A model generated the notes under the pieces. It ran no database searches and was not told the origin of the DNA. It saw only the letters and a program-made list of their open reading frames with translations. Source: an uncultured Myxococcales bacterium (GTDB lineage: Bacteria > Myxococcota_A > Bradymonadia > UBA7976 > UBA1532). Taken from it: a DNA stretch of 40,058 nt. The stretch lies in assembly GCA_903847385.1 (NCBI GenBank), contig CAINDO010000097.1:1-40058 (forward strand). The letters are read 5' to 3'. This document shows positions 1-40,058 of the stretch, piece by piece. How positions within the stretch are numbered: the first letter of the stretch is position 1; the number at the start of each line of letters is the position of its first letter. The position numbers and the translations under genes are program-made.

Positions 1-158
1 CGCGGTGCGTCAATCCGGCACTCGTGCTCAATCGTCCAACCGCCGAATGCGTCTCACCCCTCCCCGGGGCGAAGGGATTCGTGCGGGTTGGGGTCGAAGG
101 AAACAAGCGCGAAACGAGGTCTTGACGGGCTACCAGATGTCGCCTACACCCGAAATAC

Positions 159-263
159 ATGTATGAGCACCCCGACCCCGGCGGGGTCGGAAGGAGTATC
201 GGCATCGATGTCTACGAGACGCCGGAGTTCTACGACTGGTTCGAGCAGGTGTTCGTCAAATGA
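159..263 (+). pseudogene. Tail of an unknown gene (C-terminal fragment)
   Basis: A short frame ends at the TGA at 261-263 and overlaps the ATG of the next gene in an ATGA arrangement. Its last residues (GIDVYETPEFYDWFEQVFVK) look like genuine protein: acidic, aromatic and non-repetitive. Upstream the frame closes at a TGA at 123-125, so no full-length protein precedes it. I cannot name the family. It is probably the end of a gene whose 5' part has been lost or rearranged, once cotranscribed with the EF-Tu-like gene. It could also be an intact but very small ORF starting at the ATG at 159. Confidence 0.3.
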
Positions 264-559
264 GCCGCTACCAAGCCCGCGTAATCATCTTCTCGTACGA
301 GACGGGCGGTAGGCCGATGATGCCGGTGGGGTCCGGCTACTCGCCCCACGCCTGCACTCCAGGCGGACAGGAGTACCTGCCTATCGTCCTCCATCATGTT
401 CCACCGTCAGCGACCTGCAACGTGGAGTTCGAGGCGGTTATTGAACTTCGCTACCCCGACCGTCTCGACTACATGGTGTTGACCACCGGGCAGGAATTCG
501 ACCTCGTGGAGGGGGCGAAGCGGGTCGGTCGTGCGAGATTGATCGCTTCGTCTTGTTGA
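260..559 (+). CDS. Small protein resembling EF-Tu domain III (beta-barrel)
   Basis: The 99-residue product has the pattern of the C-terminal beta-barrel of translation elongation factor Tu: a first strand (VIIFSYETGGRPMMPVGSGY), a middle strand with acidic and hydrophobic alternation (VEFEAVIELRYP), then FDLVEGAKRVGRARL, which mirrors the EF-Tu ending 'F.l.EGgrtVG.G.V'. There is no GTPase domain, so it is not a translation factor. Stand-alone proteins of this fold exist in bacteria, mostly uncharacterised. The ATG overlaps the stop of the preceding fragment, suggesting translational coupling. Codon use is unlike the rest of the window (AGA, TTG, GCT, TCT and TGT near the end), which fits recent acquisition. 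The family assignment is by eye; the role is unknown. Confidence 0.5.
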   Translation: MSRYQARVIIFSYETGGRPMMPVGSGYSPHACTPGGQEYLPIVLHHVPPSATCNVEFEAVIELRYPDRLDYMVLTTGQEFDLVEGAKRVGRARLIASSC

Positions 560-780
560 TTTGGCTGCGGAGCCAGACCTGCACCCTCTCCGAGGAGGAG
601 CCTCTCCCGAGCCGGAGCATTCGAAGGGCGAGTGGCGAGGGCTCTGCGGCCCCGCCCTGCCGGTGGCCCCCCGGATGCCCGGACGCCCGGATGCCGAGTC
701 ACGTTTTCCGTACAGGTTGAACACGCCGGGCTCGGCTCCGGGGTAGGGGGAGGTCTGCGCCAGAGCCCGGCGCCCGGCCC
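560..780. other. No convincing gene
   Basis: This 221-base stretch has short open frames on both strands, but none has a protein-like composition or a recognisable motif. It separates the EF-Tu-like gene from the 5'-truncated multicopper oxidase and probably contains the break point of the latter. Confidence 0.4.
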
Positions 781-1008
781 GGCAACCCGTTGCCGTACAT
801 GGGCGCGTTGTCGTACCAGGCTTCTGATGTCGCCTACACCCCCGGGCACCCGGACGACGCGTCCAAGGAAGACCTGATCAACCTCGACCCGAGCGAATCG
901 GTCATCGTCTATCGCGGCTTCCGCGACTTCGTCGGCCCGTACGTGGCGCACTGCCACAACCTGGCTCACGAGGACCACGCCATGATGTTCGGCTGGGAAA
1001 TCCAGTAG
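781..1008 (+). pseudogene. Multicopper oxidase, C-terminal fragment
   Basis: The frame encodes the last cupredoxin strand region of a multicopper oxidase. The segment VAHCHNLAHEDHAMM carries the HCH-x3-H-x4-M type 1/type 3 copper ligand signature near the C-terminus, and the protein ends a few residues later (FGWEIQ), as usual in the family. Complete members are about 450-600 residues; here only about 76 are recognisable. The frame is closed by a TGA at 718-720, and residues between there and about 781 do not look like the family. The copper-site signature is intact, so the loss is of the 5' part only. A non-functional remnant or an assembly join are both possible. Confidence 0.75.
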
Positions 1009-1018
1009 GACGCCGGCC

Positions 1019-1591
1019 ATGAACACCCTCACACGTCAGGGCCGCATCACCGGCTCGCTCCAGGGTCTCGGAGCGAGTTGGTGGTCGGTCGGTCTGTTCG
1101 CCGTCGTCCTCTCCTTCGCCAACGGCTTCATCGTCGCCTCGATGCAGTGGACGGTCGGTGCCATCGAGCGCCTGTCGCCCCCGTTCGAGCATTGGATGTT
1201 CAACTCGGTCGTGATGATTCCGGTCTACGCGATCGCCATCATCGGGGCGCTGTACCTCGCCCGCCGCCTCGCCGGATCGGGCAGTGGCAAGGTCAAGAAG
1301 CTGCGGATCGGAATGGGTGCGTCCCTCGACCCCCGTTGCAGCGGTGTCAACGGCGCGCCGGGCCGTGTCAAGGAGGCGCCCGGTCGTACACCCGACGGTG
1401 GTCGCTCGCGATGCCCTTGCCCTGAATGCGCGATCCCGGGGCCGGGCGAGAATTCGCCTGGCCGCCGTGCGAAGTGCCGAGCGGGGCGCGCGCGAACGCA
1501 CACCCGAGCGACCGGCGCCCGAACGCCTACTCGGCCGCCCCCCGCAAATACTCCGCGACCGCCACGCGCCACGTCACCAGCTCGCCGGTGA
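1019..1591 (+). pseudogene. Two-helix membrane protein, probably 3'-truncated
   Basis: The ATG lies 10 bases after the multicopper oxidase stop, as in an operon. Residues 1-98 are credible: two hydrophobic segments (around WWSVGLFAVVLSFANGF and VVMIPVYAIAIIGALYL) separated by a short loop, then a basic stretch GKVKKLRIG. After about position 1315 the frame becomes Arg/Pro/Gly-rich with no protein character. It runs 65 bases into the 3' end of the opposite-strand gene before stopping at 1591. I read this as the N-terminal part of a membrane protein fused to non-coding sequence. The family is not recognised. Confidence 0.4.
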
Positions 1592-1910
1592 CGAAGTACC
1601 CGCTCCACACGTCGAACTCCGCGACCTCGGGCCCCAGCCAGAGCGTGAAACCGTCGCCCTCGGCGATGGTCTGGTGGCGCGTCGCCAGCAGCGGCGCGGC
1701 CGCCAGCTCGGCGAGCCGATCGCGAATCCCCGCGCAGAGCGCCGGCGGCAGGGTCACGTGGCGCGGTCCGGGCCAGACGATCGCGGCGTCGCGGTCGGAA
1801 AGGAAGTCCACCCGCAGGCTGCCGAAGCCCAACAGACAGCTGATGCCGTTCACGGGCGCGTCCGCCGACGCGGAGCGGGGCGTGCGAACGGCGTGAATCC
1901 AGTCGTCCAT
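1527..1910 (-). CDS. Conserved-looking hypothetical protein, 127 aa
   Basis: The 127-residue cytoplasmic-type protein has no signal peptide and no membrane segment. It is rich in Trp and Gly in its second half (DGFTLWLGPEVAEFDVWSG, then GELVTWRVAVAEYL). I do not recognise a family. The ATG at 1910 is preceded by GGAG at a normal distance. It lies 26 bases downstream of the DUF2330 gene on the same strand, so it is probably the last gene of that transcript. Codon use matches the rest of the window. Its 3' end is overlapped by the degenerate tail of the opposite frame ending at 1591. Confidence 0.6.
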   Translation of the reverse strand: MDDWIHAVRTPRSASADAPVNGISCLLGFGSLRVDFLSDRDAAIVWPGPRHVTLPPALCAGIRDRLAELAAAPLLATRHQTIAEGDGFTLWLGPEVAEFDVWSGYFVTGELVTWRVAVAEYLRGAAE

Positions 1911-1936
1911 CGTGGGGGCTCCGGTCGGCCGCGCAC

Positions 1937-3718
1937 TCAGCCCTGGCGGCGCCCGCGGCCGCGTCGCAGCGACGGCATCAGACCGCCGAGCGCGAGGAAC
2001 ATCCAGGCGCCGAAGCCGGGCGCGCGGCCCGTGGCGGAGCAGCCGCCGTCGTCGTCGCCGGTGGCGGCGGTCATGGTGCCGCGGGGCGTGTAGGGCGAGC
2101 CCGGGCTGACGAAGGGCGTCGTGCGGCCGGGGTAGGGCAGGTTGGGCTCGGGCACCAGGATCTCGGCGTAGAACGCCTCGGGGATGGGCGTGCGCGGGGC
2201 CTCGCAGCTCGCGGCCAGGCTGGGCGCGCCCGTGTTCGGGTCGTAGTTCATCTTGCCCACGAGGGCGAAGCCGTTCTCGCAGCGGCAGCTCGGGTTGCCG
2301 TTGAGCGAGACACACTCGCCGTGGTCGCCACAGGAGAACCCGCGGCAGGGATCCATGAACACATCGTCGGCGCCGACGACCTCGGGGTTGGTGAAGTTCA
2401 TGCGGGCGTCGCCGCAGGCCACCCGCAGGCCCGTCGGGGCGGTGGCATCCATGACCACGCGGCCGAGCGTGCCATCGGCGCAGGCGCAGCCGAGCAGCTT
2501 CTGCTGATTCTGGGTGTCCTCGACGACGGCGCAGCGGCCGGCGGCGCCACAGGCGGCGAAGTCACAGGCGCGCGTGTCCTCGGCGGCGATGCCCTCGGCG
2601 TCCCCCGCGGCGGCGGGGGGCAGGTTCTGGCCGTCGCAGTGCTCCACGGAGCTGGGGAGCAACACATGCACGTTGCTCACGTCCGGCGCGTTCACGGCGC
2701 CGAACACGGGGTCCAGGAACATCTCCTCGGGCGACACTCGGGTGTACAGACGTGTGATGTACGGGTTGGCCTCGAGCAGATCGGCCAGCGCGGCCTGGCC
2801 GTCGCGGACCTCCTGCTCGGCCCAGTCGGGCACGAAACCATCGCGCACCTGCATGGCCAGGTCGGCGGTGCCGGTGGCCAGCTCGGTGACGAAGCCGGGG
2901 CCGCGGATCTCGTCGATCTTGCGGGCCACCAGGGGCACGTAGTTGCTCTGATAGCTCCACAGGTCGAACCGGAGCTCATTGTCCGGAATCGTCACCGAGG
3001 GCACGTTCTGCGGCCCGAACTGTGTGTTGCCCAGGACCCAGATCTTCACACCCATCTCGAGCAGGGCGGCGATGCTGGTCAGACGCAGCGGCACGGCGGG
3101 GTTGGTGGCCGTGTACCGCATGGAGATGGGCTTGATGGCGTCCGTGCCCTCGCCGGGCAGGAGCTTCATGGCCACGAACTTCATGCCCTCGGCGGAGTAG
3201 AGCGCGATGAACGGCTCCATGGCCTCGGGGATGCGGAACTGGTTGGTGCGCAGCCACTCGACGAGCGCGCGGGGGTCGCTCGACTCGATGGTGGCCGTGT
3301 CGAACGGACCGACCACCTGACGGTCGTGCACGATCACCTCGCCCGGGGGCGCCTCGCCGCCGTTCTCGGCGCCGCCGGCCGAGGGCGCGCCGTCCGCGTC
3401 GGCGAAGAACTGCTGACACTCCGGCGGGATCTGGAACTGCGGCTGCGTGGCCAGATCCAGCGCGTTGAAGGCCGAGGCGTAGAAGGTCTCGAGCTGCGGC
3501 ACCGAGGGCACCGGCACGACCCAGGCGAAGGACTCGGGGTCACCCTGGTACTGGATCTCGACGATGCTGCGGACGGTCTGCGCGTCCTCCTGCACGAAGA
3601 TGATGCGCTCGGCCTCCTGATCGACGGGCGTGGAGCTGCAGAAGAAGCCTCCGCAGGCCTGGGCGGCGGTGGGCAGGAGCAGGGCGCAAAGCGCCCCCGC
3701 GACGGCGAGTCGACTCAT
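1937..3718 (-). CDS. DUF2330 secreted protein with EGF-like segment and MYXO-CTERM-like tail
   Basis: This 593-residue exported protein has a Sec signal (about residues 1-21) followed at once by the CGGFFC motif (residues 22-27), then 'EIQYQGDP..FAWVVPVP', the hallmark of DUF2330. The N-terminal two thirds is the DUF2330 domain. A Cys-rich part follows, including an EGF-like stretch (DPCRGFSCGDHGECVSLN). The C-terminus is GGCSATG, a hydrophobic segment and an Arg-rich end, the layout of MYXO-CTERM sorting tails, which are processed by a myxosortase and lead to surface lipid anchoring or release. The function of DUF2330 is unknown. The gene lies 51 bases downstream of a paralogue with near-identical architecture, so the two look like a tandem duplication in one transcript. 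Confidence 0.9.
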   Translation of the reverse strand: MSRLAVAGALCALLLPTAAQACGGFFCSSTPVDQEAERIIFVQEDAQTVRSIVEIQYQGDPESFAWVVPVPSVPQLETFYASAFNALDLATQPQFQIPPECQQFFADADGAPSAGGAENGGEAPPGEVIVHDRQVVGPFDTATIESSDPRALVEWLRTNQFRIPEAMEPFIALYSAEGMKFVAMKLLPGEGTDAIKPISMRYTATNPAVPLRLTSIAALLEMGVKIWVLGNTQFGPQNVPSVTIPDNELRFDLWSYQSNYVPLVARKIDEIRGPGFVTELATGTADLAMQVRDGFVPDWAEQEVRDGQAALADLLEANPYITRLYTRVSPEEMFLDPVFGAVNAPDVSNVHVLLPSSVEHCDGQNLPPAAAGDAEGIAAEDTRACDFAACGAAGRCAVVEDTQNQQKLLGCACADGTLGRVVMDATAPTGLRVACGDARMNFTNPEVVGADDVFMDPCRGFSCGDHGECVSLNGNPSCRCENGFALVGKMNYDPNTGAPSLAASCEAPRTPIPEAFYAEILVPEPNLPYPGRTTPFVSPGSPYTPRGTMTAATGDDDGGCSATGRAPGFGAWMFLALGGLMPSLRRGRGRRQG

Positions 3719-3769
3719 GGATGTGTTCCCCGGAGTGTGTTGGGTTGTGGTTTCGCGGTGCGGGTGTGT

Positions 3770-5485
3770 TCAGACGCGGCGGCGGCGGCGCAGCAGGGGC
3801 GCGCCCAGGACGAGCCAGAGGAGCGAGGCGTGGCCGCCGCCCGTGGTGGAGCAGCCGTCGTCGCCGCCGGAGAGCGCGCCGGCGGGCGACTTGCCCGGGA
3901 ACGGCAGGCGCGGCTCGGGGAGCGTGCGGCGGTAGAAGTCCACGGGGACCGTCTGCGACGGCTCGCGACACACGGCGCCGAGTTTGCCATCGGCGCCGAG
4001 CTTGGCGATGGCGACGTAGCCGTGCTCACACAGGCAGGTCTGCTGGGCGTTGAGCGAGAAGCAGGTGCCCTTCTCGCCGCAGGGGTTGGCGATGCAGGGA
4101 TCGGGCAGCGACGGCGGCTGCGTGACGTCGATGACTTCGCCGCCGCCGGGCTCGACGGTGTCGTCGCCGCCGGGCGTGACGGGATCGACGTTCATGCGGG
4201 TGTCCACGCAGGACACGGAGCTGCCGCCGGGCACGTTGCTGTCGACCACGCCGCGGGCGGCCGCGCCGTCGACACAGGCGCAGCCGGGCACCATCACGCC
4301 GTTCTCGTCCGGGCTGGTGATGCACACGCCGCCCTGGCCGCAGGCCACGTAGGCGCAGGGGTCGGGCGCCCCGGCGTTGAAGTCGCCGCAGGCCGGCACC
4401 TGCTCCACCGTCAGGATCCGGTTGCGGTCGACGTCGCCCAGGGCGTCGTCGGCGCCGACGAGGCCGAAGGTCAGGTCGAGGCCCATCTCCTCGGCGGAGT
4501 AGCGGCCGTACAGACGCGTGACGTAGCCGGTGTCGTCGAAGAGCTTGAGGAGCTGCGCCCGCGCCGCCTCGGGGTCCTCGTCGCCGATGGGCTGGGCGAA
4601 CGTGTTCGCCACGGCGTCACGGACGACGTCCGCGGGGGCGGCCGAGTCGGCCACCATGCCCTCGCCCTGGGAGGCGTCGATGGTGCGGGCGACGGCGGCG
4701 GGCCAGTTCGAAGTGGCGCTGAACGGGTCGTAGACGATGTCGGCCGGGTCGACCTCGAGCTCGGGCACGCTGGTCGTGGTGTACCGGCCGGGGCCGAGCA
4801 GGAAGACCTTCACGCCCATCTCGGGCACCGCGGCGATCGAGGTCAGCCGCAGCGGGACCATGGGCGAGGTGGAGTCGTAGACCATCTTCAGCGGCTTGAT
4901 GCTGGTGGTGTCCTTGCCCGGCAGGAGCTTCACCGCCACGAAGTTCAGGCCCTCGCCCAGGTACAGATCAATGAAGGGCACCATGTTGTCGAGGATGCGA
5001 TACCCGTTGAGCCGCAACCACTCGGTGAGCACCTGGCCCTTCGTGGCGGCCACCGTGGTGATCTCGTAGTCACCCACGATCTGGTGGTCGAGGACCTCGA
5101 CGCCGTTGCCCGACTGCGGGGCATCGCCCGCGCCCCCGGCGAAGTCGCCCTCGGCCGCCGAGGGGAAGGGGATCTGACACTCGTCCGGGATCTGGAAGGT
5201 CGGCCCCGTGGCGAGGTCGAGGATCTGGAAGGCCGTGGGCGAGAAGGTGGTCATGTCGCGCGGCACACCGGGCACCGGGACGATCCAGGCGAAGGCCTGC
5301 GGGTCGCCCTGGTACTGGATCTCCACGTAGCTCTCGACCGTGTTGGGCGTCGGCTGCCGGAAGATGATCCGCTCGGCCTGCTGGTCGACCGGGCTGGTGC
5401 TGCAGAAGAACCCGCCGCAGGCCAGGGCCGAGGCGGGGGCGGCGACGGCGGCGAGCGAAAGGGCGGTGGCGAGCAGACGCTTCAT
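3770..5485 (-). CDS. DUF2330 secreted protein with MYXO-CTERM-like tail (paralogue)
   Basis: This 571-residue protein is the upstream member of the tandem pair. It has a signal peptide to about residue 22, CGGFFC at 23-28, then VDQQAERIIF and EIQYQGDPQAFAWIVPVPG, closely matching its neighbour. The DUF2330 region is followed by Cys-rich segments: one with DPCAYVACGQGGVC and an EGF-like one with NPCGEKGTCFSLN. An acidic Gly linker and a GCSTTGGG + hydrophobic + RRRRR end form a MYXO-CTERM-like tail. The product is therefore expected on or outside the outer surface. The ATG at 5485 has GGAG 9 bases upstream. A small hairpin lies 36 bases before the start. No catalytic motif is visible and the function is unknown. 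Confidence 0.9.
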   Translation of the reverse strand: MKRLLATALSLAAVAAPASALACGGFFCSTSPVDQQAERIIFRQPTPNTVESYVEIQYQGDPQAFAWIVPVPGVPRDMTTFSPTAFQILDLATGPTFQIPDECQIPFPSAAEGDFAGGAGDAPQSGNGVEVLDHQIVGDYEITTVAATKGQVLTEWLRLNGYRILDNMVPFIDLYLGEGLNFVAVKLLPGKDTTSIKPLKMVYDSTSPMVPLRLTSIAAVPEMGVKVFLLGPGRYTTTSVPELEVDPADIVYDPFSATSNWPAAVARTIDASQGEGMVADSAAPADVVRDAVANTFAQPIGDEDPEAARAQLLKLFDDTGYVTRLYGRYSAEEMGLDLTFGLVGADDALGDVDRNRILTVEQVPACGDFNAGAPDPCAYVACGQGGVCITSPDENGVMVPGCACVDGAAARGVVDSNVPGGSSVSCVDTRMNVDPVTPGGDDTVEPGGGEVIDVTQPPSLPDPCIANPCGEKGTCFSLNAQQTCLCEHGYVAIAKLGADGKLGAVCREPSQTVPVDFYRRTLPEPRLPFPGKSPAGALSGGDDGCSTTGGGHASLLWLVLGAPLLRRRRRV

Positions 5486-5520
5486 GGGCAGATCTCCGGT
5501 CGGTGGCGAGGGGCGTGGGT

Positions 5521-5541
5521 CGAAGCGCTCTGCAGGCTTCG
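5521..5541. other. Small inverted repeat upstream of the DUF2330 pair
   Basis: CGAAGC and GCTTCG form a perfect 6-bp stem around a 9-base loop, 36 bases before the ATG at 5485. It could be a leader hairpin or an operator. There is no U-tract. It may be chance in sequence of this GC content. Confidence 0.25.
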
Positions 5542-5621
5542 TGCCAGTGCTGTTTCGGGGGCGGGACGTGGAGAACCGTGCCGCGCACCGCGAAAAACCG
5601 TGGTTCGCCGGTCCGCCGGAC

Positions 5622-6224
5622 TCAGGAATTCGTGGCGGTGTCGGGGGTGGGCTGGGCCAGCGTTTCCGCGTCGTCCTGCTGTGTCACCGTCGCCGGACGC
5701 GCGCGCCACCACGCGAGCGCCCGGACGTAGGCCCAGAGGGCGGGCGCGAGCAGGGCGAACTCAATCAGGGCCGTGCGCACGTAGACCTCGGGGTGGCCGT
5801 GGCGGCCGGGGGGCAGGAACTGCCAGGGCAGGGCCAGGTATTTCTGCCAGGCGGGCCAGAAGAGCATCACGCCGCGGCCGGGCGTGCCGTGGCCGTGGCC
5901 GCACATGTCGACGACGGCGTGGCTCAGGACCAGCGCGGTGACGAAGCCGAAGGCCGCGCGGGGCGTGCCGACGCCGCGTCGCCGCACCCAGAGCGCGGCG
6001 AGCAGGCCGAGCGCCGCCGAGAACAGCAGCGAGTGCGTGAAGGTCCGATGCCACACCGTCACGGGCAGGCCCAGGAACCACACGAAGGCGAAGTCGAAGT
6101 CCGGCACCACGGGCAGGAGCATCGCCGCCGCCAGCGCCACCCGCGGCGAGCAGAAGTCGAGGCGGGGCCGGAAGGTGGCCAGAATGGCACCACCGACGAG
6201 GGCGTGGGCGACCGGCAGGGACAT
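5622..6224 (-). CDS. YdjM-type (DUF457) membrane-bound metal-dependent hydrolase
   Basis: The 200-residue integral membrane protein belongs to the LexA-binding/YdjM-like group. It shows MSLPVAHALVGG at the N-terminus, an acidic PDFDF segment after the first helices, and the signature HRTFTHS, the His-Arg-x2-Thr-His-Ser metal-binding motif of the family. A later His pair (SHAVVDMCGHGH) is another likely metal-ligand region. About five hydrophobic segments are visible, with a hydrophilic tail of about 25 residues. Members are predicted inner-membrane hydrolases of unknown substrate. The gene starts 34 bases after the PQQ-propeller gene on the same strand. GTTATC at 6235-6240 (reverse strand) lies about 10 bases before the ATG and may be a -10 element. 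Confidence 0.8.
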   Translation of the reverse strand: MSLPVAHALVGGAILATFRPRLDFCSPRVALAAAMLLPVVPDFDFAFVWFLGLPVTVWHRTFTHSLLFSAALGLLAALWVRRRGVGTPRAAFGFVTALVLSHAVVDMCGHGHGTPGRGVMLFWPAWQKYLALPWQFLPPGRHGHPEVYVRTALIEFALLAPALWAYVRALAWWRARPATVTQQDDAETLAQPTPDTATNS

Positions 6225-6258
6225 GGCGGCGGAGGATAACGAAGGGGCCCGCCCTCCG

Positions 6259-8889
6259 CTACTCCGCGCTCCCCGTGGCCAGCGAGGTGACGTCTCCCAT
6301 CAGATGCAGACGCAGCGCGGCGGGCCGCGGCGTCTCCGGGGGCAGGTCCAGATGGACCGCCGAGAGCGCACCGGCCTCGGTCACGGTGGTGCGGCTGCCG
6401 GCGCCGTAGGGCCACGCCAGGGGGGAGCCGTCGGCGGCGTCCACGGCGAGGAGCGCGAACAAGTGGGCGGCGGCGATCTCCGCAGAGAGCGGGGGCTGGA
6501 AGGTGACGCTGTAGCCTTCGGGCGTGGTGGTGAAGGTCGGCGTCGAACCCGCGAGATCGACCTCGGAGGCCGCGCCGGGACTCAGGAAGACCGCACCGCT
6601 GGCCAGGAGCACGTCCGACGTCGGATTGCAGAGTCCCAGGCGCCGGATGAACACGCCGTAGATGGGGATGTCCGCGCAGCGTGTCCGCGCCACCACGGAG
6701 AAGGTCGAGGGGCCGGCGGCGCTCAGGCGGCCGGCGAGGCGGAACTGTTCGAACGCGATGTTCGTGTTCAACACGTCGATGCTCACGCCGCGCGCGGCGT
6801 CCAGCGTGAGCGCGTCGCGCGTGCCGTCGATGCGGAAGGGGAATCGGCCGCGGGCCGCCGGGTTGGGCACCACGCGACCGTCCGCCGTCGGCATCGCCTC
6901 GACGACCCAGGCCACACCCGGCTCGACGACACCGACCAGGTAGTGCAGGGAGTCGAAGCCGATCTGGTTGTAGCTCGGCAGCAGCGTGGGCAGCGGCGCC
7001 GCGAGGCGCGTCATGGCGAGGGCGTCGCCGGGGGCGAGCGGGGGGGCGTCGACCGACGGCGCCAACTGCACGCGCTCGGTGTGATGGATGTGTCGGCTCA
7101 CCTCGCCGCCCGTGAACACGAGGCCCACGCGGGAGAGCCCCTCGCGCACGTCGACGTCGATGGTCAGGTCGAAGCCGCCTTCGGCGTCCGCGGCGAAGGG
7201 GGTCTCCGGCACCAGCACGATGAACTGGCCGTTCGCCGAGACCTCGGCGTTCAGGGGCGTGGCCGGTGTCGTCGTCACGGTCAACGACGCGGCGTCCAGC
7301 ACGCCGAGGGGTGAGTCACCGCCCGTGCGCAGCACCAGGGTGCGGACCAGCGGGGCGTTGGCGGTGGCCGGCGGCGGGTCGGTCCCGACCGGGGCGCCCA
7401 GGTCACCGAACACGCCCGTGGCCACGAGCAAGGCCGCGTCCGCCGGCAAGGGCTCGTCGCCGCCCACACGGCAGCCCTCGGGCGTGGGCACGCGGTGGCA
7501 GTAGTGGTAGGGCACGCCGAAGATCTCGCCGCTCTCGCCGGCGAGATAGATGCCGGCGCGACCGAGGGCGGGCGACGCGTTGAGGTCGTCCCGCGGGTCG
7601 GTGATGAGGCGCAGGGCCCAGTCCAGCGTGCCGTCGGGGGAGAGCACGAGCAGGTGGCCGTCGCCCGTGCCCAGGTAGATGCGCCCGTCCGGGTCCAGGG
7701 CGGGCGAGCTGCGCAGCGGTGCCCCCCAGTCGAAGGCCCAGCGCGCTTCGCCCGTCGCTGCGTCGAACGCGTAGACCGTGCCGTCCGCCGAGGGCTGGAC
7801 GACCGTCGCCGCGCCGTCGGCGCCTCGGAGCACGGCGGGGCTGGCATAGAGGTGATCGCGGGCGCCCGCCTCCCAGGCCATCGCGCCGGTTTCCACGGAC
7901 AGCGCCCGGAGATACCCGTCGAAGGCGCCGACGAGCGCGTGAGCCCCCACGATCGTCGGGCTGGCCGCCACGCTGCCATCGCGCCCGAACTGCCAGAGGA
8001 TCTCGCCGGTGGCGGCGTCCACCGCGAACACATTGCCGCGGCCACCCAGCACGTTCACGTTGCCGAACACGAGCCGCGGCGCCGCGTCCGAGCCCTCGGG
8101 CGGAAACGCGAGCGCCGGCAGCGACCAGGTCTGATCGGGCAGGACCGTGCGCCAGCGGGCCGCACCCGTCGCGCGGTCGAGCGCGTACATGTGGAAGTTG
8201 TCGTTGCCCGCATAGAGCGTGCCGTCCGGTCCGATGGCCACGTTGCCCTCGAACCAGCGGATGAGCGCGTTCGCCGTCTCTGGCGGATCGGCCTCGAAGG
8301 CCCAGCGCTGCGCGCCCGTGGCCGCGTCCAGCGCGTACAGGTGGCCGTCGCCGCTGCCGAAGTAGACCGCCCCCGTGTCGTCCAGCAGGGCCGAGGAGTC
8401 GATGATCTCGCCGGTCGGGAACCGCCAGACCTCGACGCCATCGCGCAGGGCGTAGAAGTCGCGGCTGGCGGAGCCGATGTAGACCGTCTCGTCCGCGCCG
8501 ACGACGGGGGAGCTGAAGATGCCCTTGCCCGTGGGGAATCGCCACAGCGGGCGACCCGAGTCGACGGCCGGCGCGGTGCCCTGACCGCTCTGGGCGGCGT
8601 CGTGGCGGAACTTGGGCCAGGGACTCTCGGGGTCGAGGGGCACGGGGGGCGCGGCGGGCGGTGTGGTGCCGCCCTCGGGGCCGGCGTCCGGCGTGTCGAT
8701 CGGCTGCCCGCCGACCGGGACGCCGCCGGTGGCCTGGCCGCCGACCGGGGCCGGTGTCCCGCCGCCGCCGGTGCCGCCGGGCATGCCGGCATCGGCCGTT
8801 TGCGGGGTCGAGTCGCCCGCAGCGTCGTCACAGGCTGCGGCGGCACACAGGGTCATCAATGCGAGGGGGCGCAAGCGGATGGTGGTCAT
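6259..8889 (-). CDS. PQQ-repeat beta-propeller lipoprotein, 876 aa
   Basis: The product begins with a lipoprotein signal (LCAAAAC, lipidated Cys at residue 20) and a Gly/Pro/Thr-rich linker to about residue 90. It then has about seven or eight PQQ-type blades with the repeated pattern 'W.F..g..i.sSP.v..dg.vY.Gs.dg.lyAlda.tG..rW', spanning roughly residues 95-470. The remaining 400 residues contain beta-rich segments that I do not recognise, so this is larger than a simple BamB- or dehydrogenase-type propeller. No PQQ-dehydrogenase catalytic residues are evident, so a scaffold or binding role at the envelope is more likely. The ATG at 8889 is chosen because it opens the lipoprotein signal. The gene follows the esterase lipoprotein by 53 bases. 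Confidence 0.85.
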   Translation of the reverse strand: MTTIRLRPLALMTLCAAAACDDAAGDSTPQTADAGMPGGTGGGGTPAPVGGQATGGVPVGGQPIDTPDAGPEGGTTPPAAPPVPLDPESPWPKFRHDAAQSGQGTAPAVDSGRPLWRFPTGKGIFSSPVVGADETVYIGSASRDFYALRDGVEVWRFPTGEIIDSSALLDDTGAVYFGSGDGHLYALDAATGAQRWAFEADPPETANALIRWFEGNVAIGPDGTLYAGNDNFHMYALDRATGAARWRTVLPDQTWSLPALAFPPEGSDAAPRLVFGNVNVLGGRGNVFAVDAATGEILWQFGRDGSVAASPTIVGAHALVGAFDGYLRALSVETGAMAWEAGARDHLYASPAVLRGADGAATVVQPSADGTVYAFDAATGEARWAFDWGAPLRSSPALDPDGRIYLGTGDGHLLVLSPDGTLDWALRLITDPRDDLNASPALGRAGIYLAGESGEIFGVPYHYCHRVPTPEGCRVGGDEPLPADAALLVATGVFGDLGAPVGTDPPPATANAPLVRTLVLRTGGDSPLGVLDAASLTVTTTPATPLNAEVSANGQFIVLVPETPFAADAEGGFDLTIDVDVREGLSRVGLVFTGGEVSRHIHHTERVQLAPSVDAPPLAPGDALAMTRLAAPLPTLLPSYNQIGFDSLHYLVGVVEPGVAWVVEAMPTADGRVVPNPAARGRFPFRIDGTRDALTLDAARGVSIDVLNTNIAFEQFRLAGRLSAAGPSTFSVVARTRCADIPIYGVFIRRLGLCNPTSDVLLASGAVFLSPGAASEVDLAGSTPTFTTTPEGYSVTFQPPLSAEIAAAHLFALLAVDAADGSPLAWPYGAGSRTTVTEAGALSAVHLDLPPETPRPAALRLHLMGDVTSLATGSAE

Positions 8890-8942
8890 TTCAGCTCTCG
8901 GAATGCGGGTGTGCGGAGACTTCGCAGGAGCGAGGACAATGC

Positions 8943-10763
8943 TCAGGGCGCGACGCCCCAGCGCAGGACGGTCACCTCGAGATCGGCGTCCCCGGCGGGC
9001 GTGAAGCGGCGGTTGGCGAGCTCGGCGCCGTTCGCGGTCTTCTCGACGGTCTCCCACGTGCCCTGCGTGAACTTGAACTCGAAGGGCTCGCCCGTGGGCG
9101 CAGCGAGGAAACCCTCGTAGAGCGTGGGCGTGAGCGGGCGCAGGGGCAGGGCGGTGGCCTCCCAGGGGCCCAGGCGGTCCAGGCTGCCGCCGGCGTAGAC
9201 GGGGCCGGAGCCCTCGGGCACGTTCACGAGCAGGTGCACGATGCTCTCGTTGGCCGCGGCGACGGTCAGGTCCACGGCGAGGCCGGGGGCGGCGGGCGCC
9301 GTGAGCGCGCTCGTGCCGGGGGCGACGGCGGAGAGCAGGGCGTTCGCCCCGAGCGACACGACGCCCGGCGCACGGGTGGCGACCACTTCGGCGGGGCCGA
9401 GCAGGCTGAAGGCCTCGCGGAGCGCGTCGTGGGCGAAGATCGAGGCCCGCGTGGACTGTCCCGCGCGCATCACCGGTGCCCACGGCCACAAAGCGTCCGC
9501 GGTGGCCTCGCCGAGCGGCGGCCCGAGCACGAACCGCAGCGCGTTGGGCAGGCGGCGGCGCCAGGCGGCCTCGTTGTGCTCCGCGCCGGGGTCCTCGACG
9601 AGCATCACGCGGTCCTGCGCACCCTCGGGCAGGGCCGCGACGAGGGCGTCGACGAAGTGCCGGCCGTCGTCGACCACGCTGGACCGGCCCGCACTGCCGG
9701 GCCCCGCGGCGGGCGAACCCTCGAAGTTGCCCGTGTCCAGGTACAGGCGGCGGCCCGGCGCCTCGGCCACCGCGGCGGCCAGGGGGGCCACCCAGTCGAA
9801 GGCCACGCCGTCGGCCCACCACAGGCTCGGCGAGAAGGCCGCGATGCGCCCGAAGACCTCCGGGTGCTGCGCGCCCAGGTAGAGCGACACCAGCCCGCCC
9901 AGGGACGAGCCCAAGAGGCCCGTGTCCTCGGGCGCGCAGCGGGTGGGGAAGTGGAAGTCGACGTAGGGCTTCAGCTCCTCGATCAGGAACCGGCCGTAGG
10001 CGTCGGCGTCGCCGCCCTCCATGTATTCGGGGTCGGGCACGGGCGTGTAGTCGGCGATGCGGTCCGGCGAGTTGTCCACGGCCACGACGAGCGCGCGACC
10101 GGCGTCCACGCGGGCGTCGGCGGCCAGGTCGTCCAGCGTGGCGATGGCGCCCCAGGACATGCCGAAGCTCGCCTCCTCGTCGAAGAACACGTTCTGGCCG
10201 TCGTGCACGTAGAGCACGGGGAGGCGCTCGTCCGGGCGGGGTCCGCCCGGGGGCAGGCGCACGGTCACCCGGCGCGCGGCGATGAAGCGGCCGCCGAAGC
10301 GAGGCAGGCGCACGAAACGACCGTCCGGCGAGACCTCCTGGGCCTGGGCCGGGGCGGGATCGGCCGCGGGTGCGCACTCGACGGGCGGCGGCGGCGGCGG
10401 CTCGGCGGCGTCCGGCGGGAGGACGACCGCGGCGTCGGGCGGCGGCGGGGTGACCTCGGCGTCCGGTGCGGGCAGGAGGGCGGCGTCGGGCGGCGGCGGG
10501 GGGACCGCGGCGTCGGGGGTCGGCGGGGCGACCGCAGCGTCGGGCGTCGGGGGCTCGGCGGCGTCCGGCGTCGGCGTGGGGCCGGCGTCGTGGAACGGCT
10601 CGCTCGCGGTCATGTCGCCGCCGAGGATCACCGCGGCGTCGCCCGAGGGGCCGCGGGCGGCGTCCAGATAGGTCACGGGGCCCTGGTCCTCGGCGTTCGA
10701 GCACGCCAGGGCGAGCGCGGAGATCAGGAGAAAGGGCGTTCCGGGGGCGCGGCGCATCGACAT
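8943..10763 (-). CDS. Esterase lipoprotein with PDAA-repeat linker and CBM20-like C-terminal domain
   Basis: The 606-residue protein opens with a lipobox (ALALAC, Cys 21). Residues 55-130 are a Pro/Asp/Ala repeat linker. Residues 165-415 form an esterase of the enterochelin-esterase/esterase D type (PF00756): YVHDGQN, the nucleophile elbow GSSLGG (Ser 287) and a late His in AEHNEAAW (His 396). The last 100 residues resemble a CBM20/starch-binding-like beta-sandwich (VHLLVNVP, FEFKFTQGTWETVEK, ELANRRF). It is expected to be an outer-surface or periplasmic lipid-anchored ester hydrolase tethered by the repeat linker. The substrate is unknown; feruloyl, acetyl or siderophore esters are typical for the family. 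It is divergent from the DUF2330 gene at 10839, with 75 bases between. Confidence 0.85.
   Translation of the reverse strand: MSMRRAPGTPFLLISALALACSNAEDQGPVTYLDAARGPSGDAAVILGGDMTASEPFHDAGPTPTPDAAEPPTPDAAVAPPTPDAAVPPPPPDAALLPAPDAEVTPPPPDAAVVLPPDAAEPPPPPPVECAPAADPAPAQAQEVSPDGRFVRLPRFGGRFIAARRVTVRLPPGGPRPDERLPVLYVHDGQNVFFDEEASFGMSWGAIATLDDLAADARVDAGRALVVAVDNSPDRIADYTPVPDPEYMEGGDADAYGRFLIEELKPYVDFHFPTRCAPEDTGLLGSSLGGLVSLYLGAQHPEVFGRIAAFSPSLWWADGVAFDWVAPLAAAVAEAPGRRLYLDTGNFEGSPAAGPGSAGRSSVVDDGRHFVDALVAALPEGAQDRVMLVEDPGAEHNEAAWRRRLPNALRFVLGPPLGEATADALWPWAPVMRAGQSTRASIFAHDALREAFSLLGPAEVVATRAPGVVSLGANALLSAVAPGTSALTAPAAPGLAVDLTVAAANESIVHLLVNVPEGSGPVYAGGSLDRLGPWEATALPLRPLTPTLYEGFLAAPTGEPFEFKFTQGTWETVEKTANGAELANRRFTPAGDADLEVTVLRWGVAP
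10383..10600 (-). repeat. Degenerate tandem repeat encoding (P)PPDAAV units
   Basis: Eight or so imperfect 24-27 bp units encode variants of PTPDAAVAP, PPPPDAAV and PPDAAEPP inside the esterase gene. They form the extended linker between the lipid anchor and the catalytic domain. GC-rich repeats of this sort can vary in copy number between strains. Confidence 0.75.
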
Positions 10764-10838
10764 GCCACAAGAAAACCGCGGTGCCGCCTGTGAAGCAATG
10801 GATTAACGTGCGGTCGCACCTGTCGCCTCGGAGTCACC

Positions 10839-12302
10839 ATGCGTCTGTCGTCCGCCGCCCTGCTGTTCGCCCTTTCGACCGCGCCCGTCGCGCCCGCGCA
10901 GGCCTTCTGCGGCTTCTTCGTGTCCGGCGCGGACGCGAAGCTGTCCAACAACGCGTCGCAGGTCGTGCTGATGCGCAAGGACAACCGCACGGTGATGACC
11001 ATGTCCAACAACTACCAGGGCCCGCCGCAGGACTTCGCCATGGTGGTGCCCGTGCCCACGGTGCTGCAGCAGAACGACGTGAAGACGCTGCCGCCGGACG
11101 TGTTCGAACACATCGACCAGCTCTCGGCGCCGCGCCTGGTGGAGTACTGGGAGCAGGATCCCTGCTACATCCCGCCGCCCATCTATCCGATGAATTTGCC
11201 TGTCGTGGTGAATATGGCGCCCACAGGAGGCTCGCCCAAACGCGCGGCCGACCACGGCGTGACCATCGAGGCCAAGTTCGCCGTGGGCGAGTACCAGATC
11301 CTGATCCTGTCGGCGAAGCAGGCCACGGGCCTGGAGACGTGGCTGAAAGAGAACAAGTACCGCATCCCCGAGGGCGCCTCGACGGCGCTGGCGCCCTACA
11401 TCGCCAGCGGCATGAAGTTCTTCGTGGCCAAGGTCGACATCGCGAAAGTCCGGCGGGACGCGCACGGCGCGGTCGTGTTGTCGCCGCTGCGCTTCAGCTA
11501 CGAGAGCAACGAGCTGCGCGTGCCCGTGCGGCTCGGCCTGCTCAACGCCGAGAGCAAGCAGGACCTGATCGTGTACGTGCTCCACCCGGAGTCGCGGTTC
11601 GAGTCCTCGAACTACCCCAACGTGTTCGCGCCCACGAATCTGGAAGTCGTCGACGAGGTCCGCAACGGCTTCGGGTCGTTCTACGCGCAGCTCTTCGACG
11701 AGACGCTGGCGGCCCACGGCAACAAGGCGATCGTGACCGAGTACGCCTGGCAGACGACGAGCTGCGATCCGTGCCCGGTGCCGCCGCTAAATCCCAGCGA
11801 CCTGTACACCCTGGGCGCGGACGTGCTGGTCGGCGGCCCCAAGCCGACGGACGACGGCCCGATGCCCGGACCGCGCGGGCGGTCGATGCCGCCGGGCGGC
11901 TTCTTCGGCGGGTTCTCGTCGTGGGTGCTGACGCGCCTGCACACCCGCTACGACAAGACGACGCTGAGCGAGGACATCACGCTCGTGCAGGCCAAACCCG
12001 TGGTCGGCGGCCGCGCGCTGGGGGACGGCAAGACCCTCGAGGGCGCCGGTGAGGTGAAGATGGACTCGGTGAACAACTTCCAGGGGCGCTACATCATCCG
12101 CCACTACTGGGAGGGCGCCGTCGCCTGCGAGAACCCGGTCTACGACCGCTGGGGCGGCCCGCCGGGCGGGGATCGGCCGCTGCAGATGGCCACGGATCTG
12201 GCCAACGCGCCCCGCGGGCAGGTCACGCTGAAGACGGCCGTGCGCAGCAACCTGCCCCAGCTCGGCCTGCCGGGCCTGCCGACGCCCAAACGGGGCAAGT
12301 AG
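10839..12302 (+). CDS. DUF2330 secreted protein (third copy, no sorting tail)
   Basis: The 487-residue protein has a Sec signal (cleavage near APAQA-F, residue 22), then FCGFFVSG in place of CGGFFC. It shares NNYQGPPQDFAMVVPVPTVL with the family, so it is DUF2330. Unlike the two copies at 1937 and 3770 it lacks the EGF-like Cys region and the MYXO-CTERM-like tail; it ends in a soluble basic stretch (TPKRGK). It is probably a periplasmic or secreted protein. The start at 10839 has GGAG six bases upstream. It is transcribed away from the esterase. Its stop lies nine bases from the convergent ABC permease stop. The function is unknown. Confidence 0.88.
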   Translation: MRLSSAALLFALSTAPVAPAQAFCGFFVSGADAKLSNNASQVVLMRKDNRTVMTMSNNYQGPPQDFAMVVPVPTVLQQNDVKTLPPDVFEHIDQLSAPRLVEYWEQDPCYIPPPIYPMNLPVVVNMAPTGGSPKRAADHGVTIEAKFAVGEYQILILSAKQATGLETWLKENKYRIPEGASTALAPYIASGMKFFVAKVDIAKVRRDAHGAVVLSPLRFSYESNELRVPVRLGLLNAESKQDLIVYVLHPESRFESSNYPNVFAPTNLEVVDEVRNGFGSFYAQLFDETLAAHGNKAIVTEYAWQTTSCDPCPVPPLNPSDLYTLGADVLVGGPKPTDDGPMPGPRGRSMPPGGFFGGFSSWVLTRLHTRYDKTTLSEDITLVQAKPVVGGRALGDGKTLEGAGEVKMDSVNNFQGRYIIRHYWEGAVACENPVYDRWGGPPGGDRPLQMATDLANAPRGQVTLKTAVRSNLPQLGLPGLPTPKRGK

Positions 12303-12311
12303 GCCGCCGGG

Positions 12312-13109
12312 TCAGTACTGGACGAGCGTCCCGCGCCGGCGCGCGGCGAGGTCCAGGGCGCGCACCAGGGGCGGCGCGAGCAGGGCGCCGGCGAAGGCGA
12401 AGCCGGCCAGCACGGCCAGCGCGGTGGCGTCCGGCGCGCCGAAGAGGGCGCCGCGCAGGGCCCGCAGCGCGTGGGTCGTCGGCAGCGCCTCCGCGAGCAG
12501 TCGCAGCGGCGCCGGGAGTACGTCCACGGGGTAGGCGACGCCCGAGAGCAGCATCGAGGCGGCGTGCAGCCCGCGACCGATGGGATCGCTGCGCTTCAAG
12601 ACGAGCGTGAGCGCGCCGCCCACCAGCCCGAACGGCAGGAGCGCCGCGAGCGTGAGCGCGACCGCCAGCAGCAGCCCCGGCCAGCGCGCGGGCTCCGGGA
12701 AAATGCCCGCCACGGCGAGCGCCAGGCCGGCCCCCAGCGAGGCCCTCAGGAGCGCGCCCATCACCGGGAAAAGGCTCTGCGCGAGCAGCCACGCGGGTGT
12801 GGGCACGGGCGAGGCGAGCTCGGCCTCCAGCGTGCCGGCGAGCTGCGCCTGCCGCACGCGGTCCGCGGGCCCGGCGAAGAGCGCCCAGGCCAGATCGCTG
12901 GCCATCACGCCGACGATCAGGAAGCCGAAGTAGCCCCCGGTCGCGGCCAGGCTCGGCGGCTCGTGGCCCGCGAAGGTCCGCGCGACGAAGTAGGCCGAGA
13001 ACAGCAGCCCCAGCAGGCCCAGCACGCGGGAGAGCGCATAGGTCTTGTAGGTCGCGGCCTCGAGCAGGTCGCGGCGCAGCGTCTCGCGGAGCAGGCGTCC
13101 CGAGATCAT
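12312..13109 (-). CDS. ABC-2 type transporter permease
   Basis: The 265-residue membrane protein has six or so hydrophobic segments and an ABC-2 permease layout. An N-terminal cytoplasmic stretch (RLLRETLRRDLLEAATYKTY) is followed by helices, and a late amphipathic segment contains LLSGVAYPVDVLPAPLRLLAEALPTT-type sequence, which matches the conserved 'sGv.yp...lP..l......P.t' signature of ABC-2 exporters. It partners the ATPase gene upstream: its ATG at 13109 overlaps the ATPase stop as ATGA, so translation is coupled. The cargo cannot be told from sequence; exporters of polysaccharide, drug or antibiotic type share this form. Confidence 0.85.
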   Translation of the reverse strand: MISGRLLRETLRRDLLEAATYKTYALSRVLGLLGLLFSAYFVARTFAGHEPPSLAATGGYFGFLIVGVMASDLAWALFAGPADRVRQAQLAGTLEAELASPVPTPAWLLAQSLFPVMGALLRASLGAGLALAVAGIFPEPARWPGLLLAVALTLAALLPFGLVGGALTLVLKRSDPIGRGLHAASMLLSGVAYPVDVLPAPLRLLAEALPTTHALRALRGALFGAPDATALAVLAGFAFAGALLAPPLVRALDLAARRRGTLVQY

Positions 13110-13810
13110 GGCCGCGCCTCCAGCCGCGCGAAGGCCGGCGCCGGGGGGCCGTCGTGCACCAGACGCCCGGAATCGAGCAGGAGCGCGCGCGTGAAGCGCT
13201 CCGCGGCGCCCGGGGCCGTGTCGTGCGTGGCCACGAGCGTGAGCGTGCCGGCAAGGCGCCGACGCGCGTCCAGGAAGTCCGCGAGCCAGTGGCGGCCGGG
13301 CGGGTCCAGGCCGCGCTCCACCTCGTCCAGCAGCAGGATCGCCGGGTCGCGCAGCAGCGCCCTCGCCATGCCCAGGCGGGCGCGCATGCCCGTGGAGCAG
13401 GCCCGGACCGGGGTGTCCGCGCGGTCGGCGAGCCCGACCTCGGCCAGGAGCGCGGGGATGCGGGCGGCGTCGGCCCCCTGCAGCGCGGCGGAGAAGGCCA
13501 GGTTCTCGCGCACGGTCAGGCGCCAGTGGAAGCTGCGCTCGTCCGCGAGGCCGAGGGCGGGCGTGGGCGCGATCTCGACGCGCCCGGAGATCGGCGCGAC
13601 GAGCCCCGCGAGCACGCGCAGGAGCGTCGACTTGCCCGCGCCGTTGGCCCCCAGGAGGGCCACGACCTCGCCGGGGCCGGCCTGGAAACCCACGGCGTCC
13701 AGCACGGTGCGGGGGGGCGGCGCGGGGCGCAGGCGCAGGGCGTCGCGCAGCGGCCGGGGCTCCGGAAAGCGGACGCACAGCGCGTCGACGAGCAGGCGGG
13801 GCGAGGTCAC
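13106..13810 (-). CDS. ABC transporter ATP-binding protein
   Basis: The 234-residue nucleotide-binding subunit shows Walker A GANGAGKST, a signature region TGMRARLGMARALL (the usual LSGGQ is degenerate, as in many ABC-2 export ATPases), Walker B ILLLDEV followed by E, and the switch His in VATHD. A GTG start at 13810 is chosen because upstream sequence loses protein character and runs into the divergent promoter region. Its stop overlaps the ATG of the permease by four bases. It powers export through that permease at the inner membrane. It is divergent from the ApbE gene, with 78 bases between. Confidence 0.85.
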   Translation of the reverse strand: MTSPRLLVDALCVRFPEPRPLRDALRLRPAPPPRTVLDAVGFQAGPGEVVALLGANGAGKSTLLRVLAGLVAPISGRVEIAPTPALGLADERSFHWRLTVRENLAFSAALQGADAARIPALLAEVGLADRADTPVRACSTGMRARLGMARALLRDPAILLLDEVERGLDPPGRHWLADFLDARRRLAGTLTLVATHDTAPGAAERFTRALLLDSGRLVHDGPPAPAFARLEARP

Positions 13811-13875
13811 GGCGCGAGCGTAGCCCCGGCGGGCGGGGAGCGCGAGAACGGGCGCGGCGGCCGGGGCGAATGCGT

Positions 13876-13881
13876 TAGGCT
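13876..13881 (+). promoter_or_regulatory. TAGGCT -10 element, leaderless start of apbE
   Basis: TAGGCT lies seven bases before the ATG at 13889 and there is no Shine-Dalgarno sequence. This places the expected transcription start at or next to the A of the ATG. The same hexamer occurs before the genes at 33868 and 29023. No clear -35 is visible. Confidence 0.5.
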
Positions 13882-13888
13882 CGGGCCG

Positions 13889-14935
13889 ATGAGAGCCGTT
13901 TTCAAAGTCATCGCGTTCGCGCTCGCGCTCGGGCTCGGCATCGCGCGGGCCGAGGCACCGCCAGCGCCGCCGGTCCACGTCGAGCATCGCCATCGCGAGG
14001 CGATGGGCACGCACTTCACGATCACCATCGCCGATCCCGTGCCGCTGGCCACGATCGACGCCGCCGCCACCGCCGCGCTCGACGAGATCGACCGCATCGA
14101 GGCGCTGATCAGCGAGTGGCGACCGACGAGCGAGGTCACGGCCATCAACGCCGCCGCGGGCCTGCGCCCCGTGCGGGTGTCGCCGGAGACCTTCGAGTGC
14201 GTGCGCCGCGGCCTGGAGATCAGCGAGCAGACGGACGGCGGGTTCGACCTGACCTGGGCGGCGTTCCGCGGCCTGTGGAAGTTCGGCCCGGACGCGCCCC
14301 ACGTCATCCCCGACGAGAAGCGCATCCGCGAGGCGCTCGCCCACGTGGGGTGGCGCAAGGTGAAGCTCGACCGGGGGGCCCAGACCGTCTTCCTGACCGA
14401 GCGGGGCATGCTGCTGGGGTTCGGGGGCATCGGGCAGGGCTTCGCGGTGGATCGCGCCGTGGCCGTGCTGCGCAAACACGGGCTCGGGCGCTTCATCGTC
14501 GACGGTGGCGGCGACCTGTACGTGGCCGGCGAGAAGGCGCCCGGCGTGCCCTGGAGCGTGGGCGTGCAGCACCCGCGCGACCCGGACCGGCTCGTGGCCG
14601 AGCTGACCGTGCGCGAGGGCGCCATCGTGACGAGCGGCGACTACCAGCGGTCCTTCGAGCTGAACGGCGTGCGCTACCACCACATCATCGACCTGCGCAC
14701 GGGGTTCCCGGCGCGCGAGGCCGTGTCGACCACGATCTTCAGCCGCGAGGCGACGGTGGCCGACGCGTGGACCAAGGGGCTGTTCGTCGTGGGCCCCAAG
14801 GCCTTGAAACTGCTGGAGAAACACCCCGGCATGCAGGGGGCGATCTTCACCCCGGACGGGCGGATTCTCACCACGCCGGGGCTCGCGAAGAGTTTCCCCG
14901 CGCGGTGGGACACGCCGGCGAAGCCGCCGCGCTGA
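13889..14935 (+). CDS. apbE: FAD:protein FMN transferase (ApbE family)
   Basis: The 348-residue exported enzyme is expected to transfer FMN from FAD onto Thr of target flavoproteins, for example Nqr/Rnf subunits. It has an N-terminal signal (about residues 1-22), then the family motifs EAMGTHFTI, GGIGQGFAVD, DGGGDLYVAG, VTSGDYQRSF, HHIIDLRTGFPA and VADAWTKGLFV. The last contains the Asp and Thr used for metal binding. Two departures are visible. The Lys of the usual 'aKGyavD' motif is Gln (residue 183), and the usual 'iDPrTG' is IDLRTG. Activity is therefore likely but not certain. No FMN-acceptor flavoprotein is encoded nearby. The stop is six bases from the convergent ABC ATPase stop. Confidence 0.9.
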   Translation: MRAVFKVIAFALALGLGIARAEAPPAPPVHVEHRHREAMGTHFTITIADPVPLATIDAAATAALDEIDRIEALISEWRPTSEVTAINAAAGLRPVRVSPETFECVRRGLEISEQTDGGFDLTWAAFRGLWKFGPDAPHVIPDEKRIREALAHVGWRKVKLDRGAQTVFLTERGMLLGFGGIGQGFAVDRAVAVLRKHGLGRFIVDGGGDLYVAGEKAPGVPWSVGVQHPRDPDRLVAELTVREGAIVTSGDYQRSFELNGVRYHHIIDLRTGFPAREAVSTTIFSREATVADAWTKGLFVVGPKALKLLEKHPGMQGAIFTPDGRILTTPGLAKSFPARWDTPAKPPR

Positions 14936-14941
14936 CCGACC

Positions 14942-15861
<920 letters not shown>

Positions 15862-15865
<4 letters not shown>

Positions 15866-16692
15866 ACGTCCCTCTTGCGGAAGATGAACCAGCCGGCGGC
15901 GAAGAAGGCGGCGGCGTAGAACGGCTGGGCCACGACACCGAGCGTCATGGCGCCGAGGTCGGGGGCGAGCAGCTGGGCCTTCAACCCGCTCGGGAAGAGG
16001 TAGCGGGCCAGCCCGATCATGGGCGAACGGTCCGATGCGAGGCTGACGAGCAGGTGGAAGATCACGTAGCCGACCAGGCCGGCGACCGCGGACAGCGCGG
16101 GGTTGACGATCACGGCCGAGAGCATCGCCATCAGCGCCACGAACGAGGTCCCGTAGGCGACCAGCGAGAGCGTGGCCATCAGCCCGTAGCCGAGCGTCGC
16201 CCCGGTGTCGCCGCCCCGGGTTCCGCCGTCCAGCGCGAGCGACAGGCCGATGGCGGTCAGGCCGACGGCGGCCTGGGCCACCCCGACCAGGGTCGCCGCG
16301 CCGAGGAACCGCGCGAGGTAGACCTCGAACCGCCCGACGCGGACGATCAGAAACCGGAGATACCGGGACGTGAGGTCGCTGGCCGTCTGGTCGCACGCCG
16401 CGAGGATCGCGAAGGCCGGCGTGGCCGTGAGGCCGATGTAGTAGCAGGTCACCAGGGTCGGCGCGCGGTGCTGGAGCAGCTCGATGACCCGCGCATCGAA
16501 GAACCAGCCGAGGACCATGCCGATGTTGGGATCCTGGAGGTCGCGGGCGAACCCGGAGGAGAGCTTCTGGATCCAGAAGGCCCAGAAGAGGCCGAAGCAC
16601 ACGAGGAAGAGCACGCCCCGCGACTCGCGCATCGCGCTGAGGAGGTCGAAGCGCCAGAGCGCGTTCACATGACGCCAGTTCGAGGAGTTCAT
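15862..16692 (-). CDS. ABC-2 type transporter permease
   Basis: The 276-residue protein has a short cytoplasmic N-terminus (MNSSNWRHVNALWRFDLL) and six hydrophobic segments, with a cytoplasmic basic end (IFRKRDV). Between helices 2 and 3 is an ACDQTASDLTSRYLRFL stretch that resembles ABC-2 permeases of the NosY/GldF type. The ATG at 16692 is preferred over an in-frame ATG at 16737 because it has a GGGAAG-like ribosome site and the extra 15 residues lack protein character. Gene order is permease then ATPase, translationally coupled, the opposite of the other ABC pair in this window. Confidence 0.8.
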
Positions 16693-16765
16693 CCGGACGA
16701 TCTTCCCTTTCGGCCTTGCAGCGGGAATGGAGCTCATCAGGCGCGCGGTTGCTCGTGGGGTGGAG

Positions 16766-16790
16766 CGGTGGCGTGGCCGAGGAGCCACCG
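16766..16790. other. Inverted repeat in the divergent region
   Basis: CGGTGGC and GCCACCG form a perfect 7-bp stem around an 11-base loop. It lies 75 bases before the permease start and 136 bases before the opposite start, in the 233-base gap between them. It could be an operator or a leader hairpin. The rest of this gap holds no gene. Confidence 0.3.
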
Positions 16791-16869
16791 GTCCCTACCA
16801 CATTGCCGAGTCCCGCGGGCGCAGTGTCCTGTGGGAATCGTTCACCTGCGTCTCGCGACCCCGTCTGGG

Positions 16870-16898
16870 TTGTTGTCGGGTGTCCCACCGCGTGTCAT
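16870..16898 (+). promoter_or_regulatory. Possible sigma-70 promoter of the small membrane protein gene
   Basis: TTGTTG (16870-16875), a 17-base spacer and TGTCAT (16893-16898) sit 27 bases before the ATG at 16926, with the strong ribosome site GAGGAGG between. The match to consensus is modest. Confidence 0.3.
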
Positions 16899-16925
16899 GG
16901 TCCGCCCTCCACTGAGGAGGTTTCC

Positions 16926-17255
16926 ATGCCCGTTCTCTCTCTCGTTCTCGGTATTCTCGGCACCATCGTCTGCCTGATCCCTGGGATGTTCTCGTACGGC
17001 ATCCCGATGGCGGCGATCGCCCTCGTCACCGGCATCCTCGGCCGCAAGGCCGCGGCCGCCAAGCAGGAGGGCACGGGGCTCGCGACGGCCGGCATCGTGC
17101 TCGGCGCCGTCGGCCTCTGCATCGGCATCGCCATGTACGTGATGTGCGCGAAGATCACCAACGCCGTCGAGGACGCCGCGAACGACCCGAAGGTCCAGGA
17201 GTCCCTCAAGAAGATGGAGGAGGAGCTCAAGAAGGCGCCTCCGAGCGGGAACTGA
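16926..17255 (+). CDS. Small DUF4190-like membrane protein
   Basis: The 109-residue protein has two hydrophobic segments separated by a basic loop (GRKAAAAKQEGTG), where the sequence GIPMAAIALVTGILG ... GLATAGIVLGAVGL matches the Gly/Ala-rich double-hairpin pattern of DUF4190-like proteins. A charged C-terminal helix follows (QESLKKMEEELKK), probably a short coiled coil. A strong GAGGAGG ribosome site precedes the ATG. The function is unknown; members are often found beside signalling or secretion genes. The Lgt-like gene begins 24 bases downstream on the same strand. Confidence 0.75.
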   Translation: MPVLSLVLGILGTIVCLIPGMFSYGIPMAAIALVTGILGRKAAAAKQEGTGLATAGIVLGAVGLCIGIAMYVMCAKITNAVEDAANDPKVQESLKKMEEELKKAPPSGN

Positions 17256-17279
17256 TCCTGCCCTGACCTTTCTCGTCCG

Positions 17280-18044
17280 TTGCACCCCGAGCTCTTCCAC
17301 GTCGCCGTCTTCGGCCAACCCCTGAGGTTCGGATCGTACGGCGTCCTGGTCGTGCTCGCCCTCGCGCTCGGCCTGGTCGTGACCCGGCTCCGCGCCCGCC
17401 GCTTCGGCCTCGAGCCCTTCGATGCCTTCGCGGCGACCGCCATCGCCGCCGTCTCCGGCTGGACGGGCTCCGTCCTGCTCGACGCGGCGGTGCAGTGGCG
17501 TCAGGTCCTGGCGGGCCAGTACCCCTGGGACCAGCCGGGGCTGGTCTTTCTGGGGGGTCTGCTCGGCGGGGTCGCGGGCGCTTGGGCGTACACGCGCGCC
17601 TACGGCGTGTCGCTGCTGGCCGTCGCCGACGCCGCGGCGCCGGGCATCGCGCTGGGCCACGCCGTCGGGCGGGTCGGCTGTCTGCTCGGCGGCTGTTGTT
17701 ACGGACGCCCGTGGGCAGAGGCGCCCGCTCGGGTGATCGAGCTCGCGGGCGGGGCCCGGCATCCGGTTCAGCTCTACGAGGCGGCGCTCCTGGTGCTCCT
17801 CGCCGGCGGGCTGCTCGCGCTGTCCCCGCCACGTCGTCGACCGGGGGCGATCTTCGCCCGATATCTCGTCGGCTATGGGGTGTTGCGGATCGTGACCGAG
17901 CTCTTTCGGGGCGACGACCAGGAGCGGGGTTTCCTGATTCCCGGCGTCTGGTCCACCTCGCAGACCCTCTCGCTCGTCCTCGTGGCGGCCGGGGTGATGG
18001 GGCTGCGTGCGGGCCGGCGGCGGGCGGCCGCACCTCCGGCCTAG
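17280..18044 (+). CDS. Lgt-like prolipoprotein diacylglyceryl transferase family protein
   Basis: The 254-residue inner-membrane protein has about seven hydrophobic segments. Recognisable Lgt features are an N-terminal 'lr.GsYGvlv' segment, the central GRVGCLLGGCCYG motif, HPVQLYEA, and GVLRIVTELFRGDD near the end (the second essential Arg region). Lgt moves diacylglycerol from phosphatidylglycerol to the lipobox Cys of preprolipoproteins. In classical Lgt the central motif reads 'GRiGNFiNGE'; here the Asn is Cys and the motif is Cys-rich. This may therefore be a specialised or divergent Lgt rather than the housekeeping enzyme. A TTG start is used (17280). Five predicted lipoproteins are encoded in the window. 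Confidence 0.75.
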   Translation: MHPELFHVAVFGQPLRFGSYGVLVVLALALGLVVTRLRARRFGLEPFDAFAATAIAAVSGWTGSVLLDAAVQWRQVLAGQYPWDQPGLVFLGGLLGGVAGAWAYTRAYGVSLLAVADAAAPGIALGHAVGRVGCLLGGCCYGRPWAEAPARVIELAGGARHPVQLYEAALLVLLAGGLLALSPPRRRPGAIFARYLVGYGVLRIVTELFRGDDQERGFLIPGVWSTSQTLSLVLVAAGVMGLRAGRRRAAAPPA

Positions 18045-18051
18045 CCGCCGT

Positions 18052-21000
18052 TCAGCGGGACGAGCCGGGCCCGGATGTCCCCCGGAGCAGCGTCAACGTC
18101 TCCTGCGCATCAATCCCCTGGGCCGTCGTCGCGAAGCGCCCGTAGGCCTCGGGGTCGATGGTGCCCCCCTCCAGCACGAGGCGGCTCTCGATGCGGAAGA
18201 TGCCGGGTTCGACCTGCTCGACCCGGCGGTCGAATGCGACCGGGCCGTCGGCGATGTGCACGCTCGGGGCGGCGTCCATGCGCAGGTCGGGCGGGCCCTC
18301 GAGCTCCACGACGACGTGCTGGTGCGTGGGCAGCTCGATCAGCATGGGCGTGCGGCGCGACGGCCGGGCGGCCCAGGCCCGCGCGGGGCTCACGGGGAAC
18401 AGACCGAGCGACAGCGTGTCTCCGGTGCGCGCGGTGAAGGCGTAGCGCAGCACGAGCGGCCCGTCCGGGCGCTCGCCGGCGACGGGATCCTCGAACCGCG
18501 TGACGGTGCCCGCGCCCAGCACCGGCAGCAGCAGGCGCTCGGCGACCTTGGGGCGCGCCTCCGGGTCCAGCCGGGCCAGGTAGTCGCCGATCACGATGGC
18601 CTCCTGGCCGCTCAGCGTGTCCTCGACCTCACCCGTCAGCGTGCCGTCCGGGGCCCAGCGCAGCTTCAGGCGCACCTCGCGCGCGTCGTCCACCGGACGC
18701 GTCGTCGGCAGCGTGACGACGCCCGCCGGGCCCTCCGGCGGCCAGGCCACGAGCGCGTCACCGCCCAGGAACCCGAAGGGGAAGAACCCCACGGGCGCGC
18801 CCTTGGGGGCGGGGTCGACCAGCGTCGTGAAGTCGGGGCCGAGCGCGATGAGCGGGTAGGGGAAGTCGGCGATCTGCGTGAACGGCGCAGAGTCCACGTG
18901 CACCTTGGGGCGCGACAGCAGCAGCCGGTGGGGGAGGCCCGCCGCCTCGAGCGCCACGGAGAGCACGAGCGCGCGGTGGCCGTGACCGGACGACCACATG
19001 CGCGGCGCGTCGTCCGAGATCAGGCCGGTCTGGCCGTCCACGCGCAGGCGCACGGCGGTGGCCAGTCGGGCGGCGCGCTCGAGGGGCGTGCCCTCGCCGG
19101 CCTGCGCCTCTGCCCAGGTGTCGAACTCGGCGTTGCGCTGCCGCCGCGCGAGCACGCGGTCGCGGGTGTAGTCGAGGTCCTCGGACAGGGTGACGTTGCG
19201 CCCGAAGCGCACCGAGGGCAGGTACATCGGCTCGGGCACGGCGTCGTCCTCGGGCGGCACGACGGGCGTCCGTTCGAGCGCGACCCGCAAGCCGTTGCGC
19301 CCCAAGGGTTCCAGGCGCACCGGCGTCGCCTCGGGGGCGCCCGCGAGGCGCTGCATCTCGGGCACGGCGTCGTCGGGGCCGAAGACCTCGGCGCGCTGAC
19401 GGAACGCCGGCAGGGCGTGGTTCTGCAGGCCGATGCGCGGCGTCAGGTAACCCGTATCGTAGAGGTAGCCGTTGTCGCCGGGCTCCAGGTACGCCGCGAC
19501 GATGTAGTCGCCGATGGCCACGTCCGGCACGGACAGGCTGTCCTTCTCGGGCATGTCCTCGGCGTAGAGCCGGCGGCCGTCCGCCTTGCGGTTGAACACG
19601 GCCACGGCCTCGGCGCCCTCGGGCAGGTCGACCTCGCCGAAGTTCTCCGCGGCCTCGCGCGTGCGCACGGCCAGGATCTCGTGCACCCAGCGCAGCCGCC
19701 GGCCGTCGGGGAAGTAGATCGTCGCGCCGTGGTCGAGCACGCGCACGGCGGGGCCGTCGTAGACCTCGGGGTGTGCGCTCGCGTCGGCCTCGTAGGCCGT
19801 GATGACGGCGTCCGTGTCCTGCAGCAGCGGCCCGAAGAAGTGCGAGGCGGGCTCGGCGAGCAGCAGCTCCCGCGCCTCGCGGGCCGTGGGGAATGCGACC
19901 ACGAGGGCCTGCAGCGCGGCCTTCAGCTCTGCGGCGGGGCCGAGATCGGCCGCTTCGAGCGCCGCCCCGGGGTCGCGATCGGCCTCGGCGCGGTGTTTGG
20001 CCAGGGCACGGGCCTCGTCCAGGCGACCGAGGGCGACGAGCGCCCGGTGGCGAGCCTGGAGCACCTTGCGGTCGTCGGCGGCGGGCCCGGGGAGCGCGTC
20101 CAGGCGGGCGAGGGCCTCGGCGGGGCGGTCGAGCTCGAGCAGCAGGTCGGCGGCCTCGCGGCCCCGCCCGCAGGACACGAGCGGCTCCACCATGCGCAGG
20201 CGGCCCGACGTGTTCCCGCGCGCGCCCTGCAAGGCGATGCGGTCGTCGAGCAGGTCGCAGGGGCGGGCCGCCGAGCGTTCGGCGCGGTCGAGATCCGTCG
20301 CCGCCTCGTCGTTCCAGCCCAGGCCGAAGTGGACCTGGAACGCCTCCCGATGCACGGCCGTGTCGTGGAGGTCGGGGGCGTCGAGCAGGGGCGCGAGCCA
20401 GCCGTGCGCGGCCTCGAGATCGCCGCCCTGCCGCGCCAGTCGCGCGAGCTCGAAGCGGCCGCGGCGGGGCATGGCGGCCAGCGCGTCGTGCCAGGCGGCG
20501 TGCCGCGCGTCCCGGGCGCTCCCGGCCCCGAGGGAGGCGTCCGTGGCCAGCGCTTCCGCGCGCAGCAGGCGGCCGATCACCGTGTCGGGGGCCCCCTCGA
20601 GCCAGCGCGCGACGCCCTCGCGATCCTCGTCCTCCAGCGCCAGCATCGCGGCCACCAGCGCGGCGGTCGGCGTCGCGGGGCGCCGCGGAGGGGTGTCCTC
20701 GGCGGGCCACAGCGTCACGCTCGGCACGCGGCTCGACGCCCACACCAGCATCAGCGGGCCGGCGCCGGGGGCCGTGAAGCGCAGCACGCCCGCCGGCGTG
20801 CGGTCCGGCGGCGTCGCCAGGACGAGCCGGCCGTCGCGGAACGCCATGAGTCGGCCCGGATCGCGGATCTCCAGGTGCGCCGGGCCCGGCGGGAGCGTGT
20901 GCACCGAGATGACCAGCCCGTCGGGATCGGGCTTCGGGGGGGTGGTCGACAGCGCCCAGGTCTTGCCGAGCGCCGCGAGCGTGTCCGGCCCGGTGTGCGT

Positions 21001-21612
21001 CGGCGCGGAGAGCAGGAGCCGGCGCGCGTCCAGGTAGGGCAAGAACGAGACGCGCAGCGTGTGCCGCGAGGCGAGGGGTGGCTTCGGCCGGGCGAGCTCG
21101 GGGCCGAGCAGCGCGTCCAGCTTCGCCTCGCCGTCGGTCACGTCGCGGGCGGCGGACTCGGCCCAACGCCAGGCCAGGTGCGCCTCGGCGCTGCCGGGGG
21201 GGAGCGCGCCGTAGGCCAGGGCGGCGGCGCGCAGGCGCGTGGCGGCGTCCAGGCGCTCGTCGGCCAGCCGGGCCATGAGCAGGCGCGTGCGGGCCAGATC
21301 CAGCGCGCGGTCGGCCCCGGCGGCGGGATCCAGGGGCGCGGGCCGGCTCGCGGGGCCGGTCGGGCTCGAGGGCGGCGCCGGCGGCGGCCCCGTCTCCACG
21401 CGGCGCGGCTTCGCGGCCAGAAACGTCGTCGCCAAGGCGTCGCCGTGGCCGTGGTACCAGTCCCAGAACGCGCGGTCGGCGGCCCCGGCGCCGGGGTCGA
21501 GCGCCCAGCGGGCGGCGGGGGGCTCTTCGCGAGGGGGCGCGCCGGCGCAGGCGCTCAGCGTGAACGCGAACGCGATGGCCAGGGCCGGGGCGGTGAAGAC
21601 GTGGACTCTCAT
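18052..21612 (-). CDS. Giant DUF3857 lipoprotein with degenerate transglutaminase-like domain
   Basis: The 1186-residue protein begins with a lipobox (FTLSAC, Cys 22). An N-terminal beta-rich part is followed by a long helical TPR-like middle (roughly residues 320-630), a DUF3857 beta domain (about 650-830), a transglutaminase-like domain (about 830-960) and a C-terminal beta domain. At the place of the catalytic motif GDCKDKA of its neighbour the sequence reads SSGHGHRA (residues 874-881), so the Cys is absent. The catalytic His position reads PYPLIAL, and only the Asp in LVDPA is kept. It is therefore probably a non-enzymatic homologue. Its ATG overlaps the stop of the upstream paralogue (ATGA at 21609-21612), so the two proteins are likely made together and may interact. 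Confidence 0.8.
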   Translation of the reverse strand: MRVHVFTAPALAIAFAFTLSACAGAPPREEPPAARWALDPGAGAADRAFWDWYHGHGDALATTFLAAKPRRVETGPPPAPPSSPTGPASRPAPLDPAAGADRALDLARTRLLMARLADERLDAATRLRAAALAYGALPPGSAEAHLAWRWAESAARDVTDGEAKLDALLGPELARPKPPLASRHTLRVSFLPYLDARRLLLSAPTHTGPDTLAALGKTWALSTTPPKPDPDGLVISVHTLPPGPAHLEIRDPGRLMAFRDGRLVLATPPDRTPAGVLRFTAPGAGPLMLVWASSRVPSVTLWPAEDTPPRRPATPTAALVAAMLALEDEDREGVARWLEGAPDTVIGRLLRAEALATDASLGAGSARDARHAAWHDALAAMPRRGRFELARLARQGGDLEAAHGWLAPLLDAPDLHDTAVHREAFQVHFGLGWNDEAATDLDRAERSAARPCDLLDDRIALQGARGNTSGRLRMVEPLVSCGRGREAADLLLELDRPAEALARLDALPGPAADDRKVLQARHRALVALGRLDEARALAKHRAEADRDPGAALEAADLGPAAELKAALQALVVAFPTAREARELLLAEPASHFFGPLLQDTDAVITAYEADASAHPEVYDGPAVRVLDHGATIYFPDGRRLRWVHEILAVRTREAAENFGEVDLPEGAEAVAVFNRKADGRRLYAEDMPEKDSLSVPDVAIGDYIVAAYLEPGDNGYLYDTGYLTPRIGLQNHALPAFRQRAEVFGPDDAVPEMQRLAGAPEATPVRLEPLGRNGLRVALERTPVVPPEDDAVPEPMYLPSVRFGRNVTLSEDLDYTRDRVLARRQRNAEFDTWAEAQAGEGTPLERAARLATAVRLRVDGQTGLISDDAPRMWSSGHGHRALVLSVALEAAGLPHRLLLSRPKVHVDSAPFTQIADFPYPLIALGPDFTTLVDPAPKGAPVGFFPFGFLGGDALVAWPPEGPAGVVTLPTTRPVDDAREVRLKLRWAPDGTLTGEVEDTLSGQEAIVIGDYLARLDPEARPKVAERLLLPVLGAGTVTRFEDPVAGERPDGPLVLRYAFTARTGDTLSLGLFPVSPARAWAARPSRRTPMLIELPTHQHVVVELEGPPDLRMDAAPSVHIADGPVAFDRRVEQVEPGIFRIESRLVLEGGTIDPEAYGRFATTAQGIDAQETLTLLRGTSGPGSSR

Positions 21613-24600
21613 GGGCCACCTCGGCGCGTGGACACCTGCGCGCTGGCGTCGAGCGCGCGGTCGATGGCGGTGAGCCACGCCCGGAAGGCCGGGTAGGCCT
21701 CGGGCGCGATGCGGGTCGCGGTCAGGCGCCAGGTCGTCTCCAGCACCCACGCGCCGGCGCTCTCGGTGGCGACCGCGTGGAACTCGCCGAAATCACTGGG
21801 TAAATGTACGTCGGGGGGCAGGGAGCCCCGGGCGCCCGCGGGCCGCGCGATCTCCAGGCGGAAGCTCACCGTGCGCGGCGGCCCGGGCGTGAGCGGGCGG
21901 CGACGCTCCGCGGCGTGCGCGAAGGCGTCCACCAGTCGCCAGGGCTGCCCGGCGCGCGGCAGACGCCAGGCGTCCCCGGCCCGCTGCAACGGTGGCATCT
22001 CGATCGTCGCGCGGGCGACGAAGGGGTCGTCCGCCGGGCGCAGGCCCTCGACCTCGAGCGCGTCGGCGGCCACGCCCGGGAACCGCGCGGCGAGCGCGCT
22101 CTGCAGGGCCTCGCGCCGGCCGGCCTCGGCCTCCATCGTCTGACGCTGCGCCGTCGCGAAGTCGCCGCGCAGCCGCCACTCGGCGGTGCCGCGCAGCCGC
22201 CCGTCGGCCTGCAGGGCGAGCTTCAGGAGCCAGTGCTCTCCGGCGGCATCGGCGTTGGGGAACGGCAGCGTGCGCAGCGTGGTGTCCAGCCCCACGACGA
22301 AACCCGAGGCCCCCTGGTCCGGCGGCGGCAGGGCGAAGGGATCGTTCCGGTCCTGGGTCGGATCGACGAAGCGGTCCAGGCCCGGCAGGTAGACCAGCGC
22401 GTGGTCGAACAGCGCGAAGCTGGCCGGCTGGGCGGCCACGTTGCCCTGGCCGCGGGTCCGCACCAGCACGAGCTGCGCGTCCACGTCCACGGCGCGCAGC
22501 AGCGCGATCAGCAGCGTCGCCTTGTCCTTGCAGTCACCGTAGGCCCGCGCCAGCGTCACGTGGGGCGACTCGGGGCGGAAGCTGTGGGTGCCCAACTCGA
22601 GGCCCACGTAGCGGATGCCCGAGGCCACGGGGTGGTACAGCCGGCGGACCTTCTCCTCGGCGGTGCGCGCGTCGCCGATGAAGGCGCGCGCCTGGGCCGC
22701 CAGCTTGTCGTCCGGCGTGTCGCGGCCGGCGACGAGGCGGGCGTAGCGGCGCCCTGCATCCGCCCAGCTCTCCAGAGTGCTGACGTGCACGTGGGCGCGC
22801 TCCGAGGCGTAGCCCGGGGCGTAGGGCTCCGGCGAGCGGCCCGGCACGGCGCGGGCCTCGAACCGCAGCGGGACGGAGGTGTCGACGCGCAGTTCGCCGG
22901 CCTCGACGTGGCTCTGCAGCGGCAGCGCCGACTCGAACTCGACGATGGAGATCGCGCGCGGCGAGGCCTCCTGCAGGTACGCCAGCTCGCCGAAGTACCC
23001 GGGGAACGACGGGTCCGGGTCGAGATCGGCCACGCGCCACGCGACCTCGATCACGTCCCCCGGCGCCACGCGCGGGAACGTCAGCACCTCGGCCCGCAGG
23101 TCGTAGTACAGGCGCCACTGTGGCGCGGACAGGTCGCGATCGGAGCGCCGCGGCGACACGGGCGGCTCGCCCGCGCGCAGGAGCCGGGCCACGTCCACCT
23201 CGAGCCGCTGGGTCCCCGGCGTGTAGGCGAGCTCCCAGGTGCCGAACTGTCGCGCGCCCTCGGCGGTGAGGATGCGCACCACACGCCGCACCTCGCGGAC
23301 GGCCAGGCCCGTGGGCGCCACGACGGCCCGGGCGTGGTGGTAGAGCACGTGGGCCGCGGCGCCGGGCGGGTCGGTCGCGCCGAGCAGGGACTCGACCGCC
23401 GGCCCGCTCACCGGGCGCTTCTCCGTGCGGCTCGTGGCGTCGCGGTAGCGCTGCAGCTCGGCGTCGCCCGGATCGATGGCCAGCGCGCGGTCCAGCGTGT
23501 CGATGGCGGCCGCGGTCTCCCCGGCGGCGATTTGCATGCGGGCCTTGCGCTCCAGCAGGTTCGGCTCGTCGGGCACGAGCGCCAGCAGGCCGTCCAGGCG
23601 TTTGCGGGCGGCGTCGCGGTGGCCCTCGAACTGCTCGATGTCGATGGTCTCCAGCAGGTAGCCCCACAGCTCCGGGCGCGCAGCGCCGATGCGGTCGAGC
23701 GTGGCGAGCGCACCCGCGAGATCCCCCCGCGCCCGAAGCCCGGCGGCCCATTGGTACAGCTCGTCCGCGGTGGCCTCGCCGCTCTCGACCTCGGCCTGCA
23801 GCGCGGTGAAGAGCGCGTCCGTGCGCCCGGCGGCGCGCAGGGCGTCGCGCCACGTCGAGCGCGCCAGGGCGGGGCCTTTGGGCGCGCCGGCGCGCTCCAG
23901 GAGCGCCACGGCCTGGTTGGGCAGCGAGAGCTCTTCGAGCACGATGGCCTCGAGCTTCAGGGCCGGCCAGAAGTCCGGCGCCTCGCGGCGCAGCGTGTCC
24001 AGCACCTCGCGGGCGGCCACGAAGCGCCGCCCGTGGAAGTGGGCCCAGGCCTCGTCCAGGCGCAGGGCGAGGTCGGCGTACACGTCCTCGAAGCGCAGCG
24101 GGCGCGCGGCCCGGTGGCTCGTCCGCACGGGGCCCTGCTCCGCCTCGGGCAGCAGGTCGAGCCAGGCGCGCAGGCTGCGCGGCCCCGGATCGCCCTCCCA
24201 GGCGCTCTCCACGGCCACGCGCGGCAGCAGGCGGTCGGCGTCCGGCAGCGCGGCGGCCTGGGCGTAGTCGGCCAGCGCGCGCAGGCCCACGGCGTCCGGC
24301 GGGTCCTTGGACTCGGCCACCGCGAGCTGGGTATACAGATGTGCAACCACGTCGGCGGCCGGGGGCGCGACCTCGGCGGGCTCGGGCACGGGGCCCCAGG
24401 GGTCGGGGTGGGCCTCGACGCCCGGCACGGGCGCGCCGCGGGCGTCGGTGACGCGGCAGAGCAGCCGCCAGGCGCCGCCGTGCTGCCGGACCTCGACCAC
24501 GAGCCGGTTGTCTCCCGGGCGCAGCGCCACCGGCACCGCGACTTGATCGAGCCACGCCGGGTGCTCCTTCTCCGAGCGGTGGACCTCGTCGCCATTGAGC

Positions 24601-25190
24601 CAGACGGTGATCGCGTCGTCGTAGCCGAAGCGCAGGACGGCGGGGCCGCCGGGGGCCACCAGCCGCGTCGCCACCGTGGCGCGTGTCTCCTGGGCGGGCC
24701 GCAGGAACGCCTCGAGCCACAGCTCGCCGCCCCCCGCGCCGGCCGGGTAGGCCCGGAACCCCGCGGGGTCCAGGGGGGCCGTGGACTGGGCCGGGGCCTC
24801 GCCCGGGCGCATCGCGAACCCATCGAGCAGGCCCAGGGCCGCCACGGCGGCGCGCACCGTCTCGCGGTCCAGGCGGCGCTCGGCGCGCTCGCGCAGCAGC
24901 CACCACCCCATCGCGCGGTAGAGCGGGGTCCCGCGGGCATCCTGCGCAGCGGCGCGCAGTCGGGCCTCGTGCGCCGCCCGGGGCAGCCAGCCGGCGAGGC
25001 GGTCCAGCCGCCACAGCTCCACGGGGCCCAGGGGCGTGCCCCGGTTCGCCTCAGCGGCGCGCCACAGCCGATCGGCCTCGAGCGACACGGGATCGCGGCT
25101 CGCCGGCGGCTTGGGAGCGGCCGGCGCGGCCAGGGCGGGGGCGCTCAGGCACAGGCCGAGCGCGAGCAACCAGAGGAGCGGACGATTCAT
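21609..25190 (-). CDS. Giant secreted DUF3857/transglutaminase-like protein, catalytic triad intact
   Basis: The 1193-residue protein has a signal peptide (residues 1-22, ending ALAAP). Residues about 145-275 form a carbohydrate-binding-like beta-sandwich (ITVWLNGDEVHRS, GDNRLVVEVRQHG). A TPR-like helical part follows to about 620, then DUF3857 (about 625-800) and a transglutaminase-like Cys-protease fold. The latter has the motif YGDCKDKATLL (Cys 887), a His in ALFDHALVYLP and an Asp in DRFVDPT, so the Cys-His-Asp triad is complete. The last 200 residues are a DUF3858-like beta domain. DUF3857/transglutaminase proteins are exported; proteolytic or amide cross-linking roles are proposed but mostly untested. 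It is divergent from the kinase gene (103 bases between) and first in a two-gene operon with its inactive-looking paralogue. Confidence 0.85.
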   Translation of the reverse strand: MNRPLLWLLALGLCLSAPALAAPAAPKPPASRDPVSLEADRLWRAAEANRGTPLGPVELWRLDRLAGWLPRAAHEARLRAAAQDARGTPLYRAMGWWLLRERAERRLDRETVRAAVAALGLLDGFAMRPGEAPAQSTAPLDPAGFRAYPAGAGGGELWLEAFLRPAQETRATVATRLVAPGGPAVLRFGYDDAITVWLNGDEVHRSEKEHPAWLDQVAVPVALRPGDNRLVVEVRQHGGAWRLLCRVTDARGAPVPGVEAHPDPWGPVPEPAEVAPPAADVVAHLYTQLAVAESKDPPDAVGLRALADYAQAAALPDADRLLPRVAVESAWEGDPGPRSLRAWLDLLPEAEQGPVRTSHRAARPLRFEDVYADLALRLDEAWAHFHGRRFVAAREVLDTLRREAPDFWPALKLEAIVLEELSLPNQAVALLERAGAPKGPALARSTWRDALRAAGRTDALFTALQAEVESGEATADELYQWAAGLRARGDLAGALATLDRIGAARPELWGYLLETIDIEQFEGHRDAARKRLDGLLALVPDEPNLLERKARMQIAAGETAAAIDTLDRALAIDPGDAELQRYRDATSRTEKRPVSGPAVESLLGATDPPGAAAHVLYHHARAVVAPTGLAVREVRRVVRILTAEGARQFGTWELAYTPGTQRLEVDVARLLRAGEPPVSPRRSDRDLSAPQWRLYYDLRAEVLTFPRVAPGDVIEVAWRVADLDPDPSFPGYFGELAYLQEASPRAISIVEFESALPLQSHVEAGELRVDTSVPLRFEARAVPGRSPEPYAPGYASERAHVHVSTLESWADAGRRYARLVAGRDTPDDKLAAQARAFIGDARTAEEKVRRLYHPVASGIRYVGLELGTHSFRPESPHVTLARAYGDCKDKATLLIALLRAVDVDAQLVLVRTRGQGNVAAQPASFALFDHALVYLPGLDRFVDPTQDRNDPFALPPPDQGASGFVVGLDTTLRTLPFPNADAAGEHWLLKLALQADGRLRGTAEWRLRGDFATAQRQTMEAEAGRREALQSALAARFPGVAADALEVEGLRPADDPFVARATIEMPPLQRAGDAWRLPRAGQPWRLVDAFAHAAERRRPLTPGPPRTVSFRLEIARPAGARGSLPPDVHLPSDFGEFHAVATESAGAWVLETTWRLTATRIAPEAYPAFRAWLTAIDRALDASAQVSTRRGGP

Positions 25191-25249
25191 GGGGCGATCA
25201 ACGCGCAAACCGGACGTTCGAGCTACAAACAAACGCACGCCCGGGCGCC

Positions 25250-25278
25250 TTGCGTCTCCGGACGGCGTGCAATACGGT
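25250..25278 (+). promoter_or_regulatory. Sigma-70-like promoter of the zinc-ribbon kinase gene
   Basis: TTGCGT (25250-25255), a 17-base spacer and TACGGT (25273-25278) lie 15 bases before the ATG at 25294. No Shine-Dalgarno sequence is visible in the very short leader that results. Confidence 0.45.
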
Positions 25279-25293
25279 CGCCGGGTCGACGCC

Positions 25294-26820
25294 ATGAGCA
25301 CCTGCCCTCACTGCCACGCCGAGGTCCCCAGCGACGCGCTCTGTTGCGTCCACTGCGGCCGCACCCTGGTCACGGACACGATCCAGGACCGAAGCACGCA
25401 GGAGCGGCTGCGCGAGATGCTCGAGGCCAAGGGCCTGCTGGTGGGCCCCGTGCCCTCGCCCGCGCCGTTGCTGGGCCCGACGCTGGTCGAGGGCGCCATC
25501 CCGCCCGGCGCCATCATCAACGCCAACGGCGGCATGGCGCAGATTCTCCCCCTCCGCACGGACCAGGAGCAGGAGCTCTTCTCCCTGCCGTTCGAGGAGA
25601 CCATGTCGCCGGCGCCGGCGATCGAGATCCCGCCGCCCACCCCCACGCCGCAGCCCTCGGTCCTGCCGCCGGAGACGCCGATCCCCGTGTCCGTGGCCAG
25701 CGGACACCCGGACCGCATGCCGCAGGCCGGCGATCACGTCGAGCAGTACGAGATCAAGGCCGAGATCGGTCGGGGCGGCATGGGGCGCGTCTACCTGGCC
25801 AACCACGTCCTGACGGGCCAGGAAGTGGCCCTGAAGATGCTCCTGCCGCAGTTCTCCAACGAGCCGCGGCTGCGCGCGCGTTTCCTCAACGAGGCCAAGG
25901 TGCTCGCGCGCCTGGAGCACCCCAACCTGGTGCCGCTGCTGGGGTTCTTCGAGCAGGGCAACCGGGCGTTCATCGTGATGCCCTACATCCGCGGCATCAC
26001 GCTGGAGCGCATGCTGCGCCGCCAGGGGCGCCTTTCGCTGGAGATCATCGCCAGCCTCTTCGATCAGCTCTGCGCGGCCATCGAGCACGTGCATCGGCAC
26101 GACTTCCTCCATCGCGATCTCAAGCCCTCGAACGTGATCGTGCGGGGGGATGGCCGCGTGATGGTCACGGACTTCGGCATCGCGCGGGTCATCGGCGCCG
26201 AGAAGATGACGCTGCCGGGCATGGTCGTGGGCACGGCCGAGTACCTGGCGCCGGAGCAGGCCTGCGGCGCCTCGCGGGACGACAAACGCAGCGACGTCTA
26301 CTCCCTGGGCGTGCTGCTGTACGAGATGGTCACCGGGCAGGTGCCGTTCCATCACCCGAACGCCGGCGAGGTCCTGCAGCGGCAGGTCTCCGCGCCGCCG
26401 CCGCCGCCGCGCACCATCGTGCCGGACCTCACGCCCGAGCTCGAGTCCGTGATGCTGCGCGCCCTGGCCAAGGACCCGGACAAGCGCTTCCAGACGCCCC
26501 AGGAGTTCGCCAACGTGCTGCGGACGACCCTGTGGCCCAAGCCCTCGACGCAGCTCGTCGCCGAGCGTGAGCTCGCCGCGCAGGCCCCCCCGGCGCCGGG
26601 ACGCGCCGGCTCGGGCGGCAGCCTGCCGCGCGTGAAGTCGCTCGGCGCGGGCACCGCCGCGCAGCCCACGCCCGCGCCCTCGGGGGTCGGTGAGGCGCCC
26701 GCGCCCGAGACCGCGCCGAAGCGCCCCTCCGCGGGGGAGGCGCTGCGCTGGGTCGCCATCGTCGTGGGGCTCGCCGGGCTCGGCGCGGCCATCGGCGCCC
26801 TGCTGCGTCTGCGCACCTGA
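25294..26820 (+). CDS. Hanks-type Ser/Thr protein kinase with N-terminal zinc ribbon
   Basis: The 508-residue kinase begins with a CPHC...CVHC zinc ribbon (Cys 4, 7, 18, 21) and a Pro-rich linker to about residue 145. The kinase domain (about 152-415) is complete: GRGGMGRVY glycine loop, Lys 181 in VALKML, HRDLKPSN with catalytic Asp 275, DFG at 293-295, an APE-type motif (LAPEQ) and SDVYSLG. A Pro/Ala-rich stretch follows, then one hydrophobic helix at the very C-terminus (about 485-505) with no extracytoplasmic domain, so it is probably tail-anchored in the inner membrane with the kinase in the cytoplasm. Targets are unknown; the divergent DUF3857 operon is a candidate by proximity only. 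The ATG at 25294 is chosen because it begins the zinc ribbon. Confidence 0.92.
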   Translation: MSTCPHCHAEVPSDALCCVHCGRTLVTDTIQDRSTQERLREMLEAKGLLVGPVPSPAPLLGPTLVEGAIPPGAIINANGGMAQILPLRTDQEQELFSLPFEETMSPAPAIEIPPPTPTPQPSVLPPETPIPVSVASGHPDRMPQAGDHVEQYEIKAEIGRGGMGRVYLANHVLTGQEVALKMLLPQFSNEPRLRARFLNEAKVLARLEHPNLVPLLGFFEQGNRAFIVMPYIRGITLERMLRRQGRLSLEIIASLFDQLCAAIEHVHRHDFLHRDLKPSNVIVRGDGRVMVTDFGIARVIGAEKMTLPGMVVGTAEYLAPEQACGASRDDKRSDVYSLGVLLYEMVTGQVPFHHPNAGEVLQRQVSAPPPPPRTIVPDLTPELESVMLRALAKDPDKRFQTPQEFANVLRTTLWPKPSTQLVAERELAAQAPPAPGRAGSGGSLPRVKSLGAGTAAQPTPAPSGVGEAPAPETAPKRPSAGEALRWVAIVVGLAGLGAAIGALLRLRT

Positions 26821-26850
26821 CGCCCGCTCCGACCGCGCGGCGTGGTGCAC

Positions 26851-26894
26851 GGTGTCCGGAATCTGGACGCCCCCCCGTATCATTTCTGGACACC
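26851..26894 (+). promoter_or_regulatory. Inverted and direct repeats around a TATCAT -10 element
   Basis: GGTGTCC (26851-26857) and GGACACC (26888-26894) form a perfect 7-bp inverted repeat. TCTGGAC occurs twice in direct orientation (26862-26868 and 26886-26892). Between them TATCAT (26878-26883) could be the -10 element of the gene starting at 26909. The arrangement resembles an operator overlapping a promoter; alternatively it is the end of the kinase transcript. Confidence 0.35.
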
Positions 26895-26908
26895 CTGGAA
26901 CACGTGTG

Positions 26909-27517
26909 ATGCGCAAGTCTTTGATTTCATTGGGGCTGTCGTCGGCATTCGCCTTGCTCTCTCCCTCGGTCGTCCGCGCGGAAGAACCTCCCCCGCCGGC
27001 GACCTTTCCCCATGAGAGACACGGCGAAAACACTCTGGTTCTCGATTTCGCGGGCGCGGGCTTCTGGGTCACCGAGCGCGCGCCCCTCAGCCGGTTCGCG
27101 CCCGTTCACGCCGGGCTCACGTACGGGCACCGCATCGACATGGCCCGCGTCGGCAGCCGCCTGGGCCTCTTGATGAACCCGCTCGATGCCGATGCGCCCG
27201 TGCTCTTCGTGATGGGCGACCTGGTCAGCATCGAGCGCGTGTTCCGTGAAGCGACGCGCTTTCGCCCCTACTGGCGCGTGGCGCTCGGGTTCGTGCTGGA
27301 CCTGCGCGGCCCCAAACGCGACCTGGGGGACGAGGGTTTCTTCAATGACGACAACGGCGCGGCCGGCGGACTCTCGCTGGGCCACGGCTGGGGATTCGAC
27401 GCCTTCCTGACCGACCGCCTGTTCCTGCGGGCGGAGATCGACGGGCGAGTCCACGGCGGGGCCGGGCGCGTCGGCGTGCTCTTCGGAGCCCACACCGGGC
27501 TCGGATGGGTTTTGTGA
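26909..27517 (+). CDS. Small secreted, outer-membrane-type protein
   Basis: The 202-residue product has a Sec signal (about residues 1-24, ending VVRAE). The mature part alternates aromatic/hydrophobic and polar residues in short stretches (NTLVLDFAGAGFWV, YWRVALGFVLDLRG, LFLRAEIDGRVHGG) and ends in an aromatic-aliphatic WVL. This suggests a small outer-membrane beta-barrel, but no family is recognised. Its stop is one base before the ATG of radA, so the two genes are surely cotranscribed, an odd pairing of an envelope protein with a DNA repair enzyme. No function can be assigned. Confidence 0.75.
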   Translation: MRKSLISLGLSSAFALLSPSVVRAEEPPPPATFPHERHGENTLVLDFAGAGFWVTERAPLSRFAPVHAGLTYGHRIDMARVGSRLGLLMNPLDADAPVLFVMGDLVSIERVFREATRFRPYWRVALGFVLDLRGPKRDLGDEGFFNDDNGAAGGLSLGHGWGFDAFLTDRLFLRAEIDGRVHGGAGRVGVLFGAHTGLGWVL

Positions 27518-27518
27518 A

Positions 27519-28895
27519 ATGAGCAAAGCGAAAGCGGTCGCGTTCGCGTGCCAGCGATGCGGCAACCGGACCCCCAAGTGGCTGGGGCGCTGCAGCGCCT
27601 GCGGCGAGTGGGGCACCGTCGTCGAAGAGGTCGACCTGCCCACGGGGCCTGGGGGCGGCCGGTCCGGCTTCGGCTCCCTCGCCTCGACGAAACCCCAACG
27701 GCTCGCCGAGGTCGGGGGCGAACACCTGCAGCGCCGCGAGACCGGCATCGCCGAGCTCGACCGCGTGCTGGGCGGCGGCCTGGTGCCCGGCTCGCTCATC
27801 CTGGTGGGCGGCGACCCGGGCATCGGCAAGTCCACGCTCATGCTCCAGGCCGGGGAGCGGCTCGCCCAGGCCGGGCTGCGCGTGCTGTACGTCACCGGCG
27901 AGGAGAGCCCCGAGCAGACCCGCCTGCGCTTCGACCGCCTCGGCGCCAAGGCACACGATCTGTGGCTGGTGGCCGAGACCTCCATCGAGCGCATCGAGGC
28001 CCACGTGAACGAGCTCGACCCGGCCGTGCTGGTGGTCGACTCCGTGCAGACGCTCTTCACCGAGGCGCTGAGCTCGGCGCCGGGGAGCGTCGGGCAGCTT
28101 CGGGAGGTCACCGCGCGGCTCCTCGGGCTCGCCAAGGGGCGGCACATGGCCACCTGGCTGGTGGGCCACGTCACGAAGGACGGCGCCATCGCCGGGCCCC
28201 GCGTGCTGGAGCACATGGTCGACACGGTGCTGTATCTCGAGGGTGAGCGGGGCCACGCGTTCCGCATCCTGCGCGCGGTGAAGAACCGCTTCGGCTCGAC
28301 CAACGAGATCGGCGCGTTCGAGATGCGCGGCACCGGGCTCGACGAGGTCCGCAACCCCTCGGCGCTGTTCCTCGCCGAGCGCGTGACGGGGGCCGCGGGC
28401 AGCGTCGTGGCGGCGAGCTACGAGGGCACGCGGCCCGTGCTGGTCGAGGTCCAGGCGCTCGTCTCGCCCTCGCACCTGGGCACGCCGCGGCGCACCTCGA
28501 TCGGCGCCGACTCGGCCCGGCTGGCGCTGCTGCTGGCCGTGCTGGAGAAGAAGGCCGGCCTGTTCTTCTCGGGGAACGACGTCTTCGTCAACGTCGCGGG
28601 CGGCCTGCGGCTGGACGAGCCCGCGGTGGACCTGGCGATCGTCGCGGCGCTGGCCAGCAGCCACCGCGATCTGGCCCCGGACGGCGGGACCATCGTCTTC
28701 GGCGAGGTCGGCCTGGCCGGCGAGATCCGCGGGGTGGTCGGGGCGGACGCGCGGGTGGCCGAGGCGCGGCAGCTCGGCTTCGCCCGGGCCATCGTGCCGG
28801 CCCGCAATCTGGACCGGCTGGGCGATCAGCAGGGCATCGAAATCGTCGCCGTGTCGACCGTCCGTGAGGCCCTGGATCGCATGGGATTTGTGTGA
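27519..28895 (+). CDS. radA: DNA repair protein RadA (Sms)
   Basis: The 458-residue cytoplasmic ATPase drives branch migration in homologous recombination alongside RecA. All diagnostic parts are present: the N-terminal C4 zinc finger (Cys 11, 14, 25, 28), Walker A GGDPGIGKST (residues 97-106), Walker B LVVDSVQ, the RadA-specific KNRFG motif (255-259), and a C-terminal Lon-protease-like domain (about 300-458) that normally lacks protease activity. The length is typical of the family. It begins one base after the stop of the small envelope gene, so translational coupling is likely. Confidence 0.97.
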   Translation: MSKAKAVAFACQRCGNRTPKWLGRCSACGEWGTVVEEVDLPTGPGGGRSGFGSLASTKPQRLAEVGGEHLQRRETGIAELDRVLGGGLVPGSLILVGGDPGIGKSTLMLQAGERLAQAGLRVLYVTGEESPEQTRLRFDRLGAKAHDLWLVAETSIERIEAHVNELDPAVLVVDSVQTLFTEALSSAPGSVGQLREVTARLLGLAKGRHMATWLVGHVTKDGAIAGPRVLEHMVDTVLYLEGERGHAFRILRAVKNRFGSTNEIGAFEMRGTGLDEVRNPSALFLAERVTGAAGSVVAASYEGTRPVLVEVQALVSPSHLGTPRRTSIGADSARLALLLAVLEKKAGLFFSGNDVFVNVAGGLRLDEPAVDLAIVAALASSHRDLAPDGGTIVFGEVGLAGEIRGVVGADARVAEARQLGFARAIVPARNLDRLGDQQGIEIVAVSTVREALDRMGFV

Positions 28896-28974
28896 CGGTG
28901 TAGCGAATCTGCGCGCCTGTCGTGTTTTGTGGCGCCATGTAGGTTTTTGTATTCCACTTTGCTTTCGCTATCGT

Positions 28975-28980
28975 TAGGCT
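28975..28980 (+). promoter_or_regulatory. TAGGCT -10 element upstream of the transglycosylase gene
   Basis: TAGGCT lies in a locally AT-rich stretch (about 28920-28980) of the 127-base gap after radA. It is 42 bases before the ATG at 29023, and GAGGTG serves as ribosome site, so this transcript would have a leader. The same hexamer precedes the genes at 13889 and 33868. Confidence 0.45.
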
Positions 28981-29022
28981 CCGTCACGTCGATCCTCAGC
29001 AGCGAAGATCCGAGGTGAGCCG

Positions 29023-31470
29023 ATGTCTCCATCCGAGTCGAATGCCCAGTCCGTTGCTTGGCGCCGCATGTGTCGTCCCCTTGTGTGCGCCGCGCTCCTC
29101 GCGCTGACGGCCCTCCCGGCCCACGCGCAGGACGCACCGGCGCCGGCCGGACCCGCGGCGCCCGTCGAGATCCCGACGCCGGCGGCCGTCGAGGCCGCGG
29201 CGCCCGCCGAGACCCCGACACCGGCGCCCGTGGCCACCCCCGCGGGTCCCGCCCCGGCGGTCACGGTCGAGTCGACGCTGCCCGGTCCGCTCGTCGCGGC
29301 GCTGCCCGAGCTGCGGCCGGCCTTCGACGCCCTGGCCGCGGGCAAGCTGCCCCGCGCCCGGGAGCTCTTCGACCAGTGGATCGCCACCCACGGGGCCGCG
29401 CCCCAGGTCGGCGCCGTGCGGTTCCTTCGGGCGCGGTGCGACGCCCGCCTGGGCAACCTGAGCGCGGCGGACGCCGGGTACCGTGAGGCCGAGGCCGCCC
29501 TGCCCGAGCTCGCCGACTGGCTGAAGGCCGAGCGCGCGCGCCTGGCCCTGCGGGACGGTCGCTTCGAGCAGGCGGACGCGCTCGTCGAGGCCCTGTCCAC
29601 GAGCAACCGCGAGTTCTTCGGCCTGGTGATCGAGCGCGCGCAGCGCCAACTGCGCGGCGGTCGTCTCATGGACGCGCTGACCACCCTGGGCCGCCTCACG
29701 CCGTCGCTGAGCTTCGCCGGCGAGCGCGCGCTGGTGTCCCGACTGCTGGCGGACGCCCGCCTGGCCCTGACGGGCGATCGCGCCGCCTGGTACGCCCGCG
29801 TGGCGGACATCTGGCGCAGCTGGCCGAAGACGGACACCGGCCGGGATCTCGAGCCCCTGCTGATCGGGGCGGTGGCCGACACGAGCGTTGCCGAGCCCCC
29901 CCTCACGCTGGACGAGCTCGTCGACATCGCCCTCCGACGGTCGCTGAACGGCGGGCCGAAGGCCGCCGAGTCCGTGACGAAGGCGCTGCAGAGCCGCTAC
30001 GCGCGGCGCATCACCGGCCTGAGCGTCCTGCTCGACGGGCAGGCCACGGTGAAGAAGCGCGCTGCGGCCGTGCGCCAGGCCATCGCGGCCGTGCTGCCCT
30101 CCGTGACCGAGGCCGCCATTCGCGACGGTCTTTGGGACGTCGAGGCGCGCAGCCTCCGCCAGAACGAACGCTACGACGACGCGCTCCTGGTCTACGAGCG
30201 CATCGGCCGTGAGGGCGGCGCCTCCGTCCGTCGGGCGGCGGCGCTCCTCGAAGGCGGTCGCATGGCGCGCCGCATGGGCCGCGTGACGCCCGCCCGCTGG
30301 TCGTTCGACCGCTTCCTCGCCCGGCACCGGGAGTTCCCCGAGGCCCGCGCCGAGGCGCTGTGGAACCTGGGCTGGTTCGCCTGGCGCGACGGCCTGCTCG
30401 ACGAGGCCGACCACTTCTTCCGGCTGATCACCATCGAGACGCCGGAGACGACGGACTCCTCGAACCGGACCTACGCCGAGCGCGCGACCTACTGGCGGGC
30501 CCGCGTGCTGCACCGCCGCGACCGCGTCGACGAGGCGCGGACCCTCTGGGCGGAGATCGAAAAGCGCTACCCGCTGTCCTACTACGCCAACCTCTCGGCC
30601 GCCTGGCGCCGCCGCACGGGGGATGCCACCGACACCCTGCCGCGCCCGGCGAAGGACGAGCCGAAGACGCCGCCCACCGTCGCGTCGTTCAAGGCCGTCG
30701 AGCCGGCCGCCGTGCCCGCGCTGACGCTCGTGCGGCTCGGCCTGCCGGACGAGGCGCGTCAGCTGCTGCGCCACGCGCACCGCCAGGAGCGCCTCGGCAT
30801 CACCGGCGTGCAGTTGCTCTCGGCGCTGTATCGCGCGGATGGCAACGAGTCCCTGGCCCACTGGGTGGTGCAGGGCGGCGACCCGCTCACGGCGCCGCCG
30901 GTGCAGGATGCCCGCGGCCGCTGGCTGTCGGCGTTCCCCCGGCCCTTCGGCGACATCGTGGAGAAAGAAGCCAAGGAGCACGCCATCGACCCGCTCATCA
31001 TCTGGTCGATCATGCGGCAGGAGAGCGGCTTCCGCTCCGAGGCCCGCAGCTCGGCCAAGGCCCACGGCCTGATGCAGGTGCTGCTGCCCACGGCGCGCCA
31101 CGTGGCCAAGGCGATGCTCGGCGAGAAGCCGCCGTCACTGGCCAAGGTCTACACACCCGGCGCGAACGTACACTACGGCGCCGCCTACCTGCGGCACCTG
31201 CTCGACCGCTACAAGGGCAACCCGGCGCTCGCCTTCGCCGGCTACAACGCCGGCCCCGGCGCCGTGGACAAGTGGCTCAAGCGCTTCGGGCCCATCGCCT
31301 GCGACGAGTTCGTCGAGGAGATCCCCTACGCCGAGGCGCAGGGGTACGCCCGCAAGGTCATCCGCAGCTACGCCGCGTACACGTACCTGTACGGCGCGGA
31401 CGACAGCCCGTTCCTCGAGCTCCCGTTGAAGCTGCCGACGCGCGGCAGCGCGGTCGCCCTGCGCGACTGA
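29023..31470 (+). CDS. Soluble lytic murein transglycosylase (SLT family), 815 aa
   Basis: The 815-residue exported enzyme is predicted to cleave the MurNAc-GlcNAc bond of peptidoglycan, releasing 1,6-anhydro products. The signal peptide ends near LPAHAQ (about residue 36). A Pro/Ala-rich linker follows, then a long alpha-helical superhelix of TPR-like repeats (about 85-620), as in Slt70. The catalytic SLT domain (about 640-790) carries the Glu in MRQESGFR (Glu 667), AHGLMQVLLPTA, YLRHLLDRY and AGYNAGPGAV. It is larger than E. coli Slt70 because of the linker. An internal ATG at 29068 would also leave a signal peptide, but 29023 has the GAGGTG ribosome site. The end is eight bases from the convergent glpK stop. 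Confidence 0.93.
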   Translation: MSPSESNAQSVAWRRMCRPLVCAALLALTALPAHAQDAPAPAGPAAPVEIPTPAAVEAAAPAETPTPAPVATPAGPAPAVTVESTLPGPLVAALPELRPAFDALAAGKLPRARELFDQWIATHGAAPQVGAVRFLRARCDARLGNLSAADAGYREAEAALPELADWLKAERARLALRDGRFEQADALVEALSTSNREFFGLVIERAQRQLRGGRLMDALTTLGRLTPSLSFAGERALVSRLLADARLALTGDRAAWYARVADIWRSWPKTDTGRDLEPLLIGAVADTSVAEPPLTLDELVDIALRRSLNGGPKAAESVTKALQSRYARRITGLSVLLDGQATVKKRAAAVRQAIAAVLPSVTEAAIRDGLWDVEARSLRQNERYDDALLVYERIGREGGASVRRAAALLEGGRMARRMGRVTPARWSFDRFLARHREFPEARAEALWNLGWFAWRDGLLDEADHFFRLITIETPETTDSSNRTYAERATYWRARVLHRRDRVDEARTLWAEIEKRYPLSYYANLSAAWRRRTGDATDTLPRPAKDEPKTPPTVASFKAVEPAAVPALTLVRLGLPDEARQLLRHAHRQERLGITGVQLLSALYRADGNESLAHWVVQGGDPLTAPPVQDARGRWLSAFPRPFGDIVEKEAKEHAIDPLIIWSIMRQESGFRSEARSSAKAHGLMQVLLPTARHVAKAMLGEKPPSLAKVYTPGANVHYGAAYLRHLLDRYKGNPALAFAGYNAGPGAVDKWLKRFGPIACDEFVEEIPYAEAQGYARKVIRSYAAYTYLYGADDSPFLELPLKLPTRGSAVALRD

Positions 31471-31478
31471 CCCGCCGG

Positions 31479-32953
<1,475 letters not shown>

Positions 32954-32957
<4 letters not shown>

Positions 32958-33778
32958 GCCTGTGTCTCCCGTGAGCAGGGGGCGGGGGCGGGCGCGGCCC
33001 GCAGCGAATCGATGAACTCCACGGTGTCGTGCACCACGCTCTCGCTCTCCACGTCCAGCGGCAGGATGTGCCAGCTGCGCGGGTACACGACGAGGCGCTT
33101 GATCGGCATGCGCAGCGCGGCCATCAGGCGCCGGGCGTTGTCCACGGGGGCGACGTGGTCGTTGCGGCCGTGCAGCACGAGCGTGGGCGTCCGCAGGCGT
33201 CCCAGGCACTCCCGGGCGGCCCGCTGCGCGTCCACCAGGCTGGCGGCGGCGACCAGGGGCACGCGGTCGTAGCTGGGCATCGCGGCGGCGACGCCGGCAT
33301 CGGACACATCCGGGCCGTCCGACTTCTCCATCAGCGGCAGGGCGTCCATGAAGGGCAGGCGACGGACGACGCGCAGCACCATCTGCGTGCGCAGGTCGAG
33401 CGTGAGCGGCGTGCCCATCAGCACCAGGCCGGCGCAGCGTGCGCCGCGGTCGTGGGCCAGCACCAGGGCCAGCAAGGCGCCCATGGAGAGACCCACGACG
33501 TAGACCCGCTCGTGGGTGGCGGCGAGCCGGTCGAAGGCCTGCCGGGCCGAGGCGAGCCAGTCGGTCCAGCGGGTATGGGCGAGACACTCCGGGCGGCTGC
33601 CGTGGCCGAGCAGTCGCGGCGCCACCACGTGCACACCCTGCGCCGCCAGCGCCTCGACGATGGGTCGCATCTCGTACGGCGTGCTCGTGAGGCCGTGCAG
33701 GCAGAGCACGGCGTCGCGCCCTTCGGCGGGAAACTCCAGCGTGGCGCCGGCGTCCATCGGGGGGGCTGTGGCGTGCAT
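32954..33778 (-). CDS. Alpha/beta hydrolase, probable monoacylglycerol lipase/carboxylesterase (Est30 type)
   Basis: The 274-residue hydrolase shows the oxyanion region [13 protein letters not shown], then [10 protein letters not shown], the nucleophile elbow GLSMGA (Ser 98), an acid in HGRNDHVAP (Asp 207) and a His in RSWHILPLD (His 237), which completes the triad. These match the bacterial monoacylglycerol lipase/Est30 group, where the last motif is typically 'S.Hv..lD'. There is no signal peptide, so it is cytoplasmic. The stop overlaps the glpK start, and since monoacylglycerol hydrolysis yields glycerol, the pairing gives a functional reason for the call. The start at 33778 has no ribosome site, but a GCTACT -10-like element (reverse strand, 33788-33793) lies nine bases upstream, suggesting a leaderless mRNA. 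Confidence 0.8.
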
Positions 33779-33853
33779 CGGCCCGCAAGTAGCACAGCGC
33801 GGCGGTGGGCGAAACTGGATCAGGCCGCGCTTTCGGTTCCCGCGCCGCGGGGG

Positions 33854-33859
33854 TAGGCT
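33854..33859 (+). promoter_or_regulatory. TAGGCT -10 element, leaderless start of the lipoprotein gene
   Basis: TAGGCT lies eight bases before the ATG at 33868 and no Shine-Dalgarno sequence is present, the same arrangement as before apbE. TTTCGG at 33831-33836 is at -35 spacing (17 bases) but matches the consensus poorly. Confidence 0.5.
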
Positions 33860-33867
33860 CTCCGCCC

Positions 33868-34599
33868 ATGGAAACGCGCTCGAATCGTTCTGCCGGGCTC
33901 GCCGGCGCAAAGTCGATGGTGCCGCTGCTCGCGCTCGTGGTCGCTGTCGTGGCGGCCTGTTCGCCCTCGGGACCGGCGCCCTCGACGCCGACGCCGGCCT
34001 CCGGGCCCCCCGCGTCCGCCGCGGCGTCCCTCGCGAGCGCGCCGACGGAGCCGAACCAGCCGGCCACACCCAGCAGCGCGGCGTTGATCGGCGTGTCGGG
34101 GCCGGCCAGCGTGCCCATCGTGGCCGTGCTGCCCACGGAGCCGCCCCCCGCCGGCGCGAGCGTGCCCTCGGCGGCGCCCCTGCCGCCGGGGTACCACGCG
34201 CTCTCCGGCACCAACCTGGCCCTGGCCATGCCCGGCAAGGTCAGCGTGGACCGCATGGACTTCGGCGGCCCCGGATTCCTGGTGCGCGGCGAGGAGGGCT
34301 GCGAGGTCGTGGTCCGGCCGGTGGACCCCGGCCTGCCGCGCACGCTCGACGAGGTCCGCTTCCGCATCCAGAACGACGCGATCCGCTGGCGCAAGTTCGA
34401 GCGCATCGAGGGCTCGCCTCAGGGCTGGGTCATCGAGTACGAGACGGACGGGCTCACGGATCCCAAGAAGGCGGCCTACGGCGTCAACGTCCGCAAGAAC
34501 GTGGACGGCGACGAGGTGGCCTGCAGCCGCATCCTCGAGACGCAGGCCGCCGCGAAGTGCGCCCTGGCCGCCTGCCAGTCCCTCCGCCACCTGCCGTGA
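33868..34599 (+). CDS. Lipoprotein with Pro/Ala-rich linker, unknown function
   Basis: The 243-residue protein has a lipobox in VVAVVAAC (Cys 31). A low-complexity Pro/Ala/Ser/Thr linker runs to about residue 110, then a compact domain of about 130 residues. That domain contains [31 protein letters not shown] and a C-terminal Cys pair (KCALAAC), possibly a disulfide. I do not recognise the domain. It lies 10 bases before a membrane kinase gene and is likely cotranscribed with it, so it may be a periplasmic partner or sensor. The in-frame ATG at 33868 is chosen because it follows the TAGGCT element and opens the lipoprotein signal. Confidence 0.75.
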
Positions 34600-34609
34600 C
34601 CCCCCTCGC

Positions 34610-36529
34610 TTGAACGACGCCCTTCGCCGAAGCCTCCAGGCCGCCCTGCCGGATCTCGACGCCATCCTGCACACCCTGGACGGCGACCTGGGCGCCACGA
34701 TCCGCCCCGCCGGCGGGCCCGCGGACACGGCGCCGCGCCACCCGGCGCTCCAGGCGCTCTCGGGTGCCGAGGCCGGCACGCACCTCACGTTCGAGGGCCT
34801 GCTCGGCGAGGGCGGCATGGGCCGGGTCCGGCAGGCCACGCAGGTCAGCCTCGGCCGGAAGGTCGCGGTCAAGTCCCTGCGGCCAGACGCGCGGCGCCCC
34901 GATGCCATCTTCAGCCTGCTCCACGAGGCCTGGATCACGGGGCGCCTGGAGCACCCGAACGTCGTCCCGATTCACGACATGTGTCTCGACGAGGCCGGCG
35001 AGCCGCTCATCGTGCTCAAACGCATCGAGGGCCGCCCGTGGTCGGAGCTGCTCGCCCGGCCGGAACTGCTGCGCGAGCGTTTCGGCGTCGAGGAGCCGCT
35101 GCTCTGGCACCTGCAGATCCTGATGCAGATCTGCACGACGGTGGCCTTCGCGCACAGTCGCGGGGTCATTCATCGCGATCTCAAACCCGACAATGTGATG
35201 ATCGGCGCCTACGGCGAGGTCTATCTGCTCGATTGGGGCATCGCCGTCAGCCTGCTGCCCGATCCCAGCGGTCGTCTGCCCCTGGCGAGCGAGGTCAAGG
35301 AGATGGCCGGCACGCCCATCTACATGGCCCCGGAGATGCTCTGTCAGCCCGGCGCCGTGCTCGGCGAACGCACGGACGTCTATCTGCTCGGCGCCATCCT
35401 CTTCGAGCTCCTGACGGGGCGCGCGCCCCATCAGGGCGGGGGGGTGATGGAGGTCCTGATGCGGGTGGTTCGCTCCGAGCCGGACTTCCCGGTGGACGCG
35501 CCGCCCGAGCTGGTCTCGCTGTGTCGCCGCGCGATGGCCCCGGCGCCGGCGGACCGGCTGGCCTCGGCCGAGGCGATGCGCGGCGCGCTGCAGGACTGGC
35601 TGGCCCATCGCCCGTCGCTCCTGCTCACCTCCCAAGCGGAGCGGGCGCTGGCCGAGATGATGCCACTTCTGGCCCTCCCCGCCGGAGCCGAGGCCGATCC
35701 CGAGGCACAGGACGGGGCCCGGCGCTTGCGATACAAGCTGCTCGGCGAGTGTCGCTTCGGGTTCCGGCAGGCCATGGCCATCTGGCCCGAGAACCGGCGC
35801 GCGGCGGACGGCCTGCGCTGGGCCATCCGCGCCTCGCTGGAGCACGAGCTCGCCCAGCGCGACCACCGCGCGGCCGCCGCCTTGCTGCCCGAGCTCACGC
35901 CCCCATCACCTGAAATGGAGCGGGCCATCGAGGCGCTGCGGCGCGAGAACGAAGCCGAAGCGCGTCGCCTGGACGCTGCGCGGAGCGTGGCCGAGTCCCA
36001 TGATCTCACGATCGGCGTGCGCACGCGGCGCTTCTTCGCGCTGGTGCTCGGTGTGTTGTGGACCGCGCTGCCCCTGCTCTTCGGACACATCGGCCCCGAG
36101 GGTCTGGGGTGGTGGAAGGTCGCCGGGCCGCCGACGCTCTTCCTGCTGATCGTCGCCGCGCTCTCGTTCTGGGCGCGCGAGACGATGATGCGCACGGCCG
36201 TCAATCGGCGCGTCATCGCGGCCATGGTCCTGGCCTGCGGTACGCTCCTCTGGCTGGATCTGGCGCACTACCTGGCCGGGCTCGACCCCGCCGAGGCAAT
36301 CCGGGTACACCCCATGGTGGTGATGGCGGTGATCTGGATGGGCGTGGCCACCATCGACGCCCGCTTCTGGCCCACGGGCCTGGCCGTGACCGCCGCAGCG
36401 CTCGTCGGGATGCTCGCGCCGGCGTGGGTGCTCTATGCCTTCGGTCTCGTGAATCTGGCGATGGGGATCAACGGCCTGTGGGTCTGGCGCGTGGCGCCGA
36501 AACCTCAGGGACCGCAGACCTCGGGCTGA
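34610..36529 (+). CDS. Ser/Thr protein kinase with DWG motif and multi-helix C-terminal membrane domain
   Basis: The 639-residue protein has a Hanks-type kinase domain at about 60-340: GEGGMGRVRQ, Lys 88 in VAVKSL, HRDLKPDN with Asp 190, then DWG (208-210) in place of DFG, YMAPEML, and TDVYLLGAILFELLTG. All catalytic residues are kept, so activity is likely. Residues 340-470 form a helical region, probably repeat-like. The last 165 residues contain about six hydrophobic segments with short loops and no sizeable external domain, an unusual anchor for this family, which typically has one helix. A TTG start at 34610 follows the lipoprotein gene by 10 bases. The 3' end overlaps the convergent lipoprotein gene by 25 bases. 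Confidence 0.9.
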   Translation: MNDALRRSLQAALPDLDAILHTLDGDLGATIRPAGGPADTAPRHPALQALSGAEAGTHLTFEGLLGEGGMGRVRQATQVSLGRKVAVKSLRPDARRPDAIFSLLHEAWITGRLEHPNVVPIHDMCLDEAGEPLIVLKRIEGRPWSELLARPELLRERFGVEEPLLWHLQILMQICTTVAFAHSRGVIHRDLKPDNVMIGAYGEVYLLDWGIAVSLLPDPSGRLPLASEVKEMAGTPIYMAPEMLCQPGAVLGERTDVYLLGAILFELLTGRAPHQGGGVMEVLMRVVRSEPDFPVDAPPELVSLCRRAMAPAPADRLASAEAMRGALQDWLAHRPSLLLTSQAERALAEMMPLLALPAGAEADPEAQDGARRLRYKLLGECRFGFRQAMAIWPENRRAADGLRWAIRASLEHELAQRDHRAAAALLPELTPPSPEMERAIEALRRENEAEARRLDAARSVAESHDLTIGVRTRRFFALVLGVLWTALPLLFGHIGPEGLGWWKVAGPPTLFLLIVAALSFWARETMMRTAVNRRVIAAMVLACGTLLWLDLAHYLAGLDPAEAIRVHPMVVMAVIWMGVATIDARFWPTGLAVTAAALVGMLAPAWVLYAFGLVNLAMGINGLWVWRVAPKPQGPQTSG

Positions 36530-37446
36530 CCGGGCAGGCGCCGCGCGAAGAACGAGGCCTTGAGCTCGTAGGCCTCGGCGCCGCCCGTCTTGGCGGTGCA
36601 CGCCGGGGACGAGATCAGGCCGTTGAGCTGGGCGGTGAGCGGCGCGGCGCCGCGCGGGCAGCCGGCGCAGAAGGCGCCCTCGGCGACCACGTCGTTCTTG
36701 TCCGTGGCGAGACAGTCGCCGATGCACGAACAGAGCTGGCTGATGTCCGCCTTGGTGAGACAGGCCGTCAGCTCGCCGGAGATCTCGCCGGTGTCCTTCG
36801 TCAGCGTCACGTCCGCGCTGACGTAGCGGAGCGGCACGGCCTGCGGCAGCGCGGGATCCGGCGTGCAGTTGAAGGGGATCTCCTTGGCGTTCTGCGCGTA
36901 GATGTAGATGGCATCGGTGCTGGGCACCTCGACGTTCACGGTGCCATAGGCCTCGGTGCCCGCCGGTGCGTCGACCACACACGAGATCGCCGACTGGGCG
37001 GGGTCGTGCTGGGCCACATGGTTGGCCGTGTCGAGAGAGATGGGCGCCTGGAATCGCGTACCGTCCGTCGTCGGCTCGCGACACTGGCTGGCATCGTCGA
37101 CGCCGACACCGCTGCCGATGAAGACCTCGGCCTGCTTCGTGTCCGGATCGAACGCGTCGATGCCGATCAGGATGTTCAGGCGGTGGTCCGTGACGTCCGT
37201 CTGCCAGAGGCGGTTGAGCACCGTGGCCTGGAACGGCGGCATCCCGCTCGGCGTGGGCTCACCGAGCTTGAAGATGTGAATGCACTCGAAGCGCCAGGCC
37301 GCGGGGAACGGCCCGCCGACGAAGGCATCGCGCACGGCGGCGTCGCGCTGGGCATCCCACTGCGGGAACAGATTCTCCGAGTCGTCCGGGTCGCCGGTGC
37401 AGGCGGCGAGGCTCATGAGAACCAACGTGGCGAGGGACTTCTTCAT
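36505..37446 (-). CDS. Cys-rich lipoprotein, unknown function
   Basis: The 313-residue protein starts with MKKSLATLVLMSLAAC, a clear lipobox (Cys 16). The mature part has several Cys residues, clustered in the second half (CSCIGDCLATD and FCAGCPRG), likely as disulfides, and beta-type stretches. No family is recognised. The ATG at 37446 is preferred over an in-frame GTG at 37455 because it opens the lipoprotein signal directly. A TAGTAT-like -10 is visible on the reverse strand near 37485. It is divergent from the FadL gene (126 bases between). It overlaps the tail of the convergent kinase gene by 25 bases; both C-termini look real. Confidence 0.8.
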   Translation of the reverse strand: MKKSLATLVLMSLAACTGDPDDSENLFPQWDAQRDAAVRDAFVGGPFPAAWRFECIHIFKLGEPTPSGMPPFQATVLNRLWQTDVTDHRLNILIGIDAFDPDTKQAEVFIGSGVGVDDASQCREPTTDGTRFQAPISLDTANHVAQHDPAQSAISCVVDAPAGTEAYGTVNVEVPSTDAIYIYAQNAKEIPFNCTPDPALPQAVPLRYVSADVTLTKDTGEISGELTACLTKADISQLCSCIGDCLATDKNDVVAEGAFCAGCPRGAAPLTAQLNGLISSPACTAKTGGAEAYELKASFFARRLPGQPEVCGP

Positions 37447-37572
37447 GGTGGACACCGCGCGTCTCCGGGGGCAAGGCGAGCCATACTATTGGGGCCGGGG
37501 CGCGCGCGCTACGACGTTCGACATGGCGGATCGGGAGTGCAACGCGCGCAGGGCTGTGATACCCCAACGGGC

Positions 37573-39075
37573 ATGCGAAACCGGTCCTCCCTCGCCCTTG
37601 CTTCGCGTCGTGCGCCCCGCCTGCGCGCTTGTCCCACCCTCGCCGGGGGCCTGCTGGCCGCCGGTGTGTCACTGGTCGCCGCCGAGGCGCGCGCCGGTGG
37701 CTTCGAGCTGCCGGACAACGGCGTTCGGGCGGTCGGGCGCGGCGGCGCGAACGCCGTCGGTGTGTCCGACCTCACGGCCGTGCACTACAACCCGGCGATG
37801 CTGGCGCGACAGGCGAAGACCTTCTCGCTGATGTACAATCACAACCTGGTCTTCCACTCGGAGTCGTTCCAGCGCGCGCCGCTGGGCGATTCGTGGGGGC
37901 CCGATCTCGGGGGCCGCACCTTCGAGAAGGTCGAGGACGACGAGACCCTTTTCCCGCTCGGCGGCTTCTTCGCCGTGGGGTCGGACTTCGGTCTGTCGAA
38001 CCCGGACACGGGCAACCTGATGTTCGCCCTGTCGGTCTTCGGGCCGAGCGCCTACGGCAAGCAGAGCTGGCCCGCCTACGGCCCCCAGTCGTGGATGCTC
38101 ACGGAGACGGACCTGCTGCTGGTCTATTACTCGCTGAGCGCCGCCTGGCAGTCCCCCAAGGGTGACTTCGGCTTCGGCGCCACGCTCCAGTGGGTGGACA
38201 TGCCCAACATGGTGTACGAGCTGGCCATCGACGCCGACCCCAAGACCGCCGTGCCCTCGGACTGCGGCACGCTGGCCCCCGTGGCCAACGAGGGCACCTG
38301 CGGCAACACGCCGACCCACGTGCTCGGCCGCCTCACGCTCGAGGATCGCTTCGCCTACACGGCCGTGGTCGGGGGCTTCTGGCGGTTCCACCCGAACGTC
38401 GAGTTCGCCGTGTCCGGCCGCGTGATCCCCGTCGAGATCGAGAGCAAGGGCGGCGTGAAGCTGGACAAACCGGAGCTCTCGCCCGAGGGCGTCAAGGTTC
38501 AGCTCCCGCTCACGCTCCCCATGACCGCCCGCGGCGGCGTGCGCTACTTCGACGAGACCTTCGACGTCGAGCTGGACGTCTTCTGGGAGGGGTGGTCGGT
38601 CATCGACCGGTACGACGTCGCCATGCAGGGCGAGATCAACGCCGTCCCCGTGCACGACCTGAGCATCGAGAAGCAGTGGCAGGACACCGTCAGCATCCGC
38701 GCCGGCGGCGAGTACCGCGTGCTGCCGACGGTGCTGGACGTGCGCGCGGGCGCCTTCGTCGAGAACGGCGCCGCCCCGGACGCGTACAGTCACATCGACT
38801 TCCCCAGCTTCGACCGCCTCGGCCTCGGCGCGGGGCTGACCTGGCATGCGATGGACACCCTGGACGTCAGCGCGGGTTACATGCACGTCTTCCAGGAGTC
38901 GCGCACGATCAGCGAGGCCGACGGCAAGCAGTTCCAGCAGCGGCCGGCGCATCCCTGCCCGGAGGAGTGCACCGATCCTGCCACGGGCGCGCCCATCCCC
39001 GGCGTGGTGGCCAACGCGGGCACCTTCGAGTCGAGCTTCGACATCGTCTCGCTCGGCGTCGATTTCCGGCTCTGA
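37573..39075 (+). CDS. FadL/OmpP1/TodX family outer-membrane transport protein
   Basis: The 500-residue precursor has a long signal region ending near AEARA-GGFELPDNG (about residue 41). The mature N-terminus then reads GVRAVGRGGANAVGVSDLTAVHYNPAML, the family signature (hatch region with the NPA motif). Alternating amphipathic strands fill the rest, and the protein ends with VDFRL, a terminal aromatic-x-Leu strand suited to BAM recognition. FadL-type proteins let long-chain fatty acids or hydrophobic aromatics cross the outer membrane. A short Cys-containing loop (HPCPEECTDP) is unusual and may be disulfide-bonded. A GATACC element nine bases before the ATG may be a -10 for a leaderless mRNA. 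Confidence 0.88.
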   Translation: MRNRSSLALASRRAPRLRACPTLAGGLLAAGVSLVAAEARAGGFELPDNGVRAVGRGGANAVGVSDLTAVHYNPAMLARQAKTFSLMYNHNLVFHSESFQRAPLGDSWGPDLGGRTFEKVEDDETLFPLGGFFAVGSDFGLSNPDTGNLMFALSVFGPSAYGKQSWPAYGPQSWMLTETDLLLVYYSLSAAWQSPKGDFGFGATLQWVDMPNMVYELAIDADPKTAVPSDCGTLAPVANEGTCGNTPTHVLGRLTLEDRFAYTAVVGGFWRFHPNVEFAVSGRVIPVEIESKGGVKLDKPELSPEGVKVQLPLTLPMTARGGVRYFDETFDVELDVFWEGWSVIDRYDVAMQGEINAVPVHDLSIEKQWQDTVSIRAGGEYRVLPTVLDVRAGAFVENGAAPDAYSHIDFPSFDRLGLGAGLTWHAMDTLDVSAGYMHVFQESRTISEADGKQFQQRPAHPCPEECTDPATGAPIPGVVANAGTFESSFDIVSLGVDFRL

Positions 39076-39096
39076 GCCGGGGCCCGCGCCGCCTCG

Positions 39097-39111
39097 CGCC
39101 GCCTTGCGGCG
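39097..39111. terminator. Short GC hairpin between convergent genes
   Basis: CGCCGC, loop CTT and GCGGCG form a perfect 6-bp stem in the 37-base gap between the FadL and GNAT-like stops. There is no T-tract on either side, so it would at best be a weak or Rho-assisted bidirectional terminator. Confidence 0.4.
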
Positions 39112-39112
39112 G

Positions 39113-39694
39113 TCAGGGGCGGGCGTGGGACAGAGAGGGTTTGCCCCCGCGCGTTCCGGCACCGGGTTCCGCCGGGGTCGGTGCGCCAGGGACGTTCGCC
39201 GAAACACCGCTTCGTCCGGCGAAATTGAGACCTTGGAATCGGGCGTTGACGAGCGACAGCTCGAGCACGGAGCGGCGCCCCGTACCAAAGCGCGCGTCGT
39301 CACGAACGCCCACCTCGGCGGCGCCGAGTTGAATGAGCAGGTTGCGTGCGGCCGGGACGCGGGCCGACAGCGAGAAGTCCGCGCTGTCCACCGCGAGCTC
39401 GATGAGCCGCTCCATGAACGCATGCACCAGGTGCCAGGTGGCGACGTGCGGCGCACCGGCGTCGACCTCGAGGCCGGTGCAGGTCGCGTGGCCGTGGCGC
39501 GCGAGGCCGAGCAGGTAACCCACGGGGGTGCCGTTGCGCTCGAGCAGGAAGCAGGTGCGGTCGACCAGGCAGCGATTGGCCTGGACCTCCGACAGCCACA
39601 GCCCCACGTCCGGCCGGGCCGCGTCGATGGACGGCAGGCGCCGGGGGAGGGTGATGGCGTCCGTGGGGCTGAGGGGGGAGACCGTGAACTGCAT
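39113..39694 (-). CDS. GNAT-like acetyltransferase-fold protein
   Basis: The 193-residue cytoplasmic protein has segments in the order expected for a GNAT fold: a strand with LERNGTPVGYLLGLARHG (beta-4 like), a helix with HAFMERLIELAV, and a late ARNLLIQLGAAEVG that matches the usual 'N..A..lY.k.GF' region. The C-terminal 45 residues are low-complexity and Gly/Pro-rich. The assignment is by pattern only; the acetyl-CoA loop (Q/R-x2-G-x-G/A) is not clearly present, so it may be a non-catalytic relative. The ATG at 39694 has no ribosome site, but GATACT lies six bases upstream, again suggesting a leaderless transcript. Confidence 0.5.
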   Translation of the reverse strand: MQFTVSPLSPTDAITLPRRLPSIDAARPDVGLWLSEVQANRCLVDRTCFLLERNGTPVGYLLGLARHGHATCTGLEVDAGAPHVATWHLVHAFMERLIELAVDSADFSLSARVPAARNLLIQLGAAEVGVRDDARFGTGRRSVLELSLVNARFQGLNFAGRSGVSANVPGAPTPAEPGAGTRGGKPSLSHARP

Positions 39695-39927
39695 ACGCTC
39701 AGTATCCTCGGATCCGAATGTGACAGGAACGTGACGTGCGTGGAGCAGATCAATTCCCGCCTCCGGCATGCTCGGCATCAAGCGAAGTCGCCCAGATTTC
39801 TCGTGAACATCACGTACCTGTTTCATTCGGCCGAAATTGTGTCGGGCCATTCACGGCCGGTTCGGAATTGCCCCGCCCCCGTTGAAATCGTCGTCAAGTC
39901 GACCCGGAACCTGGAAAGGACCCCCCC

Positions 39928-40058
39928 ATGGCACGTCACCCCCTGAGCTGCACCCTCGGCCTCTTCGTCCTGGCCGCCGCCCCGTGTGCGCACGCGGACG
40001 AGATCGCCGCGCCCGCGGCGCCGAGCGCAGCCCCGGCGATCGAGGCCGCCCCCGTCGA
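39928..40058 (+). CDS. Secreted protein, N-terminal part only (cut by window end)
   Basis: The ATG at 39928 is preceded by GGAAAGGA, a good ribosome site. The first 22 residues form a signal peptide (TLGLFVLAAAPCAHA), followed by a Pro/Ala-rich start of the mature chain (APAAPSAAPAIEAAPV). Only 43 residues are available before the window ends, so the family cannot be told. The 233 bases between this gene and the divergent GNAT-like gene are less GC-rich than the coding sequence and hold no gene. Confidence 0.6.
   Translation, partial: MARHPLSCTLGLFVLAAAPCAHADEIAAPAAPSAAPAIEAAPV

Follow-up and report, generated by a model that had tools for sequence, protein, structure and literature searches.

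A linked pair of giant DUF3857-transglutaminase-like proteins in Myxococcota, one with an intact triad and one a lipoprotein lacking the nucleophile

Two overlapping genes and their surroundings

The window analysed here, a stretch of 40,058 nucleotides from an uncultured Myxococcales bacterium (contig CAINDO010000097.1 of assembly GCA_903847385.1), carries on its minus strand two very long genes joined by an ATGA stop/start overlap (21609..21612). The upstream gene (21609..25190) encodes P1, a giant DUF3857-transglutaminase-like protein of 1193 aa with a cleavable signal peptide and an intact Cys-His-Asp triad, and the downstream gene (18052..21612) encodes P2, a 1186-aa paralogue and putative pseudoenzyme in which the lipobox (LSAC22) is followed by TPRs, a DUF3857-like domain, a dead transglutaminase core and a DUF3858-like C-terminus. 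An earlier note, made from the letters of this DNA, had described a pair of this kind, and both the gene layout and the distinction between a lipoprotein and a partner with a plain signal peptide and no lipobox were borne out. The overlap suggests coupling of the two genes, not a particular stoichiometry. The single domain order proposed for both proteins holds from the TPR region on (from about P1 residue 387) but is not established before it, where P1 has a helical segment (residues 34-119) ahead of a beta-sandwich (169-261).

With positions computed from the gene starts, the P1 triad lies exactly where it had been placed: Cys887 (codon 22530..22532, minus strand), the first residue of the core helix, in GDCKDKA; His930 (22401..22403, minus strand) in FDHALVYL; and Asp943 (22362..22364, minus strand) in FVDPT. 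The only other Cys residues of P1 are at positions 14, within the signal peptide, and 245. At the site of the lost nucleophile P2 has His877 (codon 18982..18984, minus strand), immediately before an invariant Gly878, and it retains the Asp of the triad (D933). Its Cys inventory is limited to residues 22 (the lipobox), 452 and 481, so the core is without any thiol and no Cys is found elsewhere in it. Cys 452 and 481, located in the TPR region (window approximately 20170-20259), are conserved in some 80% of the P2 proteins of the phylum, a pattern of conservation possibly like that of a disulphide outside the cytoplasm.

The pair is directly adjoined, in convergent orientation to P2, by a gene for LGT, the prolipoprotein diacylglyceryl transferase (17280-18044); its position beside a lipoprotein gene is probably a coincidence, the arrangement not being conserved. 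On the other side lie a divergent Ser/Thr kinase gene (25294-26820), RadA (27519-28895; named from sequence and domains) and an SLT transglycosylase (29023-31470). We considered these neighbours as a clue to function and set them aside, RadA and the transglycosylase being local and kinases, which recur elsewhere, being too common to count. No neighbour was found to follow the pair across families; because the adjoining genes vary, the pair looks self-contained. The window also holds three genes for DUF2330 proteins (1937-3718, 3770-5485 and 10839-12302), two of them in tandem, and a DUF2330-like gene lies near the pair in the loci of a few other families as well.

Homology of the two proteins and the fate of the active site

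In Pfam, P1 matches DUF3857 (PF12969) at residues 627-765 (5.7e-18, 66 bits against a cut-off of 24.6) and Transglut_core (PF01841) at residues 834-917 (9.8e-10, 39.1 bits against a cut-off of 23), along with TPRs. The window P2, searched alone, returned zero matches in Pfam or NCBIfam, and BLASTP of P1 against P2 was marginal (E=0.016), so that the homology of the two proteins needed separate proof. This was provided by profiles built from orthologues of the same order, ten sequences each (A1 for P2 and A2 for P1), which hhalign aligned over 706 columns with a probability of 99.8 and E=1.3e-29; with about 100 sequences per side, the C-terminal halves reached a probability of 100 and E=1.1e-59. 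Further, when more divergent sequences were included, 28 of 38 P2 homologues matched DUF3857 directly (best 8.9e-14), six matched DUF3858 and three matched PF01841, weakly. Judged by these matches, P2 is a fold relative of Transglut_core and not an active member.

An AlphaFold2 model of P2 residues 592-1186, computed from an alignment of the window and related loci only, gave a pLDDT of 87 and a pTM of 0.79 and found its best PDB match in 3KD4 (E=1.1e-24). The model of P1 (pLDDT 82.9, pTM 0.58) likewise matches 3KD4 best (6.5e-23), and in both models the alignment spans the whole DUF3857-transglutaminase-C-terminal part. Structure 3KD4 is BDI_1141 of Parabacteroides distasonis, a "putative protease" of the DUF3857/DUF3858 type; at 505 residues it differs from P1 and P2 in having neither TPRs nor an N-terminal beta domain. 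We found no literature on the function of BDI_1141/3KD4, and we know of no dead partner for it. Chance likeness of P1 and P2 is ruled out by the profile E-value of 1e-59 together with the common best fold match, and from the profile comparison and the predicted model we conclude that P2 is a genuine DUF3857-transglutaminase-DUF3858 protein. The predicted secondary structures equate C887 with H877 (each of which opens the core helix), H930 with Y919, and D943 with D933. Around the nucleophile site hhalign favours a three-residue gap; under either alignment Cys is absent from P2. Thus the alignment of the cores proposed as a check in the earlier note does match the two folds, and it leaves the window P2 core without a Cys.

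To survey the active sites, 379 Myxococcota genomes were scanned, in addition to a scan of the class, and P2 proved to be present far outside the family. Eight related loci from the named genome collection are MAGs. In about 100 loci and the loci of the order, open frames were sorted with both profiles; the P2 of one genome (G006), missed by BLAST, was identified by reading frame. The resulting set comprised 98 P1-type and 114 P2-type proteins, the latter spread over 111 genomes and 25 family-level groups, and since the loci were picked via P2 matches it cannot give the frequency of P1 without P2. Among the P1 proteins, one of which is truncated, the triad is complete throughout (Cys 98/98, His 97/97, Asp 97/97). 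The nucleophile site of P2, by comparison, is occupied by R, S, T, E, K, Q, A, H or other residues, never by Cys (0/113), and the Gly immediately after it, G878, is invariant (113/113). An intact protein paired with a partner lacking the nucleophile is thus a fixed trait of the pair and not a peculiarity of one genome. The claim that P2 has lost both Cys and His is correct for the window protein; in P2 as a whole the His is retained in 12 of 113 and the Asp in 40 of 113. Within this sample of sequences, therefore, nucleophile loss is universal in P2 and the remaining triad residues have drifted. No Cys occurs anywhere in the core of 60 of the 113 P2 proteins, that of the window among them.

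These counts bear on whether P1 is an enzyme at all. As the family has no known activity and both P1 and P2 are long TPR proteins, one could imagine that P1 is non-catalytic in practice, that both proteins serve a structural or scaffold role and that the triad is kept for folding. We regard this as very unlikely, given that GDCKD, His and Asp do not vary among the 97-98 sequences compared, that conservation in P1 is much the highest in the core and that the model puts C887 at the head of the core helix, where an active papain-like fold would have it.

Linkage, descent and the conserved site of P2

Eleven of the 114 P2 loci reach a contig edge before the position of P1, leaving 103 that could be evaluated. 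In 93 of these P1 lies directly upstream of P2 on the same strand, and a further locus with a broken P2 (L175) brings the total to 94/103; among the 93 adjacent pairs, 69 overlap by four bases, as in the window, and 80 overlap at all. The two genes are apart in just nine of the 103 loci (L067 and L068 of family f2; L185, L188, L189, L195, L206 and L214 of f14; L222 of f3), with P1 always elsewhere in the same genome, so the common separation that the earlier note had named as evidence against a pair was not what we found. Separation in at least three lineages does mean that physical linkage is not obligatory. In the two f2 loci P2 sits between penicillin-binding-protein-like and D-3-phosphoglycerate-dehydrogenase-like genes, as named from sequence only.

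At the level of whole genomes, counted by hand with E<=1e-90 defining a strong P2 and E<=1e-120 a strong P1, a strong P2 is present in 161 of the 379 Myxococcota genomes, and 156 of the 161 also have a strong P1. The remaining five are draft genomes: G090 has another match, resembling a fragment of P1, beside P2, and in G008, G105, G130 and G364 P2 is at a contig edge. Conversely, a strong P1 occurs with a weak P2 in seven genomes, several of these cases being at a contig edge or having a weak P2-like match downstream. At least seven genomes (G176, G195, G218, G233, G250, G279 and G372) have a second, paralogous copy that is likewise a pair of P1 and P2. The asymmetry in export signals is equally consistent, in keeping with the claim that the dead partner is the anchored one: of 107 evaluable P2 proteins, 82 satisfy a strict lipobox pattern and nearly all of the rest show a lipobox on inspection, as opposed to 2 of 88 evaluable P1 proteins. 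We infer an outer-membrane location for P2.

In a tree of 94 sequences, made by a quick method and containing long branches, P1 forms one clade and P2 another (SH-aLRT 99 and 97). A third clade consists of single proteins of about 1300 residues with the DUF3857-transglutaminase arrangement and an intact GDCKDKAVLF (L073:1506-5408, L043-L050). When separate P1 and P2 trees were computed for 35 common genomes, 20 of 32 splits agreed, as compared with 0.2 expected and a maximum of 3 for shuffled labels. The pair is therefore ancient and inherited jointly, keeping in mind that mirrored trees do not by themselves show contact. The dN/dS of the dead core of P2 (0.09-0.34) exceeds that of the live core of P1 (0.03-0.15), and the dead core is under weaker but clear purifying selection; with frames open in more than 100 genomes and values well under 1, P2 as a decaying pseudogene is ruled out.

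Where the two proteins are conserved differs markedly. Of 49 columns conserved at 90% or more in P1, 25 fall in the transglutaminase core, whereas P2 has 20 such columns, of which one (G878) is in the core and 11 are in the DUF3857 region (approximately residues 610-805; 19198..19785, minus strand, with approximate boundaries): D627, G637, H644, E660, G679, K690, G701, D702, P760, E788 and P799. H644 and D627 are each conserved in 111 of 113 P2 proteins, E660 in 106 and K690 in 102. In these alignments the conserved site of P2 has shifted from the core to DUF3857, and we read this domain as the probable docking or ligand-binding part of P2.

The same residues could also mean that P2 has remained an enzyme but works through a new site, one relocated within the core or one made up of D627, H644, E660, K690 and D702 in DUF3857. 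The conservation of the first four is unexplained by the transglutaminase core, and active-site migration has a precedent in the papain-like superfamily (PMC10318531). Against this stand the cores without any Cys, including that of the window P2, and the lack of a conserved Ser, Thr or other substitute at the nucleophile site. DUF3857 is, to our knowledge, not a catalytic fold either, and we consider a relocated activity improbable. An explanation that deserves a little more credit, although we still judge it unlikely, is that P2 is an independent lipid-anchored receptor whose dead core and DUF3857 bind ligands of the same class, for instance to gather or shield them, so that P1 and P2 act in sequence without touching. 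That the conserved residues of P2 are in DUF3857 and not in the core, and that the genes are separate in nine loci, would fit such a receptor; the strict co-occurrence, the translational overlap in most genomes and the duplication as a unit are better accounted for by joint assembly.

Proposed role of the pair and related systems

At the gene level P1 and P2 are paralogous and genetically linked, with one site intact and one dead, the genetic pattern of an enzyme-pseudoenzyme heteromer. As the linkage has been strictly maintained and the pair is ancient, the two are probably one two-part machine. The explanation we favour, and hold to be reasonably probable, is that an exported cysteine acyl-enzyme (P1) and a lipid-anchored pseudoenzyme partner (P2) form a two-gene unit in which P2 holds, activates or feeds P1. 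Accounted for in this way, P1 would be a hydrolase, protease or amide transferase of the transglutaminase-like superfamily, its catalysis being suggested by the preserved triad, and its substrate would presumably be an envelope protein or peptide. P2 would descend from a DUF3857-transglutaminase ancestor, having lost the nucleophile and kept the fold, and would now act, probably, through its DUF3857 domain and TPRs, tethering P1 at the membrane in a physical complex and either activating P1 or presenting substrate to it. Counting against this are the mirrored trees, which shared vertical descent would produce as well, the separation of the genes in several lineages and the His kept in a minority of P2 proteins. 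The earlier note, which had proposed an obligate complex made in equal amounts and acting on a surface substrate, was right in its anatomy and is partly supported in its interpretation; the equal amounts and the surface substrate would at most be suggested by the overlap and the lipobox. A bolder version, which we offer as a tentative and rather doubtful possibility, makes the pair a two-protein machine of the envelope, ancient and shared throughout the Myxococcota. The giant enzyme would then depend on the lipid-anchored pseudoenzyme, whose function would have moved out of the dead core to a conserved, P2-specific DUF3857 site (D627, H644, E660, K690, D702), and the two would make up a novel type of anchored cysteine acyl-enzyme complex with a substrate in the envelope.

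Inactive paralogues can also inhibit, and P2 might be an anchored mimic that keeps the active site of P1 closed until needed, a role for which joint expression from a single mRNA would be convenient. The lipid anchor, the TPRs and the conserved DUF3857 of P2 fit recruitment at least equally well, and we attach very little probability to inhibition. Returning to the favoured reading of P2 as a partner serving P1, the likely working model is LbcA-CtpA of Pseudomonas aeruginosa, in which an exported protease depends on a TPR lipoprotein that activates it and delivers its substrates (PMC8764530). It resembles the proposed arrangement in that a TPR lipoprotein serves an envelope protease, and by this analogy P2 may be an activator or substrate presenter. 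CtpA, however, is a C-terminal processing protease to which LbcA is no paralogue, while P1 and P2 are transglutaminase-like paralogues of each other; P1, a Cys transglutaminase-like protein, does not belong to the LbcA-CtpA type and may work alike. Catalytically inactive transglutaminase-like proteins are represented by EPB42 and FBXO21 (PMC10318531), which, like P2, belong to the superfamily and have kept the fold; unlike P2, they are human proteins, are not bacterial lipoproteins and are not encoded by genes that overlap the gene of an active paralogue.

Our search of the literature on DUF3857, DUF3858, 3KD4 and bacterial transglutaminase pseudoenzymes found no work on such a pair, and DUF3857 is named, in passing, by a single one of 5.39 million papers: DUF3857 proteins are widespread yet almost unstudied. 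A pair that recurs through much of a phylum and always has one dead partner offers a first handle on the role of DUF3857 enzymes; the dead partner points to DUF3857 as the likely binding domain, and more than 100 sequences make this bacterial enzyme-pseudoenzyme pair accessible to evolutionary analysis. Lone DUF3857-transglutaminase proteins from within and outside the phylum (L073, with an intact GDCKDK, and those on Aureibacter and Agrobacterium plasmids) share the core with P1 and P2 but are encoded by single genes with no dead partner adjoining. Outside Myxococcota, four plasmid regions were examined, and the two with usable annotation carry single DUF3857 genes. A second, short DUF3857 pair is present in the same genome as the window, on another contig (C133; L070:1689-5596). 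Its first gene encodes a 646-aa DUF3857 protein with an intact active site (GDCKAK, FNH, VDP) and its second a lipoprotein of about 650 residues without a GDC motif and with FDT replacing FDH. If confirmed, this pair would mean that active-dead pairing arose or persisted more than once in the superfamily.
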